Shown here in pieces: positions 1-64,000 of a stretch of DNA of 64,000 nt. Source of the stretch: a virus. Both the position numbers and the translations under genes were made by a program. The first letter of the stretch is position 1; every line of letters starts with the position of its first letter. The DNA is taken from the IMG/VR virus record IMGVR_UViG_3300025030_000038, positions 248,001 through 312,000 of that record. One strand, given 5' to 3'. Below the pieces are notes generated by a model. The model had not been told where the DNA came from and searched no databases. It worked only from the letters and a program-made list of their open reading frames with translations.

Positions 1-991
1 AATGTTTGTTGGTTTGAACATGGTTAGCACGAACGAACTTGGCAACTGAGGTACGGAATTTACGGAAGGGGAAAAAACCAGCGAGGCGGACCACGTAGCC
101 CTCCATAGGGTTGCCTTCAAATTGGTCCTGGTAGAGGCCCCGGATCAACCTCTCGTCCCATATCCCCTGGTAGAGAACCGGAACGGTGGGGAGATCGAGC
201 AGCCCCGCCCACAGGGCAGTCTCTTCCCAGGGGAGGCACTCGTTCTTTTCATCCCAAATCGAGAAGACTAGGAAGTACCCAGGAAGGTTCCGGTATTGGA
301 TTGAGTGCTTGGCGTAGACATTCTCGCCACAAATCCTCCAGCCTTTGGGGATCTCATGTTGGACGTTCGCCCACAGGGCTTTGATCCGGTCCCGTGATGG
401 GTGGGGGCCGGAGTCCAGAGACCGGGCATGTAGCCCCTCCCTGTAGAAGGTATGATTTTCCCCATCCATCTTAGTCGTAACCACGACCTGCTGTCCCTCG
501 AATGAACTCAAATCAGTCAGGACCCGGTCATCGTTAGTAGCCCCCGGGCTCCAAGGCAGGTGGAAGGTTCTTGGGTACTTGACCTTGCCTCGCTGTTCAA
601 ACAGGTGCAGGACGGGTTCTAGTGTTCGCTGAAGGGATTCATCCTCGAACAATTCCCCTTGCAGCCGGGTGCCGTCGGGCAGTACTGGGTTGGCCCATTT
701 GTCCCAGGTTTGGTCCACATCGAGGTGCTCAGGGAGTATTATGTCTGTGATACCACACCTAGTTCGCAGCGCCTCACATGAGATGAGGGTCTGCTCGGCC
801 AGTATGTGACAGGGACCACAAACAGTGGCCCCGTTGGCTAGGTAGTATCCACCATCACCCCAGAGAGATCGATCAAGAATGTGGTGAGCATCCACACCAG
901 GGTTCCCACACATGACACAACGGTGCCCATCCCGAGCGAAAACCTTCGCACGAAATGATTCCCTGTTCAGTAGTGTGTGGGGTGTGTTCAT
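1..991 (-). CDS. HNH domain-RNA ligase fusion (3' end off window)
   Basis: Partial gene, open to the left window edge; about 330 residues are visible. The C-terminal part is a nucleotidyltransferase-type RNA ligase (Rnl2/DRB0094-like): motif I TTKMDGEN places the AMP-accepting lysine near residue 174, a motif III-like YFLVFSIWDE follows, then motif IV EGYVVR and motif V AKFVRANH. Such enzymes seal nicked RNA through ligase-AMP and RNA-AMP intermediates, often to repair tRNA cut by host defence. The first ~80 residues form an HNH-like zinc domain: CVMC (25-28), HH (36-37), N53 and CGPCH (58-62). The start at 991 lies 8 nt after the stop of the GHKL-zincin gene, so the two are co-transcribed. 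The fusion of a possible nuclease with a ligase is unusual. Ligase assignment is strong; nuclease activity of the N-domain is inferred. Confidence 0.85.
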   Translation of the reverse strand, partial: MNTPHTLLNRESFRAKVFARDGHRCVMCGNPGVDAHHILDRSLWGDGGYYLANGATVCGPCHILAEQTLISCEALRTRCGITDIILPEHLDVDQTWDKWANPVLPDGTRLQGELFEDESLQRTLEPVLHLFEQRGKVKYPRTFHLPWSPGATNDDRVLTDLSSFEGQQVVVTTKMDGENHTFYREGLHARSLDSGPHPSRDRIKALWANVQHEIPKGWRICGENVYAKHSIQYRNLPGYFLVFSIWDEKNECLPWEETALWAGLLDLPTVPVLYQGIWDERLIRGLYQDQFEGNPMEGYVVRLAGFFPFRKFRTSVAKFVRANHVQTNKH

Positions 992-999
992 GTTGGGAG

Positions 1000-2457
1000 T
1001 TAGCTGGCCTTGAACTGATCGAATGCCGAGGGCTCCCGTCGAGCCAGATCCGCCAGTTTTGCCCCGAGCTTACAGAGGGCATCATAGTAATCCGTACTGA
1101 GGTGATCGGGGCATTCATTGTGCCCAAACTCATGAATGATCAGCTCGTCCACATCCACGCAGGGGCCCTTGTTGAACCATGCGTGCCCCAAGCGTCCCAG
1201 ATTCAGGGTGAGCACCCCACTCGGCCCGAAGGTAGCCCCGAAGGGCCACCCCACGTCACAGACGACCCTCACCGTGATCTGACGTCGCAGCAACTTGTGC
1301 CCCAACCACTCGGCATAGGCCACCGTGTTCTGGATCCCGGGGGTCCACTTTGATGGGTCCAAGAGCGTCAGGGGGGCCCCTCCAGAGGTGTAAGGCTTGG
1401 CTGAGGGGGAGAGTTGCCCCGCGGGCAGGGCAACCCCCGCCAGCTTGATATTGACCCACTGTTCGCGTGTGAAGGACCCACCGGGGATCAAGTTGTATCC
1501 CTCAGACACCAGCCGCTTGTTGGCCTCCGTGTCAGTCGGGTCATAAATGGCAGCCTTCTCACCGAAGCGACCCTGAACCACCTGCTTGACCGCCCCCCGG
1601 CTCACATCAGGACTCGCCAGAGCATCCGCCACCCAGGTAGCACTGGAATCGGTCTCAGCCAGGAACCCGTGCATCTCATTGAGCACAGCAGTTCGCAGTA
1701 CCCTCAGGTAGGAAGGGGTCACATTGTCCCGGTCCATGTTGAGTGGGATTTTCTGCTGGATGTCGATATCCCATTTATCTCCCGTTTCAACCACCGGGAT
1801 CCCCATCTCGTAGAGGGTGGGTGCATCACCCGGCTTGGGGTCATAGACATGGACATCCGTCTGTCGCTTGGAGGGACGGAGGATACCTTCCCCATCAGCG
1901 GAGACCGTGGGCAGTGTAACCTTGAAGCTGGCCAGGGGCTTCCTGGTCAGAAGGGGGCCCTCGTTGAAAGTGGTAGCAATGTGCTGGGGAGGGAGGAGGC
2001 GCAGGACCTCATTACACACCTCTGCATACTCTGCCCGAGTCATCCGGATCAGTCCCCGGAAAGTGGACCCATGTGTGGTTCGCTCCCGGAGGGTGCGGCG
2101 TTCCCCGTTCTCGTTGAACTCGAAGCCTCCCGTGGTGGACACGATCTTTGCCTCGCGGCACAGGGCCAGGACCAGCTTCTCTCCCAGGTTGAAGCGCCCA
2201 CGCTTCGAGGGGTCATCCTTCTTGGTGCTCTCGGCGAAGAGCGTGAAGGCATGGGACAGATCCCTGAACCCATCAGGGTTATCATCGACCACTACCAGCT
2301 CCGCTTCCGCCCGGTTCGGCACAGGGGTGAGGGTGACATCCACCTTGGTGGTGTTCTCATCCCAGGCGTTCTGGATCAGCTCGAACACCGCGAAGGACTT
2401 CCCCCGTTGATCCAAGAGCTTGGCGAGACCTTGCTTGTTGACTTCGAACCAGCCCAT
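1000..2457 (-). CDS. GHKL ATPase-zincin fusion protein
   Basis: A 485-residue protein of unknown role. The N-terminus has the Bergerat (GHKL) ATP-binding fold: N-box ELIQNAWDEN with E26 and N30, a G1-like DDNPDGF, a G2-like GRFNLGEK and a G3-like HGSTF. The C-terminal ~130 residues carry a zincin motif HEFGHNECPDH beginning near H442, with H442 and H446 as likely zinc ligands and E443 as the catalytic base. This resembles MORC/Hsp90-like ATPases coupled to a metallopeptidase. The TAGGAGATATC ribosome-binding site ends just upstream of the ATG at 2457, and the HNH-RNA ligase follows in the same operon. A role in processing or disarming host proteins is only a guess; the two domain assignments rest on visible motifs. 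Confidence 0.75.
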   Translation of the reverse strand: MGWFEVNKQGLAKLLDQRGKSFAVFELIQNAWDENTTKVDVTLTPVPNRAEAELVVVDDNPDGFRDLSHAFTLFAESTKKDDPSKRGRFNLGEKLVLALCREAKIVSTTGGFEFNENGERRTLRERTTHGSTFRGLIRMTRAEYAEVCNEVLRLLPPQHIATTFNEGPLLTRKPLASFKVTLPTVSADGEGILRPSKRQTDVHVYDPKPGDAPTLYEMGIPVVETGDKWDIDIQQKIPLNMDRDNVTPSYLRVLRTAVLNEMHGFLAETDSSATWVADALASPDVSRGAVKQVVQGRFGEKAAIYDPTDTEANKRLVSEGYNLIPGGSFTREQWVNIKLAGVALPAGQLSPSAKPYTSGGAPLTLLDPSKWTPGIQNTVAYAEWLGHKLLRRQITVRVVCDVGWPFGATFGPSGVLTLNLGRLGHAWFNKGPCVDVDELIIHEFGHNECPDHLSTDYYDALCKLGAKLADLARREPSAFDQFKAS

Positions 2458-2476
2458 GGTGATATCTCCTACACCC

Positions 2477-2561
2477 CCTATCGGTACCAGGGAGACAATT
2501 TTTAGGGAAATCGACGGACGGGCCAGATTTCCCTAAAAAATTGCCCCCTCGTGCCGATAGG
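2477..2561. repeat. 36-nt-arm inverted repeat in divergent intergenic region
   Basis: The arms 2477-2512 and 2526-2561 are complementary at about 30 of 36 positions around a 13-nt centre. The inner 14 bases (TTTTTAGGGAAATC) and the outer eight (CCTATCGG) are perfect. It fills the gap between two divergently transcribed genes, and its right arm ends inside the likely ribosome-binding site of the plus-strand gene. It could be a shared operator, a cruciform/origin element or an RNA hairpin leader for either gene. It is not a classic terminator, because both flanking genes point away from it. Confidence 0.7.
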
Positions 2562-2565
2562 ATGT

Positions 2566-2862
2566 ATGACCATCGCAACAACAATCCTCGCCCAGCTCGG
2601 CAGTTCCAACCGTCTCACGGCCATGATCGGAGCCAAGCTGTTTCTCGACTGTGGCAACGGACTTCGGTTCAAGTTCACGGCCAAGGCGAAGAACCGGAGC
2701 AATTGCATTGCTGTCACCCTTGACCCTACAGACACCTACACGGTGGTCTTCAATAGGATCCACGGGACCAACGTGACGGAAGTCTCTAGTCACTCGGATG
2801 TGTATGCAGACGGGCTGCGCTCCCTGATAGAGGATGAGACGGGGCTGTACCTAGCACTCTAG
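2566..2862 (+). CDS. conserved small phage protein
   Basis: A 98-residue protein of a type I recognise as recurrent in tailed phages (MTIATTILAQLG start, then a beta-rich core ending in YADGLRSLIEDETGLYL), with no assigned function. An in-frame GTG lies 15 nt upstream at 2551. The ATG at 2566 is preferred because relatives usually begin with MT-AT-IL and because AGGA precedes it. It is transcribed away from the GHKL-zincin gene from the inverted-repeat region and converges on the metallopeptidase-like gene that ends at 2888. No membrane segment or catalytic motif is visible. Confidence 0.65.
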   Translation: MTIATTILAQLGSSNRLTAMIGAKLFLDCGNGLRFKFTAKAKNRSNCIAVTLDPTDTYTVVFNRIHGTNVTEVSSHSDVYADGLRSLIEDETGLYLAL

Positions 2863-2887
2863 TTCATCCGTTGCCAGCCGGTAGGCC

Positions 2888-4252
2888 TCAGCGAAGGATG
2901 GGGACTTCATCTGCTAGTCCAGATATCGGTTGAAATCGGTTGAAGGCAGAGGCTACCCGGATTTCCCCGGGGAGGATAGTCTCCAGCCAGGACAGAACCT
3001 GTTGGTGAACGGCCCTGGGGCCGTAGGCAACCAGCATCCCTACAGCCTCACAGAAGGCCTCCTCGGGGTTCTTGGTGGCGTATCCAGTGATGGGATGGGA
3101 GGGGACTTGGGTGGTCCAGCCATGCTGCTCAGCAAACTCCCGGATGTCCTCTTTGGTGGACCACCCGTACTCACGCTCCATGCCTTCAACCTGTAAGGCA
3201 AGGATGGGGTCCACAAGAGCCATTCTCTCGAACCAGCTAAAGAATCGCTCCCCATCTTTCCAGACATCCAGTAGAGATCTGAGATCCAGGGTACCCAGGT
3301 CTTGTTTAAGAGCGGTTACCCAGAAGCGTTTGTCCTGTTCAGACAGATACACCTTGTAGACATGGTGCCCCATCTCATGGGCAAATACATGAGCGTACGC
3401 TTTTGGCCCCCCAGTGACCACACAGACATTGATATGGTCCCTCTCGTAGGTACCTCCAACATCTAGGGAGTTGCACTGGTCAGAGTCAAAATCAAATGGT
3501 AGTTTGGCCGACCCAAGCAACAAAGGGAAGACCTTAGAGGCTCTGGCCCGATAGATCTTGAGACCCTCTTTGAGAGGCTCAATATGGGAGTCACCGCGTT
3601 GACCCGGGTGCAGGGTTACATCAAACCCTTCAATTCTCTGGGTGTAACTTTGCTGTTCCTCTCTGGTGGGAGTGATACCCTCTCGGCTATCTATCCACTT
3701 CTGGTAACCTCCAAGAGCATCCCATGCCTCACGGGCTTCTCGCTTGACCCTATCTGCCCACTTCTTTTTCCCACTCTCCCATTGCTCCAAACTGGTTGCT
3801 TGGGCCTGTTCTTGGGAAATATCTCGATAACCCCGCCACTTGTCAATAATGGCCGCCGGATACTCATATGGCATTGAACCCAACGCTGAGTAGAGACCCC
3901 AGTATCCCTTGCGAATATCCTTTTCCCAACTCTTAACCCATCCATCAACCTTATCAACTTCCCACTTTCGCCATTCCGTGGACCCACCTAACCACATCCG
4001 GATATTGACTGTCAGATTCTTGAGGATGCCTTTGACCGTAGTATCATAGTATTCCCGCCAGACTTTGACCCCACTGTGGAGCTTCTCAAGGTCCTGGTAG
4101 GTCTTCACCCGATCCACATTTTTCAACAGGGTCAAGAAGTCTTTGCGGAGGTTCTCAATGGTGGCGGCATCAAATGCCACGTCCATCGCAGATAGGTAAC
4201 GACCAGCTACCCGGAGGGACAGGTACCGGTCAACAAGGGTCTGGGGGGGCAT
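2888..4252 (-). CDS. zincin-type metallopeptidase-like protein
   Basis: A 454-residue protein with a zinc-peptidase active site HEMGHH starting at H292. A likely third ligand lies in NPEEAFCEAVG about 110 residues later (E398/E402 region), the gluzincin spacing seen in virion- and toxin-associated zincins. The N-terminal ~230 residues are helical, charged and rich in Trp/Lys, without a signal peptide. It runs opposite to its neighbours on both sides (convergent with 2566-2862, divergent from 4304-4855). Possible roles are a virion-delivered protease or processing of structural proteins. The peptidase fold is well supported; its substrate is unknown. Confidence 0.7.
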   Translation of the reverse strand: MPPQTLVDRYLSLRVAGRYLSAMDVAFDAATIENLRKDFLTLLKNVDRVKTYQDLEKLHSGVKVWREYYDTTVKGILKNLTVNIRMWLGGSTEWRKWEVDKVDGWVKSWEKDIRKGYWGLYSALGSMPYEYPAAIIDKWRGYRDISQEQAQATSLEQWESGKKKWADRVKREAREAWDALGGYQKWIDSREGITPTREEQQSYTQRIEGFDVTLHPGQRGDSHIEPLKEGLKIYRARASKVFPLLLGSAKLPFDFDSDQCNSLDVGGTYERDHINVCVVTGGPKAYAHVFAHEMGHHVYKVYLSEQDKRFWVTALKQDLGTLDLRSLLDVWKDGERFFSWFERMALVDPILALQVEGMEREYGWSTKEDIREFAEQHGWTTQVPSHPITGYATKNPEEAFCEAVGMLVAYGPRAVHQQVLSWLETILPGEIRVASAFNRFQPISGLADEVPILR

Positions 4253-4303
4253 TCTGGTATTGGGGGCCTAATAGGCTCTCTATAGCCTGCCACAGGTACC
4301 ACC

Positions 4304-4855
4304 ATGCCAGCTGACGTTGATCGCTATGTCCAAGAAGGAAAAGACCAGGGGATGCCTGAAGATAAGGCGTGGGCAATAGCCTGGAGCCGGTTCTGCCGAA
4401 AAACCCCTGAAAGTGACCATTGCCACAAGGATGAGTACTTCGATGGCAATGGGAAGGGCAAGGAAGCCAGTGCCGAGAAGGTCGCCTTCAGGCACCTTCT
4501 GGAGGGGGCCGCCACCCCCAAGGTTGCTGGGTCGGCCAAGCTAGACCCTAAGGTCCGCCGTGACACCAACCAAAGTCTTCTTAGGGCTGGTCTGGATGGC
4601 AATTCCAGGTTCCGGTCTACTGGTCAGGCCCTGGCAGCCATCGCTGATACCCTGGCCGACAATGGCCTTGAGTTGGGAGAAGCCGTCCAGGCATTCGATG
4701 TGAAGGCCCCTGAGGGTCGGATTACTCTAGATTTGGCCATCATGAATGAAGAGGACCCCTTCCGGCCAGTGGACATCTTCAATTCTATGCTAGCCTTCCA
4801 CTGGTCTTCTGCAACAGATACTGGAGGAATTGAAGCTGTGGCGTATCTAAGTTAG
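4304..4855 (+). CDS. hypothetical phage protein with YVQEGKDQG-type N-terminus
   Basis: A 183-residue protein. The first ~45 residues (MPADVDRYVQEGKDQGMPED, then KAWAIAWSRFCR and a Cys/His pair) match an N-terminal module common at the front of phage virion and processing proteins, often followed by unrelated domains. The remainder is not recognised; it ends in an acidic, mixed alpha/beta stretch with no catalytic motif. The start ATG at 4304 is preceded by CACAGGTACC. It stands alone between the divergent zincin gene and the first TnpB element. Confidence 0.6.
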   Translation: MPADVDRYVQEGKDQGMPEDKAWAIAWSRFCRKTPESDHCHKDEYFDGNGKGKEASAEKVAFRHLLEGAATPKVAGSAKLDPKVRRDTNQSLLRAGLDGNSRFRSTGQALAAIADTLADNGLELGEAVQAFDVKAPEGRITLDLAIMNEEDPFRPVDIFNSMLAFHWSSATDTGGIEAVAYLS

Positions 4856-4886
4856 GCGACCGCTTCAAGACCACCATTCTCTAGGG

Positions 4887-4902
4887 TTGTCAACAGTACA
4901 CC
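4887..4902. repeat. 16-nt direct repeat, left copy, flanking tnpB copy 1
   Basis: TTGTCAACAGTACACC here recurs with one change as TTGTCAACGGTACACC at 6432-6447, immediately after the stop of the first tnpB. The repeats bracket a 1.5-kb segment. IS200/IS605 elements do not normally make target duplications, so either recombination placed the segment or the right-hand copy is part of the omega-RNA guide and the left copy is a matching site. Confidence 0.6.
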
Positions 4903-4932
4903 ATAATATCCTCAATTATCCTCATTTGACCA

Positions 4933-4950
4933 CAGGTGGAATCGTACCTG
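4933..4950 (+). repeat. small hairpin in the possible left end of tnpB element 1
   Basis: CAGGT-ggaatcgt-ACCTG forms a 5-bp stem with an 8-nt loop about 45 nt upstream of the tnpB start. Left ends of IS605-family elements carry subterminal hairpins, so it may mark the left end, but the stem is short and could be chance. Confidence 0.3.
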
Positions 4951-4993
4951 ACCCTCAATACCTACCTTATAGCTTACCCTTAACTGTAGAGAC

Positions 4994-6430
4994 ATGAAGG
5001 CCAGGATCACATTATTGGACCCCGAAACCAATTCGGGGAAGGTTCACCAACTAGACTTACTCCATGCGGAGCATATCCAGTACGTCCAATCGTGTGTCAC
5101 CCTCATGGTATCCAACCGAATCTTCAACGTCCTCCCCTCAGGTCGGAAATCCTACTTCCCAACCTCAGAGACACTCTCTTCCCAATTGGTCAAAAATGCT
5201 CAAGCTCAAGCAGTCGAGTTGGTTCATGGTTGGGTCAACGGAGTTTACGGTCGAACCCTCAAGGCCAAGATCACGGGTCTTAAGGAAGACGGAACCTACA
5301 ACGATCTTGATGCCCTTCAGCTCTACACAATTGGGAAGTACCGGCTGACCCACGGAGGGAAATTCGGGAAGGGGACGATCTCTCAAGAACTCGTTGACTT
5401 GTATTGGTCTTGGGTTTGGGATCCAGAAATTGTCGGGAATCCCCCAACCATCAGTGAACGATTCCCCCTGCGATTCACGGAGATGACTTGCACATTCAGG
5501 GAATCCGGAGCATCTCATTTTCACGGTTGGTGGCTCAAATTCTCCTCCCTGACTCGCTACAAAACCATCTTCCTTCCCCTCAAAGAGTCCCCCTTTCTTC
5601 GTAAACGCAAGGATGTCCAGCTGACCGTCCTGGCCGCGAAGCGCCCAGACGGTCATTGGACCTTCCAATTCTCTGAGAAGTCAGAAGATCCGGTTCTCGA
5701 TGGTTCGGCTGGCAAGTTGGGGATTGATGTTGGCTTGAATGTGTTGGCAGCAACCTCAAGTGGAACCCTCTACGGTCAACGATTCAAAGCCAAGTTCAAC
5801 CGACTGAAGAAGCGGGTAGATACGGCCCGAGCTAATAGGAAACGACAAGGGTTCCTGGAGGACTCCAGACGCCTTTGGGCCTTAGAGCGGAGGCTCTCCG
5901 GCCAGATCAAGACGGCAACGAACACGATAGCCAACCAGCTCGTCAAGAGCCACCCAAACACGACCTTTGTGGTTGAGGATTTGGATCTTTCCAGTGCACC
6001 AGGATCAAAAAGGTTTGCCTACAGGGCTCTCCAATCGAGCTTGGAGAGGAAGGCCGTCACCCTCAAGGTGAATCCGGCTTATACGAGTCAGGAGTGTCCT
6101 TCGTGTCATTTCGTTTCCCGGAGTAACCGTAGGGGAGTAAAGTTTGTCTGCCAGAGTTGTGGCAGAAAGAGTCATGCAGATTTCGTTGGGGGGTTGAATG
6201 TGCTCAGACGTTCTGAGGAAAAACACATCAACCTAAAGACCCCACCGAAATCGGTGAAAGCGATCTTGGATGAAAGGCACCGCTTGCGGTTCAGATCACC
6301 GAGATCCCTGTTAGTTGGAGCTCACACCGATGAGCCCGGAGCTTACTGTGACGTTACTGAGAAGATCAGAACCCGCATAGCTTCAAAACAACCGATACCC
6401 GTTCGTCCCTCACGGGATAAACACGTATAG
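4994..6430 (+). CDS. tnpB: TnpB-family RNA-guided nuclease, copy 1
   Basis: A 478-residue TnpB-like protein of a lineage distinct from the other copies in the window. RuvC I is GIDVGLNVLAATS, RuvC II is FVVEDLDL, and the zinc finger CPSC...CQSCG is followed by RuvC III HADFVGGLNVLRR; all three acidic residues are present, so it is probably active. The N-terminal ~230 residues would form the wedge/REC region binding omega-RNA. No TnpA (Y1 transposase) gene accompanies it, so it may be non-autonomous or domesticated. The coding 3' end contains several hairpins (for example CACCG-aaat-CGGTG near 6243), as expected where the omega-RNA overlaps the gene. A 16-nt repeat at 6432 matches a site at 4887 upstream of its own start. 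Confidence 0.85.
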   Translation: MKARITLLDPETNSGKVHQLDLLHAEHIQYVQSCVTLMVSNRIFNVLPSGRKSYFPTSETLSSQLVKNAQAQAVELVHGWVNGVYGRTLKAKITGLKEDGTYNDLDALQLYTIGKYRLTHGGKFGKGTISQELVDLYWSWVWDPEIVGNPPTISERFPLRFTEMTCTFRESGASHFHGWWLKFSSLTRYKTIFLPLKESPFLRKRKDVQLTVLAAKRPDGHWTFQFSEKSEDPVLDGSAGKLGIDVGLNVLAATSSGTLYGQRFKAKFNRLKKRVDTARANRKRQGFLEDSRRLWALERRLSGQIKTATNTIANQLVKSHPNTTFVVEDLDLSSAPGSKRFAYRALQSSLERKAVTLKVNPAYTSQECPSCHFVSRSNRRGVKFVCQSCGRKSHADFVGGLNVLRRSEEKHINLKTPPKSVKAILDERHRLRFRSPRSLLVGAHTDEPGAYCDVTEKIRTRIASKQPIPVRPSRDKHV

Positions 6431-6431
6431 A

Positions 6432-6447
6432 TTGTCAACGGTACACC
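6432..6447. repeat. 16-nt direct repeat, right copy
   Basis: TTGTCAACGGTACACC begins 2 nt after the stop of tnpB copy 1 and matches 4887-4902 at 15 of 16 positions. Homology to tnpB copy 3 begins only at about 6460, so the repeat is not part of the truncated tnpB copy 2 itself. Confidence 0.6.
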
Positions 6448-6459
6448 CCAACCATTGGA

Positions 6460-7233
6460 AGGATCCTCAAGGCTACCGTTTCCGAACGAGCAGGTAGGTG
6501 GTTTGTATCGGTTCAGGTCGAGATGGACCAACCAATCCTTGGAGTACTTCCCAATCACGTCATTGGGGTGGACGTAGGGATCAAGAGTTTGGCGGTAACG
6601 AGTGATGGAGAGGTGTTTGAGAACCCGAAAGCACTCAAGGCAGCGGAGAAGAAGCTCCGTCAACTCAGCAAATCGGTGTCACGTAAGGTAAAAGGATCGA
6701 ACAACAGGAAGAAGGCAGCTGCCAAACTAGCAAGGCAGCATTATCGAGTCAGCAATATCAGGAAGGATACAATCCACAAAGCTACCTCTGCGATAACCAA
6801 GCAGGCTAGAGTTGTTGTGATTGAGTCCCTCAATATCTCAGGAATGATGAAGAACCGGAAGCTCTCCAAAGCCCTATCGGATGCTGGATTGGGGGAGTTC
6901 CACCGACAGATAACCTACAAGGTAGCTTGGTCTGGTGGTCAACTCATTCGAGCAGACCGGTTCTTCCCGTCGAGTAAGACCTGTTCCAAGTGTGGGCAGG
7001 TTAACCAAGCTCTTACCTTATCGGACCGAGTGTTCAGGTGTCCTAGTTGTGATTTCACGATAGATAGGGACCTGAATGCGGCTCTTAACCTAAAGAAACT
7101 GACGGGGAGTTACCCCGTGTCAGCTTGCTGTCCTGGAAGCTCTGGTTGGATCCCTGAGGAACCAACGAAACTGCCGGTTGGGCAAGCACCAAACTGCATG
7201 TATCCTACCTCAACGGGTGGGATAAATGCGTAA
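6460..7233 (+). pseudogene. tnpB: 5'-truncated tnpB, copy 2 (RuvC half only)
   Basis: Sequence closely related to tnpB copy 3 (54051-55352) starts at about 6460, corresponding to the RILKATVSE-AGRWFVSVQVE region. Everything encoding the N-terminal omega-RNA-binding half is missing. The longest translatable part begins at ATG 6523 (236 residues). The RuvC triad is intact (GVDVGIKSLAVTSDG, VVVIESLNISGMMK, zinc finger CSKCG...CPSC, DRDLNAALNL). The 3' structured region is also retained, with compensatory base changes relative to copy 3. The frame has stayed open, so either the truncation is recent or a RuvC-only product is made. Without the N-terminal lobes it is unlikely to cut DNA by itself. 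Confidence 0.8.
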
Positions 7234-7248
7234 GCTTTGGATAACGGA
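7093..7248 (+). ncRNA. candidate omega-RNA of tnpB copy 2
   Basis: The 3' end of the truncated copy folds into hairpins with conserved loops: CGGGG-AGTTA-CCCCG (7103-7117) and GTTGG-A-TCC-CTGA-GGA-A-CCAAC (7145-7166). Copy 3 has the same hairpins with paired substitutions, which indicates selection for RNA structure rather than protein. Both copies end with GGATAACGGA (here 7239-7248), which I take as the element's right boundary. The guide would then begin at 7249 (ATTGATGGTCCTCCAAAG). Structure is inferred by eye; the role follows from what is known of TnpB. Confidence 0.6.
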
Positions 7249-7501
7249 ATTGATGGTCCTCCAAAGCCTTGGTGTACAGGGTCAGGGAATCCTGAAGAGG
7301 TTTGAGTTCCAGTGCCTTTGCTTCTATCTTCACTTGGAGAGACTTGATTTCATCCTCAAGGCACTTCAGGCATAGGGACGAATTCCCGATGGTATCCAGG
7401 CTACTGCAGTCATCCCAGTCCATATAGCCATCGAAAACCCTGCCCTGACAATGTATTCGAAGTAGCACCACCAATTCCTGACTCTTAGGCGGTGAATACA
7501 T
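7205..7501 (-). CDS. hypothetical protein, 3' end overwritten by tnpB element
   Basis: A 98-residue protein with a CLKC motif (possible zinc knuckle half) followed by a heptad-like stretch EDEIKSLQVKIEAKALELKP, suggesting a short coiled coil. Its last ~14 codons lie inside the right end of tnpB copy 2 on the opposite strand (boundary near 7248). The native C-terminus was therefore replaced when the element arrived or when the region was rearranged. The ATG at 7501 is just downstream of the 7504 stop of the preceding gene, so it belongs to the minus operon that starts upstream. Function unknown. Confidence 0.55.
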   Translation of the reverse strand: MYSPPKSQELVVLLRIHCQGRVFDGYMDWDDCSSLDTIGNSSLCLKCLEDEIKSLQVKIEAKALELKPLQDSLTLYTKALEDHQFRYPKLTHLSHPLR

Positions 7502-7503
7502 GT

Positions 7504-7914
7504 CTAAGGCTCTGTTGTTACTTCTGGGGCCACTCCCGTGGGGGCATCATCGGGTTCCTTTGTGGCAGCCTCGCCGCCTGCTACGGGTGGCATTCCCACC
7601 AAAACGGTGATCCCCAGCTTACGGAACCTCTTCATGGCTGCCCGACGTGACGCCCGGTTACCTGACCGCATCTGGAAGAATAGGAGCTGCTTCTCCGTGT
7701 CATCCAACTGCATGAGCTTGGACTTCGTGGCAATCAGGCGCACATCCCCTACTGCCAAAGGCTTGGTCACCTCAAGGGGCTCAATCGGTCCCAGGGTGCC
7801 ATTGTTATTGAGGGTCTGTTCCTTGGGAGTGTTTCCCTTGACACGCTCGGGAATGTCCGCCAGCTCCACGGTTCCTAGAATGGTTTGTTGGGGCGTGCTA
7901 CTGATGGTCTGCAT
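7504..7914 (-). CDS. hypothetical protein
   Basis: A 136-residue protein, start overlapping the 3' end of the lipoprotein gene by 17 nt. The N-terminal ~60 residues are polar and low in secondary-structure signal. A central basic helix (RSGNRASRRAAMKRFRKLG) is followed by a short hydrophobic stretch and an acidic, Pro/Thr/Glu-rich tail (DDAPTGVAPEVTTEP). It may bind nucleic acid through the basic segment, but no family is recognised. Confidence 0.55.
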   Translation of the reverse strand: MQTISSTPQQTILGTVELADIPERVKGNTPKEQTLNNNGTLGPIEPLEVTKPLAVGDVRLIATKSKLMQLDDTEKQLLFFQMRSGNRASRRAAMKRFRKLGITVLVGMPPVAGGEAATKEPDDAPTGVAPEVTTEP

Positions 7915-8296
7915 AGGAGGGTCGACTTTCTGGTTGTTGGGGGGAGGCTGGTGGTGGATTCACGTCACGAACTGTCTGTCGAATTTCACGGCATCGAGCC
8001 TGTGTAAGGCCCAAGGCTTGGAAGGCTTCGTCCCAGTGTCGGTTAACGACCTGGACACGATTGTAGGCGCCGGAAATGTGGACAAGGTTATTGGTGTCTT
8101 GCCAGAAGATGCCGTCAGATTTGTCCTCATTGACAATTCCAACGTTCTGTAATTCCCAGCATCGGAAGGGGTTACCAAACAAGTCCAGTTGCACCACCAC
8201 CCAGTTCTCGGCCATGCAAGAGGCACAGTCACGGTTGACTGCCACACATCCTACCAGCATGACCGCTGCCAAATAACGATACCAAATGCCCTTCAT
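7898..8296 (-). CDS. predicted lipoprotein
   Basis: A 132-residue protein with a short signal peptide: positive start MKGIWYRYL, hydrophobic AAVMLVG, and lipobox L-V-G-C with Cys17 as the likely acylated residue. The mature part has further cysteines (CASC) and a Pro-rich C-terminus (NPPPASPQQPESRP). It would sit on the periplasmic face of a membrane if the host is diderm. Phage lipoproteins often serve in superinfection exclusion or as spanin-like lysis proteins. With no Rz-like partner next to it, I favour neither. It is part of the minus operon after the Rad50 C-half. Confidence 0.6.
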   Translation of the reverse strand: MKGIWYRYLAAVMLVGCVAVNRDCASCMAENWVVVQLDLFGNPFRCWELQNVGIVNEDKSDGIFWQDTNNLVHISGAYNRVQVVNRHWDEAFQALGLTQARCREIRQTVRDVNPPPASPQQPESRPSYADHQ

Positions 8297-8310
8297 GTCT
8301 GATCCCTCTC

Positions 8311-8946
8311 TTAGAATATCCGTTGAAACGTTGCTGCCCCACTGTCTTTCTTAATCCTGTATGCCCGATCCCCAGCATCTACCAACGTGGGGTTGTGGGT
8401 GACGAGCAGAATGTCCACCCCCATCCGATGACACAGTACCTTCAAAAAGGCTGCCATGTTGTGTACATACTTGTCATCGAAAGCAGGAAGGGTCTCATCC
8501 AAGAACAGTACCGGCCTGAGCCCCCTACGAAAAATGAGAGCCAGCCTGAGCAGTATTGACTGTACCGTCGTTACAGCCCCCCCAAATCCGTCCAGGCTCA
8601 TCCCTTCGATGAGATCCCCATTCTCTTTTCGCTGGGAGGTAATCAGGGAAACATTGACCTTTCCCCTTGAAACCTCCACATCCGCTCGAACCTGGATGTC
8701 CTGATCCGTGAACACAGCCCTGACACCCTCGGATTGAAGAACCTCAATGGCTTTGACCCCCTCAGTAATCTCTGCATCCACTAAGGTACGGAGAAGGGCG
8801 GTCACGTGGTCGAGCACCTGAATGTCATTCTCAATCTGCAAAGCGGTGCTCTTGGCGTCAGCCAGGGAGCGACGGACCTCTTCCCGTCGCCCCTGAGCCA
8901 GTTGCACCGCCTCCGTGAGTGATCCCAGGCGCTCTTCAGAACTCAA
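8311..8946 (-). CDS. Rad50/SbcC C-terminal half (split gene)
   Basis: A 211-residue protein containing only the C-terminal ATPase lobe of an SbcC/Rad50-type exonuclease subunit. A coiled-coil arm comes first (first ~60 residues), then a signature-like LDGFGGAVTTVQSILLRLAL, Walker B PVLFLDETLPAFDD with the catalytic Glu and D-loop, and the H-loop LLVTHNP. The Walker A lobe is encoded 6.3 kb upstream at 15215-16582. The ORF opens with TTG directly after the TAA of the clamp gene and in the same frame, with GGAAGAG as a possible ribosome-binding site. The two halves should assemble with the SbcD-like nuclease (11414-12391). A full Rad50-type protein is normally one chain. Confidence 0.85.
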   Translation of the reverse strand: MSSEERLGSLTEAVQLAQGRREEVRRSLADAKSTALQIENDIQVLDHVTALLRTLVDAEITEGVKAIEVLQSEGVRAVFTDQDIQVRADVEVSRGKVNVSLITSQRKENGDLIEGMSLDGFGGAVTTVQSILLRLALIFRRGLRPVLFLDETLPAFDDKYVHNMAAFLKVLCHRMGVDILLVTHNPTLVDAGDRAYRIKKDSGAATFQRIF

Positions 8947-10080
8947 TTAGGCGCTCTTCCGCCATGCAACCGTGGTCAGATAGGAGTCCTTGGCACGGTC
9001 TGTCCGAGCACGGACCCATCCCCCACCACCCTTTTTGCTCACCCCGAGACGAACGTTGTCCTTGGTGTTTCCCTTGAGCATCCGAAGAAGGTATTGGCTG
9101 GACATGGCAAAATGCAGGGGATCCTCACTCAAGGTACCACCACCGCGCACCCCAGAGTCCTGGAGCTTGAGTGGAACAGTAAGTGGCTTGCCACTCACCG
9201 ACGTCATCGAGAGTACCACTTCTGTAGTGGTGCTTTGCGTCAGCTGGAGGCAATCATCCTCCCACTTAGCTCCTGCTGCCAGGAAGGCCACTGCGGACTG
9301 GATGTCCTTGATATTGAGTTCCCACCACCGGTCATCTTCCAACGACCAGTCCACATGGATGTCTGGGAACTTATGCTGGAACACGGTCTCACCGAACACT
9401 GCCCCATCCCCACGACGGAGGAAGGATGCCCGCTCACTTTCTAGAACCTCAATGGTCCCGTCCCCTGCATTAGAGAGGAAGGCAATGAGCTTGGGCAGGT
9501 CCGGGCCATGGACCCGGAGGGTGGCATTATCCATCTCATTGACCTTGATGATCGACACGGCCATCTGGTCGGTTGAGTAAAGACACCCACCACGGAATTC
9601 CGCCACACACAGGTGGGGGGCCTTGGCCTCTTGCTCGTAGACGAACATCTTGGCATGGGTGAAAGCATTCAGGAGACTCTCTGCCATGACCGATGCAGTA
9701 GGCTTGGCATCCTTCAGCAGGGTGTCCCAGAAGGGGAATGCCGCTGCATCCAGCGAGGAGAAGATGTTCTTGCCCATGGGGGATGTGATGGTTGTCTCTC
9801 CCCCCCCATGGTTGACCTTCATCACCTGATTGATCCCAATAGCATCCAGCAGGTGCTTCACCCTCTTGGCCTCAATCGTGAAGGTGCTGTCCTCAGGCAC
9901 CATGGCATTGGCCACTGGGCATGACGAGAAGGTGTGCCCGTCATACGAGAGGACTTCCAGTCTCCCATCCACGGCCCGGAACACATAGTGTGAGGTCAGC
10001 TCACTTCCTGCGGATACTGTGATCCCACAGACCTTGAGAGCGGTTGCTAGATCGGAGCTATTGATTTCGAGTGTTGTCAT
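8947..10080 (-). CDS. dnaN: DNA polymerase sliding clamp (beta subunit)
   Basis: A 377-residue protein with the length and three-domain layout of bacterial DnaN. The domain-2 segment FRGGCLYSTDQMAVSIIKV corresponds to the conserved ATDGHRLA region, and a C-terminal SSQYLLRMLKG segment lies where the clamp's last domain is expected. It would form a ring holding the phage replicase on DNA and is loaded by the DnaX/delta/delta' proteins also encoded here. It lies in the minus-strand recombination operon; the next gene (Rad50 C-half) starts on the codon after its stop. Sequence is divergent from host clamps, as usual for phage versions. Confidence 0.8.
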   Translation of the reverse strand: MTTLEINSSDLATALKVCGITVSAGSELTSHYVFRAVDGRLEVLSYDGHTFSSCPVANAMVPEDSTFTIEAKRVKHLLDAIGINQVMKVNHGGGETTITSPMGKNIFSSLDAAAFPFWDTLLKDAKPTASVMAESLLNAFTHAKMFVYEQEAKAPHLCVAEFRGGCLYSTDQMAVSIIKVNEMDNATLRVHGPDLPKLIAFLSNAGDGTIEVLESERASFLRRGDGAVFGETVFQHKFPDIHVDWSLEDDRWWELNIKDIQSAVAFLAAGAKWEDDCLQLTQSTTTEVVLSMTSVSGKPLTVPLKLQDSGVRGGGTLSEDPLHFAMSSQYLLRMLKGNTKDNVRLGVSKKGGGGWVRARTDRAKDSYLTTVAWRKSA

Positions 10081-10082
10081 GT

Positions 10083-10367
10083 TTACTTGATTCCTGTTGA
10101 GCTGAACGGTTCGAGAGCCTTTTCGGCATCACTGAGTTGGGTTTCGAGTTGGGTAATAGAGTCTGCCAAGGATTTCTCCAGCTTGGCAATCACTTCGTCA
10201 ATCCTATTGGGGTCAATGTTCTTGGCCTTGCACTCCTCGTGGAGTACAGCCAAAGACCTCTCGGCTTCCTCAATACGACCTAGAATGCGCTGGATCTTCT
10301 GTGCCAGCTCATCACGCTTCTTGACACCGGCGTCAAGGCGAGCCTTGAGTTCACTGTTGGTGGCCAT
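10083..10367 (-). CDS. coiled-coil protein
   Basis: A 94-residue, highly charged, almost entirely helical protein (ATNSELKARLDAGVKKRDEL onwards) with heptads over most of its length and a Cys near the middle. I chose the ATG at 10367 because it follows the stop of the nuclease gene (10384) without overlap; a longer reading would overlap that gene by 89 nt. Similar small coiled-coil proteins accompany phage recombination genes. It may bridge or regulate the Rad50-like complex, which is inference from position only. Confidence 0.6.
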   Translation of the reverse strand: MATNSELKARLDAGVKKRDELAQKIQRILGRIEEAERSLAVLHEECKAKNIDPNRIDEVIAKLEKSLADSITQLETQLSDAEKALEPFSSTGIK

Positions 10368-10383
10368 GAATCCCTTACACTGT

Positions 10384-11394
10384 TTAGGGCTTGGAAAAAT
10401 CGAGTTCGACAAGACCCGATGTCGATTCCGTGGGCTCAATTGGCTTGCTGCTCTGAAAGCCAAATTCCACAATCCCCATTGCTGTTTCCAGCATCTCTTC
10501 CGTGGAGCCGACCACTGGCAGGGACTTCCTATGTCTGGAGTTGGCTGCCTTCTGGGCTATTCTAGCGTCACACACCGTCTCATAGGGGCAATATTTGCAC
10601 CCAGTTGGAGAGGGGGTGGGATCAAATTGTTCATTCTCAATGGCCCGATAGGTCTTCTTGATCCTGACCGCGAGTTCCTTTAAGTCATCTTTGGTGGCGG
10701 GTACCTCCACCAATCCCGTCCATGGCTTGGTGGAATCATGGTCCTTGGGGGGTGTTCCCTCTGGATACCGGAAGTACACGAAGGCCAGCTTGCTGGGGAG
10801 AACTTGGTAGGCCAAGTAGAAACACAGGGCATACCACTTCAACTGATCCGGGTTGGTATATCGCCCAGGGGTCTTAGCATTTTTGCCATCATAGATCCCG
10901 ACCCCGGTGTCATCCCGCCGAATGATGATGTCTGGACGGCCACCAATTGGGGTGTACTTGTCCAAAAACGTAGTGATGTCTAGCTCTGCCTTGGCATATG
11001 GACCCAAGAGCTTATTGGTCTTCATGGTCTTGAGGAACCCAAGAGCACCGTCAAGACAAGTTTGGAGCAACTCCTCCTTGGGGGGGGACCGTCCCCAATC
11101 AATGAAGTTCTCGCCTAGGGCTAGCTGGAACTCTCGGCGGACCCGGGTCTCCAGTTCCTTCACCAGGGTAGTAGGGGTCTTGTACAACTCATCATTGTAG
11201 AGATGCTCAATGGCAGAGCCAATAACCAGTCCCATGACGGCGTCATGCCTGGAATCAGGAACAGGCTTGGGCTTCGGGCGCCCTGGTCCACCCCCAACGT
11301 TGATTTCACCGAACCCCGAGTTCCAAAGGAACTTGCGAGGGCAAGCGGTATAGGATTCCCAGGGAGAAAAATACAGTCTACCCCCACGTCGCAT
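10384..11394 (-). CDS. PD-(D/E)XK nuclease, Cas4/RecB-like with Fe-S cysteines
   Basis: A 336-residue protein of the RecB/Cas4/AddB nuclease family. It shows the catalytic GRPDIIIRRDD followed by IYDGKNAK (D...DXK) and a Q-box QLKWYALCFYL. Four cysteines suit a 4Fe-4S cluster: one in SYTACPRKF near residue 18 and three in CKYCPYETVC near residue 275. Such enzymes are metal-dependent exo/endonucleases in end processing; in phages they usually act in recombination or host DNA degradation. Its place between the SbcD-like gene and the clamp supports a recombination role. No cas1/cas2 is nearby, so I do not call it CRISPR adaptation machinery. Confidence 0.8.
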   Translation of the reverse strand: MRRGGRLYFSPWESYTACPRKFLWNSGFGEINVGGGPGRPKPKPVPDSRHDAVMGLVIGSAIEHLYNDELYKTPTTLVKELETRVRREFQLALGENFIDWGRSPPKEELLQTCLDGALGFLKTMKTNKLLGPYAKAELDITTFLDKYTPIGGRPDIIIRRDDTGVGIYDGKNAKTPGRYTNPDQLKWYALCFYLAYQVLPSKLAFVYFRYPEGTPPKDHDSTKPWTGLVEVPATKDDLKELAVRIKKTYRAIENEQFDPTPSPTGCKYCPYETVCDARIAQKAANSRHRKSLPVVGSTEEMLETAMGIVEFGFQSSKPIEPTESTSGLVELDFSKP

Positions 11395-11413
11395 ATTCTA
11401 CTGTACCATGTGA

Positions 11414-12391
11414 CTATCGCCCACCGGCCGCCTCAATGTAACCCATTGCTTTTTCTCTCACTGGAGAGGGGATATCAGGTAGGTCCCTTACAATGTCCCG
11501 AAGGGGTACCTTATTGCCTGGGGTGAGAACCTGTTGAAGGTGTCCGACGAACTCCTCTAACATGGTGCTCTTGAGTTCTTCCGTCTCTTTGGTCTCAAGG
11601 TCAAACACATCACTGGCAGGGGCGTACTGGAGCGGGACCTTGGAGATATCCAAGCCCTCTTTGGTAAACCGGAGTACCGCCACAGATGGCACTCGGTCTT
11701 GGTCATCTTGAGAGAGGGACCCACGAGTAAGGGACCCAATGTTCACCACGGTCTTGCCACCCGGTGTCTTGGTGATCCCCTGGTCCTTATGCCAGTGTCC
11801 AAACATAGCTACATCTATGGCTGGATACTGATCCAGTTCCTTGTATTGGATCACGTCTTCTGACTCGAACATAGTAGATGTGGTAGGGGACGCTAGCAGG
11901 TGGGCGGCTACTACAAGGTAGTCCTCCTTGCCCCGCGTGATCTTGGCCAGCCGCGACAGATCATATTTGACCCCGTGATAGGGGACCCCCACGACCCTGA
12001 CCATCACCCCACCTTGATTGATGACTAGCTCATGCTCATCATACAGTCTCTTGAAGGTCCCTGCCTCGAAGAGCACCCCAAGGGGTTGCTGGGGGAGGTA
12101 GCTGTAGTCCCCATAGACACAATCGTGGTTACCCACGTTGGCGTAGACGGGACATGGATATCCCTGATGGGCAGCCATGGCTCGACGGACTAGAGCGTGT
12201 GAGTTCCTGGCAGGGGCCTTGATGTCGAAGAAATCCCCTCCGTCCAGGACTGCATGGGCCCCCATGGTCCTGGCAAGATCCCCGATTTGGGCAATCTTAC
12301 CGAGAACCGTGGATGTCCAATCGTCCTTGCGGGAACGGGGTGTCTGGTCCGACAGGTGAAGGTCAGTCCGCCAAATGAGAGTCACAGACAT
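11414..12391 (-). CDS. sbcD: SbcD/Mre11-like metallophosphoesterase
   Basis: A 325-residue calcineurin-like phosphoesterase with all metal-binding motifs in order: TDLHLSD, DGGDFFD, VGNHD, AAHLLASP and FGHWHKDQ. This matches SbcD/Mre11/T4 gp47, the nuclease subunit that with SbcC/Rad50 opens hairpins and resects ends. The C-terminal ~70 residues fit the Rad50-binding cap region. It sits in the same operon as both halves of the split Rad50, between them. Substrate range is inferred from the family. Confidence 0.85.
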   Translation of the reverse strand: MSVTLIWRTDLHLSDQTPRSRKDDWTSTVLGKIAQIGDLARTMGAHAVLDGGDFFDIKAPARNSHALVRRAMAAHQGYPCPVYANVGNHDCVYGDYSYLPQQPLGVLFEAGTFKRLYDEHELVINQGGVMVRVVGVPYHGVKYDLSRLAKITRGKEDYLVVAAHLLASPTTSTMFESEDVIQYKELDQYPAIDVAMFGHWHKDQGITKTPGGKTVVNIGSLTRGSLSQDDQDRVPSVAVLRFTKEGLDISKVPLQYAPASDVFDLETKETEELKSTMLEEFVGHLQQVLTPGNKVPLRDIVRDLPDIPSPVREKAMGYIEAAGGR

Positions 12392-12397
12392 GCGGGG

Positions 12398-13180
12398 CTA
12401 CTTGTCCTTGACCACCATGTTGGGATCAATGGGAAGGATGAGAGAAGGTGTCACAATCACCGAGGGGACTGGTGTACCAGTGCTAGTCATCGAAGCAAAC
12501 ATCTGGGCTTCGAGAACAGAGTCGTCAGCCGACAGGTCTGCCACATTGCAACTAGCGGTATAAAAGCTCTGCACCGAGCTACCACCTTGGCTCCGGTAGG
12601 CCCTGGTGCCAATGCTGGCGGCACGGATGGCTTGATTCATCCCTCCCTTTTGGGCGTTGAAGTTGATAGCATTGCTGGCCGAGAACCCCATGTTGGTAGC
12701 CGTGGTCATCGAATTGATGTTGGCACCAATCATGGTAAACTCGAACTGCCACTCCTTACGGGCCATCTCGACAAGGGCCAGGAGCTTCTTGGTGTCATAC
12801 TCTGTGGACTTGTTCTCCTCACCATCTGTGATGATCGTGAACAGGACCTTACCGGGCTTGACCGCATCAGGGAGTGCTGCAATACGATCCCACACCCGCT
12901 GTGTGGTCATCCCTACAGCATCCCTCAACGCAGTCCAGCCACCACCTCCCTCCCAATAGGTCTCCTCCGTGAGTGGGGGCACATCCTTGAGGGGGATGGA
13001 GTCGTGAAGGGCCACTACCTTGTCATCGAACAGGGTAAGTGAGAAGATCACCTCGCCGGGCATCTTCTTCTGGTCCTCCAAGAGCTTGTTGAAGGCACCC
13101 ACCGTCTCAGGCTTCAGGTGGTTCATGGAACCAGACCTGTCAATGATGTAGTTCAGGGAGGTAATGTTTGGGTTTGCCAT
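12398..13180 (-). CDS. von Willebrand factor A domain protein
   Basis: A 260-residue cytoplasmic vWA protein. The MIDAS metal site is complete: DRSGSM near residue 14, the Thr/Ala-Leu in GGWTALRDAVG, and the Asp in FTIITDGEENKS. The C-terminal ~60 residues are Ser/Thr-rich and probably disordered. Phage vWA proteins of this type are common in large genomes and bind unknown partners through the MIDAS metal; no partner AAA+ ATPase is visible here. Its start lies 5 nt past the stop of the HNH gene. Confidence 0.8.
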   Translation of the reverse strand: MANPNITSLNYIIDRSGSMNHLKPETVGAFNKLLEDQKKMPGEVIFSLTLFDDKVVALHDSIPLKDVPPLTEETYWEGGGGWTALRDAVGMTTQRVWDRIAALPDAVKPGKVLFTIITDGEENKSTEYDTKKLLALVEMARKEWQFEFTMIGANINSMTTATNMGFSASNAINFNAQKGGMNQAIRAASIGTRAYRSQGGSSVQSFYTASCNVADLSADDSVLEAQMFASMTSTGTPVPSVIVTPSLILPIDPNMVVKDK

Positions 13181-13185
13181 TGGAT

Positions 13186-13917
13186 TCAGTCCTTCTTGGA
13201 GGCTGGGGGGGTAGTTGATTTGGAGTCTAGATTCTTCCTCTTGGGGTGGTGTGCCCGAGGGACTGGGAGGTCAAAATCAAATCCCTCAAAGTCAACGTCC
13301 TTCATTCTCCCAGATGCTATTGCTCGTGTATATGTGCGAATCTTATGACAGATGGCGCAAACCAAATCACACTTGGCAATTTCCCTCTTGAGGCGGTCCA
13401 TATTCCCCATCCCTGTAAGACGGGCTATGGAGATATAGTCCTCATTATGTCCATCTCGATGGTCAAATTCCATCACGTACCAGGGGAAGGTGCACTGACA
13501 ATCCATACAAGGTGTGTTTTCCCTTAGGTTCCTTACAAACTTCCGGAATCTGAGGTACCTTAACCCCTGGGTTTCATTCTTGTATAGCCTGTTCCATTCC
13601 TGGTTTGATTGCTTTCGGCACTCCCCACAAGTCCGACCCACAAACATATGGAGCCCCCGTCTACATAGTCTTAGTCCCAAAGGGACTGGTGGTAGGGGTG
13701 CCTCTTGAAATCCTATAGGGAGAGGGGTGTAAGATGCCCCCCATTTGGGGGATAAGCAGGCTCGGCAACCGCCGTTCGAGGTGTACCGAACAGTTATGTG
13801 CCCCTTCGGGCATGGTTTCCCAGTGAAATATAGTGGATTGTCCTGCTGTCTTGCCATATCCCTAGTACAGGGGTACTTCGTACCCGGACCCAAGTTTCTT
13901 ATTGCAACCCCACCCAT
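13186..13917 (-). CDS. HNH endonuclease with zinc-finger repeats
   Basis: A 243-residue protein. Two Cys-rich modules (CPKGHITVRYTSNGGCRACL and CRRGLHMFVGRTCGECR) precede an HNH-type core: CMDCQC, EFDHRDGH with the catalytic DH, then CDLVCAICHKIRTY. The start at 13917 has GGAAGG about 10 nt upstream; a later ATG at 13857 (MARQQDN) is possible. It lies directly downstream of a broken methyltransferase fragment, as expected for a free-standing homing endonuclease that landed in or beside that gene. It is followed closely by the vWA gene. Confidence 0.8.
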   Translation of the reverse strand: MGGVAIRNLGPGTKYPCTRDMARQQDNPLYFTGKPCPKGHITVRYTSNGGCRACLSPKWGASYTPLPIGFQEAPLPPVPLGLRLCRRGLHMFVGRTCGECRKQSNQEWNRLYKNETQGLRYLRFRKFVRNLRENTPCMDCQCTFPWYVMEFDHRDGHNEDYISIARLTGMGNMDRLKREIAKCDLVCAICHKIRTYTRAIASGRMKDVDFEGFDFDLPVPRAHHPKRKNLDSKSTTPPASKKD

Positions 13918-13923
13918 GACCGA

Positions 13924-14129
13924 CTAGCCTTCCCTAAACCCGAACAGGTCCTCAAGCATGAGTTCAAACGCGACCCTTACGGGGCTTGCCTTACCGTCGT
14001 TCGATAACTCATACGGGGGGTCAGTCACGACTGCATCAACCGAGTTGTCGGGGAGGCCCTTGAGGACCTCCCGGCTATCCCCCGGTGAAGTACCCAAGGG
14101 TTCTCTGCATCGGGAAGTGTTCCACTCAC
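13924..14129 (-). pseudogene. broken DNA methyltransferase fragment
   Basis: A remnant of an N6/N4 DNA methyltransferase. One frame reads GDSREVLKGLPDNSVDAVVT followed by the catalytic DPPYEL, but it ends about 30 residues later at a TAG just before the HNH gene, so the rest of the enzyme is gone. A GTG at 14129 overlapping the previous stop would supply the start (GTLPDAENPWVLHR), but in a different frame. The two frames meet at a run of five C (14079-14083 on the plus strand), where a sixth would restore one reading frame. Either a real frameshift or a homopolymer error explains this; truncation by the HNH insertion is independent of it. Confidence 0.7.
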
Positions 14130-14737
14130 GCGACGGTGCCCTTCAGTTGGGGGAAGTTCTGTTCCAGGTAGCCAATGGACATGCGGGCAGTACGGGTTGT
14201 AAGGACTCCGGCGGCCAGAGATGTGATGTGGGACTGCAACGCCGCCTCTGCGTAGGTGATATCCTCGGCTTTGAGATGGTAGCCTACAATCAAGGATTCA
14301 AGGATTCCTGGGATGTAGTCCGATCCTGGTTGGCCCGTCAACCATGTGCTGACCGCAGTCCCTGAGGCATAGGCGTCCGCCTCGAACTGAGCTCGGGCCG
14401 CATTATCTACGAGGTAGTACCACGCAAACTCAACCCCTGTGTCCTGGAATTGGAGCACATGCTGGGCCTCATGGGTGACCACCGATATCATGTAATAGGG
14501 GTTGTCTCGAACCAGCTTGGGGAGGTAGATGTCCGTTGCGGCGGTGGTGGCATACTCCTGCATGAAGGAGTCCCCAGTCGGTAGGGAGGAACTAAAGTTA
14601 CGGGCCAGATCCATCCCCAAGGCAATTGCCTTCATGATAGGGGAATCCTCTTTGTTGGAGATGGTGAAGTTGATTTGGGACTTGAGGTATCCCACAAGGC
14701 CTTCTGCGGCCTGGGCGAGAAGTACTGTGTCAGTCAT
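14126..14737 (-). CDS. zincin-like protein (HEAQH)
   Basis: A 203-residue protein with the zinc motif VVTHEAQHVLQF (HExxH) and a likely third ligand in QFEADAYASG about 45 residues later. No signal peptide is visible. The ATG at 14737 is used because it follows the preceding stop (14749) without overlap; an upstream alternative would overlap that gene. Its stop overlaps a GTG that could have started the broken methyltransferase. Activity is plausible but the target is unknown. Confidence 0.65.
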   Translation of the reverse strand: MTDTVLLAQAAEGLVGYLKSQINFTISNKEDSPIMKAIALGMDLARNFSSSLPTGDSFMQEYATTAATDIYLPKLVRDNPYYMISVVTHEAQHVLQFQDTGVEFAWYYLVDNAARAQFEADAYASGTAVSTWLTGQPGSDYIPGILESLIVGYHLKAEDITYAEAALQSHITSLAAGVLTTRTARMSIGYLEQNFPQLKGTVA

Positions 14738-14748
14738 GTGCCTGCCCT

Positions 14749-14982
14749 TCAGTTGATCGTTTCGCCGGGTACCACGAGGGCATTTTCCATAAGGGGCCAT
14801 GCCTTCTTAAGTTGCAGAACCACATCATCTTGGGTCAGCCCATAGACGGGGGCCAGACCTGCCAGGAGTCCTATTAGGAGTGCCAGCTGGCCTACCTCCG
14901 TACATTCGGCCAGGGCCACCTGGAGGGCTGCCATGGCATCCAGCATCTCACCATCATCATCGTCGAAATTGTCGTCACTCAT
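14749..14982 (-). CDS. small acidic protein
   Basis: A 77-residue protein starting SDDNFDDDDGEMLDAMAAL, then a hydrophobic helix around ALLIGLLAGLAPVYG and an amphipathic C-terminus. The start is fixed by a near-consensus GGAGGA eight nt upstream of the ATG at 14982, which also overlaps the stop of the Cys-rich gene as ATGA. The hydrophobic helix is too short to be a confident membrane anchor. Function unknown; an acidic DNA-mimic role is possible but unsupported. Confidence 0.6.
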   Translation of the reverse strand: MSDDNFDDDDGEMLDAMAALQVALAECTEVGQLALLIGLLAGLAPVYGLTQDDVVLQLKKAWPLMENALVVPGETIN

Positions 14983-15236
14983 TGGGTTATTCCTCCGCAG
15001 TAGGCTCTTGGCAAACATGCATGCACTCCACTCGGAGCCGGACAGCAGATGATACCCACACCGAGTGCAGGGCAGGCGAAGTCCCCAATGGGCCTCCAGG
15101 CGTTACTGCCACAAGCATAGGGCCGGTTGTCAATACAGGTCGTAGCCCCTTGCTGGCAGCCCCCTGTTGGAGCTACAACACCCGTCTGGTGACAGGTTGA
15201 AAAGGCCAAGCTGGCTAGGATGAGGGCTTTGAGCAT
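14979..15236 (-). CDS. small secreted cysteine-rich protein
   Basis: An 85-residue protein with a plausible signal peptide (MLKALILASLAFSTC). The rest of the chain carries about nine more cysteines (GGC, TTC, YAC, FAC, IICC, HAC, AYC), suggesting a disulfide-bonded fold outside the cytoplasm. The FSTC at the cleavage region is not a good lipobox, so I favour plain secretion, though acylation cannot be excluded. It overlaps the Rad50 N-half by 22 nt at its 5' end and the acidic protein by ATGA. No family recognised. Confidence 0.6.
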   Translation of the reverse strand: MLKALILASLAFSTCHQTGVVAPTGGCQQGATTCIDNRPYACGSNAWRPIGDFACPALGVGIICCPAPSGVHACLPRAYCGGITQ

Positions 15237-16582
15237 TTTGTTCCTGGTAGGGACCCACAGACTGGGCAGTCGCCCAGACCCCCAAGTAGGTCCTTGACTT
15301 GGTGGGTTGATTCCTCATGTCCCTTGCTCAATTGGGCAAGTTCTTGTCTAAGGTCTTTCACTGTACCCAACAGGGAGGATGCCGTTTCAGCAATGCGCCG
15401 GAACGTGGTTAGCTCCCCCAGTGGGACCTGGAGAGGAATTGGATTGGGCAGGGACAATTCACCTAATACCTTCCGATGTCCACCGCTCTGATCCAGGAGC
15501 TTGGTGAGGGGGGCTATCCTGTCCCGGATGGAGGAGATCAGTCCAATTGCTTGACTGATTTTTGTTGGGCGAGCCAGGACATCCTCTTGTGGAACATGGA
15601 TCTCCCGGATGGGCGACAGAGCCTTGATGGTAGTGGAAAGTGTCCTGAGATTCGTTGACATCGCCCCAAGCTTCGTCAGACCCTCTGCCGTGTGGAGTAG
15701 GTCCTGGGTTACATTAGCCCCAGGTAGCTGTATTGCCTTGACCAAAGTGAGGGTCCCCAGTAGAATTCCAAGGGAGGCAATTGAGTCTCGGGTTTCCCGA
15801 AGCTTTATTCCCTCTACCAACCCCCGGGTGATACGTTGAAGTGCCTTGTCCTCAGGTAGCTTGAGATCTTTTACAGGCCCCAGGGTATGCAGAAGCTCCT
15901 TGAGGGAGTGCATCTGGTCCTGCAACTTACGGAGGGCCGCCAACCCATCTTGTTGGACCCTCACCCTGGCATGGCTATCTCTGGCATCCTTGACAAGCAT
16001 GGCTGCCCTGTCCAGGCCATCGAAGATCTTCTCTTGGGTTTCTAGACGAACAATATCTCCCTGCCGCACCTTGAGTTCTGATGCCAGAGACCTCCGATCG
16101 GATTGGGCCATTCGAAGGGCTTCGTTCAGGACCCCTACCCGATCTACATCCGCAATTGACTCGGCCAACACGGATCCAGGTTGGTCCAATAGGAACACCT
16201 GTCCGACGAACTGTTGGGCGAATTGGGGCCATATCTCTCTCCCAGCTGCCAGTACGGGAGCCACCCCTAAAGTGCTCAGCTCCGCTGGTGCCCCCTGTCC
16301 CACCTTGTTGAGGACCTTGCCATCGAGGGTGTACCGGTTGTGCTTGGCCCCCTTCTCCCAAGTGACCGACTTACCATCGCCAAATGTGAGAGTGACGGCA
16401 CAGTTGTCCTTCCCATGTCGGACGAATGAGCTGCCCTTGGTGTTGGTGAAGGCACCGTAGATAGCCCTGTTTAATGCCGTTTTTCCGCTGTTATTTCCAC
16501 CTGTTATCACGGTCAGGCCAGAGACTTCAATCTCTGCGTCAGCGATGCTTTGGAAATCCTGTACCCGAACCTTGAAAGTCAC
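15215..16582 (-). CDS. Rad50/SbcC N-terminal half (split gene)
   Basis: A 455-residue protein with the N-terminal ATPase lobe of SbcC/Rad50: Walker A GGNNSGKT at residues 28-35 and a Q-loop region FLLDQPGS. About 260 residues of coiled coil follow, ending in a zinc-hook-like CPVCGSLPGTKC only ~15 residues from the C-terminus. In an intact Rad50 the hook lies mid-protein and the chain returns to a second lobe with Walker B. Here the chain stops just after the hook, and the returning lobe is the separate gene at 8311-8946. Both should join SbcD (11414-12391) to form the end-resection nuclease. Confidence 0.85.
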   Translation of the reverse strand: MTFKVRVQDFQSIADAEIEVSGLTVITGGNNSGKTALNRAIYGAFTNTKGSSFVRHGKDNCAVTLTFGDGKSVTWEKGAKHNRYTLDGKVLNKVGQGAPAELSTLGVAPVLAAGREIWPQFAQQFVGQVFLLDQPGSVLAESIADVDRVGVLNEALRMAQSDRRSLASELKVRQGDIVRLETQEKIFDGLDRAAMLVKDARDSHARVRVQQDGLAALRKLQDQMHSLKELLHTLGPVKDLKLPEDKALQRITRGLVEGIKLRETRDSIASLGILLGTLTLVKAIQLPGANVTQDLLHTAEGLTKLGAMSTNLRTLSTTIKALSPIREIHVPQEDVLARPTKISQAIGLISSIRDRIAPLTKLLDQSGGHRKVLGELSLPNPIPLQVPLGELTTFRRIAETASSLLGTVKDLRQELAQLSKGHEESTHQVKDLLGGLGDCPVCGSLPGTKCSKPSS

Positions 16583-16583
16583 G

Positions 16584-17522
16584 TTAGATTGCTACCTCTG
16601 CCTTGATGGCGGGGTGCGGGTCATAGCCTACTAGCTCAATATCACCCAGCTTGAAGTCCCCAAGTCGTTTGATTGAGGGGTTGAGCCTCAAGGTCGGGAG
16701 GGGTCGTGGCTCTCGGGAGAGTTGCTCTGTGACCTGTTCCATATGGTTTGAATAGACATGGCTGTCATGGAAAGTGTGGATGAATTCTCTTGCCTCCAGG
16801 CCTGTTACTTGAGCCACCATATGTGTCAACAGTGCATAGTTAGCGATGTTGAAGGGTACTCCCAACAGCATGTCCGCTGACCGTTGATACATGTGGCAGT
16901 AGAGCCCACCGTTTCGGACGGTCATCTGAAAAAGGGAGTGACACGCAGGAAGCCCCATCCTATCGATGTCCGCTGGGTTCCAGGCGGTCACGATCAACCG
17001 CCTTCCGATACTGGCATTAGGGTCCGCCTTCACAGCCTCAATACCAGCAAGTAGGTTGGCGATTTGGTCTACCTTATGGGTTCGATGCTTGAGGGCATAG
17101 GTGAAAAAAGACCCTAATCCATACTCATCTGGGGCGTCTTCTTTTGCCCGGTCAAACATGATCCGTAGGTCGACCTCACTGAGGGGTGCTTCCCAGGCCC
17201 GCCACTGTTGACTGTAGATTGGCCCACAGTCAGTGGTTTCTTTGTCCTTGACCCAACCATCCCATATATGGACCCCCTGGTCCTGCAGGGTCTTTGCTTT
17301 TGTATCTCCATCCAGGAACCACAGTAGCTCGGCCACCACCCCCTTCCAGAACAGTTTTTTGGTTGTGACAGCTGGGAAACCCACCCGCAGGTCATACCGG
17401 TTCTGGTATCCTAACACGCTAATGGCTTCCACTGGCCTTCCCGTGGACTTAAGGACAGCCCTGGTGGCAACCCGGTCCCCACACTGTAAAATGTGGGTGA
17501 GGTGGTCGAGATACTGTTGCAT
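16584..17522 (-). CDS. thyA: thymidylate synthase (ThyA type)
   Basis: A 312-residue folate-dependent thymidylate synthase, dUMP to dTMP. Visible signatures are the catalytic Cys in LPACHSLFQ, the dUMP/folate segment YQRSADMLLGVPFNIANYAL and the C-terminal DSHVYSNH. A ~25-residue insertion (DRAKEDAPDEYGLGSF region) precedes the IGRRLIVTAWNP segment, making it longer than the E. coli enzyme. The start MQQYLDHL at 17522 lies 4 nt beyond the RecA stop; a longer frame would run into recA. It works with the phage ribonucleotide reductase and deaminase to supply dTTP. Confidence 0.93.
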   Translation of the reverse strand: MQQYLDHLTHILQCGDRVATRAVLKSTGRPVEAISVLGYQNRYDLRVGFPAVTTKKLFWKGVVAELLWFLDGDTKAKTLQDQGVHIWDGWVKDKETTDCGPIYSQQWRAWEAPLSEVDLRIMFDRAKEDAPDEYGLGSFFTYALKHRTHKVDQIANLLAGIEAVKADPNASIGRRLIVTAWNPADIDRMGLPACHSLFQMTVRNGGLYCHMYQRSADMLLGVPFNIANYALLTHMVAQVTGLEAREFIHTFHDSHVYSNHMEQVTEQLSREPRPLPTLRLNPSIKRLGDFKLGDIELVGYDPHPAIKAEVAI

Positions 17523-17526
17523 TCGA

Positions 17527-18771
17527 TTAGTCCCCCTCGACTTCCGATGGGTCTTCCTTCTTTTCCTTTTCAGCCTTGGTCTTCGGCACATCTGCGAAGA
17601 GCTCATCCTCATCAATTGCTGGGATCTCTTCCTCCGCTTCAGCCATTGCCTGTGCAGATGGGACAGCCGACAACTTGGGGCTCACCTGAGCAAACAACAT
17701 TGGCAGCGCCTTGGGGTCCTCATTGATCGCCTTCAGAAAGCCATCCATTCCACACAGCTTGAGATCCCCCTTGGGGCTATTGGGCCACGTGAACCATGCC
17801 CCACTCTTTTGAATGATCTTGTGGGCAATAGCCAGTTCCACCACCGAACGGGCATTGTCGATCCCCTGCCCTGAGCGGAGATAGAACTTGAACTCATTGT
17901 TGACAGAGTCACTGACCTTGCACTTATCCAGCTTCAGGACAACGATGGTGCCTACCACCTTCTCCTCAATCTTGCCCGAGAGCTGATCAAACTGCTTGCC
18001 CTTCTCCTTCTGGAAGACACGTAGGGACATCCGTACCGATGTGTAGAACTTCCATGCCTCCCCACCCTGAGGGGCAGACTCGGGTCCTCCACCATTCATG
18101 GATGCCATGGTCTTGCGAAGCTGTGAGATCGCCAGGAGGGTTGAGTTGCTCTTGGCCATCACTCCCTTGATCTTGGGGAGAAACTGTGACCACTTGGCTG
18201 CCACAATCCCCGGACGCAAAGCCTTTCCCTCTTCGTCCTCTGCCTGATTGTACAGGTCCTCCGGCACACCGGCACCCACGGAGTCCAGTACGATCAGGTC
18301 CACGCCCTCACGGATGTACATGACCATCGCCTTCATGCCCTGCTCCAGGGTGTCTGGCTGTATCAGCACAAACTTAGATGCGTCCTGAATGGGTACCCCC
18401 AAGGTAGCTGCATAACGGGGCTCTACCTCATGCTCCCAGTCAATGTAGGCACAGGTCCCCCCAGCCTTACAAATGGCGGCTGCGGCAGCAAGGGCTAGGG
18501 TTGTCTTGCCTGCCCCATTGGCCCCATACAGCTGTGTGATACGACCCCGAGGCAAACCCGGACAGGGGGCAACACCATGCTTGTTAGCCTTTCCACCAAT
18601 TGCGTAGTCCACGATAATGGACCCGCTAGGAATGTGGGGCATGGACTCCTTCAGAAGACTCTCATTCAAGGGGACAACATGATCCTCCTTGAGGAGAGTG
18701 GTGAGAGCGGATGTTGCACGAGTGAGGGCACTGGTTCCCTTGGTGGTCGTAGTCTTCTTTGCAGCTGCCAT
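17527..18771 (-). CDS. recA: RecA-like recombinase
   Basis: A 414-residue RecA/UvsX-type strand-exchange ATPase. Walker A is YGANGAGKTT, then YIDWEHEVEPRYA (the RecA catalytic Glu region), Walker B LIVLDSVGA and the L2-like region around NGGGPESAPQGGEAWKFYTS. The C-terminal tail is strongly acidic and Lys/Glu-rich. I start at ATG 18771 (MAAAKKTTTT). It drives homologous recombination and replication restart together with the SbcCD, SSB, RecD and RuvC genes around it. The Lys/Thr-rich N-terminus is typical of bacterial RecA-like proteins in large phages. Confidence 0.9.
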   Translation of the reverse strand: MAAAKKTTTTKGTSALTRATSALTTLLKEDHVVPLNESLLKESMPHIPSGSIIVDYAIGGKANKHGVAPCPGLPRGRITQLYGANGAGKTTLALAAAAAICKAGGTCAYIDWEHEVEPRYAATLGVPIQDASKFVLIQPDTLEQGMKAMVMYIREGVDLIVLDSVGAGVPEDLYNQAEDEEGKALRPGIVAAKWSQFLPKIKGVMAKSNSTLLAISQLRKTMASMNGGGPESAPQGGEAWKFYTSVRMSLRVFQKEKGKQFDQLSGKIEEKVVGTIVVLKLDKCKVSDSVNNEFKFYLRSGQGIDNARSVVELAIAHKIIQKSGAWFTWPNSPKGDLKLCGMDGFLKAINEDPKALPMLFAQVSPKLSAVPSAQAMAEAEEEIPAIDEDELFADVPKTKAEKEKKEDPSEVEGD

Positions 18772-18796
18772 GGTATTGGGTTGTCCTTTGGATTGG

Positions 18797-19462
18797 TCAC
18801 TTCTTGGGTCCACTCTCTACCGTCTGTGACCAACGATAGAACCTCTCATTCTCTCTAAAGATGATGCCCGTCTTTTCAGTCTGACCTGCATTCTTGCCTT
18901 TGGAGAACGTATGGACCTCAGTGAACAGTTTACGCTCTGTGGGGGTCAAGTCTGTAATCAAAATGCTACCAGATAGATATTCCCAAAACCTGCCAGCCAG
19001 ACGTGCACAAAGGAATGCATCCGCGGCATCATGGGACCACTTAGTCTTTATACCAGTGTCCTCTTTGGCTGCTGAAACCATGTCCCCCTTCATCATCTTC
19101 CAGCCATCCGGGCGCTTGAGACTCTCGCGGGCGTGCATCTTGATCTGAGGGGGTGAAAAGTACACCACATCCATCTTCTCCTCTTTGAACGCTTCATTCG
19201 AGTAGAGGAACAGCCCCCAGGCTCCGGGTGAAAAAATTTCCCCAAAGATGGGAGACTCAATCCCGATCTTGTCAGGCTTGTGTTCCTGTATGAGGGATCG
19301 AAGGAATTCTCTGAAGGTGATGTATCTGTCAAGGAATAGCTGGGAGGCAGGGGTGGACAGCTGACCTTTCAGGACACATCGATCGGCTCCTGCGGATGCC
19401 TGTGTATTGTGCAGACTATACCCGTACGAAGTTAGTGAGGGATCCAAACCAAGAACCAGCAT
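18797..19462 (-). CDS. ruvC: RuvC-like Holliday junction resolvase
   Basis: A 221-residue RNase H-fold nuclease. Motifs in order: LGLDPSLTSYGYS (first Asp), IGIESPIFGE (Glu), and HDAADAFLCARLA (final acidic pair). This is the RuvC arrangement. The C-terminal ~50 residues are basic and would contact DNA. It lies directly upstream of recA in the same operon and would resolve or debranch recombination intermediates before packaging. Promoter elements are not evident; the HNH gene behind it suggests an insertion between it and the SSB gene. Confidence 0.85.
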   Translation of the reverse strand: MLVLGLDPSLTSYGYSLHNTQASAGADRCVLKGQLSTPASQLFLDRYITFREFLRSLIQEHKPDKIGIESPIFGEIFSPGAWGLFLYSNEAFKEEKMDVVYFSPPQIKMHARESLKRPDGWKMMKGDMVSAAKEDTGIKTKWSHDAADAFLCARLAGRFWEYLSGSILITDLTPTERKLFTEVHTFSKGKNAGQTEKTGIIFRENERFYRWSQTVESGPKK

Positions 19463-19494
19463 GCACTACTATACAGTGCACATTGAACATCCTT

Positions 19495-20211
19495 CTAGTT
19501 AAAACCCCCGGAGGTTGCCACCAGGAGTATGCAGAGGGGGCTTACTAGACGAAGGACACTTCTGTTTCCCTTCTTGGAATTACAGGATACACAGACCACG
19601 GTAACGTTCTCAAATGTATTAGAGCCACCTTTCGAAATTGGGAAGATGTGATCTAGGGAACGCTTGTTTCCAACTGGTTCCCCACAGTAGGTACACAGTC
19701 CTCCTGATTCTCTGTAGGCCAGTTTAGCCTCTCCCTTTGTGAGGGTGTTCTCAACAGCTTCAAGTCGTGCCCGGCGTTTCTGACTGGCGACCACGGATGC
19801 TTCCGGATGAGCTTCCATGTGGGTATCATGACTGGACTTGACCTTCTCTGGATTCGTTTCCCGATACTTCTTACTGTAGGCCCTAAATTCCTCTAGATGC
19901 TCTTTGCGATATGCTTCCTTGTGGTCTGAATTAGCTCTATCCCAGGCCAGCCTGGAAGTCTTTCTCTTTTCTGGGTTTCGTTGTACCCAGGCTGCATGGT
20001 TGGCATTAACACGATCCTGGTTTTCTTTCGCCCATCTAGCCGAGTTAAGACTGATCTTCTCTTTGTTGGCCACATAATACATGTGGTAGCATTCCTTGCA
20101 TTGTGCCTGATGCCCTGGCTTGGAGCCTCTTTTGTCGGGGCTGAAACAGTCTATTGGCTTCAGGACACCACACTTGGTGCATGTTTTTTCAGTAATAACA
20201 GGAGGGGTCAA
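19495..20211 (-). CDS. HNH homing-type endonuclease
   Basis: A 238-residue protein with an N-terminal zinc knuckle (CTKCGVLKP...CKECYHMYY), a long Lys/Glu/Arg-rich helical middle that probably wraps DNA, and a C-terminal HNH core CTYCGEPVG...RSLDHIFPISKGGSNTFE...CVSCNSKKGNR. This is the classical McrA/HNH order with catalytic DH and Asn. It sits as a free-standing gene between ssb and ruvC, with a strong hairpin just upstream, consistent with a mobile intergenic homing gene. The target site is unknown. Confidence 0.85.
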   Translation of the reverse strand: MTPPVITEKTCTKCGVLKPIDCFSPDKRGSKPGHQAQCKECYHMYYVANKEKISLNSARWAKENQDRVNANHAAWVQRNPEKRKTSRLAWDRANSDHKEAYRKEHLEEFRAYSKKYRETNPEKVKSSHDTHMEAHPEASVVASQKRRARLEAVENTLTKGEAKLAYRESGGLCTYCGEPVGNKRSLDHIFPISKGGSNTFENVTVVCVSCNSKKGNRSVLRLVSPLCILLVATSGGFN

Positions 20212-20236
20212 AGCAGATCCTGGAAATCAGGTGGCT

Positions 20237-20265
20237 CTGGGCACCATCAGATTGATGGTGCCCAG
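20237..20265. terminator. 12-bp perfect hairpin between ssb and HNH gene
   Basis: CTGGGCACCATC-agatt-GATGGTGCCCAG is a perfect 12-bp stem with a 5-nt loop, lying just past the 3' end of the ssb gene (minus strand) and before the HNH gene. There is no U-run after the stem on either strand, so termination is uncertain. It could instead protect the ssb transcript's 3' end or limit read-through into the homing gene. Confidence 0.55.
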
Positions 20266-20284
20266 GTGGGGCACCTAACAGCTA

Positions 20285-21010
20285 CTACTTGAGGATGTCT
20301 TCGAGCATGTTGTCAAAGTCCGGGCTGCTGGCTGGGGCCGCTCCGGATCCTGCGGTGGGGCGGGCACCCACGGGGCCACCGGCAAGTTTTGCACGGATCT
20401 GCTCAATGGTCAGGTCTTGAGCCAGCTCTCCTGGGAGACCCTCTGCCACGGCCTTGGCCTGAGCAATAATTGCCGCCGCCTTAACGGGATCCTTTTCCAG
20501 GATCTTGCGGAGAAGGCTCTCCCGACATGGGCTGATTGTGATCTTCTGGTACTGTGTGTCTGTACACGCAATATTCAGGTCGTAGCTACCCAGGGGCCAC
20601 TCACTATTGGTGGTCTTGAGGTTCTGATACTTATCCCCGGAGATAATCCATGACATTGCCTTGAAGTCACCGCTGGCGAACTTGGCCTTGTCGATGGCCC
20701 CGGAAGAATCTGTTGGCCACTTGATAATTACGGTACCAATCTGCATCTTTGAGGGGGATCCCGCAATCTTGACATACTCTGGACCGCGGTCCATGAAGTA
20801 CCCTACCCCTGCTAGGTAGAGACGCTTCCCACCAAGAAACCTGGGGGAGGGAGAGTCCAGAACTGGCTTCCCATCTTCCAACCCTGGCCACCAAGCGAAG
20901 GAAACGCGGAACTTGTCACCTTCCTTGAGCTTGAGACGATTACCCTTGGACCCAACGCCGTCATCGTTGAGGTCAAAACCCATTTCCTGAAGACTACCTG
21001 CTGTTGTCAT
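20285..21010 (-). CDS. probable single-stranded DNA-binding protein
   Basis: A 241-residue protein with a beta-rich N-terminal ~150 residues (KFRVSFAWWPGLEDGKP..., aromatic residues suited to stacking on bases). A low-complexity Gly/Ala/Pro linker leads to an acidic tail ending DFDNMLEDILK, the hallmark of phage and bacterial SSBs that recruit partners through the C-terminus. It heads the recombination operon together with the coiled-coil protein next door. A GGAGAGATAAC ribosome-binding site precedes the ATG. I have seen similar proteins next to recombination genes in large phages, but the OB-fold is inferred rather than motif-proven. Confidence 0.6.
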   Translation of the reverse strand: MTTAGSLQEMGFDLNDDGVGSKGNRLKLKEGDKFRVSFAWWPGLEDGKPVLDSPSPRFLGGKRLYLAGVGYFMDRGPEYVKIAGSPSKMQIGTVIIKWPTDSSGAIDKAKFASGDFKAMSWIISGDKYQNLKTTNSEWPLGSYDLNIACTDTQYQKITISPCRESLLRKILEKDPVKAAAIIAQAKAVAEGLPGELAQDLTIEQIRAKLAGGPVGARPTAGSGAAPASSPDFDNMLEDILK

Positions 21011-21104
21011 GCTGTTATCTCTCCGTTGTTGTGGTCACGAGCTAGTCGGTCAATTGATTGTTGTGAGTGACATGCCCGCTTATTGTAGCTTACACTCTTC
21101 TTGG

Positions 21105-21866
21105 TCAAAGCAGACTGAGAATCTCGTCAATGTCATCATTTTGTGTGGGGACCCCGATTGTGGTCTCTGAACCATCAATCTCTGATAGGAGTTGATCCTC
21201 ATAGGAACTGGCCCCCTGGAGTTCCTGTACGTCCCCCGGGGCTGGGTCTGATTCCGCAAACACTGAGTCCATTAGATCCCCAATGGATGGGTCCAGGGTT
21301 TCAGACACTACCCGAGCCGTCTCTAGGGCCCCTCTCTTTTTTCCTGGTAGTGAGTTGCCCCACCGTCCACCGAGGCCCAATTCTTCCTGGCAGACCTTCA
21401 ACTGGTCCCGAAGTCTGGATTGGATATCCTTGAGATCCGATCTTTTAGTCCTAATGACAATCAGAACCGCCTCCAGGTCCTCCACAGAGAAGGAGAGTTT
21501 GTCTAGTTCTTCTCGTTCCACCTTGAGTTTGGTATTGGCGGTGGCATCTCGATCGGCCACGCTGCGTCCCGCCCGTACTTCCGGGTCATTGGTCATTAGC
21601 TCCCGAAACTTGAGGGTGAATGCAGCCGTAGCATATCGTTGCTGGCGTTTGTACCAATGGAGATCCTGGGAAACATCCAGGAAGACCTTCTCACACCGAG
21701 AGAGGTGCCCCCGGCACTCTGCGATCTTCTCATTGAGGCGCTTGGGACCCAGCTCCAGGGGGTCAGCATCAAGTTCTACAGTCATTCCCCCCAAGGTCAG
21801 GTATACGGCCTCAAGGCGTTCCGTATCTACCTTGGGTCCAGAGTCAGAGGGTCCTGAAGCTTCCAT
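21105..21866 (-). CDS. coiled-coil protein of the recombination cluster
   Basis: A 253-residue protein, mostly helical. Central heptads (LSFSVEDLEAVLIVIRTKRS and flanks) precede a Gly-rich LGLGGRWGNSLPGKKRG segment and an acidic C-terminal tail ending DDIDEILSLL. The pattern DPLELGPKRLNEKIAECRGH near the N-terminus recurs in phage genes next to SSB and helicase genes, but no function is established. The acidic tail resembles that of the neighbouring SSB, so the two may compete for or share a partner. It overlaps no gene and starts 3 nt from the helicase stop. Confidence 0.6.
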   Translation of the reverse strand: MEASGPSDSGPKVDTERLEAVYLTLGGMTVELDADPLELGPKRLNEKIAECRGHLSRCEKVFLDVSQDLHWYKRQQRYATAAFTLKFRELMTNDPEVRAGRSVADRDATANTKLKVEREELDKLSFSVEDLEAVLIVIRTKRSDLKDIQSRLRDQLKVCQEELGLGGRWGNSLPGKKRGALETARVVSETLDPSIGDLMDSVFAESDPAPGDVQELQGASSYEDQLLSEIDGSETTIGVPTQNDDIDEILSLL

Positions 21867-21869
21867 GTG

Positions 21870-24659
21870 CTACTCTACCTTCGCTCGAAGTCTGTTCCGG
21901 AACAGTGTGTTCCTAACATCTTCTTGATTGTTGAGCACCGCTCGGGACATTGCAGAATGTGACCCAATAAGGATCACCTTCTCTTTGGCTCTGGTGATCG
22001 CTGTGTAGAAGAGATTACGCTGTAGTTGGTGGGCAAAGGAATCAATGATAGGCATCACGACAATGTCCATCTCCTGACCCTGACATCGATGGACTGTAAC
22101 TGCATAGGCCAATCTCAACAGAGTGTAGCACTTCTCAAAAGGAATCTGGACGAGAATCATTGGGGGTCCATGAATCTTGATAGTCACCGTCTTGGATTTC
22201 CGATCAATATTGGATATCTTCCCGGTGTCACCATTGAAGATGCCTAACTGGTAGTTGTTTTTGACCACCATGATCCGGTCATCCTCCCTCAACACATCCT
22301 TCCCCAGCTTGATCTCTTGCAGAGAGGGCTGCTTCGGGTTGAGGAGTTCCCTCAGTCTGGCATTGAGGGCTGTCACCCCTATAGGCCCTGCATGGCGGGG
22401 GGTCATGACCTGGAAATTTTTTCGTGCCTGATAGAGCTTCTCCGCTAGCACAATGATCTTGTTGGCGATTTCCTCTTCATTATGCTCCTCTATGAGGCAG
22501 AAGTTCGATCCTATTGGGGCGTCGGGTACCACCCCACGATGAATTTCATGGGCGGCTTTGATGATGGGAGAGGCTTCATTCTGGCGGAAAATCTCCGTAA
22601 GTGCCACGGTTGGATAGACCCCGGAGGCGACCAAATCCCGAAGCACGTTCCCAGGCCCCACAGAGGGCAGCTGAGCGGCGTCCCCCACAAACACCAGACG
22701 GGCATCCGGTCGGGTACAGGTCAGAATCCGGTAGAGCACATGCTGATCTGCCATACTACAATTGGAAACGATGACATTCCCAGCGACATAGTTATGATGG
22801 TCCTGAATTTCCAGGTCATACACATGGTTGTATGTACGCTTAGGAGAAAACTTTGTAACTCCCGACACTTGGCTAATTGTTGTGTCAGGCTGAACACCCC
22901 TAACAACCACGTCGTCTCCTATGCGCAAGTCTCCAGCATTCTGATACCCCGAAGGAGTCAGTACCTTATGTTCTGGAGTGCATCGAATAGACCTTCCCGA
23001 CCGTGAGCTATGGCTTGCCCCCACGGTTAGTTTCAGTAGGCCAGACTCAGGATAGGGATTTTTTAGGTACCTTAGAATTGGTTTCAGCTCCAGCATCCCG
23101 CTACTCGGATTTCTAGCCCAGACCCGCACGGGTAGCCGTTGCTCAACGACTTTCCCAATGTACTCCCAGCCCGACTCTGTTAGAATGGATTGCTTGTAGT
23201 GAAAACACTCGTCAATCACGATCATCTCGGCGGGATGTGGTTTTCCAGGGCCATACTTCCACTCCTCTCCTGAGCCGTCGGAGGATGCTGAGTCCTCATC
23301 CCGCTGGCCTACCACCCCAGCATAAGTAGCCTTACGGGTCTCACTGTCTGCCCCCATTGCCCCAAATGCCCGATGGATTGTGTACGCCTTAACCCCAGTC
23401 AAGGACTCCACACGCTTGGCTGCGATACCTGTTGGAGCCACCATCCACGGGTGCACCCCCATCTCATGCAGAAGCATGAGCACCATACGGAGTGAAGTTG
23501 TTTTACCCGATCCAGGTAAGCCCGTGATGATCGAAATGGGCTCGGTAATGGCATTGATTACCCCAAGCTTCTGTTTTTCCGATAGGGTGATACCACCTGT
23601 GGCCTCGACCTGTGCCAAGTATTGGGCCCCAGCATCCCGCAAGGATGCCTGACCGTTCTCTTCCCCTATCAGAGACTTGACATACTGGGCTGACTTTTCC
23701 GGGGATATGACCGCCTGTAGCCCTCTCTCCTTGAGAATTGTGGCTGAGGTGTCCTCCAGCTTGTAACTCCAAGGGTCATAGATTGCCATGGTTCCTGGGA
23801 GGGTAGTTTTGTCTACTACCAAAAGACCCTGACCCACCAATGCTTTGACGGAGGCCACAAGGTCCTTGTCGGCAAAATTGGGGTCTAAGGTCCAGGCAGT
23901 AGCCCGTAGCTCCCCCGCTGACATGTAGAGGTTACCGAACCCCTTGGCTGCCCGCGAAGCATGAAGAACAGCCCCTTCGACTCGGGCAGGGTTGGCAGGG
24001 GAGCAGTCCAGACCCAACCGCATACCAACGGCGTCAGCATCACCAAAACTGATACCGTCAATCTGCACCAGTGCCCAAGGATTGACTGACAGGACATCCT
24101 TTGCAGTGTCCCCAAATGTGGACCATATATGCCTGATTTTGCCCTGGGGGAGTCCTAAGTCCCCAAGGAACTCCAACGTGAGGAAATGGGCTCTTGCCAT
24201 CTTCCACTTGTGAACAATGTTCTCGGCTGTAAGTGCCGTGAGTCCTGGCACCGTGCTGATCTGAGCCACATCCGTGAGAGCTTCGGCCATAGTCTTCCCA
24301 AACTGTGTCCGTATCCTCGCTGCAATGCCAATTCCAATACCCTGGGAGGTGAGGATCTTCTCACACATATCCTCATCCCAGACCCCCTTCAGAACGGGGG
24401 CCCGGGTAACTTTGATCTGGCGACCATATTTGGGATGATTTCCCCAGTCCCCTTCAAACCCAAACCATGCCCCAATGTCAACATGGACCCCTGGGATCTC
24501 ACCACAAACCGTCACAAGGGGTTCTATGGAGCCCATCCACTCCTCAATAGGATTAGGATTCGCCTCCACGTCCAGTAGCATCCGGAGAACATAGAATGCC
24601 TTGGTTTCGTTGGCGAAGATGACCGAGTTGACCCGGCCCGAAAAATAGGTATCGGTCAT
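21870..24659 (-). CDS. RecD2-like SF1B helicase containing a mini-intein
   Basis: A 929-residue precursor; removal of the intein leaves about 780 residues. N-terminal helix-hairpin-helix repeats (SQGIGIGIAARI, VPGLTALTAENIV) lead to the helicase core: Walker A ITGLPGSGKTTSLR, Walker B MIVIDE interrupted by the intein then CSMAD, motif III VFVGDAAQLPSVGPG, motif IV EIFRQ, and a C-terminal UvrD-like YAVTVHRCQGQEMD with YTAITRAK. This is the RecD2/TraA-like 5'-3' helicase order. It would unwind ends or act in recombination with RecA and SSB. Its start overlaps the next upstream gene's stop by 4 nt. Activity requires protein splicing, since the intein splits Walker B from its following residues. 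Confidence 0.88.
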   Translation of the reverse strand: MTDTYFSGRVNSVIFANETKAFYVLRMLLDVEANPNPIEEWMGSIEPLVTVCGEIPGVHVDIGAWFGFEGDWGNHPKYGRQIKVTRAPVLKGVWDEDMCEKILTSQGIGIGIAARIRTQFGKTMAEALTDVAQISTVPGLTALTAENIVHKWKMARAHFLTLEFLGDLGLPQGKIRHIWSTFGDTAKDVLSVNPWALVQIDGISFGDADAVGMRLGLDCSPANPARVEGAVLHASRAAKGFGNLYMSAGELRATAWTLDPNFADKDLVASVKALVGQGLLVVDKTTLPGTMAIYDPWSYKLEDTSATILKERGLQAVISPEKSAQYVKSLIGEENGQASLRDAGAQYLAQVEATGGITLSEKQKLGVINAITEPISIITGLPGSGKTTSLRMVLMLLHEMGVHPWMVAPTGIAAKRVESLTGVKAYTIHRAFGAMGADSETRKATYAGVVGQRDEDSASSDGSGEEWKYGPGKPHPAEMIVIDECFHYKQSILTESGWEYIGKVVEQRLPVRVWARNPSSGMLELKPILRYLKNPYPESGLLKLTVGASHSSRSGRSIRCTPEHKVLTPSGYQNAGDLRIGDDVVVRGVQPDTTISQVSGVTKFSPKRTYNHVYDLEIQDHHNYVAGNVIVSNCSMADQHVLYRILTCTRPDARLVFVGDAAQLPSVGPGNVLRDLVASGVYPTVALTEIFRQNEASPIIKAAHEIHRGVVPDAPIGSNFCLIEEHNEEEIANKIIVLAEKLYQARKNFQVMTPRHAGPIGVTALNARLRELLNPKQPSLQEIKLGKDVLREDDRIMVVKNNYQLGIFNGDTGKISNIDRKSKTVTIKIHGPPMILVQIPFEKCYTLLRLAYAVTVHRCQGQEMDIVVMPIIDSFAHQLQRNLFYTAITRAKEKVILIGSHSAMSRAVLNNQEDVRNTLFRNRLRAKVE
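22761..23207 (-). other. mini-intein in the helicase Walker B motif
   Basis: A 149-residue insertion at residues 485-633 of the helicase, between VIDE and CSMAD. Block A begins with Cys (CFHYKQSILTESGWEYIGK), block B is CTPEHKVLTPSG (TxxH), block F is VYDLEIQDHHNYVAGN and block G is VIVSN followed by Cys+1. No homing endonuclease domain is present. The residue before the terminal Asn is Ser instead of the usual His, a variation that some active inteins tolerate. The interrupted motif is the helicase's conserved Walker B. Confidence 0.9.
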
Positions 24660-25144
24660 TTCCTAGCCCTATCTAGCATTGCAATCAGGTCTCCCTGAAT
24701 ATCCTTGAGACTTTGCATGGTTTGCTTGAGGCCTTCAATATCCAGGGAGACGTGCTGCTCGTCCCGTACCTTTGGGGACTTGACACACATGGCCAATTTA
24801 CAATTATGTCCCTCCAATTGATTGAGTGGTGGGAAGCCACCGGAGGTTTCCACCGCCCACCAATTAGGTCCATGGGGGACTAACTTCCCCTCCCCCGCCC
24901 AGGAGCACATTAGCTCCGGGTCCAGATGGTGTCCAGCCGGGCAGGTGCCTACTGGGGTCCAATAACAGCTACCCAATCCCCACCGTGCCTGAATTGGCTC
25001 CCTGGGGAAATGGCAGGCCATGAAAACGACTTCCTGACCAGCAAAGGGGGTTAGGTCTATTGGTTGAGTGGACCCATCTGTTTCGACAGTGGGTCCCTCA
25101 TGAGAACAATGGACTAGGCCTTGTAAGACCAACACCAGTGGCAT
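24656..25144 (-). CDS. hypothetical Cys-containing protein
   Basis: A 162-residue protein with a short hydrophobic N-terminus (MPLVLVLQGLVHC) that could be a weak signal sequence, then several cysteines (MACHF, GSCYW, GTCPAGHH, LMCSW, HNCKLAMC) and a C-terminal helix ending LIAMLDRARK. The Cys pattern suggests disulfides or a metal site. It overlaps the helicase start by 4 nt (ATGA-type coupling). No family is recognised. It is the second small possibly exported Cys-rich protein in this arm, with the one at 14979-15236. Confidence 0.5.
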   Translation of the reverse strand: MPLVLVLQGLVHCSHEGPTVETDGSTQPIDLTPFAGQEVVFMACHFPREPIQARWGLGSCYWTPVGTCPAGHHLDPELMCSWAGEGKLVPHGPNWWAVETSGGFPPLNQLEGHNCKLAMCVKSPKVRDEQHVSLDIEGLKQTMQSLKDIQGDLIAMLDRARK

Positions 25145-25189
25145 ACAATGGGTTACACCACAAGTGCCTCAGAGGAGTGGAGAATCGAC

Positions 25190-28105
25190 CTAAGAACACC
25201 CCATACTACTCCCACAATTGGAACACCGGTAACAGGTCCCATTACGAACCGTCAAATGCCCACATTGGTCACAGAAGGGGGCGTCGGAACTTGTGGCCGC
25301 TGGAGGAATGGAGTTCCTTTTGGTGGGGGCTGGGGAAGGCTCTGACTCCTCCGCCTCCGTTAGTTCGGCTGCCAGCTCACTAGGCTTAATGTGTGCCAGA
25401 TCCTCTCGATCCAGATATCTCACTGCAAGGTGCCGGAAGATGTAATCCAACAATGAAGTGCAGGTCTTGATATGGTCATCAAATTGAACAGGACCGGCTG
25501 GCTCGAAACGGGTGAATGTAAACTGGTTCACATAGGTATCCAAAGGCACTCCATGCTGCAACCCAACAGAGATGGCAATTGCAAAACTGTTCAACATGGC
25601 CCGCAGAGCAGCCCCATCCTTGGAGACGTCAATGAAGATCTCCCCCAGATTACCGTTGGGGTATTCACCGGTATGCAGGTACAGCTTCTGGCCTGCAATC
25701 TTGGCTTCCTGGGTATACCCCTTTCGCTGCCTGGGTAGACGAACTCGGGTGGGGCGATTTTCTACGACAGAAGTAGCCGCTGCTACCGCCGTAGGAAGAG
25801 ATGTGGTTGGTGTTTTCTTCTTGTCTGTAAGTGGCTGGGATGCTTTGCAACCATCTCGATACAGGGCCACTGCCTTCAAACCAAGCTTCCATCCAGCCCT
25901 GTAAATCTCCGATACCTCCTCGACGGTGGAGTTGTTGGGCATGTTGCAGGTCTTGGAAATAGCCCCACTGAGGAATGGCTGGGTAGCAGCCATCATTTCC
26001 AGGTGGGCCATGGGACGAAGGGCTAGAACCCCTTGAGCACAAGCAAAAACCGGATAGTCATCCACATCCAAATGTGGGGCACCCATTACGTTTCCTGTCG
26101 CATCAATATGAGCCACGATGGCATCAACCGCCTCATCCCCATACCCTAGCTCATGTAACGCCAGATGGACCGACTGGTTGACGATCTTCATAGACCCCCC
26201 ACCTGCCAGCTTCTTGTACTTCACGAGGGAGTAGTCGGGCTCAATACCTGTGGTGTCACAATCCATCAGGTAGCCAATTGTTCCTGTCGGGGCCAGGACT
26301 GTCACTTGAGCATTGCGATACCCATAAGTGGCTCCCAGCTTCAACATGTTGTCTGCATCCTCCCTAGCAGCCCTACCCAGGTAGGAAAACTTGAGAGATG
26401 CCCTCGAACTATTGATCGGCTGCACTTTGGTCAGGTCATCAATTGCATGACTATGCTTCTGCACCACCCTGGACATTGGGACCAAGTTGGTTTGGTACTT
26501 CGGGAATGCCCCCTTTAACTTTGCTAGCTCGGCGGACGTCGCATAGGCTTTGCTGTGCATGATGGCCGTGAGTGCCCCGGCGACATACCTCCCATCGTAG
26601 GAATCGTAAGGCAGCCCAAGCATCATAAGCAGTGTTCCTAGATTCGCATATCCCAGACCCAGGGGGCGAAAATCATGCGTGTTGCGGGTTATTTCCTCTG
26701 TCGGGTAGGAAGCTAGATCCACAAGGATCTCTTGGGCAATGATGAAGATTCGGGCGGCCTCCCGGTATAGCTTGACATCGAAGGTGAGGCTACCATCCTC
26801 GCTCCGTTTAAGGAACTTGGTCAGGTTCAAGCTGGCCAAATTGCAACTCGTGTTATCCAAGAAAATGAACTCACTACATGGATTGCTGGCATTGATCCTG
26901 CCCGTTTCTGCACAGGTGTGCCAATCATTGATGGTGGTGTCATACTGGAGGCCTGGATCCGCACACTCCCAAGCTGACTGGCAGATTTTCTGCCAGAGAT
27001 CCTTGGCTTTGATGGTCTTGATTACCTCTCCTGTGGTACGGGCCCGAAGGTTCCAGTCCTCGTCCTTCTCCACTGCCCGCATGAACTCGTCACTGACCCG
27101 CACGCTGTTATTTGAGTTCTGGCCTGAGATGGTTGCATAGGCTTCCCCGTTGAAGTCAGGTTTTCCATCCGCGTCTAGTCCAATCCCGGCAGCTAGGAGC
27201 ACCCGGGCTTTGTTCTCCTCTTTGGACTTCCAAGTGACGAAGTCCTCGATCTCAGGATGGTCCGCCTGCAAAATCACCATCTTGGCCGCCCGACGTGTGG
27301 TCCCCCCAGACTTCATGGAATCCGCGGCTCTATCAAACACACGCAGAAAAGCCATCAACCCCGAAGAGTAGCCCCCACCAGATAGCACCTCATACTTCGA
27401 GCGGATTGCACTGAAGTCCGACCCCACACCACTCCCGTACTTGAAGAGACGCATTTCTGCCTTGAGACTGTCTGCAATCGAATCAATAGAGTCATCCACC
27501 CGATTGATGAAGCACGCAGATGCCTGTGGCCTGACATAGGCCCGGTCCATTTTCTTCACAGACCCACTCTCGAAGTCCCACGCAAAATTCCCCCCCTGGC
27601 CATCAATACCGTAGGAGTGGTACATCCCAACATTGAACCACACTGGAGAGTTGAAGGCCCCATATTGGTGCACGAGCAGGTACTTCAGTTCCCGCTCAAA
27701 AACCTGCTTCTGCTCCAAAGTGAAGTAGCCTTGGTTGAAGCCCTCTTGCGCTATCGTAGAGGCTACTCGATGAATCACCTGCTTGACCGACTTCTCTGGT
27801 CCAAGAGTTCCGTCAGCTTGTGGGACTCCGGCCTTACGGAAGTATTTTGAGGCCACAATGTCTGTGGCTAATTGAGACCACCCTGAGGGGATCTCCACAT
27901 CATCCATCTGAAAGACGACCGCCCCACTCTTCTCTGAGATCAAACAACGTCGCTTCTCATACTTCACATCATCTAGGGGGTCCCCAATTCCAAGATGGAA
28001 CACGGGGGACATTGAGAGCACATTTGTGACAGGCTGTGGGGTGTGTGCCCCGGTCTCGGATACATCTTGATGGGAAATTTTTGGAAACGAAGAACCGTCG
28101 AGCAT
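25190..28105 (-). CDS. nrdJ: class II (B12-dependent) ribonucleotide reductase
   Basis: A 971-residue adenosylcobalamin-dependent ribonucleotide reductase. The barrel carries the substrate/thiyl region ASNPCSEFIFLDNTSCNLAS, an N-terminal GAFNSPVWFNVG, KYGSGVGSDFSAIRSKYE and the C-terminal radical-site region TVLAPTGTIGYLMDCDTTGI. A C-terminal zinc-ribbon, CDQCGHLTV...CYRCSNCGSSMGC, provides redox cysteines. It reduces ribonucleotides to deoxyribonucleotides without oxygen and without a separate radical subunit, so the host must make or import cobalamin. A strong AGGAG lies 7 nt before the ATG. It teams with ThyA and the deaminase for dNTP supply. Confidence 0.92.
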   Translation of the reverse strand: MLDGSSFPKISHQDVSETGAHTPQPVTNVLSMSPVFHLGIGDPLDDVKYEKRRCLISEKSGAVVFQMDDVEIPSGWSQLATDIVASKYFRKAGVPQADGTLGPEKSVKQVIHRVASTIAQEGFNQGYFTLEQKQVFERELKYLLVHQYGAFNSPVWFNVGMYHSYGIDGQGGNFAWDFESGSVKKMDRAYVRPQASACFINRVDDSIDSIADSLKAEMRLFKYGSGVGSDFSAIRSKYEVLSGGGYSSGLMAFLRVFDRAADSMKSGGTTRRAAKMVILQADHPEIEDFVTWKSKEENKARVLLAAGIGLDADGKPDFNGEAYATISGQNSNNSVRVSDEFMRAVEKDEDWNLRARTTGEVIKTIKAKDLWQKICQSAWECADPGLQYDTTINDWHTCAETGRINASNPCSEFIFLDNTSCNLASLNLTKFLKRSEDGSLTFDVKLYREAARIFIIAQEILVDLASYPTEEITRNTHDFRPLGLGYANLGTLLMMLGLPYDSYDGRYVAGALTAIMHSKAYATSAELAKLKGAFPKYQTNLVPMSRVVQKHSHAIDDLTKVQPINSSRASLKFSYLGRAAREDADNMLKLGATYGYRNAQVTVLAPTGTIGYLMDCDTTGIEPDYSLVKYKKLAGGGSMKIVNQSVHLALHELGYGDEAVDAIVAHIDATGNVMGAPHLDVDDYPVFACAQGVLALRPMAHLEMMAATQPFLSGAISKTCNMPNNSTVEEVSEIYRAGWKLGLKAVALYRDGCKASQPLTDKKKTPTTSLPTAVAAATSVVENRPTRVRLPRQRKGYTQEAKIAGQKLYLHTGEYPNGNLGEIFIDVSKDGAALRAMLNSFAIAISVGLQHGVPLDTYVNQFTFTRFEPAGPVQFDDHIKTCTSLLDYIFRHLAVRYLDREDLAHIKPSELAAELTEAEESEPSPAPTKRNSIPPAATSSDAPFCDQCGHLTVRNGTCYRCSNCGSSMGCS

Positions 28106-28178
28106 GGAAGTCTCCTGCTGGGTGAATGAAGGCTAGGAATGAGAGTGTGTCTAGTCGGGTCTATTGACCATCAAACGA

Positions 28179-29150
28179 CTATGACGATACGCGAATTGCC
28201 CTTAGAATGCCTGTTTCCAGAATCCCCCATGGTTTCAAGGCACCCTCGAAGACAGCCACTTGAGACCGGGCTATGACATGCAACAATTGCTTGCAACCTG
28301 TGACCCCCCAGGCTCTCGCTTGAGGTAGGATATTGTGTTCCCAATACCAAGGGTTTGCACCCACCCGGCTTGCTGCGGCCCCTGCTGGGAGGCCCTTCTC
28401 GTGCATGTGCGCTGCCTGGAGCCATTTGATGATGTTCGGTGACAGCACCTTACCACACACTTCTATGGTTGGGTCCCCTCGTTTCGACTGATAGTATCGC
28501 TGCAACTCACTCGCAACCAGGGCAATTCTTCGGGTTCCCAAGGCAGCCACCAGGGCCGACCCATCCAACTCCATAAGGGGGGCCATGGCTTCTTTCACAT
28601 GTATGGGCTCAATCACGTTGATCCCAAGAACCTTTGCCAGCTGCACAACCTTCCCCACCTCATAGAAGATGACCCCAAGGTCTGAACCAACCTTTTGGAC
28701 CAGTGCCTTGGCGATCTCCGGAGACAGGGTCATCCCATGTTGCTTGGCAACCTCCACGGCATACTCGGCTGCAAAACTCTCCATCTTGTAGAAGGCGGGA
28801 AGCGTGAAAATACGGGTCTGTGCCTTGGGAACCTGGGACACAACCTCACCTTTGGGCTGGGCACTCTCTGACACCAACAGAAGAGTCAGGGCGGGGTTGG
28901 GATCCAACATGTGGCTGGATACATCCTCCAGGAGGAGCTTGTCAGCATTGGCAATTACAGCCAATGTGTTGCCAGAGAAAAGAACCCCTGTGGTCGCAAT
29001 CAGGTTGGTGATGGAGTCATGGTCCTCCGCATCAACAGGGAAGATGGAATACCCCTTTGCTTGGAACTTGGTGATGGTGGCTTGCGTGAACATCCGACGA
29101 CGGTGCTCATCCGTACCCGCAACTAGTAGAAGAGAGGGTTGGGACATCAC
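28179..29150 (-). CDS. holA: clamp-loader delta subunit (HolA-like)
   Basis: A 323-residue protein resembling DNA polymerase III delta. The N-terminal fold lacks a P-loop, a GVLFSGNTLAVIANADKLL segment stands where delta has its FSSKRLVVV motif, and the central KVGSDLGVIFYEVGKVVQLA helix matches the delta lid region. The C-terminal helical collar is also present. Delta opens the sliding clamp. The overlapping methyltransferase and the delta'-like gene follow upstream in the same operon. Assignment rests on fold pattern and gene context (clamp, DnaX and delta' all in this genome). Confidence 0.7.
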   Translation of the reverse strand: MMSQPSLLLVAGTDEHRRRMFTQATITKFQAKGYSIFPVDAEDHDSITNLIATTGVLFSGNTLAVIANADKLLLEDVSSHMLDPNPALTLLLVSESAQPKGEVVSQVPKAQTRIFTLPAFYKMESFAAEYAVEVAKQHGMTLSPEIAKALVQKVGSDLGVIFYEVGKVVQLAKVLGINVIEPIHVKEAMAPLMELDGSALVAALGTRRIALVASELQRYYQSKRGDPTIEVCGKVLSPNIIKWLQAAHMHEKGLPAGAAASRVGANPWYWEHNILPQARAWGVTGCKQLLHVIARSQVAVFEGALKPWGILETGILRAIRVSS

Positions 29151-30382
29151 ATCCCCAACATTTCCAATAGCGATGGACCTTCGTGATCAGAGGTAGCCTC
29201 AAGATCAGCCCTTTCGGGTTCCCTCTCCCCATATAGCCGGATCTTAGCGAGATCTATGTAGTCAGGGTTGAGCTCGATAAGGATGCAGTCTCGTCCCAGG
29301 GACCTAGCCACTTCAGCAGTTGTCCCGGATCCCCCAAACGGGTCCAGCACTGTACATGGGACTGGTTCCTGTGGGGAACAGGTACAGGTTGGCTCCCAAC
29401 CAGTGGTGGTCGATTGGATGGAGTGTCTGTTACCAGCCCGTCCATCTTGGCCATGAGCATCTGCCAGGGAATCCCCTTTTCGTGCCTGCACTCTTCCGGG
29501 ACGGTCTGGGATCTTCTCTCGATCCACCTGCCGCTCCCAAGGAGCACCACAGGATGGGCAGCAACCCCTCTCACTGGTCCCTGCCTTGATACATGGCACT
29601 ACCAATGCGGGGGGCATTGTGGCAAAGTGGGCACCCTTGTAGGGCCGGGTATTGATTGACCAAACATCCCTGAGGTTGCGACCCCCAGGGTGCCCATCAA
29701 CCCCCACTTCATCTCGGGTCCTGTAACCCGCTTCTGTATGGGCTTGATGCCCCCCAAAAGATGGCCTCCCCTCAATGGGGGTGAGCCTCCGTTGGGGCTT
29801 CATTGTACAGGGCTCCCGCACGGCATCCATGTCGTAGAAGTATTGGGCTGACTTGGCTAGCAGGAACACATACTCGTGGGATTTGGTTGGACGGTCTGTG
29901 ACCGATTCTGGTAAAACGTTGGGTTTTTGCCACACAATATCACTACGAAGCCACCAGCCATCTGCCCGGAGGGCAAAAGCCACCATCCATGGGATGCCCA
30001 CTAGGTCCTTGGGTTTGATTCCAGCAATCGATGGTTTTCGTGCCCGCACAGCCCATGAGGGCACGTCACCTGTACCCGAAACAACAGTATGTTTCCCACT
30101 GTTACCACTTTTTCCCCCACCCCACTTATCAGTACTACAAAATGAGTCACCCAAATTAATCCAGCATGTACCATCTTCACGGAGCACCCGCCGTACTTCA
30201 CGGAACACCTGGACCATGTTGGCCACATACTTTTCGGGGGTGGACTCCAGCCCTAGCTGACTCTCATGATTGTAATTTCGTAACCCCCAATAGGGTGGGC
30301 TGGTCACACAGCAATGGACTGACCCATCGGGTAGACCCTTGAGAACATCGAGGGAGTTACCTTGGAGGATCTGTATGGTCAC
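29147..30382 (-). CDS. DNA methyltransferase (SPPY/DPFGGSGTT type)
   Basis: A 411-residue beta-class N4-cytosine/N6-adenine DNA methyltransferase. Catalytic motif IV VTSPPYWGLRN is near the N-terminus. The AdoMet-binding motif I DPFGGSGTTAEVARSLG is near the C-terminus, before ELNPDYIDLAKIRL. A variable middle with a zinc-ribbon-like CCPSCGAPW...CTCS would recognise the target. No cognate restriction gene is adjacent, so it probably protects phage DNA from host enzymes or marks packaging DNA. The coding region overlaps both neighbours by 4 nt (ATGA), placing it inside the clamp-loader operon. Confidence 0.9.
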   Translation of the reverse strand: MTIQILQGNSLDVLKGLPDGSVHCCVTSPPYWGLRNYNHESQLGLESTPEKYVANMVQVFREVRRVLREDGTCWINLGDSFCSTDKWGGGKSGNSGKHTVVSGTGDVPSWAVRARKPSIAGIKPKDLVGIPWMVAFALRADGWWLRSDIVWQKPNVLPESVTDRPTKSHEYVFLLAKSAQYFYDMDAVREPCTMKPQRRLTPIEGRPSFGGHQAHTEAGYRTRDEVGVDGHPGGRNLRDVWSINTRPYKGAHFATMPPALVVPCIKAGTSERGCCPSCGAPWERQVDREKIPDRPGRVQARKGDSLADAHGQDGRAGNRHSIQSTTTGWEPTCTCSPQEPVPCTVLDPFGGSGTTAEVARSLGRDCILIELNPDYIDLAKIRLYGEREPERADLEATSDHEGPSLLEMLGM

Positions 30383-30996
30383 TTAGCCTCCAGGAAGGCT
30401 GATAGGATTCGTGCCTGTGTCAGGGTACCCCCACTGAACAGGGGCCTCAGATGACCCCACAGGGCGAGATAGGGAGTGGGGTCTGTGGATGACTCCAACT
30501 TCGGTTGCAACACATCTACAAGGGCACGGAGGAGCATGTCCTGTTCCTTGATGTCTTTAACCTCCTCGATCAGGCTTACCCAATCCCCCTCCAGGTAGGC
30601 CTTGAGGACCATTCTGGCAATTGGGATCATACCCTCCCATCGGATGTCCACTCCTGGAGCGAAATGGGTGAGACACCTTGATGTCAAGGTGGAGGAGACT
30701 CCTCCAAGGTCCCATGCCCATAACACAGGGTAAACCAGCTTGAGTTCTTCAATGGCCTTGAGGAGGACATCCGTTGAAGCAGCTGCTGCCTCATCTACAG
30801 GACCTACCACAACGGAATGAGACCCATCTCCAACAGGGGTTTGTGATAGCAGGTCCACTAGCTCCCGACAGCCTTCCTTTTTGAGTGCCCCACCATCGAA
30901 AGGGAGCACCTTCCCAAAGGTCTTGGCTATCAAGTAAGCTTGTTCTTGGGACCCAGGGCCATGAAAAAGCTGACAGGAAACAGAGGATGCAATCAC
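30379..30996 (-). CDS. degenerate clamp-loader delta'-like subunit
   Basis: A 205-residue protein whose start (SCQLFHGPGSQEQAYLIAKT) mirrors the delta'/gamma P-loop but lacks the GK[ST], so it should not bind ATP in the usual way. An AASTDVLLKAIEELKLVYPV segment follows, like the region after the DnaX lid, then a helical C-terminus. In bacteria delta' is likewise inactive as an ATPase and acts as the clamp-loader stator. Encoded next to delta and overlapping the methyltransferase. The family link is moderate, based on N-terminal resemblance and position. Confidence 0.55.
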   Translation of the reverse strand: MIASSVSCQLFHGPGSQEQAYLIAKTFGKVLPFDGGALKKEGCRELVDLLSQTPVGDGSHSVVVGPVDEAAAASTDVLLKAIEELKLVYPVLWAWDLGGVSSTLTSRCLTHFAPGVDIRWEGMIPIARMVLKAYLEGDWVSLIEEVKDIKEQDMLLRALVDVLQPKLESSTDPTPYLALWGHLRPLFSGGTLTQARILSAFLEAK

Positions 30997-31039
30997 AGGT
31001 GGTCTTACACCGTACCAGAGGACCCAGGAGGGAGGGAAG

Positions 31040-31366
31040 TTACCAATCTACTCGATCTACCCAAGAGGATACCAATAAGGCTCTCCTCAAATATGCTTCA
31101 GTCAGACTCTTGGCTTGCAGACTCCCCCAACCGAAGGGGGGGTTCAGGTTTATCAGATCCCTTATGGTAGGGATCACCACTTCTTCCCAGAAGGGTCCAT
31201 CCCATCCCGGTGTCATATTGGTGGGCTGTACTAGTACCACCTGTGAGGGATGAGACTTCTTGGTTCCTGGGAAGACCATATATGAACTTCCCTTCAGGAG
31301 TCCCCAACAGTCAGTGACCAGTCTCTTGAAGTTGATCCTCGACTGACCTTGGTAGGAGCTAGCCAT
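31040..31366 (-). CDS. hypothetical protein
   Basis: A 108-residue protein of unknown function with several aromatic residues (GWDGPFWEEVVIP, PPFGWGSL) and a C-terminal ...WVDRVDW. It lies between the clamp-loader operon and the terminator at 31385. It is therefore the first protein gene after the structured non-coding transcript and must have its own promoter or be read through the hairpin. No motif recognised. Confidence 0.5.
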   Translation of the reverse strand: MASSYQGQSRINFKRLVTDCWGLLKGSSYMVFPGTKKSHPSQVVLVQPTNMTPGWDGPFWEEVVIPTIRDLINLNPPFGWGSLQAKSLTEAYLRRALLVSSWVDRVDW

Positions 31367-31384
31367 TTAGTAGGTTCCTCAAAG

Positions 31385-31420
31385 AATTGGGGTCTTGGAA
31401 AATTCTCCAAGACCCCAATT
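31385..31420 (-). terminator. strong hairpin terminator ending the non-coding transcript
   Basis: On the minus strand AATTGGGGTCTTGGA-gaattt-TCCAAGACCCCAATT forms a perfect 15-bp stem with a 6-nt loop, followed by CTTT. It lies at the end of the 0.8-kb protein-free region and before the next gene, so it should end that transcript. The U-run is short, so some read-through into 31366-31040 is possible. Confidence 0.75.
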
Positions 31421-31834
31421 GGCTGTACTTGAGATGAGAACTGAAACTAGACAACTGGTAGGCTACTGCATCCATGTGTATTGAGGTCTCAATAGGAGTT
31501 TCAGTTGCCGTAGGCGGCAATGGACAAGAGATCCCCCTTACGTCTAAGGTCTTCACCTTGACGTTTTCTTCTGTCTTGTTCTCACTAACTACTCTATTTC
31601 GTTAGTGATTTACTTCAGTAGACGGATCTACTAGGGGTGAGTTTGTCCCTCATTCCCTTGGGTGGTGACCCTCCCTAAAAGGGTCGTTCTGAGGTATCAG
31701 ATGTATTTCTACCACTATTGAACCCAGGACTTAATACTACGGATCCAGAAGGATCCTTACAGTAGACATTACCTACATCTACTCCATAGACATACATCTC
31801 TGGAGTCTCAACGATGTGGAATGGGTCCTCAGAT

Positions 31835-31862
31835 GTTTCAATCCACTCTCCCATGGGGAGAG
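31835..31862 (-). repeat. CRISPR-repeat-like hairpin unit A
   Basis: Minus strand: CTCTCCC-cat-GGGAGAG followed by TGGATTGAAAC. The 12 bases GTGGATTGAAAC match the 3' end of type I-C CRISPR repeats, and the hairpin sits exactly where such repeats have theirs. The second copy lies 105 bp away with a different stem sequence but the same tail, so the structure and tail are conserved rather than the raw sequence. Confidence 0.65.
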
Positions 31863-31939
31863 TCACTGACTTACTGGTTGATCCTACCGGGTAGGATCGC
31901 CGGGCTGTGTTTCTTGTTCCCTTTGACAGTGACAGACTT

Positions 31940-31966
31940 GTTTCAATCCACTCTCCCCTTGGAGAG
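31940..31966 (-). repeat. CRISPR-repeat-like hairpin unit B
   Basis: Minus strand: CTCTCC-aagg-GGAGAG then TGGATTGAAAC, the partner of unit A. The 77 nt between the units is about twice a normal spacer and itself folds (GTCACTG...CAGTGAC enclosing GATCCTAC-ccg-GTAGGATC). No third copy and no cas operon is near, so this is not an ordinary array. Confidence 0.65.
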
Positions 31967-32236
31967 ATCAGACTGTACCAACTCTGCTCTGATGTGGCGG
32001 CTTGTTGGAGTTTGGCTCCTGTTCCACTCGTATTACTACGATGACCCCACTGGGAGACTATGGGTTGAAACCATAGGTTTCCATGCACCAGATCCCCTGT
32101 GGAAACTTCGGGGATACCGAAGAGGCTCACAAGACTGGTAGGGAAGTCACTCAGACACAAATTGCACCTAGGAACCCATACCAACGGAACTGGGTAGCCT
32201 GACCTGAAATTCGACCTGAGCCAGTCGATTCCCTTC

Positions 32237-32614
32237 CTACATGAGTCGGTAGATGTAGGCATGCCATATGTTGATGGTCATGAAGGTCACACCTATGGCA
32301 AGTAGTATATGGCGACGTACTTTAGCTGGCTCTTTACAGGTGGATCGATGGAGGATTCGGAGACCAAGCCAGAAAATCCAAAACTTGGCAACCCCATAGA
32401 GGGCCGGGGAAGCGGTCCAAAGCCGACTCATGAACAGATTGATCTCAAGGACATGGGGGCTTTTGGTTAAAGCCTGTGCGGTTAGGATCCCATCCACAAC
32501 ATTCAACCATTGGCAGCAATCTTCCAGGAAATCCATATCACCCTGATATGGTTGGGGTTGTGTACCAGAAGTTGGCGTACTTGTAGGTGTAATTGGCTCC
32601 CCGAGGTTGCCCAT
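32237..32614 (-). CDS. small integral membrane protein (DUF5658-like)
   Basis: A 125-residue protein: a Pro/Thr-rich N-terminus (GEPITPTSTPTSGTQPQPYQ), then hydrophobic segments around WLNVVDGILTAQAL, ASPALYGVAKFWIFWLGLRI and HILLAIGVTFMTINIWHAYI. The layout, with a helix ending DGILTAQAL followed by EINLFMSRL, resembles DUF5658-type membrane proteins found in phages and bacteria. Two or three membrane helices are likely. Function unknown; it stands just upstream of the structured RNA region. Confidence 0.6.
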   Translation of the reverse strand: MGNLGEPITPTSTPTSGTQPQPYQGDMDFLEDCCQWLNVVDGILTAQALTKSPHVLEINLFMSRLWTASPALYGVAKFWIFWLGLRILHRSTCKEPAKVRRHILLAIGVTFMTINIWHAYIYRLM

Positions 32615-32712
32615 ATCTCTACTTGAGCGATAGGGAAAAGCTCGTCTTTCTGGAATTTATGCTATCGGCCCACAGAACACCTTCAGAGAAGGCCCTGTAG
32701 AGGCAGGCAGAT

Positions 32713-33522
32713 TCATCCCTCTAGTAGGTCAAGGACAGTTCCCTCTTCTTCGACAGGAAGGGCATCTATGACTCGCTGGTTAGCCCTCTGGGCATCTGCC
32801 TCAATGGCTTCCGACCCCAGGAACCTCCGACCCAACTTCACGGCTGCAATGCCTGTAGAACCGAAGCCAGAGAAGGGATCTACGATCATGTCCCCCTTGT
32901 TGGAGTGGGTGGCAACAAGCCTCTCCATGAGCTTGGAGGGTTTTTGGCATGACCTCTGTGGACGGAACAGCTCAGTGATGTCTTCTATCACCGTTTCATA
33001 CTCAAGATCCTCGATGTCGAGGAAGACGTTCCCTACACGCTTGAACTCGCTGTGTGCTGGGTACTTGGCGTCAAATCCAGCATAGCCCCTCTTGGTGTCC
33101 AGGTACGGTTTGTGAAATGTGACTTGGGTACGTTCGGCGGACTTGGAGAGCCAAAGAATTTCTTCCCTAAGAAAGAGATAATCATGGCTCTTGCCGAATG
33201 CTCTTCGTTTCCGCCAAGTTATCCAATTTCTGTACGTGAACCCACCGTCTTCCAGTGCTGTGATGATCCTGAACAGGGGGTGGGACTTGTGCTTACCTAA
33301 CCCCCCAAAGAACACAAGGGATCCTGTGGTGGAGAGCTTGGGCAAGCCTGCTAGAAGGATGTCGGACAGCCATCTGGCAAACTGCTTCTCATCCGTCCAC
33401 TGGTTGTCCCAAGCATCCCCAACAATTCCATAGAAGGGAGGGTCTGTGAGGAGCAGGTCGACTGAGTTGTTGGGGAGGGACTGGATGAAGTCTAGGGCGT
33501 CCATGCACCTGATGTAGGTCAT
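32713..33522 (-). CDS. DNA methyltransferase (DPPF type)
   Basis: A 269-residue beta-class DNA methyltransferase. Catalytic motif LLLTDPPFYG is near residue 28, and the AdoMet motif DPFSGFGSTGIAAVKLGR is near the C-terminus, followed by SEAIEADAQRANQR. It is short and compact, with a basic middle (WRKRRAFGKSHDYLFLREE). Together with the enzyme at 29147-30382 it gives this phage two intact methyltransferases and one broken one, suggesting heavy DNA modification against restriction. No restriction gene is adjacent. Confidence 0.88.
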   Translation of the reverse strand: MTYIRCMDALDFIQSLPNNSVDLLLTDPPFYGIVGDAWDNQWTDEKQFARWLSDILLAGLPKLSTTGSLVFFGGLGKHKSHPLFRIITALEDGGFTYRNWITWRKRRAFGKSHDYLFLREEILWLSKSAERTQVTFHKPYLDTKRGYAGFDAKYPAHSEFKRVGNVFLDIEDLEYETVIEDITELFRPQRSCQKPSKLMERLVATHSNKGDMIVDPFSGFGSTGIAAVKLGRRFLGSEAIEADAQRANQRVIDALPVEEEGTVLDLLEG

Positions 33523-33549
33523 GGGACACTTTACAAGGCAGGGGGAGGT

Positions 33550-33924
33550 TCAGACCTTCTGGAGCTCTTTCACAGCCAGTTCGAGCGTGTGAATCATCTT
33601 AACCAGTGACCCATCTACATCCCCAACATCTTCTGGCTTACCATCCTTGACCAGGGCCACGCTGTAGAATGGGCTACTAGAGGATTGCATCCCTGGGAGC
33701 TTGAATGCCTCCAAGGCACGGTAGAAGTCACGTCCCACACTCAGCTTCTTCTGTGCTGCCTGGAGGGCATTAAGATAGCTCTCTGCTAGGGCCCCAAGCT
33801 CAATGGCCTTGGCCACATCCACCCCCTTAGTGGGTGCCGCCTCCTTGAGCAGGGGGAGCAACTGGGGCCGGAGAGCCGGGTTCTCTTGGGCTAGATGGAT
33901 GAGTTTGGACCGCAGAGTTGTCAT
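33550..33924 (-). CDS. hypothetical protein with ENPALRP-type N-terminus
   Basis: A 124-residue protein. The N-terminal helix LIHLAQENPALRPQLLPLLK is repeated in the next gene (RVIRLAHENPALRPHLLPLL), a motif that recurs across proteins of large tailed phages and may be a sorting or assembly signal. The rest is helical with a short polar centre (GMQSSSSPFYS). The ATG at 33924 follows the next gene's stop at 33935 without overlap. Its immediate neighbour shares the motif, which suggests joint use in the virion. Confidence 0.6.
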   Translation of the reverse strand: MTTLRSKLIHLAQENPALRPQLLPLLKEAAPTKGVDVAKAIELGALAESYLNALQAAQKKLSVGRDFYRALEAFKLPGMQSSSSPFYSVALVKDGKPEDVGDVDGSLVKMIHTLELAVKELQKV

Positions 33925-33934
33925 TGGTATCTCA

Positions 33935-35701
33935 TCAGTCCATTGCACAGTACTGGTGATATTTGATTCCAAGACCTCGCATGGCTCCCACGACTTCTTG
34001 GAAGGTCATGGACTTGATCTGGCTCTGGTTGTCTTGGACCCAGCGATAGAAGACTGGGATGTCCTTCTTGCCACCTTTGATGGCTGGTATGCAGGTGGAC
34101 AGGTTGTTCTGGTCGTGGGTGTCTTCTACCGAGAAGTCATCATGCTCTGCTCGGATTGAGACAAACTGCCCTTGAATTCTAAGTGCCTTGACTCCTGCTG
34201 GTGCCACATCGACACCACGAAGGGCAGAAACCTCTAGCTTGGGGGCCAGGGCATCTTGTTCGTTCGCTACAGTCTTGGCCATTTGCAGGAGGGTGCTGAA
34301 TGTGGCATGGCCACCAACGGTCGCTTCCACTAGGTTCTGGAAGATGCTGGCAGTTTCCTGATTGACCTTGGCTCGGTCCAGGTCATAGAGGGCGAATTGG
34401 GAAACCCTTTTGCCACGCTTACCTGCATCGGTCAGGTCCGTGACCCGAAGAGTATTGGCAAACATCTGTGCGCGAACCTTGGTGTTTTCAAGTGTCTCCC
34501 CAATAGACATTGGGCTACGGGGTAGCTCCACCAAGTTTGGGTTGCTTCCAGGAGTGCCCCTCCAGGTTCCTGGGAAGGGGATTACATCCCCCGCTTGCTT
34601 GAGGAGAGGGAGGAGGTGGGGTCGAAGGGCTGGGTTCTCATGGGCAAGACGGATGACCCTACCTCGCAGGGACTTCTCAGCAGCAGCTTTCTTGAGTCGA
34701 GCCATGCGGCCATGAATTTTGCCACGGTACAAGTCAGAAAGGAAGGATGCGTCCGACATCATATTGACAACCTCCGGGAACCGATCATCACCTTGGGTGG
34801 TTAGGATTTTGGATATCTCCCCAATGAACTTCTTGCGCCCATTGGAAAGGTGGGTCTGATTCACTCCTACACGGGCAGCAATCACCGAGTCCATTCCCCA
34901 GCCAAGGTCTTCCCCTCTAGCTAGAGACTCAAAGTATTCCACCACTACAGGGCTAGACATCCGCTTGGCTTGTTCAACCAACCAAGAGAGAAACTCTTGG
35001 GCCGCCGGGTGTGCCGGGTTACCCATGACCTGAGAGATGATCTGCTCCCACTCGGGGGCGTTGATGTCATCGGCATCCCCAAGGGTTTCTTTACCTATTT
35101 CCTCAATGTTTTCCATCTCCATTACGCGACGGCGCATGAGGGTGCGGCCAATGTCCATTGCTTCACGACGAGCGGCCATGCCAATTTTGTTGAGGATCTC
35201 AGCAAGGGCAACTTCACCCGATAGAACCATCTTCTTCTTGGCCCGAAGGAGCTTGCCTACTTCATAGAAGATGCTACCAATGTGACTGGTCTCAGCAAGA
35301 GCTTCACCTACCTCATTCTGGAGAGTGAGATCCGCAGTTTTGCTTCCATTTTTGGCAAGACCAATTCCCTTGACCATGTCTGCCAGGAGAACATCCTCCG
35401 CTTCGAGACCCATCTTGGCTACAGCCTTGGAGGCGGCGACCCAGGCGGTCCGATACAGCCCCAGGCTCTCCATGGAAACCCATGGGCTGGTGGTAGCATC
35501 CGTCTCTGGATCAATTCGTAGCATCATCTTCCCAATTACTTGTCGCAACTGGGCATTACTGTGAGCTTTTCCGGAGATCGAGAAGGGAGGAGCCCCCAGC
35601 AGACCTTCCATGAATTGGGCGCGGGCCATCACGTCAAGGTGTTGGAGGTTGATCCCGGTTGGGAGAGATGCTACGACTTGGCGGGCGGTGTGTTGAGTCA
35701 T
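33935..35701 (-). CDS. sigma-like protein with ENPALRP motif
   Basis: A 588-residue protein. An N-terminal ~330-residue part looks like a divergent sigma factor: GLEAEDVLLADMVKGIG resembles region 2, and a C-terminal helical segment (FESLARGEDLGWGMDSVIAA, then RVGVNQTHLSNGRKKFIGEI) resembles the region 4 helix-turn-helix. The ENPALRPHLLPLL helix follows (about residue 360), and then a ~200-residue domain of unknown fold ending YHQYCAMD. It is the last minus-strand gene before the divergent control region. It may be a virion-carried transcription factor; the sigma resemblance is by pattern, not a confirmed family hit. Confidence 0.5.
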   Translation of the reverse strand: MTQHTARQVVASLPTGINLQHLDVMARAQFMEGLLGAPPFSISGKAHSNAQLRQVIGKMMLRIDPETDATTSPWVSMESLGLYRTAWVAASKAVAKMGLEAEDVLLADMVKGIGLAKNGSKTADLTLQNEVGEALAETSHIGSIFYEVGKLLRAKKKMVLSGEVALAEILNKIGMAARREAMDIGRTLMRRRVMEMENIEEIGKETLGDADDINAPEWEQIISQVMGNPAHPAAQEFLSWLVEQAKRMSSPVVVEYFESLARGEDLGWGMDSVIAARVGVNQTHLSNGRKKFIGEISKILTTQGDDRFPEVVNMMSDASFLSDLYRGKIHGRMARLKKAAAEKSLRGRVIRLAHENPALRPHLLPLLKQAGDVIPFPGTWRGTPGSNPNLVELPRSPMSIGETLENTKVRAQMFANTLRVTDLTDAGKRGKRVSQFALYDLDRAKVNQETASIFQNLVEATVGGHATFSTLLQMAKTVANEQDALAPKLEVSALRGVDVAPAGVKALRIQGQFVSIRAEHDDFSVEDTHDQNNLSTCIPAIKGGKKDIPVFYRWVQDNQSQIKSMTFQEVVGAMRGLGIKYHQYCAMD

Positions 35702-35952
35702 GGGTCTAACGGGGTGTGCCTAGAGCCGGAATATCGTCCACCAGTTGATTTCACATCCTAACCGCCCGGAGATGGTGTAGGGGACTTCTAGAAACTTCTT
35801 GGGGCATCCTATTTGGCCATGGCCACGGAAGAAAACATCGGATATCCCACTGGTTACGATTTTTCTTGTCTCTTGCCAACTTCGTCGGTATGGTGTCTCT
35901 GGAATAGAAAAAACCCAAGGGTCTGAGACCCCAGGGACAGGAGAAAAGCCAA
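35702..35952. promoter_or_regulatory. divergent control region between the two transcription arms
   Basis: About 250 bp separating the leftward and rightward arms, holding no convincing gene. It contains a short hairpin GGGTC-tga-GACCC near 35915 and the strong CAGGAG ribosome-binding site for the rightward gene that starts with GTG. Promoters for both directions must lie here or within the flanking 5' ends, but no consensus -35/-10 pair stands out. An 81-residue minus-strand ORF at 35720-35965 overlaps the rightward start and is not accepted as a gene. Confidence 0.6.
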
Positions 35953-37089
35953 GTGATTTCCTCAACTAACCTCGCCGGGGATGTTCGGCCAGTTGAACTT
36001 GTTGCTCTTGATGCTTCCTACATCACCCTGGATTTGCTGGGTGGGGTAGATGCGATCAACCCCCTCATGCGAGAGGTTCTGGCTCTCCAGATGGAGGGAG
36101 CCATGACTCTGCTTGGTGGACCTGAGGCTACAAATCCACTTGCCAGAATTGTCACTGGTTGGGGGGTTTCCCAGCCTTCGGTATTGGATGTGCCTCCACC
36201 AGTTCAGCAGGTGATAGGACACACCCTGGAAGTATCAGTGGTATTGGATCCGACCCAGGAGGTACTACTGGACCTGCTCGGTGGAGTGGACGCCATCAAC
36301 CCATTGGCAAGGGCACTTCTAGCTCTTCAGGGGGAGACCACCCTGGAGTTGCTGGGGGGGACAAGGGCCATCAACCCGCTTGCTCATGCCTCTATTTGGT
36401 ACCCTTCCCAAAAGGTGAAGTTTCGGAAGCCTCTGCCATCGCTTCGGCGAGGAGAGAACCTGACCGGAGCTTGGATTAGGGAAAACTGGGCATGGGTATA
36501 TCCAACCCTGACTCAGCACCTAGGCAAGAAAATGAGCAATTCCCGAACTCGGGACAATATTGAGGATCATATCCAAGCCATCATGGCCGGGTGGATTGCC
36601 AAGGATACCCTGGGGGAACACCTGCGGCAGGGGAACGATGTGCAAGCATCAGTCCTCAAGATTTGGTCTTACCAGAGGGCTTGCACGGAAATTCGTGGTT
36701 GGGGTACGGATGCTGCCATGCGTACCCTCACCGGAGCCAAGACCCACCGGGAGCTGGAGCTGGGAGATTCCTGGATCCCTATCCATGCAGAGGAACCTGT
36801 GAGGGAGCATGTTTCTGGTACTTTGGGAGGGAAGGGTTTTGGTGTGGTTGACTTCTCTAGCCCTTCAGATATCACCGCCGAGGATGTCCTGGTGAGAAGG
36901 TCTGACGTAGACCATTTTCGGGAAGTCCTGCGGAAGCGGGGGCCAAGTCGTGGAGTAGAGATCTTTGAGGGCCTACTGGCTGGGAAAACCAAGGCTCAGA
37001 TGGCCCAGGATTACCACCTGAGGGTTTCCGAAGTGGAGACAGTCATGGGTCGGATCAAGAAGACACTGTGTCCACCACAAAAGGTGTAA
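35953..37089 (+). CDS. sigma-like protein with N-terminal tandem repeats
   Basis: A 378-residue protein. Residues ~27-155 contain repeats built on DLLGGVDAINPLAR and similar (four GG...[AI]xNPLA units in two ~90-residue blocks). The middle, DNIEDHIQAIMAGWIAKDTL then SVLKIWSYQRACTEIRGWG, resembles sigma region 2. The C-terminus (VEIFEGLLAGKTKAQMAQDY, then HLRVSEVETVMGRIKKTL) is a sigma region 4-like helix-turn-helix. The GTG start has AGGAG 10 nt upstream. It heads the rightward arm, as expected of a transcription factor or virion-delivered regulator. The repeat domain has no recognised function. Confidence 0.55.
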   Translation: MISSTNLAGDVRPVELVALDASYITLDLLGGVDAINPLMREVLALQMEGAMTLLGGPEATNPLARIVTGWGVSQPSVLDVPPPVQQVIGHTLEVSVVLDPTQEVLLDLLGGVDAINPLARALLALQGETTLELLGGTRAINPLAHASIWYPSQKVKFRKPLPSLRRGENLTGAWIRENWAWVYPTLTQHLGKKMSNSRTRDNIEDHIQAIMAGWIAKDTLGEHLRQGNDVQASVLKIWSYQRACTEIRGWGTDAAMRTLTGAKTHRELELGDSWIPIHAEEPVREHVSGTLGGKGFGVVDFSSPSDITAEDVLVRRSDVDHFREVLRKRGPSRGVEIFEGLLAGKTKAQMAQDYHLRVSEVETVMGRIKKTLCPPQKV

Positions 37090-37096
37090 CCCAGTA

Positions 37097-38017
37097 GTGA
37101 AGAATATTTCACTACACGTCGATCTGGGTGACCATGCAACAACCTGGGCAGGCTTCTGTGAGCAGAAGCCTCCGTACTCCATTTGTCTGGATGGCTACCT
37201 CGGGGTAGGCCCCAGGTTCTCAGGGGTCGGTCCCTATGCCAATTTTGACCACCACACGGAGGTAGATCGGCTGTCCACACGGGCGACCTGTGGTCAGGTT
37301 CTAATGGCCATTCGGCAAGGTTTGTTCGACACGTTCCGGAATGAGCATGGCCCTCATGCTCATGTCTGGGTGAATGATTGTGATGAGGATGTCTGTACTT
37401 CCTGGTTTCTGCTGAACCATGCTAGCCTTGCGGGGGCCGTGATGAACCCCATCCTGAATCGGCTGGTCTCCATGGAGGACGCCCTGGACACCACCGCTGG
37501 TGCATATCCCTACCCGGCGGATCTTCCCGTGCTACGGGAGCTGGCCTGGGTGTTCGAGCCATACCGGAGGTTTCGTCTCTCCGGACAGCTGGACCGACGG
37601 GAGACGTCCGCCTACGTGGGGGTCATCACGGATGTGGAACATCGGATTCTGCGTCATGTGACGGGTAGTGGGGGCTCTGTGGACCTGGACCTGAGGTATG
37701 ACATCCTTCATTCAGGCAAGGGCTGGATGATGGTTCAGGAGACGGGAACACATGCCAGAACAGCCTTGTTTGCTCATGGCTGTAAAGCATTCGTGGCGGT
37801 CAGGCCCAGGCAGGATGGGGCCTGGACATACTCAATAGGGAGGATGTCCCCTTTTGTCCCATTCAACATGACCCGCATCCTTGTGGCGTTGAATGACGCC
37901 GAGGGGGGTACTGTAGATCAGTGGGGTGGGAGCAACACTATTGGGGGAAGCCCTAGGCTCACTGGCTCCAAGTTGGACCCTAAGGTCGTGGTAAGGATTG
38001 TCGAGGAGCACCTGTGA
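37097..38017 (+). CDS. DHH-family phosphoesterase
   Basis: A 306-residue protein. The DHH motif is in NFDHHTEVDRLSTRATCGQV with a second acidic site WVNDCDEDVCTSWFLL. A DHHA1-like C-terminal segment GGSNTIGGSPRLTGSKLD resembles the substrate-binding GGGGH region. Members degrade short RNA (nanoRNase), cyclic dinucleotides or single-stranded DNA (RecJ). Degradation of cyclic-dinucleotide defence signals is an attractive possibility but unproven. It overlaps the next gene by 4 nt (GTGA). Confidence 0.7.
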   Translation: MKNISLHVDLGDHATTWAGFCEQKPPYSICLDGYLGVGPRFSGVGPYANFDHHTEVDRLSTRATCGQVLMAIRQGLFDTFRNEHGPHAHVWVNDCDEDVCTSWFLLNHASLAGAVMNPILNRLVSMEDALDTTAGAYPYPADLPVLRELAWVFEPYRRFRLSGQLDRRETSAYVGVITDVEHRILRHVTGSGGSVDLDLRYDILHSGKGWMMVQETGTHARTALFAHGCKAFVAVRPRQDGAWTYSIGRMSPFVPFNMTRILVALNDAEGGTVDQWGGSNTIGGSPRLTGSKLDPKVVVRIVEEHL

Positions 38018-38520
38018 GAACCGAAGGGCAAGTGCGACATAAGCTGAAGCAGGTGCAGTTCAGGCACCTGAAGAAGGCCCTGAGGGACTCACTCTCCCAG
38101 AGACCCGAGTGCTGTGTCAACAATGCGATCCTCAATACCCCGAATGGGGATATTAGGTTCTGTCGATTGGCAGCGGGGGATGGCTCATTTGTGACTTGTG
38201 ATGAGGCACATGGGGGTCTGGTCAAGGCGGCTGGGTGCCCAGACTTCGATTGTGGTAATACCCGAGAGGGTGTGAAAGAGGACTTCAAGAGGTTCCTTAT
38301 TACCTCTACCATTGCGGAGATTGCAATCAGGTATCCCGATATCTCAGCTCTCATGTGGGTGCTGGGAGAGAGTCACCTGGAAGATCTGGAGGAGTCCGAG
38401 CCCACCACCATGGTAGACCCGGGCTTCCTGACCGTTTCATACACAATCCCGGGCTTGTTGCCCTACACCAATCCACATCCTGTGTATGTCCACACGACTT
38501 CGTGGCACATCACACTGTAA
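38014..38520 (+). CDS. conserved phage protein with Cys cluster
   Basis: A 168-residue protein starting with GTG that overlaps the DHH gene's stop. A basic N-terminus (RTEGQVRHKLKQVQFRHLKK) is followed by cysteines CC, FC, TC and CPDFDC, which suit a metal site. I recognise the N-terminal pattern as a recurrent unannotated family in large phages. The role is unknown; the basic helix may contact nucleic acid. Confidence 0.6.
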   Translation: MRTEGQVRHKLKQVQFRHLKKALRDSLSQRPECCVNNAILNTPNGDIRFCRLAAGDGSFVTCDEAHGGLVKAAGCPDFDCGNTREGVKEDFKRFLITSTIAEIAIRYPDISALMWVLGESHLEDLEESEPTTMVDPGFLTVSYTIPGLLPYTNPHPVYVHTTSWHITL

Positions 38521-38523
38521 GCC

Positions 38524-39066
38524 ATGTCCTTCCTTCCTGTTGTTCAGATGCCTGGGGTCAAGGGCACCCCTCTATATATTGAGACACCTGTGTCTTCAAC
38601 ATCCAACCCATACCTAGTGACTGCAACTAAAAGTCTCCTGTGGGTTGAGAAGGCCATGGGAACACAGGAACCCTTTGTTCGAGCAGCCGTCCGTCAGGAT
38701 GGGGCTCGGTTTGAGGATTTGTTCCCAGCCATTGTTCAGAAGATTGCAGGTCGGGAAGGATTGGGGAATGGCTTTTTGTTTGACCAGGGAGGGCTTCTGG
38801 ATGCTCTTCATTATTTGAGGGTAATTAGGGGGGTGGCAGGAGATTTAGAGTTGGTGGTGGGCCTGACTGGTGGGAACCTAATTGAGTTGCCCGATGGGGT
38901 AACTCTGGTAAGAGCCAAATGGGTTCCCTCTTATGCTGGTATTTTGGTCCCACAGGACCCCCCATTTGGCATTGTGAGGGTTTTTGGGGAGTCTTATGCT
39001 TTTGTGATACATGACGTGCGGGGGCTGGCAATACTAGGGAGTTGGGGGCAACCTACGACAGTATGA
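38524..39066 (+). CDS. hypothetical protein
   Basis: A 180-residue, mostly beta-predicted protein with no recognised motif (GFLFDQGGLLDALHYLRVIR, then GIVRVFGESYAFVIHDVRG). It starts 3 nt after the previous stop and overlaps the primase gene by ATGA, so it is part of a tightly packed rightward operon. No signal peptide or catalytic residues stand out. Confidence 0.55.
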   Translation: MSFLPVVQMPGVKGTPLYIETPVSSTSNPYLVTATKSLLWVEKAMGTQEPFVRAAVRQDGARFEDLFPAIVQKIAGREGLGNGFLFDQGGLLDALHYLRVIRGVAGDLELVVGLTGGNLIELPDGVTLVRAKWVPSYAGILVPQDPPFGIVRVFGESYAFVIHDVRGLAILGSWGQPTTV

Positions 39067-39782
39067 GTTCGGCCATTGCAATGTGGTTGGGGGAGCACCT
39101 GAGTACCCTGGGGCTCTCGGAGGAGTGTGAGGGGCACCTTCTGGGGAGGGGGGCCAGCACGACACTGATTGGTCAGCTAGGGATCAAGGAATGGGTCCCA
39201 GCTTCTACTGCATGCCCAAGTGAGCAGTTCACAAAACGGTATGGGTCCCATGGAGATAGATTGGATAGGATGGTGGCCATTCCTTTGATTGCCCCTTCTG
39301 GTAGACTGCTTGGGGTGGAGTTCCGGTCCAGGTTTGAGAAGAGGATCACGGAGTTTTTGGTTCCCGAGTCTCGATGGAATGCCGTGATGATCAATGCCCC
39401 GCAGGCGGCCGAGAAGATGTGGGCAGGTGGGTCCATCTGGATTGTGGAGGGTCTGTTCGATTTGTGTGCTTTGCATTGGGTGATCCCAAAGGGGGATGCA
39501 GTAATAGCTACGATCCGAGCGGGGTTGGATAAACCTACAATTGGGTTCCTGGCTCGATTCTGTACGAACCGGGTGTACATGGTCTATGACAACGACGCTA
39601 CGGGACGTAAGGCTATCCATGGATGGGTGGATGAGCAGACTGGTAAACCACGTCTGGGGGCTATTGGGTTGCTTCAACGGGTGGGGGTCAAGGCTCTGGA
39701 TTTTCGGTATTCAGGTAAGGACCCCGGAGTTGTCTGGGACAAGGGGGGCCTGAAGAGAGTAAGAGAAGTGTTCAACAGGTAA
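39063..39782 (+). CDS. TOPRIM primase/nucleotidyl-transferase core
   Basis: A 239-residue protein with a DnaG-type TOPRIM domain. The catalytic Glu is in IWIVEGLFDLCALHW and the metal-binding acidic pair in RVYMVYDNDATGRKAIHGW. An N-terminal RNA polymerase-domain-like part (LIAPSGRLLGVEFRSRF, the region DnaG uses for nucleotide contact) is present, but there is no zinc-binding domain and no C-terminal helicase. It could prime replication with a separate helicase. It starts at 39063 by ATGA overlap with the previous gene. A palindromic hairpin follows its stop. Confidence 0.75.
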   Translation: MSSAIAMWLGEHLSTLGLSEECEGHLLGRGASTTLIGQLGIKEWVPASTACPSEQFTKRYGSHGDRLDRMVAIPLIAPSGRLLGVEFRSRFEKRITEFLVPESRWNAVMINAPQAAEKMWAGGSIWIVEGLFDLCALHWVIPKGDAVIATIRAGLDKPTIGFLARFCTNRVYMVYDNDATGRKAIHGWVDEQTGKPRLGAIGLLQRVGVKALDFRYSGKDPGVVWDKGGLKRVREVFNR

Positions 39783-39789
39783 CTATTTC

Positions 39790-39813
39790 CTCCCAATTGG
39801 GAGTGCTTGAAAC
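39790..39813 (+). repeat. hairpin plus TTGAAAC motif, copy C
   Basis: CTCCC-aatt-GGGAG then TG-C-TTGAAAC, downstream of the primase gene and just before the next start. It shares the hairpin-TGN-TTGAAAC architecture with the two units at 31.8-31.97 kb and lies on the transcribed strand. The stem may also act as a weak terminator; there is no U-run. Confidence 0.45.
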
Positions 39814-39829
39814 GAAACGAGAGACACAA

Positions 39830-40048
39830 ATGGTGGAACAGACAGAAGTTGATCCGGTCGTGGTCCCAGCGACTAGGAAGTCTCGTCAGGTCCGACGAGC
39901 AGAGTTTAGGGCACTGATCCGGAGATTGGTGCCCAAGAAGTATCGACGGGCTCTGGGTCGAAAGAGCCGAACGGAGCGGGAGATCGAGACCTACAACATA
40001 CTCAAGCAGGCCCTGGAAATGGGCATCATCAAGAAGGAAGGTGTCTAG
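39830..40048 (+). CDS. small basic protein
   Basis: A 72-residue protein rich in Arg/Lys (KSRQVRRAEFRALIRRLVPK, then KYRRALGRKSRTEREIE), probably helical and nucleic-acid binding. The ATG at 39830 is preferred to a TTG at 39797 because GAGAG precedes it and the upstream start would include the hairpin motif. It overlaps the next gene's GTG start by one base. No family assigned. Confidence 0.55.
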   Translation: MVEQTEVDPVVVPATRKSRQVRRAEFRALIRRLVPKKYRRALGRKSRTEREIETYNILKQALEMGIIKKEGV

Positions 40049-40536
40049 TGGCAAAGGGAAGTGATATCTGGGAAGCTGGCAGTGAGGTAATGGAGCTGGT
40101 TCAGTTCCATATCTCGAACAACCACCCAAACCTTGCTCTGGTGGACAAGGAGATTGCGGTGATCTTCCGGGGGAAGGCCAGCAAGTCAGGTGGCCAGAAG
40201 GTACTGGGGAAGACCCGCAAGGCTGGTCCACTGTTCAAGATTCTCGGGAAGAGTGAGTACAAGTACGTCCTTGAGATCGCCAATGACGAGTGGCTGACCC
40301 TATCGAATGACCAACGGTCGGCACTGGTTGACCACCTCCTCTGTGCCTGCAATGTCACGGAGACAGATGACGGTGATGTCAAGTGCAGCCTTGCTTCCCC
40401 TGAGGTTTCCTTCTACTGGGGGGAACTCAAGCGGCACGGGAATTGGCGCCCCACCCCCGAGGAGTCGGAGGATGGTAAGCCAAGTGAAAGTGTTGGCCTA
40501 GATGTTGAGGCCGCAATAGGTACCCAGTCTGAATAA
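40048..40536 (+). CDS. phage metallopeptidase-family protein, active site degenerate
   Basis: A 162-residue protein whose layout matches the putative phage metallopeptidase family (PhageMetallopep): a helix near the start (EVMELVQFHISNNHPNLALV), a beta-core with VIFRGKASKSGGQKVLGKTR and YKYVLEIANDEWLTL, then the motif helix. Where the family has LVDHELCHC this one reads LVDHLLCACNV, so the catalytic Glu and the second zinc His are missing. It is presumably inactive as a peptidase and kept for binding. The GTG start overlaps the previous stop. Confidence 0.6.
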   Translation: MAKGSDIWEAGSEVMELVQFHISNNHPNLALVDKEIAVIFRGKASKSGGQKVLGKTRKAGPLFKILGKSEYKYVLEIANDEWLTLSNDQRSALVDHLLCACNVTETDDGDVKCSLASPEVSFYWGELKRHGNWRPTPEESEDGKPSESVGLDVEAAIGTQSE

Positions 40537-40540
40537 TCCC

Positions 40541-40559
40541 CCCAATGCCCCTCATTGGG
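40541..40559 (+). terminator. terminator-like hairpin
   Basis: CCCAATG-cccct-CATTGGG immediately follows the stop of the metallopeptidase-like gene. No U-run follows, so it may instead stabilise the transcript end. A second small palindrome, CTAGG-tcat-CCTAG, lies about 30 nt further on. Confidence 0.4.
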
Positions 40560-40600
40560 CTACTCGTTTCCCGCTTACCCGCCTCTAGGTCATCCTAGGT

Positions 40601-40867
40601 GTGATACAACCTACCCCCACCCAAAAAGTATATGCCATCCGAGACCCCAACAAAGATGCCGGGGTCAGCCAAGCAATACATGCCGTCCGAAATATTGCCA
40701 TGTCCTGGAGGTTTCTCGGGGACACCATAGTGACGATGGTTGCCATGATGCTCGCTGTGGTGTCGACAGACAAGAGAATCTGTGCTCTGTGGGCTGGGAT
40801 GGCGGTGTTTTGGGGACTACATGCAATCCGAGCGGCAATCCAGGACAGAGTTCGGGAGCCAGCCTAG
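40601..40867 (+). CDS. small membrane protein
   Basis: An 88-residue protein with two hydrophobic helices (FLGDTIVTMVAMMLAVVS and ICALWAGMAVFWGLHAI) separated by a short charged turn (TDKR). A small two-helix membrane protein is consistent with a holin or pinholin, but there is no endolysin nearby, so this is only a suggestion. The GTG start is the first plausible one after the hairpin. Confidence 0.5.
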   Translation: MIQPTPTQKVYAIRDPNKDAGVSQAIHAVRNIAMSWRFLGDTIVTMVAMMLAVVSTDKRICALWAGMAVFWGLHAIRAAIQDRVREPA

Positions 40868-40946
40868 CCACGGGGCATTTTGTCCCACTCGGACGATTTT
40901 GGTAAAATTGTTGTTTCTCATGCCGATGGGTGTAGAGAGGAACACC

Positions 40947-41699
40947 ATGTTGACCAACGCCTATTCGACCAAGCTGGCCACACATCTCGTGGATCTGGTG
41001 GATTCTATGGGGAAGTCACCTCGTTTTGTTCGCCTATTACACACCCTGGCGGGGGAGGTACAGCGAGGTGTTCGCCGTGGAAACCATCAGGTGGATGCCC
41101 TAGTCCTCGCGGGAATCAGCTATCGAAATGCGGTGAGGCGTTCGTTGTGTATCCTCGAAGAAAACATGAAGAACAGGGAGTTCACTGGGAGCCTTGTTGA
41201 CCAACTGGCAGCGGATGGGGTTCGAGATGAGCGGACGGGGGCAGCAATCACCACGGAGGATGTGGTGGATGCCCTGATCGGTACCGTGCGAGGGCGTAAG
41301 GGGCTGGTGACTGCCTACCTCGAAACTCTGGCGGGAGACAACCCTGACTACACGTCGGGTCATGTATATGAACCACTACAGGTAAATGGTGGCACCCTCC
41401 GAGGCTGTAAGGTTTATGTGGGGGATGTGGTTCAGATGGACCCGGAGTCCCCCATGCCGGGAACGACCTATCTGGCTGGGATCACAATTGCAGCCCGGGT
41501 CACCGTGCCAGCCCCCAATGGGGACATCGTCCCCAGCAGGCGGGGTGCTGTTGCTCGCACCAAGGCGTGGCTGGAGGAATCCTTGGGACTGCCGGTGGCC
41601 AGATACCGAATCTACCGACTCCACCCGAATGATGTGACCTTCGAGGTCAAGTGTGGCCGGGAACACTTCCATGCCTTGATGCTGGGTCCACAACGATGA
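40947..41699 (+). CDS. hypothetical protein
   Basis: A 250-residue protein with a helical N-terminal half (LATHLVDLVDSMGKSPRFVR) and a beta-rich C-terminal half (TYLAGITIAARVTVPAPNGD, then RYRIYRLHPNDVTFEV). The start ATG at 40947 has AGAGAGGA upstream; longer readings overlap the membrane-protein gene and lack a ribosome-binding site. It overlaps the MBL-fold gene by ATGA, suggesting coupled translation. No family recognised. Confidence 0.55.
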   Translation: MLTNAYSTKLATHLVDLVDSMGKSPRFVRLLHTLAGEVQRGVRRGNHQVDALVLAGISYRNAVRRSLCILEENMKNREFTGSLVDQLAADGVRDERTGAAITTEDVVDALIGTVRGRKGLVTAYLETLAGDNPDYTSGHVYEPLQVNGGTLRGCKVYVGDVVQMDPESPMPGTTYLAGITIAARVTVPAPNGDIVPSRRGAVARTKAWLEESLGLPVARYRIYRLHPNDVTFEVKCGREHFHALMLGPQR

Positions 41700-42508
41700 A
41701 ACTAGATCTGACATTTCCTGTGACAGCGGTATCGGTGGCGGGGGTGGAGACCTGCATCGCGTTTCCCGATTTCGCCTTCGACATTGGAAGATGCCCTGAA
41801 TTTGCGGTTCATATCCCCACAATTCTGATAACCCATGGCCATATGGACCACATCGGTGCGCTGGCCTACCATGCGGCTCGGCGGGCTGGGCGGGGGTTGC
41901 CAGCCCCAACATACTTCGTGCCTGTTGTGATCTGGCAGGATGTGTTGGGAATGTTGGACGCCATGGGGAAGTTGGACCGGGGGGCCATGCGAGCCAACGT
42001 GATTCCTTGCACGGTTGGGGAGAGGTACCCACTCAAGGGAGGGTTGGTTGCAGTGCCAATTGAGATGGTACACCGGGTGCCATGTTATGGTTACAAGGTC
42101 TACCACAAGAGAACGAAGCTCAAGTTGGAGTTTCAGGGCCATACCAACGAGGAGATCATTGCCCTACGCAAGCGTGGGGTTGGGGTCTCCGAGGAGGTGG
42201 AGGTGCTTCGAGTGGCTTTCACGGGAGACACCACAGTGGAGGGTTTGGATCGAAACCCGGAACTGTATACCGCTGATTTGCTGGTCATGGAGGTCTCCTT
42301 CGTGGATGATACCCTGAACGCTAAGGAAGCTCGGTCCAGGGGTCATATGCACCTGGATGACGTAGTGGAGCGGGCACACTTGTTTCAGAACAAGGAGTTG
42401 CTATTCACCCATTTCTCAGCGCGGCACAGCCCCAAGGGTATCCAAGAGGCCCTGCGGACGAGGTTGCCCGCTGATTTGTATGCCAGAGTCAGGACATTGG
42501 TGGAGTAA
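41696..42508 (+). CDS. MBL-fold hydrolase, RNase Z-like
   Basis: A 270-residue metallo-beta-lactamase-fold enzyme. Zinc ligands are in ITHGHMDHIGALAYH, the later Asp in RVAFTGDTTVEGL and a His in FTHFSARHSP; TADLLVMEVSFVDD occupies the RNase Z/ElaC position. RNase Z-like members process tRNA 3' ends; in phages they may instead act on RNA, acyl-homoserine lactones or cyclic nucleotides, so substrate is open. It overlaps the previous gene by 4 nt. The HxHxDH motif is intact. Confidence 0.75.
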   Translation: MKLDLTFPVTAVSVAGVETCIAFPDFAFDIGRCPEFAVHIPTILITHGHMDHIGALAYHAARRAGRGLPAPTYFVPVVIWQDVLGMLDAMGKLDRGAMRANVIPCTVGERYPLKGGLVAVPIEMVHRVPCYGYKVYHKRTKLKLEFQGHTNEEIIALRKRGVGVSEEVEVLRVAFTGDTTVEGLDRNPELYTADLLVMEVSFVDDTLNAKEARSRGHMHLDDVVERAHLFQNKELLFTHFSARHSPKGIQEALRTRLPADLYARVRTLVE

Positions 42509-42513
42509 TTGAA

Positions 42514-42882
42514 ATGATGACCCCTTCTAACCACATGACAGTTGCCGCCCTTGCTGCGCTCGAATTGGAATACCAGATGGCCCTGGAGATGTCCAACCTG
42601 AGCCCACACAACTCACGTTATGGGGCTAGGGCACAAGCCCTCCTTGACGTGATGTTGAATATTGGGAGGGGGGTCCCCCTGATGGATCTGGATGCCACAT
42701 TTTCCAGGATTTCCAAGGAACTGCTGGATACTGTGGATACCATAAAGGATCCTGTGGTCCAGCAGGCCATGCTTGGGCAGTCCGAAGGGTTTGCAGAGGG
42801 GTGCTCCTACTTGAAGCAGGTCATCCTATCTCACGTCCTGGAGTATCGGGTCTGGCGGGCTCCAACAATTGGTTTGGCCTAG
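42514..42882 (+). CDS. hypothetical helical protein
   Basis: A 122-residue protein, almost entirely alpha-helical (MTVAALAALELEYQMALEMS, then LLDVMLNIGRGVPLMDLDAT). No catalytic motif. GGAG precedes the ATG by 8 nt, and it begins 5 nt after the MBL gene. No family is recognised; the helical content suggests a small adaptor or structural role. Confidence 0.5.
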   Translation: MMTPSNHMTVAALAALELEYQMALEMSNLSPHNSRYGARAQALLDVMLNIGRGVPLMDLDATFSRISKELLDTVDTIKDPVVQQAMLGQSEGFAEGCSYLKQVILSHVLEYRVWRAPTIGLA

Positions 42883-42918
42883 GTTGGTTGAGTTCCTATC
42901 GGGACCCACCTGTAGACC

Positions 42919-43203
42919 ATGGCCAAGGTAATTTCTACTGCCGGGATGACCGCATTTAGGGTCCTCATCCTCCCAACCGTACCTGATATGGTCCGTTTCG
43001 TTCGGGCCATTACACGAGTTGGTGCCAAGGTATCTAGCTCCAAACGCGGCTCTCAGGGGAGCCAGCCGTTGGAGTTCATCATTTGGATAAGTCCCATGTA
43101 TATCGCCATGTTTGAGTCTTGGTGCGAGCCTCTTGAGTTTGAGTTTGTGGCCGCCGAGAAGATCAAAGTTGATGGTAACTTGACCCCTCCAGAATCTAAG
43201 TAG
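42919..43203 (+). CDS. hypothetical protein
   Basis: A 94-residue protein with a beta-alpha-beta look (FRVLILPTVPDMVRFVRAIT...FIIWISPMYIAMFESWCE) and a polar C-terminus. It could be a small regulatory or adaptor protein. No motif recognised and the 36-nt gap upstream holds only a probable ribosome-binding site. Confidence 0.45.
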   Translation: MAKVISTAGMTAFRVLILPTVPDMVRFVRAITRVGAKVSSSKRGSQGSQPLEFIIWISPMYIAMFESWCEPLEFEFVAAEKIKVDGNLTPPESK

Positions 43204-43301
43204 CCAACCTGAACGATTTCAGTCTGCCTTCTGGAGTTGGGTGTGTAAGGTCCTCATACCGGTTCTACCAAACAGAACCCAAGATGAGGACAAATCACCA
43301 A

Positions 43302-43508
43302 ATGGCAGCACGAAATTCGACTCAGAACTACCGCAAGATGTCAACCGCTCGATTGCAGAATCTGGCCCGCCGAGGGGGCACCGAGAGTGCCAGGGCCAAT
43401 GATGAGATGATTCGTCGTCTCACAGCTGGCTTCACGGCCGATCTGTCGAGGCTGATTCCGTCTCTTTGTCAGGAGATTGTGGCTTCCCTCACGACTACAA
43501 ATCGATAA
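43302..43508 (+). CDS. small basic helical protein
   Basis: A 68-residue protein beginning AARNSTQNYRKMSTARLQNL. The ATG at 43302 is preferred over one at 43284 because GAGGA lies about 10 nt upstream of it. The Arg/Lys pattern and the AARNS start suggest nucleic-acid or ribosome association, but no family is recognised. A 5-bp hairpin (CCCCA-tg-TGGGG) follows the stop at 43517. Confidence 0.45.
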   Translation: MAARNSTQNYRKMSTARLQNLARRGGTESARANDEMIRRLTAGFTADLSRLIPSLCQEIVASLTTTNR

Positions 43509-43546
43509 GCCAACGACCCCATGTGGGGTGGGTTGAATAATACCAT

Positions 43547-44050
43547 ATGGCTTCCAACAAGTCTCGTAGTGGCACAGTCCCCACGTTGCTGGCAATTCGC
43601 CACGACGTGGAGACCCTTCTCTCTCGAATTGATTCCTTGCTGACAACAATGGGTCATGATCGGCAGGGGCATAGAAGTCAGTCTGTTCTTCAGACTTACC
43701 CTGAGGGGTATGACTTTCGTGGGGACATGGCAGGCCTGCAACAGGCAATCGGGGCACTGAGGGATCGAGTTGCTCAGGTGGACCAGTTGGAGGAGTATAC
43801 AGAGAGGGGTCTGTTTATGGAGATCAAACTCCGTACAGCCGAAGCCCGTCTCTTCCAGTCTCAATGTCAAGAGGGTTCCAGTGAGTGGGAAACCACAGTC
43901 AATGTGATCCGCACATTGACCAGAATTGTGTCAGAGGAACGCCCTGGATTCGTCTATGGGCTGGCCGCAGGACACAATACCGACTGGGGTCTGATGATCC
44001 AGGAAGTACGGGAGGATCCCAGTTTTCTGCCTCTTCCCCTCTCCTACTAG
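43547..44050 (+). CDS. coiled-coil protein
   Basis: A 167-residue protein with a strong central coiled coil (DMAGLQQAIGALRDRVAQVD, continuing QLEEYTERGLFMEIKLRTAE) flanked by polar N- and C-termini. It could oligomerise with the neighbouring helical proteins. No functional motif. It begins shortly after the hairpin at 43517-43528. Confidence 0.5.
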   Translation: MASNKSRSGTVPTLLAIRHDVETLLSRIDSLLTTMGHDRQGHRSQSVLQTYPEGYDFRGDMAGLQQAIGALRDRVAQVDQLEEYTERGLFMEIKLRTAEARLFQSQCQEGSSEWETTVNVIRTLTRIVSEERPGFVYGLAAGHNTDWGLMIQEVREDPSFLPLPLSY

Positions 44051-44054
44051 CCTA

Positions 44055-44079
44055 AGAACTAGTGGTTGTGCCTAGTTCT
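44055..44079 (+). terminator. terminator-like hairpin
   Basis: AGAACTAG-tggttgtgc-CTAGTTCT (8-bp stem, 9-nt loop) lies between the coiled-coil gene and the deaminase gene. No U-run follows, so its effect on termination is uncertain; it may mark an operon boundary. Confidence 0.4.
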
Positions 44080-44092
44080 CACGTGGATTGAC

Positions 44093-44470
44093 ATGAATCC
44101 CCACGCCATTCTCACGTCTACTGCCAAGATTGCTCTAGGCAGGAAAAACGGCCATTCCACCCCTAAGTACAACTACTTCCTGGCCTGTACAGGTATTCGG
44201 CATGATGGTGTCCTGGTCCATGGACACAATTCCTATACCACACAGCCTTCCCCAGAAACTCATGCAGAGATTCGCATGCTCCGGAAGCTGGGGCATGGAA
44301 AGACTGTGTTCGTGGTACGGGTAGGGGCGGACGGGGGTTGGCGAATGGCCCGGCCATGCCCTAATTGCACTCAGGCCCTGATTAAGAAAGGGGTCACGAG
44401 AGTCTACTACACCATTGGTCCTGGGGAATTTGGAACCTGGAGACTCCAGGGGGACCAGTATGTCACTTGA
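44093..44470 (+). CDS. cytidine/deoxycytidylate deaminase-like protein
   Basis: A 125-residue protein with the zinc-dependent deaminase signature: the HAE motif in TQPSPETHAEIRMLRKLG and PCPxC in RPCPNCTQALIKKGVTRVYY. Members deaminate cytidine or dCMP; a dCMP deaminase would feed dUMP to the thymidylate synthase of this phage. The ATG at 44093 is chosen because the deaminase core begins just after it. It is followed 30 nt later by dnaX. Confidence 0.75.
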   Translation: MNPHAILTSTAKIALGRKNGHSTPKYNYFLACTGIRHDGVLVHGHNSYTTQPSPETHAEIRMLRKLGHGKTVFVVRVGADGGWRMARPCPNCTQALIKKGVTRVYYTIGPGEFGTWRLQGDQYVT

Positions 44471-44500
44471 TCTATTGGCACTCAAAAGAGTAATACCCAC

Positions 44501-46387
44501 ATGTCTTTAGACACGAAATTTCGCCCCAGGACCTATGCTGATGTGCTGGGACAGAAGAGCACCATCCAGATCCTCCAGCAATACGTGAAGTCTGGGGCCG
44601 GGTTCCATCAATCCTACCTGTTGTCGGGCCCATTTGGGTCGGGTAAAACGACCCTCGGAAGGATCCTGGCCAGGGCACTTCTGTGTGGCCAGCCCGTTGA
44701 TGGTGCCCCCTGTGACCAGTGTGCCTCCTGCAAGTCACTCCTAGAGAATGGCTCCTCGACTGACTTCTTCGAGATTGATGCGGCCACTAACAGCGGAAAA
44801 GACAGCATCCGTAAGATCGTGGAGGAGATCCAGTATAGCACCTTCTCGGGGAAGCGGAAGCTATACCTTTTTGACGAGTGCTTCACTGAGGATGCCCAGC
44901 TTGTCACCACGGAGGGGCCGGTGTCCATTCGGACCCTTGTTGAATCCAGGTACCAGGGGTATGTGCTTTCCCAGGATCTGGCGACGGATAGGACCGTATG
45001 GGCACCCCTAGAAGGATGGTTTTCTCAGGGGGTGCGAGACACTCTTACATTGACTTTCAGTACTGGAGTGACCCTTACCGTCACATCAAATCACCGGTTC
45101 TACACCAGTAACAGGGGTTGGGTGGAAGCGGGCGACCTTGTGGCGGATGACACGCTTGTGGAGCCGGACCCCTCGCTAGGAGGATTCCGTGGGCATCCAC
45201 CAGACCCCCATGGACTCCCAGCCTACACCTACCTTGCAACACATGTGGGAAAGGGGGATGCCCGGCTGGTCCTGAGAGTGGAGTCTATTCCCACTATGGT
45301 CTATGATGTGACCGTGGGAGGTACCCACAATTTTTTCGTGACATCGGATGGGGCCCCAGGGTCTATCCTGGTATCGAACTGTCACCGTCTCTCTGCGGAC
45401 GCCCTGGATGCTCTCCTGAAGCCCCTGGAGGACAATTATCCCGGCACTCAGGACAAGCTCTTGGTCTGCATCTTCTGCACCACTGAGCCCGAGAAGATGC
45501 GAAATACTATCCTGAGCCGGTGTGCTCCGGCATTCATTGTTAAGCCAGTAGTCCCGGAACAGGTGGCCGAGAGACTTGCCCAGATCTGCCAGAGTGAGGC
45601 AATCGAGTATGACATGGAGGCCCTTAGGCTCATTGGGGAGATCACGGAGTGCCATATCCGAGACAGCCTGAAGGCTGTGGAAGGTGTCTCTATGTTGGGG
45701 GCTGTGAACATTCCCAATGTATCCCAGTACTTGCACCTTGATTTCATGAATGAGTTGCTGGCACTCCTATTGGATGTCAAGCGGGATTTGCCTTCAGCGG
45801 TGGCCAAGGCTGAAACAGTCCTGAAGGCCATGTCCCCCATTACGGTGTACGAGAAGTTGGTGGACCTGTCATTGCTGGTGTACCGGTCCACGTTGGGTCC
45901 TCTGCCTATCCCATCCTATATCAATCAGCGGCTGGTAGAGGAGGGACGGGCTCTGGGGGATGAGCTGCTGGATTATGCTGACAAGTTGGCGTCCAGACCG
46001 GGGAGGCCGACAGCATCAATGCTATTGTGCGATTTGGCCCAACTTCATAGGGGGGTTCAACGTCCTATCGATATTCCCAGAATTGCTACCACAAAGTCCA
46101 ATATCGATGGTAATGTCAAAGTGCAGGATGGGAAACCACAACTCATCGATGGCGTGTTTGTTCACCCAAGAGCAATCAAGGCTGATCTTCCCTCACCCGT
46201 AGTTCATTCTTCCCAACTGGGAAGTGGCTTGAAACCAGTCGGACTTAAACCTTTAGAGCTTTTCAGTCTCGTCAAGCTTCGCGTATCGGAGCTACAAGCC
46301 TCAAAGGTCGTTGACATTGGACACGAGGGATCAGATAACCTGGGTGACCCTGGAGCTTTCCCGGATGGGGGAGCTGAAGGCGATTGA
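44501..46387 (+). CDS. dnaX: clamp-loader ATPase DnaX (gamma/tau) with intein
   Basis: A 628-residue precursor; about 461 residues remain after intein removal. AAA+ clamp-loader ATPase: Walker A SGPFGSGKTTLGRILA, a zinc module CGQPVDGAPCDQCASCKSLL, Walker B LYLFDE (interrupted by the intein then CHRLSADALDALLK), sensor 1 ICTTEPEKMRNTIL and the SRC motif LSRCAPAFI. It hydrolyses ATP to load the sliding clamp (8947-10080) together with delta and the delta'-like protein. The intein sits at the catalytic Walker B. It begins a rightward block that also encodes the NusG-like and sigma-like factors. Confidence 0.9.
   Translation: MSLDTKFRPRTYADVLGQKSTIQILQQYVKSGAGFHQSYLLSGPFGSGKTTLGRILARALLCGQPVDGAPCDQCASCKSLLENGSSTDFFEIDAATNSGKDSIRKIVEEIQYSTFSGKRKLYLFDECFTEDAQLVTTEGPVSIRTLVESRYQGYVLSQDLATDRTVWAPLEGWFSQGVRDTLTLTFSTGVTLTVTSNHRFYTSNRGWVEAGDLVADDTLVEPDPSLGGFRGHPPDPHGLPAYTYLATHVGKGDARLVLRVESIPTMVYDVTVGGTHNFFVTSDGAPGSILVSNCHRLSADALDALLKPLEDNYPGTQDKLLVCIFCTTEPEKMRNTILSRCAPAFIVKPVVPEQVAERLAQICQSEAIEYDMEALRLIGEITECHIRDSLKAVEGVSMLGAVNIPNVSQYLHLDFMNELLALLLDVKRDLPSAVAKAETVLKAMSPITVYEKLVDLSLLVYRSTLGPLPIPSYINQRLVEEGRALGDELLDYADKLASRPGRPTASMLLCDLAQLHRGVQRPIDIPRIATTKSNIDGNVKVQDGKPQLIDGVFVHPRAIKADLPSPVVHSSQLGSGLKPVGLKPLELFSLVKLRVSELQASKVVDIGHEGSDNLGDPGAFPDGGAEGD
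44879..45379 (+). other. mini-intein in the DnaX Walker B motif
   Basis: A 167-residue insertion at residues 127-293 of DnaX, between FDE and CHRLS. Block A starts with Cys (CFTEDAQLVTTEGPVSIRTL), block B reads TVTSNHRFYTSN (TxxH), block F VYDVTVGGTHNFFVTSDG and block G ILVSN then Cys+1. No homing endonuclease. As in the helicase intein, the penultimate residue is Ser, not His. Both inteins in this genome lie at the same DE|C point of a Walker B box. Confidence 0.9.
46209..46235 (+). repeat. hairpin plus TTGAAAC motif, copy D
   Basis: CTTCCCA-ac-TGGGAAG then TGGC-TTGAAAC, inside the 3' end of dnaX on the coding strand. It has the same hairpin-TGGN-TTGAAAC layout as the units at 31.8-31.97 kb and 39.8 kb. 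Whether it acts as an RNA element or is part of coding sequence chance is unclear. Confidence 0.4.
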
Positions 46388-46934
46388 CGGCAAACTGTCT
46401 CAAGGGCTACGACGTGACTTGGGGGTGGAGGATGGGTTTCCTGTTTTCATTCCCTATGCCACCTACACAAAAGGTGGCCGTACTGTTTCCGTAAGACTCA
46501 TTGAGGGATATGCTTTTGTAGCCAGTGGGCTTCCCGAGACGCGATATTTTGCGTTGGAGCGGCATTCCCTGGTGGCTAAGGTATTTTCTATCTCCGGTCC
46601 ACGCGGGCTTCGAGTTCTTCAAACCATCCCTGACACCAAGATCACTGAGATGCGCCGCAAGCTTCAGGAAATCCTGTGCTCGGACATCGAGATAGGGTCC
46701 TTGGTCAGGATCATAGGTGGGAACTACTCCCACATGGAGGGACGTGTAGTTGATGTGTTTGATGACCGGGTGGCCATTCGAATTGCCCTTCGGTCCATAG
46801 ACACGATCACGATTGTCCCTCGCTCATTGGTGGAGGTGGACGGAGACCATCATACATATGGGGACAACATGTCTGCCATTGATGAGGTTTCCATTGACGA
46901 TATTGACGAGACGGTTCCATGGGGGCGGCAATGA
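46311..46934 (+). CDS. NusG-like transcription factor
   Basis: A 207-residue protein. The N-terminal ~100 residues follow the NusG NGN pattern (WVTLELSRMGELKAI, SVRLIEGYAFVASG, ETRYFALERHSLVA) and the C-terminal part carries a KOW-like IGSLVRIIGGNYSHMEGRVV. Such factors modulate elongation, termination or antitermination on host RNA polymerase. A TTG start at 46311 includes the conserved first strand; later starts (GTG 46344, ATG 46365) would trim it. It overlaps dnaX by 77 nt and the next gene by ATGA, so it is translationally coupled. Confidence 0.75.
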   Translation: MTLDTRDQITWVTLELSRMGELKAIDGKLSQGLRRDLGVEDGFPVFIPYATYTKGGRTVSVRLIEGYAFVASGLPETRYFALERHSLVAKVFSISGPRGLRVLQTIPDTKITEMRRKLQEILCSDIEIGSLVRIIGGNYSHMEGRVVDVFDDRVAIRIALRSIDTITIVPRSLVEVDGDHHTYGDNMSAIDEVSIDDIDETVPWGRQ

Positions 46935-47512
46935 ACGATTTGAACTGGCTTGCAAAGGTCTCGTCGGATGACCTGATCTCGTCTTTTGGGACGATTTTTA
47001 CAGATCCAGACGAAGAGGATCTGGTTTTGATGGAAAAGGTTCGAGAAATTCTCGAACGCATCCCGCCCATTGAAGCTGATTTCGTTGACCTATATTTCTT
47101 CCAACACATCAAACAAACGGATATTGCAGCTATATTTGGGGTGTCCCAGCCCACAGTATGTTACCGTCTCCAAAGGGCCATCCAGCGAGTCAAGTACCTT
47201 TTGGAGGTTCCTAAGCTGGACCTGATGGTTCTGCGTCAGGACCTGAGGGAGTTCTTCACGGACCCGTTGGATATTGATATCATGGTCTACATGTATGAAA
47301 CGACTTGCCAATCGGAGTCCGCTAAGCGGTTGGGTGTATCTCAGGGGCTGGTGCGTCACCGGTTCGTCCGGTCCATTGCGAAGATGAATCGTAGTGCCTC
47401 CATGCAGTTCTATGGGGAGATCTTCAGTTTTGTATCCTTGAACCTGAACCTCCTTAGGGAAGTCCAGCGACCCTTCCCCAAGGTACGATCTGGTTTTGTC
47501 TTAGATAGCTAG
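46931..47512 (+). CDS. sigma-70 region 4-like regulator
   Basis: A 193-residue protein with a clear helix-turn-helix ending of sigma region 4 type (VDLYFFQHIKQTDIAAIFGV, SQPTVCYRLQRAIQRVKYL) and a second similar segment (YETTCQSESAKRLGVSQGL, VRHRFVRSIAKM). No region 2 is seen, so it is more likely an adaptor or anti-sigma-type regulator than a full sigma. ATGA overlap with the NusG-like gene indicates joint action on host RNA polymerase. Confidence 0.7.
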   Translation: MNDLNWLAKVSSDDLISSFGTIFTDPDEEDLVLMEKVREILERIPPIEADFVDLYFFQHIKQTDIAAIFGVSQPTVCYRLQRAIQRVKYLLEVPKLDLMVLRQDLREFFTDPLDIDIMVYMYETTCQSESAKRLGVSQGLVRHRFVRSIAKMNRSASMQFYGEIFSFVSLNLNLLREVQRPFPKVRSGFVLDS

Positions 47513-47574
47513 CCTATCATCCCGGGAGTGATAAGGAACTCAATATCTTGGAAGCATCTAATATTAGGATCGTC

Positions 47575-47859
47575 ATGGCCAAGTCCGTCGCTGGACGTTG
47601 GCTGGTGGACATGTCTAAAGGGGAGTACCGATTTTCTCTCATGGGGTTCACCACATCCATGGATTGCCGGAAGTTTGCTTCCTTGATCCGGTCCTGGAGG
47701 GATGGTACGGCAAAGATCGCAACCACCACTCACATTGCAGACCTCGGGGTGCAGGAGCATGGGGATTCCATTGAGGTGTGGTCTTCGGATGCTGAGGGGC
47801 TGCGAAAGTTTGCCAAGTGGGTTGAGTCAACGGGTCTAGAGACCGACTTTATCTGGTGA
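47575..47859 (+). CDS. hypothetical protein
   Basis: A 94-residue protein (AKSVAGRWLVDMSKGEYRFS...RSWRDGTAKIATTT). An upstream TTG at 47548 would add nine residues and has AAGGA before it; ATG 47575 has AGGA closer. A hairpin-like inverted sequence (CCTATCA-tcccggga-GTGATAAGG) at 47514-47533 separates it from the sigma-like gene. Function unknown; the next genes are virion proteins. Confidence 0.45.
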   Translation: MAKSVAGRWLVDMSKGEYRFSLMGFTTSMDCRKFASLIRSWRDGTAKIATTTHIADLGVQEHGDSIEVWSSDAEGLRKFAKWVESTGLETDFIW

Positions 47860-47863
47860 ACCA

Positions 47864-48292
47864 ATGGCCCTTCAACGAACCCTCTCTGACTTCACCTATC
47901 GGTCTGGATCCTCTGGAACCTATTACTATTTCACGGTTTCAATGGACCAAACCGGGGGACTCTCGGTCAAGAATATTCAGTCTCCTCAGGGCAGGATTAT
48001 TGATTCCCAGACATCTGTACCCCAGTCGGTCACCGATGACATCCAGACCGCAATCGATCAAGTGGAGAATCTCGTGGCTCAAACCAGTGCTGTGAATGGG
48101 CAACTTTCTTTCGTGGCGGAGGCATCGAAGCCAGTGACTTTCGTCACCCCATTTGCAGGAACCACCTATAGGGTGGTGTTCTCAACGGTGGACTTCGTTC
48201 CCGTGCGGGTGATTTCCAAAACAATCTCGGGGTTTACTGTGGATGTGGGCATCACATATACGGGCACCATTGGGTATGACGTGTTCGCGTAA
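47864..48292 (+). CDS. tail/virion protein with C-terminal beta domain
   Basis: A 142-residue protein: an N-terminal ~60-residue linker and helix (VTDDIQTAIDQVENLVAQTS) and a C-terminal beta domain (LSFVAEASKPVTFVTPFAGT, then TVDVGITYTGTIGYDVF). The same C-terminal pattern recurs at the end of the next protein, so it is probably a shared receptor-binding or surface module. Starts 4 nt after the previous gene. Confidence 0.65.
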   Translation: MALQRTLSDFTYRSGSSGTYYYFTVSMDQTGGLSVKNIQSPQGRIIDSQTSVPQSVTDDIQTAIDQVENLVAQTSAVNGQLSFVAEASKPVTFVTPFAGTTYRVVFSTVDFVPVRVISKTISGFTVDVGITYTGTIGYDVFA

Positions 48293-48301
48293 GAGGTCGA
48301 A

Positions 48302-49486
48302 ATGACTCAGGCTTCCTTCAAAACCGACATTCTCCAGATTGAGCCCGGATCGGGTCAGACCCTGACTATTGATCGCTTGTCCTCTACAGGAGCAATGCGT
48401 TTTAAGGATGTGCTGGTGCCGGGTGGGCTGTTGCTCTCGGAGTTGGCCGGTCTGGGAACGGTGACTGGTGTCCTGGTGGTGGGTAGGGCCGGGACAGGGG
48501 CGAAGTATACAACACTGCAAAGTGCAGTGGATGCCGTCCCTGTGTCCTCAAGTTTGACCAATCCCTATGTTATCCTAATGTTTCCGGGGGTATACACGGA
48601 AAACGTCACAATTGAGAAGGCTGGTATTACCATCCTGGGACTTGGTCGTGTGGTGCTACAGAACAGTGCCGCTGCGGCAACCATTGTCGTGCAGGATGCT
48701 GTGGCGTCATTTCCCACATCCCTTACCCTGAAGGGGATGGTCATCGTTCAGACGGAAGACAGTTTGGCCTGTGTCTCGCTGGTGGGTGGGGCCGGGTCCA
48801 CCGTAGGCACAGATGGCATCATCCTCGATGCATGTGACATCCGTCCTACAGGGGTGGGGGGCTATACTGTCTATGCCAATGCGGTCAACACCATAATTCT
48901 CCAGGATTGTAGGTCGGATGGGGTACCAGCCACCGCTTCCCTACGGGTGGCTCAGTGTGCCAGTGTGTCAGTGAGGGGGGGCGGGATGCCTCTGGTCCAG
49001 ATGGACTACAGCTCGGCTGGCACTATCCCATCGGTCTCAGGATCCGCCTACTCTATTGTTGGCTGTGACTCGGCCGGGAATACTTTGTCAACCCTATCTG
49101 GGGCAGGTTCCTTGTCAATCAAGGGGTGCAGTGCGGTGGGCACCCTTACCATGAATGGGAACAGGACCCTTACAGTGGTTGGTTCCGCCGTGGGGAATGT
49201 TACCCTCAACGGAACTACCACAGCGACCTTCAAGACGTCTTCTCGGGGCACCCTGGCCGGGGCAGGAACCCTCTCGGAGGAACAGACTGTTGGGACCGTG
49301 GGGTTCGTGGGTTCCGCATCTGAAGCTGTGGTGTTTGGGGCACCAAGACCAAATGCTAACTATGCTGTATCCCTGGAAACCCTGGTCTATACCACGTCCA
49401 AGGTGTCCAATAAGTTGGCTACGGGATTCACGGTGGAGTTCTCAGCCCCTGAGACCACAACCGTGTCCTGGACCGTCACATCCTAG
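48302..49486 (+). CDS. beta-helix (pectin-lyase-like) tail protein
   Basis: A 394-residue protein. After an N-terminal virion-attachment part, repeated beta-strands of pectinesterase/pectin-lyase type run from YTTLQSAVDAVPVSSSLTNP with FPGVYTENVTIEKAGITILG and many T/S/G-rich coils, the hallmark of a right-handed parallel beta-helix. Its last ~75 residues (TVGFVGSASEAVVFGAPRPN...TGFTVEFSAPETTTVSWTV) match the terminal domain of the preceding protein. Likely a tail fibre or spike component contacting the host surface. Confidence 0.75.
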   Translation: MTQASFKTDILQIEPGSGQTLTIDRLSSTGAMRFKDVLVPGGLLLSELAGLGTVTGVLVVGRAGTGAKYTTLQSAVDAVPVSSSLTNPYVILMFPGVYTENVTIEKAGITILGLGRVVLQNSAAAATIVVQDAVASFPTSLTLKGMVIVQTEDSLACVSLVGGAGSTVGTDGIILDACDIRPTGVGGYTVYANAVNTIILQDCRSDGVPATASLRVAQCASVSVRGGGMPLVQMDYSSAGTIPSVSGSAYSIVGCDSAGNTLSTLSGAGSLSIKGCSAVGTLTMNGNRTLTVVGSAVGNVTLNGTTTATFKTSSRGTLAGAGTLSEEQTVGTVGFVGSASEAVVFGAPRPNANYAVSLETLVYTTSKVSNKLATGFTVEFSAPETTTVSWTVTS

Positions 49487-49530
49487 CCCAGCCTGAATTG
49501 AAACCCTATTAGCCTGCCCTATCAGGCACC

Positions 49531-50055
49531 ATGGCTGAATTTTGGGAAACCGACGGATTCTATACCACGAACTCCCTGGATGAGTACTTGTCTCATAGCA
49601 AGAACACATCTGTTCGACAAGTTGTCCTGGGAAATCAACTACTTCCAGACGTTGTGCCCTCGGGTATCCGGGTGACCTTCGATGGAAAACTGTCTTCTTT
49701 GCTTGCTTATCCTGATCCTCCCGAGCGTGGGGTGATAGGCACAGTGGTGATGGTCCGAACGGCAATGGGGGATACCACGACCCATGAGGGTGTGGTTTTT
49801 GTTAAGTGGGACAATGGGCGCCTTACGGGTACCCGGCGGGAACACCTGACTCCCGCCCCCACATCAACCCGTAGATCCTCCAGTTACCGTAGGGTTGTAT
49901 CATCCCTTGGGGATTTGGATGACTTTTTGAGGTGCGGGAGCGAGGACGAGCTGGTCCATAAGGCTACCAAAGATTTGTGGTCGCTACGGAAAGTGGACGG
50001 GGACTTCGTGATCGAGAGACTCTTCAATGACACTGGCAGCCCCCTCAAGGTATAA
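49531..50055 (+). CDS. conserved phage protein
   Basis: A 174-residue protein whose C-terminus (DLDDFLRCGSEDELVHKATK then DLWSLRKVDGDFVIERLFND) matches a recurrent family of unknown function in tailed phages. A short hairpin (GCCTG-ccctat-CAGGC) precedes it at 49512-49528. It is probably a virion or morphogenesis protein given its neighbours; no catalytic motif is seen. Confidence 0.55.
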   Translation: MAEFWETDGFYTTNSLDEYLSHSKNTSVRQVVLGNQLLPDVVPSGIRVTFDGKLSSLLAYPDPPERGVIGTVVMVRTAMGDTTTHEGVVFVKWDNGRLTGTRREHLTPAPTSTRRSSSYRRVVSSLGDLDDFLRCGSEDELVHKATKDLWSLRKVDGDFVIERLFNDTGSPLKV

Positions 50056-50059
50056 CGAG

Positions 50060-50707
50060 ATGACCCCCCCAGATCCCAAGGCTATTGCCCAGGTTGTGTT
50101 TGCTCAGATCACGGAGGCGTCACCATCCCGGGTAGCGGGTCGAATGCTGACAGCCGGTGAAGTTCGGTTCATTAAGGACAAGTCCAATGACGCCAGCCAA
50201 TGGGCCTGGAATGACTCTGGCCCACAGGAGCGGAAACTCACCCCAGACTTCGCTTTTGATCCCAGGAATACCAAGCCTTTGGCAAAGGTGCTGAGGTCCA
50301 CCAACGCCGCCCTCGGCCACTCAATGGCAGCTTATGCGGTGTTCACAAAACTCAAGTCCGCGGAGATCTCTCCTGACGGGGCACTTGGGGGGAAGGGGTA
50401 CATCCAAAAGATCGCAGAAATGCGCCGTGCCTACATGAACCTTATTGAGGCCCTTTCAGCCCTCAGCGACACCCTATATGATGAGATTCGAGCACCCCAT
50501 TGGGCAGCCGTTTCGCGTCAGGAAACCCCAGAGGAGAAGCAAGAAGTGGAACAGATCGTGGATGACGCCTTGGCAATCAAGGAAGACCCGGAAGGGTGGG
50601 CCGAGGAGCAGGAAGACGAGATGGACGAAGATAACGAGAATTCCATCCGATCCGTGAAAATGGCTATGATTAGCCTATTGAACCACTATCGTCAGGAGTC
50701 AAAATGA
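50060..50707 (+). CDS. hypothetical virion-region protein
   Basis: A 215-residue, largely helical protein with an acidic patch (EEQEDEMDEDNENSIRSVK) and a conserved-looking start DPKAIAQVVFAQITEASPSR. The ATG at 50060 is preferred because it follows the previous stop with AAGG upstream. It overlaps the next gene by ATGA. Probably part of the head-tail assembly group; no family recognised. Confidence 0.5.
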   Translation: MTPPDPKAIAQVVFAQITEASPSRVAGRMLTAGEVRFIKDKSNDASQWAWNDSGPQERKLTPDFAFDPRNTKPLAKVLRSTNAALGHSMAAYAVFTKLKSAEISPDGALGGKGYIQKIAEMRRAYMNLIEALSALSDTLYDEIRAPHWAAVSRQETPEEKQEVEQIVDDALAIKEDPEGWAEEQEDEMDEDNENSIRSVKMAMISLLNHYRQESK

Positions 50708-52548
50708 CCAGTTCAAAAATGCCAGATGGCGGCTATGAGCCAATGCTGGGCAGCAACTACATGTTGGACGGGTTTGACTTCTCAGAGGAATATGGGGAGG
50801 GTGTCCTTACCAATAGGAAGGATCCAGACCCAGATTTGCCCAGGTCCCAGAGTGGGCTGTCCCACCTACCAGAGGGGGTCCTTACGGAAGGCCCTAATAA
50901 GTTTGCAGGGGATGTGACGTTGAATGACAGTGAGGAGTACAATCTTGGGGACATCTCTTCCATGGTGAGGGAAGCGGCATACCTGACGGATCTATCCTGG
51001 CTGGAAACGGCGGAGCAGGATCCAGACCGCCTTCCTGTTTCCCCTAAGGACTCGGTAATCAAGGGTCTTCCTGAGGCGTGGGGGATTAGTCGTCGAACGG
51101 ATGGGGTGAACTTGGTCCCCAATGTGGTAGTTCCACCTCAGCCAAAGTCGGAAACCGCCCACTTGCCTGGGGACCAATTTTTGGGGTTGATTGCTTCGGC
51201 AATGCGCCGGTCGGCTTTTGGGGAGTCCCTTGACAATATTGTTCAGGACGTGTCAACCCATCTGCGAAGCCAGGATTTCGATAGCCCACAGGGGCTGAAG
51301 TTTGCCTCGGCTATCCACTCTGTCCGTGCGGAGCACGGGATTGTCGGGCAGCTTTACTTGCGGGACTCGGCTTTTCCTGGCCTTCTCACAGGCAAGTGGG
51401 ATTCGATCATCAAGAAGAAGTGTGCCTCCGCGGCTTACTGGCTCACCAAGCCCGGGTCAAAACTGGCTGCCTATGATAACTTCCTTGGCAAACAGGTGGT
51501 CACTGAGATTCCATGGGGGACTGCCCTGGAGTTGTATCGCCCACGGCTGGAAGTCTCCGGGCGTAGGCTGGCTTCGGGGGATCCTAAGAAAGCCCTTTTG
51601 GCAGCTCTATTGTCCGATGTCCCTAGTACCAGGAAGTCCACTTATGAGGGCCCAGGGGTTGGGGTTAAGAGCCCACTACCACAGGCCACCAAGGATGCCA
51701 GCTGGGCAAAGACACAGGAGGACCTTCTCCGTCAGGCCTCAGTGGATAAGGCCAGGGGTGTGGTTGCCTCCCTTGTGAAGGCAGGCAAACTATCCTCTGA
51801 GGATGCTGACAAGCTTTTGTCCAGCGGAATACCACCTAAGGAGATGGTCCATCTAGCCCATGATCGCATTGTGAACCACATTGAGATCCCACAGTATGTG
51901 GCTGCCAAAGATTACACCGGACCTGTGTTCAAGGCACGGGTAACCGCCACGAAAGCAGCTGCTCAGGTAGAGGTTCTCGATCGGGCATCCCAGCAGGTAG
52001 TCAAGTACGCCTCCATACAGATGAATGAGGGTGTGGCGGGGGATGACCTGGACGTGATGCTCCGGTCCAGGTTTGCTAAGTCCGAGCTCGAAGCGGCATC
52101 TGGCCAACTGGTCCAGATACGCAAGAAGCATGAGGGCCTTGCAGGCCATCTCTATGTGGATGCCAGTGTCTATGCCTCGACAACAGGGACGGCTGGATGT
52201 GAAAAAGGGGCCTTGATTCATCGGGCAAATCAACTCAAGTCACTACTCAAGATGGCCCGGTGCGAGAGCTGCTCGTGCAATGTGTCCGGTAAGTGCCAGA
52301 AGTATGCAAAGACTCTTGTCAGTGAGACCCCTGCTGAAAACCCAGGGGCCTACCAGAAGGAAGCCATCCGACTGGCCAATGCGGACGACTCAGAGCGTAC
52401 AGCGGCCATGTTTGCACGCGGGTATGAGGATGACTTCGACCTTCAGAACGACAACTTGGACACCTTCGACTATGACAGCCTGCCCAATGACCATTTGGCT
52501 GGGATTCTGTTCGACGACGGCATGACCATCCCAGACGACGAGGACTAG
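50704..52548 (+). CDS. conserved structural protein of the head region
   Basis: A 614-residue protein. No catalytic motif; a Cys cluster CESCSCNVSGKCQKY lies near residue 520, and an acidic, Asp-rich C-terminus (DDFDLQNDNLDTFDYDSLPN) follows. The central part is helical with several LL/RR patterns. It precedes the terminase and portal genes, so it is most likely a virion or morphogenesis protein. The overlap with the previous gene (4 nt) suggests translational coupling. Confidence 0.6.
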   Translation: MTSSKMPDGGYEPMLGSNYMLDGFDFSEEYGEGVLTNRKDPDPDLPRSQSGLSHLPEGVLTEGPNKFAGDVTLNDSEEYNLGDISSMVREAAYLTDLSWLETAEQDPDRLPVSPKDSVIKGLPEAWGISRRTDGVNLVPNVVVPPQPKSETAHLPGDQFLGLIASAMRRSAFGESLDNIVQDVSTHLRSQDFDSPQGLKFASAIHSVRAEHGIVGQLYLRDSAFPGLLTGKWDSIIKKKCASAAYWLTKPGSKLAAYDNFLGKQVVTEIPWGTALELYRPRLEVSGRRLASGDPKKALLAALLSDVPSTRKSTYEGPGVGVKSPLPQATKDASWAKTQEDLLRQASVDKARGVVASLVKAGKLSSEDADKLLSSGIPPKEMVHLAHDRIVNHIEIPQYVAAKDYTGPVFKARVTATKAAAQVEVLDRASQQVVKYASIQMNEGVAGDDLDVMLRSRFAKSELEAASGQLVQIRKKHEGLAGHLYVDASVYASTTGTAGCEKGALIHRANQLKSLLKMARCESCSCNVSGKCQKYAKTLVSETPAENPGAYQKEAIRLANADDSERTAAMFARGYEDDFDLQNDNLDTFDYDSLPNDHLAGILFDDGMTIPDDED

Positions 52549-52552
52549 TCCC

Positions 52553-53176
52553 ATGCCCATCTCCACACCCCCGAAGTTCAAGATTCTGGTTGCTAACCTT
52601 GCTGCCTCAGGGGACCCCAGTGTCATTGGCGGGAATCCTGTGAAGCTTCGGACGGGATTCGAGCTTCAGCAGGTGGTCCTACCCAATGGTACGGCCCGTA
52701 TTGGGGGACCCATCCAGGCACAGCCAGTGGTGGATGCAACACACTATACGGTGGCCATCCAGGTACTCAGTGCCTTGTATTGGGACCCTGCGGTGACCCC
52801 ACCTGGGCCTTTCTATTTCAAGGAAGAGGTCCAGTGTTTCACCCAATACCCCGTTGCTTCGGAGAGCTTTGGTGTGGGTATAGGCTCGGGAGGGGGTCCA
52901 GTGGGAACTGTCGCCACCGAGCTGGCGACATATCTGAATACTCTGGATCGGGTATCCGCAGTTGCCATAGCTGATACTGTATACATTAACTCTTCTAGGC
53001 CAGATGAAACTATTCCAGTGAAGGCCAGCAACGACATGGCTGTGCTGCTGGGGGGGACCATGTTTCGGGTGCTGGGGCCGGGGGGTGTGGTTCTCACAGG
53101 GACCGCAAATCAGCGTCAGACTTTTTTCATCTTCAAGGCCGTGAAGACTCAGGCACCCCCAACAATCCTGCCGTAA
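52553..53176 (+). CDS. probable virion protein
   Basis: A 207-residue, beta-rich protein with many Gly/Pro turns (RIGGPIQAQPVVDATHYTVA, then LTGTANQRQTFFIFKAVKTQ). No enzymatic motif. Its place between structural genes suggests a head-tail connector or minor virion component. It starts 4 nt after the previous stop. Confidence 0.5.
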   Translation: MPISTPPKFKILVANLAASGDPSVIGGNPVKLRTGFELQQVVLPNGTARIGGPIQAQPVVDATHYTVAIQVLSALYWDPAVTPPGPFYFKEEVQCFTQYPVASESFGVGIGSGGGPVGTVATELATYLNTLDRVSAVAIADTVYINSSRPDETIPVKASNDMAVLLGGTMFRVLGPGGVVLTGTANQRQTFFIFKAVKTQAPPTILP

Positions 53177-53204
53177 GAGTTGGGCTAATTGGTACAGTGT
53201 AGTT

Positions 53205-53996
53205 ATGCCGGACGATTTTAGTGAGGATGTTTCCAAAGAGCTAGTACTTTCCACAGCTGATGCGGTCAGGAAGCTGGCCGGATATGTGGTCCCTGAGGGG
53301 TCCCGTAGGATCAGGGTGGTGGACCAGAAGGGGATCACGCGTTGGCGGGATTTGGATGATGTTCTGTCTACAGATACCCTGTCCCTCAGTGAGTCAACAA
53401 AAATGCCTGTGTTTGCCAAGGGGGTAGGGGGAAGGCCGCCAAAGGCAGGGTCTCCCAGAGCCCAGCCCAAAATGGTATCCACCGAGGATGGGGAGGAGGA
53501 CCCAGACTCTGAGTTGACCATGGACGATGTGAAACCCGCCAGGACCCCAATCGTTGGGGACCTGCTAAAGCTTAAGACTGCTATGGGCAGGAATGACCCA
53601 ATTGCCCAAGCAGTTAGGATTAACCCAGAGTCCTCAGATGTGCTTAATCAGGTGGTGCTAGCCATTGCTGAGGAGGCTGCTTCCCTGAGATTCGAGCGGA
53701 TGGAAGCTGAACGGGATGGTCGGGAGAGTTCTCATCTGTCTATGCGTCGGGTGGGTGCCCTGAAGTCCCTAGGGGATACTTGGATCAAACGTCGGGAACA
53801 GTTGGACAGCCAAATCATTGATATTGAGGGAGTGGCTTTTGGGGTGCTATTCCAGTTCATCTCAGAGACCTTTGCCAGAGCCATGGAGGCCGCTGGGGTA
53901 CGTCAGGAACAGATAGATGGGACGTTCTCAGAGTTTGCCAAGCTACTCAAGGATGAGTGGAAGAACGAAGCCAAGTCTAGGATGAAGAAGGGATAG
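53205..53996 (+). CDS. probable terminase small subunit
   Basis: A 263-residue protein directly upstream of the terminase large subunit (interrupted only by the TnpB element). The C-terminal half (VLAIAEEAASLRFERMEAER...LKDEWKNEAKSRMKKG) is the helical pattern seen in small terminase subunits that recognise the packaging site; the N-terminal half is polar and probably disordered. Assignment rests mainly on position and helical composition; the pac/cos sequence is not identified. Confidence 0.55.
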   Translation: MPDDFSEDVSKELVLSTADAVRKLAGYVVPEGSRRIRVVDQKGITRWRDLDDVLSTDTLSLSESTKMPVFAKGVGGRPPKAGSPRAQPKMVSTEDGEEDPDSELTMDDVKPARTPIVGDLLKLKTAMGRNDPIAQAVRINPESSDVLNQVVLAIAEEAASLRFERMEAERDGRESSHLSMRRVGALKSLGDTWIKRREQLDSQIIDIEGVAFGVLFQFISETFARAMEAAGVRQEQIDGTFSEFAKLLKDEWKNEAKSRMKKG

Positions 53997-54050
53997 CACA
54001 GGGATGAGCTGCCAAAACCTAGCGGAAATGGATCTGAAAGGCCATTTCGA

Positions 54051-55352
54051 ATGACGTCTGGGAAGAAAAAGAAAGTCAAGTACCAGAGTCCCCCTGGGAA
54101 GGTAGTTCGGTCGTTCAAAACCGAGCTGAACCCTAATGACAAGGAGCGGAGTCTCCTTGTCCAATCAACTGGGGCCGGTAGGTGGGCTTACAATTGGGGA
54201 CTGGCCCGGAAGACGGAGTTCTACTGGAACACTGGGAAGAGATTATCAGCCATTGACCTTCACCGAGAGTTGAATGAACTCAAGAAGTTGCCTGTTGAGG
54301 AAGGCGGGGTTCCTTGGCTGTATGAGGTATCCAAATGTGCCCCTCAAGAGGCCCTACGAAATCTCGACAAGGCTATGTCCAACTTCTTCCAACGATGCCG
54401 AGAGGGGGCTAAGAAGAAAGGATTCCCCAAGTTCAAGTCCCGCAAGAGGGGAATCGGGAGCTTCACCCTGACTGGAACCATTAGTGTCCAGGAAACATCG
54501 ATACAACTCCCCAACTTAGGAACCATTCGACTGAAGGAGTCCAACTATCTTCCAACCAGTGGCGTCAGGATCCTCAAGGCCACGGTCTCCGAGAAGGCGG
54601 GTAGGTGGTTTGTTTCAGTTCAGGTCGAGATGGACCAACCAGCTCTCAAGCCACTTCCCCATCATGTCATTGGGGTGGACGTGGGTATCTCCCACCTAGC
54701 GGTGACGAGTGACGGGGAGGTATTTGAGAACCCAAAGGCTCTTAGGGCGACTGAGAAGAAGCTCCGTCAACTCAACAAGTCAGTGTCCCGTAAGAGAAAA
54801 GGGTCCAACAACAGGAAGAAGGCGGCTGTCAAGTTAGCAAGGCAGCATTATCGAGTCAGCAATATCAGGAAGGACACGATCCACAAGGCTACCTCTGCGA
54901 TAACCAAGCAGGCGTCAACCATTGTGATTGAGTCCCTCAATATCTCAGGAATGATGAAGAACCGGAAGCTAAGCAAAGCAATGGCTGACGCTGGGTTGGG
55001 AGAGTTTCACCGACAGCTGACCTACAAGGTAGGCAGGTCGGGCGGACAACTCATTAGGGCAGATCGGTTCTTCCCGTCGAGTAAGACCTGCTCCAAGTGT
55101 GGGGCAGTCAAGGATGATTTGACCTTATCGGATCGAACGTTCAGGTGCTCCGAGTGTGGGCTCACAATCGATAGAGACCTGAACGCGGCGATTAACCTAA
55201 AGAAACTGGCCGCGAGTTACGCGGTGTCAGCTTGCTGTCCTGGAAGCTCTGGTTGTGGTCTGAATGACACAACGAAACTTCTGGTTGGGCAAGCACCAAA
55301 CACCATTGACTCCCAATCGGGGATAGATGGGTCAGTTTTGGATAACGGATAG
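54051..55352 (+). CDS. tnpB: TnpB-family RNA-guided nuclease, copy 3
   Basis: A 433-residue complete TnpB of the same lineage as truncated copy 2. N-terminal omega-RNA-binding part (KVVRSFKTELNPNDKERSLL, GRWAYNWGLARKTEFYW), RuvC I GVDVGISHLAVTSDG, RuvC II VIESLNISGMMK, zinc finger CSKCG...CSECG, RuvC III DRDLNAAINLK; all catalytic residues present. The start follows a 55-nt gap after the small-terminase gene, and its 3' end runs into the terminase large-subunit start, so the element sits inside the packaging gene pair. No TnpA is present. The 3' region matches copy 2 with compensatory base changes. Confidence 0.85.
   Translation: MTSGKKKKVKYQSPPGKVVRSFKTELNPNDKERSLLVQSTGAGRWAYNWGLARKTEFYWNTGKRLSAIDLHRELNELKKLPVEEGGVPWLYEVSKCAPQEALRNLDKAMSNFFQRCREGAKKKGFPKFKSRKRGIGSFTLTGTISVQETSIQLPNLGTIRLKESNYLPTSGVRILKATVSEKAGRWFVSVQVEMDQPALKPLPHHVIGVDVGISHLAVTSDGEVFENPKALRATEKKLRQLNKSVSRKRKGSNNRKKAAVKLARQHYRVSNIRKDTIHKATSAITKQASTIVIESLNISGMMKNRKLSKAMADAGLGEFHRQLTYKVGRSGGQLIRADRFFPSSKTCSKCGAVKDDLTLSDRTFRCSECGLTIDRDLNAAINLKKLAASYAVSACCPGSSGCGLNDTTKLLVGQAPNTIDSQSGIDGSVLDNG
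55195..55349 (+). ncRNA. candidate omega-RNA of tnpB copy 3
   Basis: The gene's 3' end folds into CCGCG-agtta-CGCGG (55210-55224) and GTTGT-g-GTC-tgaat-GAC-ACAAC (55252-55273). Copy 2 has CGGGG-agtta-CCCCG and GTTGG-a-TCC-ctga-GGA-a-CCAAC at the same places: the loop is constant while pairs change together. GGATAACGGA ends the shared region at 55349, so the guide would begin at 55350 (TAGCGTGGCAACGAAAGGG), matching the sequence that opens the terminase gene. Confidence 0.65.
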
Positions 55353-55353
55353 C

Positions 55354-57246
55354 GTGGCAACGAAAGGGACAAACTCTGGTGGCCCCGGACTAGGAGACAT
55401 AGCCCTCTCTGGTGCTAGGGCAGTGGCTACAAATGTGGTCAAGCCGGTTGCCAACATCATTGAGTTTGTTGAGGCCCCGTGGGGTATCAACATGGCCCTT
55501 TTTCCAGTGCAGAAGATCATCCTCAAGGCCCACTATGGAATTCCACTGGATGACACAGAGGAGTTTACGGTCACGGATTGGAGACGTCAAAACCCCCGGC
55601 AAATGACCGAGAAGAGCTATCTGGAATACCTCTTCTCGGAAGGTCGGTCCAATATCAAGGAGGTAGTGCCCGGCCAAGAGCGTCGGGAGATGATCCTTAG
55701 CGTTGGACGAAGGTCGGGAAAAAGTCTCCTGGCCGCATGCATCACGTCCTATGAGACATACAAGCTTATCAGTAAGGGGGACCCTCAGGGATTCTATGGC
55801 TTGCCAGCCTCGAACAACATTCAACTGATTGCCATTGCAACGGACAAAGATCAGGCTGGGCTACTCTATCAAGAGGTGTCAGGCCATTTTAGGGCATGCT
55901 CCTTTTTTGCGCCATACACGGCCAACAACACACAATCCTATGCCAGATTCCAGACCCCCAAGGACATCGAACGTTACGGGGCTTATGCGAATGACCCAAC
56001 CGCTAAGGCCACCCTCAAGGTGACATTTCGGTCCTGTATTGCAAAGGGGCTCCGAGGTCCGGGTAACATTGTGGTCATTTTGGACGAGGTGGCCCACTTC
56101 ACGGATAAGGGGCAGTCGTCCGCAGACAGCGTCTATAAGGCAGTGACCCCCTCGACGTCGGCCTACTCTCCAAAAGATCCAATGGACAAAAAGATCCCCA
56201 TTGGTGATGTGGAGGGGAGAATTGTGCTGATTAGCTCCCCACTCGGTAAGCAAGGGCTTTTCTACAAAATGTTCCAGATGGGCATGGGGGGCAACTCCGT
56301 TGCTAAGAACATGCTCTGTATTCAGGCCCCCACATGGGAGGTCAACCCCACAATTCCTGCACAAGAGCTTGAGAAGCATTATCTTAAGGATCAGGCCGTC
56401 TTCTTCACTGAATACGGAGGTGAGTTCTCAGATCGTACTCGGGGCTGGATTGAGCGTCGAGAAGATCTGGAGTCTTGCATTGATAAGGCGATTCAGCCTC
56501 AGCAACGCGGGATACCTAGAAGGACCTACTTCCTTGGGCTCGACTTGGGTCTGGTAGGAGACGGCACTGCCATCGCCATAGGACACCTGAATGAGGAGAA
56601 TCGTGTCATTGTGGATCTAATAGACCAGATGAAGGCTGGCGAGGGGAAGTATGTTGATAAGGAACGCCTAGAGTTCGATGACGTGGCGGACTGGGTTCTA
56701 GATCTATCGAAGAGATTTGCCCTTCAGGAAGGCATGTTTGACCAGTGGGCGGGCATACCCTTCGAGCAAGCCCTCAAGAAACGTGGGTTGGCGCAGATGA
56801 AGGCCACAGCTATGCCCAAGAACTTGGTCTCTCAGATGTTCCATAACTTCAAGGACATGATGTGGGACAAGCGGGTAGTCCTGTATGACTACCCTATTGC
56901 GGCGGGGGCTGAGCACTGCCCATACATTTTGGAACTTCTGGAGCTTCAGGCAGAGTACCATTCCAAGTTTATCACGACCGTAGAGGCCCCCAATATTGAG
57001 GGAAAACATGACGATATGTCTGATGCCCTGATCCGAATGGTTTGGTTGGCATCCAATAGACTGTCCAAGATGGGATACATTGCCACCCAGAGAACGCTGG
57101 GGGCAGGGGCCCTCCCCGGTTACACCAGGGTGACAGCACGGCAGAAGTTACTACAGAGCGGGTCCCACGAATCCAGACAGGTCCCTAGGGGCCGGTCTGG
57201 GGGCGGGGGTAGAAGCAGGGTAGCGGGAGGTAGGCGATTCCATTGA
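55354..57246 (+). CDS. terL: terminase large subunit
   Basis: A 630-residue packaging motor. Walker A is LSVGRRSGKSLLAACIT, Walker B VVILDEVAHFTDKG, then the C-terminal RNase H-like nuclease with LGLDLGLVGDGTAIAIGH and further acidic residues (DISDALIR-type region near the end: KHDDMSDALIRMVW). It cuts concatemeric DNA and pumps it into the prohead through the portal (59337-61031). A GTG at 55354 in frame is my start; a longer frame would begin inside the tnpB element. The original N-terminus may have been displaced by that element (see findings). Confidence 0.88.
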   Translation: MATKGTNSGGPGLGDIALSGARAVATNVVKPVANIIEFVEAPWGINMALFPVQKIILKAHYGIPLDDTEEFTVTDWRRQNPRQMTEKSYLEYLFSEGRSNIKEVVPGQERREMILSVGRRSGKSLLAACITSYETYKLISKGDPQGFYGLPASNNIQLIAIATDKDQAGLLYQEVSGHFRACSFFAPYTANNTQSYARFQTPKDIERYGAYANDPTAKATLKVTFRSCIAKGLRGPGNIVVILDEVAHFTDKGQSSADSVYKAVTPSTSAYSPKDPMDKKIPIGDVEGRIVLISSPLGKQGLFYKMFQMGMGGNSVAKNMLCIQAPTWEVNPTIPAQELEKHYLKDQAVFFTEYGGEFSDRTRGWIERREDLESCIDKAIQPQQRGIPRRTYFLGLDLGLVGDGTAIAIGHLNEENRVIVDLIDQMKAGEGKYVDKERLEFDDVADWVLDLSKRFALQEGMFDQWAGIPFEQALKKRGLAQMKATAMPKNLVSQMFHNFKDMMWDKRVVLYDYPIAAGAEHCPYILELLELQAEYHSKFITTVEAPNIEGKHDDMSDALIRMVWLASNRLSKMGYIATQRTLGAGALPGYTRVTARQKLLQSGSHESRQVPRGRSGGGGRSRVAGGRRFH

Positions 57247-57509
57247 CACTCAAGGCCGCCAAATTGGATCCACTGAAGCCCAGTCGGGCTGATTACCGCT
57301 TCCTCAAGAAGTTGTTGACATCTACCTATGGGTCTAAGATTGAGCACACCCCTGAGTCGTATGCTCGCATTTGTCAGGTGTTCCTGAAGGCTGGGGGGTC
57401 TTGGGAGAGGCTGTTTCTGGGGTCATCTACGGATATTGGGATCCTGAAGAATGTCATTAAGGTGGCCTTCAAGAAGGGCTACTTGCCTAAGGCATCAGAT
57501 TGGCGGTGA
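57243..57509 (+). CDS. small helical protein
   Basis: An 88-residue, Lys-rich helical protein (KAAKLDPLKPSRADYRFLKK...VIKVAFKKGYLPKASDWR) whose TTG start overlaps the terminase stop. It is probably a minor packaging or structural factor. It ends 11 nt before the right end of the minus-strand tnpB element, so it may have been shortened by that insertion. No family recognised. Confidence 0.5.
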   Translation: MTLKAAKLDPLKPSRADYRFLKKLLTSTYGSKIEHTPESYARICQVFLKAGGSWERLFLGSSTDIGILKNVIKVAFKKGYLPKASDWR

Positions 57510-57519
57510 ACCCTGACAC

Positions 57520-58761
57520 TCACGAGGCAATCCTCAGGTCAGTTCTCGTTTCAACGGAGTTTGCCTGAATTGCTTCAGGTCTTACATCCCCTCCACGAGC
57601 AGTTGCCGGGGTTCCCCCGGCCAGAAAAGCTACACCCCACGAACGAAGGTTCATGGACGCATTCAAGTCTCTATCTTGGGTGTGCCCACAGGACTCGCAT
57701 ACGAAGGTCCTATCCCCCAGGGACAATTTGTCCTTCACTGCACCACACTTAGAGCAGGTCTTACTGGATGGGAAGAACCTGTCTGCCACCACCAACTGGA
57801 CCCCATACCACTCAGTCTTGTAGGTGAGTTGTCGTCGGATTTCCCCAAAAGAAGCTGACGATACCGACCTAGCTAGACTGTGGTTCTTGGTCATTCCAGA
57901 GACATTCAGGTCCTCAATGACAATCGCAGTGGGTCGTTTGGTTTTCACGATCTCACTGGTCATCTTGTGGATGCTGTCTGCCCGTTGATTTGCAATCCTG
58001 GCGTGGACCTTGGCAATTCTTGCCTTGGTCCTTGCCCTTCTGTTGGAACCTTTCTGCTGGCGGGCCAGTTTCCGTTGTAAATGTGTTAGTTTTCGTTGGG
58101 TTCGTTCAAGGTGCTTGGGGTTCTCGTAAACGGTCCCTTCCGACAGGACCACTAACGTCTTGATCCCCAAATCGATCCCCAACACCCCACCAGTCGGAAC
58201 CACCTTCGGGAGTTCCCCAACCTCCATCAGGACTGTCACGAACCACCTACCCGCTCGTTCACTGATTGTGGTGGTCTTGGGGGTTAGGTCTGTGGGGATA
58301 TAGCCGTGCCGGGCCAACCGCACTTGACCGATCTTTGGGAGCTTGACATGGGTATTGGTCACCACCACATTTTGTGGGAACTGAAAAGAATTGCGTGACA
58401 CCCCCCGTTTCTTGAAGTGTGGGTAGCCTGGGGTCTTACCTGCCTTCACTCGACGGAAGAACCCCTGGTAGGCGGCATCTAAGTGATGGAGTGCCTGTTG
58501 AAGGGATTGGGCTGTAACATTTTTCAACCAAGGGAAGCCTCCGGCCTTCATGGTAGGCAACTTGGCACTCAGGTCCAGGGGACATATGGTATTTTTGACC
58601 TTCTCACCCGGAGGGGTCTGGGCCTTCTTGGTTTCGTAGTCCTGTTTGATTGTGGCGAGGCCCCAATTGTAGATGAACCGAACGGCCCCGGAGTGACGGA
58701 GGAAGTCCGTCCGTTGCCGGTCGTTGGGGTCCAATTCCACCTTATAGGCTCGCAATACCAT
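57520..58761 (-). CDS. tnpB: TnpB-family RNA-guided nuclease, copy 4
   Basis: A 413-residue complete TnpB of a third lineage, on the minus strand. N-terminal LRAYKVELDPNDRQRTDFLR and GAVRFIYNWGLATIKQ, RuvC I GIDLGIKTLVVLSEG, RuvC II AIVIEDLNVSGMTK, zinc finger CSKCG...CESCG, RuvC III DRDLNASMNLRS; all catalytic residues present. The start MVLRAYKVEL at 58761 follows the RHH gene's stop by one base, so the two are translationally coupled. The 3' end carries hairpins typical of omega-RNA (GCCGGGG-gaa-CCCCGGC near 57610 and CCTGAA-gcaa-TTCAGG near 57565). Flanked by short genes it may have split. Confidence 0.88.
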   Translation of the reverse strand: MVLRAYKVELDPNDRQRTDFLRHSGAVRFIYNWGLATIKQDYETKKAQTPPGEKVKNTICPLDLSAKLPTMKAGGFPWLKNVTAQSLQQALHHLDAAYQGFFRRVKAGKTPGYPHFKKRGVSRNSFQFPQNVVVTNTHVKLPKIGQVRLARHGYIPTDLTPKTTTISERAGRWFVTVLMEVGELPKVVPTGGVLGIDLGIKTLVVLSEGTVYENPKHLERTQRKLTHLQRKLARQQKGSNRRARTKARIAKVHARIANQRADSIHKMTSEIVKTKRPTAIVIEDLNVSGMTKNHSLARSVSSASFGEIRRQLTYKTEWYGVQLVVADRFFPSSKTCSKCGAVKDKLSLGDRTFVCESCGHTQDRDLNASMNLRSWGVAFLAGGTPATARGGDVRPEAIQANSVETRTDLRIAS

Positions 58762-58762
58762 G

Positions 58763-58918
58763 TTAGGTGGGTACCTTCGGGGGCTGTTGGGCAGCCATCT
58801 CACGGATCAGCAGTTCACGGACAATTTTGGACATCGTGATATCCCTCCTTATTGACTCAGCCTTGAGCCAGTCAATAAGGAGTTGGTCGAGCGTGAAGGC
58901 AGTGGGAATCTTTCGCAT
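58763..58918 (-). CDS. ribbon-helix-helix protein upstream of tnpB copy 4
   Basis: A 51-residue protein (TAFTLDQLLIDWLKAESIRR, then DITMSKIVRELLIREMAAQ) with the RHH/CopG/Arc pattern: a beta-strand, then two helices. It ends one base before the tnpB start, forming a two-gene operon with the nuclease. A repressor of the element's own expression is the natural reading; a role in transposition is also possible. A longer start at 58972 would run into the upstream gene's leader. Confidence 0.6.
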   Translation of the reverse strand: MRKIPTAFTLDQLLIDWLKAESIRRDITMSKIVRELLIREMAAQQPPKVPT

Positions 58919-59007
58919 TGTATGTAATGCAATGCTATAGACAGAATATTTCAACCCACAGTTGCATCCCATGGTGCAAACAGGGGAAATGCCCGGTAGA
59001 GTGGGCT

Positions 59008-59337
59008 ATGGGCAGGTTTCGAGCATCCCAATCGAGCAATCCACTTGATCGCCAGATTGCAGAGAAAATGATGGCCGCAGAGAGATTGGTTCTCGCTTGT
59101 GTGAAGCTTTGTGAGCCAAATAGGCAGGAGGATATCCTGCAACAGAGGCGGACGCGGGCTACCCGTAGGGACCTGGGGAAGATCCTGGATGCTATCTCTT
59201 CTGTACGTAGGATAAGAGTCCTGGGAGGGGAGCCTGAGTTGGAATCACCTGTGACTCCAAGGGCTGTAACGCCCCCAGTCCAGAACCTGCCTATTGCTGC
59301 CTCTGTAGACAGTAGTGAGGATGACGGTGACAGCTAA
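59008..59337 (+). CDS. hypothetical protein preceding the portal gene
   Basis: A 109-residue protein: basic N-terminus (GRFRASQSSNPLDRQIAEKM), a helical middle with two cysteines (LACVKLCEPN) and an acidic C-terminus. It overlaps the portal start by one base (TAATG). It may be a connector or scaffold-associated factor. Longer readings upstream would overlap the RHH gene of the neighbouring element on the other strand and are not accepted. Confidence 0.5.
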   Translation: MGRFRASQSSNPLDRQIAEKMMAAERLVLACVKLCEPNRQEDILQQRRTRATRRDLGKILDAISSVRRIRVLGGEPELESPVTPRAVTPPVQNLPIAASVDSSEDDGDS

Positions 59338-61031
59338 TGGCTGATACAAAAAATGAGGGTGCTAAGGAAGTAAAGAGGCTTCCCCCCAAGAAATCTCGCT
59401 CGGTACAGGTGGGCCTGCCCTCCAAGGTCCGCAAGCATGCGATGATTTCGAAGGTAGCCTTCCCCAGCACGGGTTCCTCCAGCGGGTCTACGGCGGGGAA
59501 CTTCTACTCGCCAGAGCTATCCACTGACTTCCTGGAGCTACCACAGTCTCAAGACGAAAAGCGCAATTATTTCCGATTCTTCTATGAGACCGACCCCTTC
59601 GTAGGACAGGCAATTGATCTCCATACTGAGCTGCCACTTTCCAAGGTTAGACTCGGGATGCCTAAGGCCAAAAATCAGGAGTTGGCTAAGAGGTCCTTGG
59701 ACTTCTGTACTAGATGGTCCAAGAAGATAGGGTTTTTGCACCGTCTCATTGAGGTTGTCCATGACTACAACCTCCTGGGAGAGGTTAACATCTTCTGTGA
59801 GGACGCCTCCCCGGACATGCCCGAGAGTGTCACACACGAGCTACATAGGGTGCTTGATGAGGATGGCAATCCCGTAGAACAGAGTGTGCGTCGGGAGGAC
59901 GCCAATGCCCGTATGGAAAAGTGGCTCCGGAAGAATTACAAGGGATGGACAGCCATTCGGGTTCTGCCTCCGGAGCAAATTCACATGGAGAGCTTCCCAT
60001 TTACGGATGAAAAGCTCATAGAGCTCATTCCAGACAGCAAGACCCGGGACATTGTCCAGAAGGCGGACGGGGGAGACGAGCAGGCAGCCAGGATCGTCAA
60101 GTCCATGCCAGAGGGTGTCGTGAATGCCATTCGTGGTGGGAGCAACATCCCTCTGAACACGGACCCCAATGCGGGTAGCTTCGTGTCCTACTTGGCACGC
60201 AAGAAGTCACAGTATGAGCCCCGTGGGCACTCCATTCTGGAGAGATGCCTCCGAGTGCTCGTGTATCGCGATAAGTTACGCCAGAGTCAGAGTATGATCT
60301 CCGATAGGCATATGACCCCTATCCGCCTTGTGTGGGTGGAGGATGGGTCATCCACAGACGTGGACGCCCTGAGGGATCAGGTCGAGTTGGCCCTCCAGGA
60401 TCCAGACTACTCTATAGTCACGAATTTTGAGGTTCATTGGGAGGAGATGGGCAGCCAGGGACGGTTGCTGGAACTCTCGTCGGAATACGAAATGACCGAC
60501 AGGCAAATGTACGCAGGCCTGGGGGTGACGGAGTCTCTCCTGTCTGGGGAGTCCAGCTACTCGGGTGACCGAATTAACTTGGAGGTCATCAATACCCGGT
60601 ACATGCTCCTGAGGGAGGTGCTTCAGGATTTTGTGGAACAGAACATCCTGGAGCCAATGTGTCGCCGAATGGGGTTCATTGAGTTGGATGATGACGAGAA
60701 TGAAGTGGTCATCTGCCCAACCATGTCCTTCACCAGACTTGCCCTTCGGGACAATGCGGACACCTTCGATGCTCTGTTCAACCTGTACAACAAGGGCTCC
60801 CTGGATATTGATGTCATCCTGGAACTTTTGAACCTGGACCCACACACCACAGCCGAGAAGCTCAAGCGAGATCTGTTCACCCTGAATGACTCCAGCTTCA
60901 ATGAGATCCTTCGGGCCCTCTACGGGGCTTTGGGCCAATCTCTGGCTGAGAACAGCGACGCAGTCCAGAAAATTGCAACCACACTTGGGGTCAAGTACAC
61001 CCCCAAGAAAGAAGAAGAGGGTAGATTTTAG
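59337..61031 (+). CDS. portal protein
   Basis: A 564-residue protein of the phage portal type, forming the dodecameric ring at the packaging vertex. The central stem and crown pattern is visible in the helical segments (DRQMYAGLGVTESLLSGESS, then DFVEQNILEPMCRRMGFIEL), preceded by the wing domain rich in charged residues. It sits directly upstream of genes for head assembly and downstream of the terminase, the expected order. The ATG overlaps the previous stop. No portal motif is strictly diagnostic at sequence level, but length, order and helical pattern agree. Confidence 0.75.
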   Translation: MADTKNEGAKEVKRLPPKKSRSVQVGLPSKVRKHAMISKVAFPSTGSSSGSTAGNFYSPELSTDFLELPQSQDEKRNYFRFFYETDPFVGQAIDLHTELPLSKVRLGMPKAKNQELAKRSLDFCTRWSKKIGFLHRLIEVVHDYNLLGEVNIFCEDASPDMPESVTHELHRVLDEDGNPVEQSVRREDANARMEKWLRKNYKGWTAIRVLPPEQIHMESFPFTDEKLIELIPDSKTRDIVQKADGGDEQAARIVKSMPEGVVNAIRGGSNIPLNTDPNAGSFVSYLARKKSQYEPRGHSILERCLRVLVYRDKLRQSQSMISDRHMTPIRLVWVEDGSSTDVDALRDQVELALQDPDYSIVTNFEVHWEEMGSQGRLLELSSEYEMTDRQMYAGLGVTESLLSGESSYSGDRINLEVINTRYMLLREVLQDFVEQNILEPMCRRMGFIELDDDENEVVICPTMSFTRLALRDNADTFDALFNLYNKGSLDIDVILELLNLDPHTTAEKLKRDLFTLNDSSFNEILRALYGALGQSLAENSDAVQKIATTLGVKYTPKKEEEGRF

Positions 61032-61084
61032 GTTGGATCCGGTATCCAGGGACCTAATCGTCCTATTCCCTCCCCTCTGGTAGT

Positions 61085-61489
61085 ATGCCGGATCTCCTCC
61101 CAATTATGCATCCTCTCTATAACCTGAGGGAAATCTGCAAGCAGTCAGCCCTGTTAGAGGATCACCTCAACAATGAGCGCAAAAGGTGCTCGGACTGCAT
61201 TCGGAAGCATTTCCTTACCATTGAAGCCTTATTCGAGGAGGCCATGTCCCTGGATACGGGGGGCAAGTGGCTGGACATCATTGAGGGCAAGGCAGATGTG
61301 GTCAGGGACTTACAGAGCCGGTGGATTGATGAAGAGGACCCTCTGGAGATTGCACAGGATCTGCGGGAGATCCGTAAAGACATGGCTGGGGAGTGTTTTG
61401 ATCTCCGCGAAATGACAGAGGAGTCACGACTGGCCAGCATGGCGGAGCGGTACCACCGTCGAGCATACCACATTTGTGGTGGTGGCTAA
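61085..61489 (+). CDS. conserved phage protein (CSDC)
   Basis: A 134-residue protein with a recurrent phage signature HPLYNLREICKQ...LEDHLNNERKRCSDCIRKHF. The CSDC could bind zinc or iron. It lies between the portal and the HAD-TopIB gene; I know the family from large tailed phages without an assigned function. No membrane segment. Confidence 0.6.
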   Translation: MPDLLPIMHPLYNLREICKQSALLEDHLNNERKRCSDCIRKHFLTIEALFEEAMSLDTGGKWLDIIEGKADVVRDLQSRWIDEEDPLEIAQDLREIRKDMAGECFDLREMTEESRLASMAERYHRRAYHICGGG

Positions 61490-61493
61490 ACCA

Positions 61494-63002
61494 ATGTCAG
61501 CCCCAATAACGCTGGCCTTCTTTGACTTCGATGGGACCCTGTTCCTCAGTCCTGAGCCACCACAGGGGGAAGATCCCGCCCAGTGGTGGACTAGCTCCAA
61601 GTCCCTCTACCCTCCCTTCGTGCCAGATAAGCCTGGGAGGGGCTGGTGGAATGTCTCGGTGGTGGAGAAGGCCAAGGAGGCATTCGAGAACCCGGATGTG
61701 ATCTCTGTGTTAGTTACCGGTCGACGGAAGGCCGGGTTCTCCCTTCGGATAAAGGAGCTGCTGGCTCAGGCAGGAATCAAGTTCCACCATATCTACATGT
61801 CTTCTGGTGGTCCTACTGAGGAGTACAAGATCAAGGCTATTAACGAGCTGTTAAGGGAGTACCCGACGATTCGCGGGGTTTCCATCTGGGAGGACCGGAT
61901 GCAGCACTTGAGGTCGTTTGTAGACGCCGTGGAGTCACAGGGCAAGGCATGCTTCCCTCATCTGATTACCGTGGCAGCCCACCCAATAGATGCTCCCTCG
62001 GCCAGGAATGTGGCCGCCAAGTATCAAGAGAAGAAGAAGGTCAAGACCAAAGACGGGGATGAGGCTACGGTCTATGTCTACAGTGAGAAGCAACTGGCCA
62101 ACCGGGACAAGGAAAAGGCCACCCAGGTAGAGAAGCTACGGAAGGGCATCGGAGACCTGAGGTCTTGTGTCAAGAAGGACATGAAGAGCAAGGACCCCCA
62201 TAAGAAGATGGTCGCCCTAGCGGTGGCCCTCATGGACCACACGCTGGAACGTGTTGGAAATTCTGGTAGTGCAGAAGATGGCCATTATGGCGTCACTGGA
62301 TGGGAAAAATCGCACATTTCCATCAAGGGCAATACTGCCACCATCACCTACACCGGCAAATCAGGTGTAGACCACGAGAAAACTGTGGATGACGCATCCA
62401 TTGTGGCAGCCATGAAACCCCTTCTGGAGGGGAAAAAGGGTGGGGACAGGTTACTGGAAGATGGTGACACCACAGTCACAGCAGAGGATGTCAACGCCTA
62501 CCTGAAGAAGTTTGACGTGACTGCCAAGGATATCCGTGGCTACCGGGCCAATGACGAAATGTGCAAGGCCCTCAAGGCCAAGAGGTCCAAAGGGCCCAGC
62601 CTGCCAAAGGATAAGAAGGAACGAGAGGAACTCCTGAAGAAGGAGTTTAAGGAAGTCCTTGAAACTGTTTCAGAAATCGTTGGTCATACCCCCAAAATGT
62701 TGGGGGACTCGTATCTTGTTCCTGGACTTTCTGAGGCGTACCAAAAGGACGGAACAGTCATCAAGTCTCTCAAGCAAGCCACCAAGACTCCCGCAGAGCG
62801 GGAGGATGATGCCATTGGGGAGTTAGTCAAACCAAGCCCAAAGCTGAAGCCCCCCCGAGATGACTTGCGGAAGAAGCGGATCGACATAGACCCAAATGAG
62901 ACCAAGGAACCACCTCCGGACCCGGATAAGGTCGCCACGACCTACCTGGAGGCACTTCCCGCCACGGTAGCTTCCAGGTGGCAGGACCGGTTCCTCGATT
63001 AG
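61494..63002 (+). CDS. HAD-like phosphatase-topoisomerase IB fusion
   Basis: A 502-residue two-domain protein. The N-terminal ~170 residues are a HAD phosphatase-like domain (FFDFDGTLFLSPEP, VISVLVTGRRKAGF, VSIWEDRMQHL), close to the Swiss Army Knife RNA-repair HAD type. The C-terminal ~300 residues read as a type IB topoisomerase: RVGNSGSAEDGHYGVTG with the catalytic Arg, TYTGKSGVDHEKT with the Lys, VTAKDIRGYRAND with the second Arg, and VGHTPKMLGDSYLVPGL with the His and nucleophilic Tyr. TopIB makes a 3'-phosphotyrosyl nick. Its position between portal and head genes suggests a role at packaging or ejection, which is unusual. The ATG at 61494 follows the previous stop. Confidence 0.8.
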   Translation: MSAPITLAFFDFDGTLFLSPEPPQGEDPAQWWTSSKSLYPPFVPDKPGRGWWNVSVVEKAKEAFENPDVISVLVTGRRKAGFSLRIKELLAQAGIKFHHIYMSSGGPTEEYKIKAINELLREYPTIRGVSIWEDRMQHLRSFVDAVESQGKACFPHLITVAAHPIDAPSARNVAAKYQEKKKVKTKDGDEATVYVYSEKQLANRDKEKATQVEKLRKGIGDLRSCVKKDMKSKDPHKKMVALAVALMDHTLERVGNSGSAEDGHYGVTGWEKSHISIKGNTATITYTGKSGVDHEKTVDDASIVAAMKPLLEGKKGGDRLLEDGDTTVTAEDVNAYLKKFDVTAKDIRGYRANDEMCKALKAKRSKGPSLPKDKKEREELLKKEFKEVLETVSEIVGHTPKMLGDSYLVPGLSEAYQKDGTVIKSLKQATKTPAEREDDAIGELVKPSPKLKPPRDDLRKKRIDIDPNETKEPPPDPDKVATTYLEALPATVASRWQDRFLD

Positions 63003-63084
63003 TTTCCCTATCCCACCCACACCTATTGTGTACACGGTGGGTTGTATCTCACCATTTGGCATCTCGACCAATCAAGGATTCACA

Positions 63085-63663
63085 ATGACCACAAAGAAAA
63101 TGGCAACCAAGAACGGTGCCCGCCGCGTAACAGCAAACCTCGACAACCTTGCGGATCTGTTCCAGAATCACCACAAGAGCCTTGGTATTCCGACCAAGGT
63201 GGCGATGGACTTCGCCTATCGGTGTGACCTGCTTTCGGACTCAATCGGCAAGAAGGCGGGTTTTGACCCATCTGTGATCGGTGAGGAAGTCCCAGGACCA
63301 GCCGTCTCGGACCCAAACAACCCCTTCATGGCAGGCGAGTTCACACAGGAGCGTTTCCACGCACTGTCGGACAAGCAAGAGGGTGGCGAGCTCGCGGGTA
63401 ATGCAACAAGTCATGTTGCCGACCCTAAGCTGGCTTCGGTGGTTGAGGCGGCAAAGGCCTTCCTGAAGGCAGCAGGCGAGCTTCCTCCAGCGTTGCAGAA
63501 GATCAACGATGAGAAGGCCGAGAAGGCTGACAAGAAGGAAGACAAGCCAGAAGAGAAGAAGGAAGCTGCCAAGAAGGCCGATGAGGACGAGACCGAAGAG
63601 GACGAGTCAGTCGAAGCAGCCAAGAAGGCCTCCGAGCTGTTTGGCCTGTTCTCAGACAAGTAG
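63085..63663 (+). CDS. probable scaffold/structural protein
   Basis: A 192-residue protein with a conserved-looking core (DFAYRCDLLSDSIGKKAGFD...EFTQERFHALSDKQEGGELA) and a highly charged Lys/Glu C-terminal tail (AEKADKKEDKPEEKKEAAKK) typical of scaffolding or capsid-associated proteins. AAGGA precedes the ATG at 63085. It sits between the topoisomerase fusion and another structural-region gene. The tail resembles assembly-factor tails that are lost or rearranged during maturation. Confidence 0.55.
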   Translation: MTTKKMATKNGARRVTANLDNLADLFQNHHKSLGIPTKVAMDFAYRCDLLSDSIGKKAGFDPSVIGEEVPGPAVSDPNNPFMAGEFTQERFHALSDKQEGGELAGNATSHVADPKLASVVEAAKAFLKAAGELPPALQKINDEKAEKADKKEDKPEEKKEAAKKADEDETEEDESVEAAKKASELFGLFSDK

Positions 63664-63717
63664 TCTCTGGTGGGTGGCCTTGGTGGATCCCATCGGGCCA
63701 TAGAAGGGTTTTCCACA

Positions 63718-64000
63718 GTGACTACTCGTAAGAAGAGCTTCGTTGATTATCAAGGCCGGGCTACGGCTTTCCACATTGGTGACTGTGCATTCCCCATCAT
63801 CGGAGGAAGTGACGCCAATGGGGGAACTGTTGTAGCGGTCTGGCCAGCCATCGGCATGGTAGATTTGGTTTTCCCCTACGGGACTGCTAGGTACCCAGTA
63901 GAAGAACTGGTGATCAGTCACGAAAAGAATGAGGAGGCAGCCATAGACATTGCCATTACGAATGTGCCAGGGGGGGCAGGAACCGTATCTGTATCTGGAG
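63718..64000 (+). CDS. partial structural-region protein (runs off right edge)
   Basis: Ninety-four codons with no stop before the window end. The GTG at 63718 has AGAAGG about 10 nt upstream; an upstream in-frame GTG at 63670 is also possible. The visible part is beta-rich (RKKSFVDYQGRATAFHIGDC, FPIIGG, FPYGTARYPVEELVIS). The pattern with FPYG and YPVEELVI suggests a virion or head-region protein, but too little is visible to name it. Confidence 0.55.
   Translation, partial: MTTRKKSFVDYQGRATAFHIGDCAFPIIGGSDANGGTVVAVWPAIGMVDLVFPYGTARYPVEELVISHEKNEEAAIDIAITNVPGGAGTVSVSG

Follow-up and report, generated by a model that had tools for sequence, protein, structure and literature searches.

Scattered intergenic type I-C repeat mimics in a huge phage genome: candidate decoys for host Cascade

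Results

The window analysed here is a 64,000-nt stretch of viral DNA that corresponds to positions 248001-312000 of the 485-kb record of an uncultured huge phage (G000 in our genome comparison). Its largest intergenic gap in a codon-based gene call is an 870-nt block on the minus strand (31367-32236), which is empty of called genes and has same-strand genes on either side, two DNA methyltransferases among them. Two minus-strand units lie within this block. Unit A (31835-31862, read from 31862 to 31835) is a CTCTCCC-CAT-GGGAGAG hairpin with a stem of 7 bp, or 8 bp if a flanking A-T pair is counted, followed by the 11-nt tail TGGATTGAAAC at 31835-31845. Unit B (31940-31966, read from 31966 to 31940) is a CTCTCC-AAGG-GGAGAG hairpin with a perfect 6-bp stem, followed by the same tail at 31940-31950. 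The start-to-start distance is 105 bp, and the 77 nt in between (31863-31939, minus strand), which would be a "pseudo-spacer" if both units were cut, include a 9-bp palindromic hairpin, GATCCTACC-C-GGTAGGATC, at 31880-31898. The original prediction, which described two minus-strand hairpins with a TGGATTGAAAC tail, 105 bp apart and with unlike stems, was thus exact. A perfect 15-bp hairpin, AATTGGGGTCTTGGA, was also found at 31385-31420, close to the 3′ end of the 870-nt block, with no clear T run.

The region had also been called non-coding. A 195-aa ORF (31675-32262) covers the pair, and both units share one frame of it, such that the pair could be read as a 35-residue protein repeat (GEWIETS). 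However, the codon score of this ORF is non-coding-like (0.006, as against at least 0.09 in true genes), it has no family match, and the other copies of the hairpin are intergenic. We rejected the ORF as a repeat protein, a reading that we find scarcely credible, and the non-coding assignment is supported.

Folding of the minus strand of the 870-nt block was better than that of dinucleotide shuffles in several 120-nt windows, with z close to -3.5 at the pair and to -4 farther downstream. The hairpins of units A and B both form in a 221-nt fold. A shorter fold pairs units A and B with one another instead of making two hairpins, which leaves the predicted structure of the pair uncertain for a long transcript. 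A search of 30900-33000 for a sigma-70-like promoter gave none, neither the window nor the 870-nt block had a meaningful Rfam match, and a DNA similarity search of the region against phage records returned the phage's own record alone (GenBank LR745208.1, 100%).

Elsewhere in the window, intein-like insertions (Intein_splicing / PT-HINT) occur in a RecD2-like helicase gene (21870-24659) and in a DNA polymerase III clamp-loader gene (44501-46387), an OrfB_IS605/Cas12f1-like (TnpB-type) gene (54051-55352) immediately precedes the large terminase gene, and a single ORF (61476-63002) fuses a HAD domain of the Swiss Army Knife RNA-repair class with a eukaryote-type DNA topoisomerase I core. Terminase relatives have the block from about 15200 to 31000 in the opposite orientation and beside the 38-40 kb genes, pointing to an inversion of this block in the G000 phage. 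The adjacent ORFs 33550-33972 and 33935-35701 have in common a stretch of about 30 residues that has no Pfam match and is found at several positions in relatives; it may be a repeated or mobile domain.

Over both strands of the 485-kb genome, the exact tail TGGATTGAAAC occurs five times, against about 0.18 expected; a TGGCTTGAAAC variant occurs twice, and the reversed tail pattern not at all. Five of the seven TGG[AC]TTGAAAC sites are directly preceded by a perfect hairpin of 5 bp or longer, compared with 0.9% of positions (binomial probability about 1e-9). We conclude that chance is excluded for the set of tails and hairpins over the whole genome. Immediately 5′ of four of the five exact tails is a perfect stem of 5 bp or more, and all four of these units are intergenic and oriented in the direction of the neighbouring genes. 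Two of them are the window pair (genome coordinates 279835 and 279940). The unit at 107061 has the stem CTTCC/GGAAG, with the ATG of a gene immediately 3′ of the tail, and the unit at 233445 has the stem CTCCC/GGGAG, with an ATG 4 nt past the unit. A D12 methylase lies one gene from the unit at 107061; a methyltransferase gene is therefore near this tail too. The remaining sites are doubtful. One is a perfect 6-bp hairpin, CTTCCC-AACT-GGGAAG, followed by TGGCTTGAAAC (window 46209-46235, plus strand; genome 294225), within the 3′ part of the clamp-loader gene 44501-46387; the other copy of the TGGCTTGAAAC variant (genome 233179) is also within a gene; and the tail at genome 113043 (L110) is antisense within a gene for a 1323-aa DUF6094 methyltransferase-like protein.

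Allowing two mismatches to AGTGGATTGAAAC added only 10 weak sites, none of which (0/10) has an adjoining perfect hairpin of 4-6 bp. Half-decayed copies are therefore absent from the genome, and tails are either exact or missing. The non-coding share was about 6-18% of the sequence in the three regions examined. The pair as originally predicted is real, but a pair is not all there is: the units make up a scattered multi-copy family that is often found inside mRNA leaders, for which one decoy RNA gene is not an adequate description.

All 11 letters of the tail are identical to the repeat end of a type I-C locus on an IMG/VR contig classed as viral (G021; L149 / L348), in which cas3, cas5d, csd1 (cas8c) and cas7 adjoin an array with the repeat GTCACTCCCCGTGCGGGGGTGTGGATTGAAAC and spacers of about 35 nt. 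This array mixes two kinds of repeat, with interleaved variant units GGTCTTCC...GGAAGTGGATTGAAAC that follow a promoter-like stretch, TTAATATAATATTAGTA, which is itself repeated. Arrays whose repeat reads GTCTCTCCC...GGGAGAGTGGATTGAAAC also occur in bacteria, for example in two Chloroflexota assemblies, and unit A is equal to these Chloroflexota-type repeats at 29 of 33 positions; the type I-C repeat of Anaerolineales CHL17 (GTCTCTCCCTTCATTGGGAGAGTGGATTGAAAC), for instance, has the same tail and stem letters as unit A. In contrast to the bacterial type I-C repeats, the window units have a shorter loop, lack the 5′ GTC, and belong to neither an array nor a cas operon. For the one array tested (L286), the fetched flank held no cas gene, and its subtype was consequently assigned from the repeat. 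The original prediction had proposed a comparison with host-type repeats; the bacterial arrays, whose repeats are near-identical to the units, weaken, but do not settle, the objection that hosts may lack such repeats.

According to reviews, Cas5d leaves an 11-nt 5′ handle in type I-C systems (PMC5965380), and the minimal hairpin is a 3-bp stem with a tetraloop (PMC7064716). The conserved tail is exactly 11 nt long, equal to the Cas5d handle, and in each unit a hairpin of at least 3 bp is directly followed by this handle-length tail, as in the sequence of a Cas5d site. Family searches for Cas5d, Cas7 and Cas6 gave no match in G000 (the whole 485-kb record), G001, G020, G022 or G024, whereas G021 matched the Cas5d and Cas7 families in the same searches. 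This agrees with the earlier statement that no cas gene is present, and a phage-encoded Cas5d, Cas7 or Cas6 was set aside as the processing enzyme. The earlier statement that the spacing is wrong for an array was equally sound, the 77 nt between the units comparing with type I-C spacers of about 33-37 nt. With this gap, the unequal stem lengths and loops, and Cas5d and Cas7 missing from the record, we rejected a type I-C array or mini-array as the identity of the pair. Judged from sequence, the units are very probably type I-C repeat mimics by subtype.

Hairpin and tail units were sought in IMG/VR with two pattern scans, and further phage contigs were found to hold several units with unlike stems. 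G001 (147 kb) has four units, with stems CTCATGGC/GCCATGAG, CTCAGAAG/CTTCTGAG, CTCTCC/GGAGAG and an imperfect CTCCCC/GGTGAG; G020 and G022 share one set of two units, with stems CTCACCAC/GTGGTGAG and CTCCC/GGGAG. Among 11 distinct units, 94.5% of stem cells are paired, three of the five stem pairs vary on both sides, and the covariation score of 0.596 was reached by none of 500 shuffles, nor by slid structures. The scans fixed the tail and the preceding A-G, so in the other genomes part of the constancy seen in the tail and in base pairs one and two reflects ascertainment; stem pairs three to five are free of this bias, except for purines fixed there in the first scan. The alignment indicates that the stems vary and covary while the hairpin and tail stay constant. 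The covarying stems, the tail shared with the cas3-cas5d-csd1-cas7 locus and the 11-nt handle are all in line with the type I-C-like repeats of the original prediction. Two hairpin units with a TGGATTGAAAC tail also occur in a Bacillota MAG, WH4.bin36 (L230, L347), with stems CTCCCGGAG and CTTTCGGAG, on separate contigs. A repeated GTCT...AGTGGATTGAAAC element of a Lachnospiraceae MAG, recovered by a pattern scan, has no hairpin beside the tail and was set aside.

G001, G002 and G024 are related, with about 80-87% nucleotide identity over most aligned stretches around the sites, and G024 has no unit at three orthologous intergenic sites compared with G001 and G002. The leader of an HNH-endonuclease gene has no unit in G024, where the sequence is CTTCTACAAAGGTGCAACC; at this leader, G002 has a unit with CTACAA on each side, and G001 has a unit with a different stem and CAAAGG at its ends. 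At a site behind a rIIB-like gene, the two units of G001 are both missing from G024, and no additional copy of the tail occurs in G002. Since entire units are present or absent at orthologous sites, the units come or go as whole blocks, and the short 6-nt direct repeats that bound two orthologous insertions suggest insertion or deletion at small duplications. Loss of the tail with retention of the stem, put forward earlier as an outcome that would speak against mimicry, was not seen in the G001 clade.

The relatives of G000 by terminase sequence (52-77% identical) have zero tails, which we count against a decoy function. Among TerL relatives, TGG[AC]TTGAAAC is absent except for one copy in a distant record (24% identity). 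The 870-nt block did not align to the terminase relatives examined, and the one examined relative that has the neighbouring clamp-loader-like gene shows no comparable non-coding block upstream of that gene. An orthologue of the two genes flanking the unit at 107061 was not found in the terminase relatives, in a search that had no positive control, and the methylase relatives are too distant to yield orthologous loci.

Discussion

The known elements that these units most resemble are RNA anti-CRISPRs (Racrs) and viral solitary repeat units (PMC10651486), which likewise consist of a repeat-like hairpin and handle in a virus without cas genes. RacrIF1 is a mimic of the I-F repeat, the product of which holds Cas6f and Cas7f in useless complexes, and RacrIC1, from a Bifidobacterium prophage, inhibits type I-C from a bicistronic transcript with acrIC5 (PMC10651486); with its type I-C target and a transcript in common with a protein gene, RacrIC1 is a precedent for the phage units. 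Three of the features that define a Racr are present in the window pair: it mimics a repeat (a hairpin plus an 11-nt type I-C tail, 29/33 positions in common with bacterial repeats), it is outside an array and unlinked to cas genes (105-bp spacing; no Cas5d, Cas7 or Cas6), and it is intergenic (the 870-nt non-coding block). Racrs are expressed, often from just downstream of a promoter; with no sigma-70-like site seen near the window pair, its cotranscription would be possible. On sequence grounds, the pair resembles a Racr and may be one, and we class it as a candidate. Unlike Racrs, the phage units are multi-copy, have divergent stems, are often right before start codons or in leaders, include a close pair, and turn over quickly. 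SRUFinder, as described, takes intergenic sequence only, masks ORFs, and treats full matches within 100 bp as arrays, so the window pair would probably be missed by it, as a close pair that fails a strict solitary filter. The units also resemble the Cas-less CRISPR arrays described in huge phages, which rely on the Cas proteins of the host (PMC7162821), in being host-like repeats of a huge phage with no interference genes. Those arrays, however, have spacers, whereas here single units precede genes, or two units are 77 nt apart.

We propose that the pair belongs to a scattered family of intergenic type I-C repeat mimics (solitary repeat units) that are most likely decoys depleting host Cascade, a proposal that we hold with slightly more belief than doubt; for an anti-CRISPR decoy function as such, the analysis leaves belief and doubt about balanced. 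The units are probably transcribed within phage mRNAs or a non-coding RNA. The phage would supply the substrate and apparently not the enzyme, with host Cas5d binding the hairpins and cutting at their base. By analogy with Racr, cutting of the window pair would yield a 105-nt RNA with a proper 5′ handle (5′ UGGAUUGAAAC), a 77-nt pseudo-spacer and a 3′ hairpin, and this product would occupy Cas5d, Cas7 and Cas8 in crRNA-like complexes without a matching target, leaving less functional Cascade. Should Cas5d recognise the shape of the hairpin and the tail more than the stem sequence, stems could drift with pairing kept; unlike stems may also suit different hosts, and host turnover would account for the quick gain and loss of units. 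From transcription onward, this mechanism is what we infer. The position of the pair between two DNA methyltransferase genes is counted in favour of a decoy function, and stem differences within one phage are unexpected if a decoy must copy a single host repeat. The lack of a predicted promoter and the pairing of the two units with each other in the shorter fold also count against it. The original Racr-like reading is largely supported, in that the units look like type I repeat mimics.

Alternatively, the units could be mRNA-processing sites, where phage transcripts would be cut, in leaders or between genes, by Cas5d borrowed from the host. Cuts would then define 5′ ends, expose ribosome-binding sites or make parts of the message more stable, with Cas5d titration as a side effect. 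Units between same-strand genes, one immediately before an ATG and another 4 nt before, agree with this, as do the G001 units in short gene leaders and the closeness of several units, within a few nt, to start codons. A variable stem with constant shape and tail is also expected of a processing site; the unlike stems of one phage are as compatible with mRNA-processing sites as with an enzyme that recognises shape and tail. We nevertheless consider mRNA processing unlikely: close relatives keep the genes but have no units at the same leaders, so processing at those leaders is not essential; Cas6 and Cas5d were not found in the phage; and the window pair does not lie close to a start codon. A distributed system, in which huge phages would put type I-C hairpins with interchangeable stems into mRNA leaders and host Cas5d would mature the messages and be consumed, is in our judgement also unlikely.

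The block-wise gain and loss, and the 6-nt direct repeats (CTACAA; CAAAGG) that bound two orthologous insertions, would be consistent with leftovers or passengers, that is, functionless inserts that look like repeats and stem from off-target CRISPR adaptation or are some other small mobile hairpin. Against this, decayed copies are absent, with tails exact or missing, stems differ with pairing kept, which is not expected of neutral remnants, and placement is intergenic and sense; such an origin is quite unlikely. It is more improbable still that a unit and the sequence behind it form a minimal array, through which the phage would supply a guide of its own choice to host type I-C complexes. Although the units are repeat-like, and G021 has such variant units inside a genuine array, whose spacers are about 35 nt long, the 77-nt stretch is about twice the length of a type I-C spacer, and gene leaders or start codons follow most other units. 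A search of the 77-nt stretch for protospacers, suggested in the original prediction, was extended to the sequence behind the pair and gave no significant match to foreign phage or plasmid records. The guide-RNA alternative is weak because of this result and because the pair has no spacer-length gap. Finally, a hairpin-type promoter or other DNA or RNA signal, with only an accidental likeness to the type I-C repeat, is highly improbable. Two G001 sites come after terminator-like hairpins, at a possible promoter position, but at a third site the unit is merely inserted in the leader, the tail equals the end of a type I-C locus's repeat in 11/11 letters, and units are present inside the array of that locus.

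If the distributed system were true, an immune nuclease would serve as a phage RNA-processing enzyme, and units would turn over as hosts change. If the units are decoys, as we favour, RNA anti-CRISPRs would also be spread through ordinary phage messages and not just encoded by single small-RNA genes, and surveys that mask ORFs or drop close pairs would miss such units. The unlike stems in one phage are a natural test of Cas5d recognition, and the presence or absence of units between close relatives offers ready-made controls for a study of the arms race.
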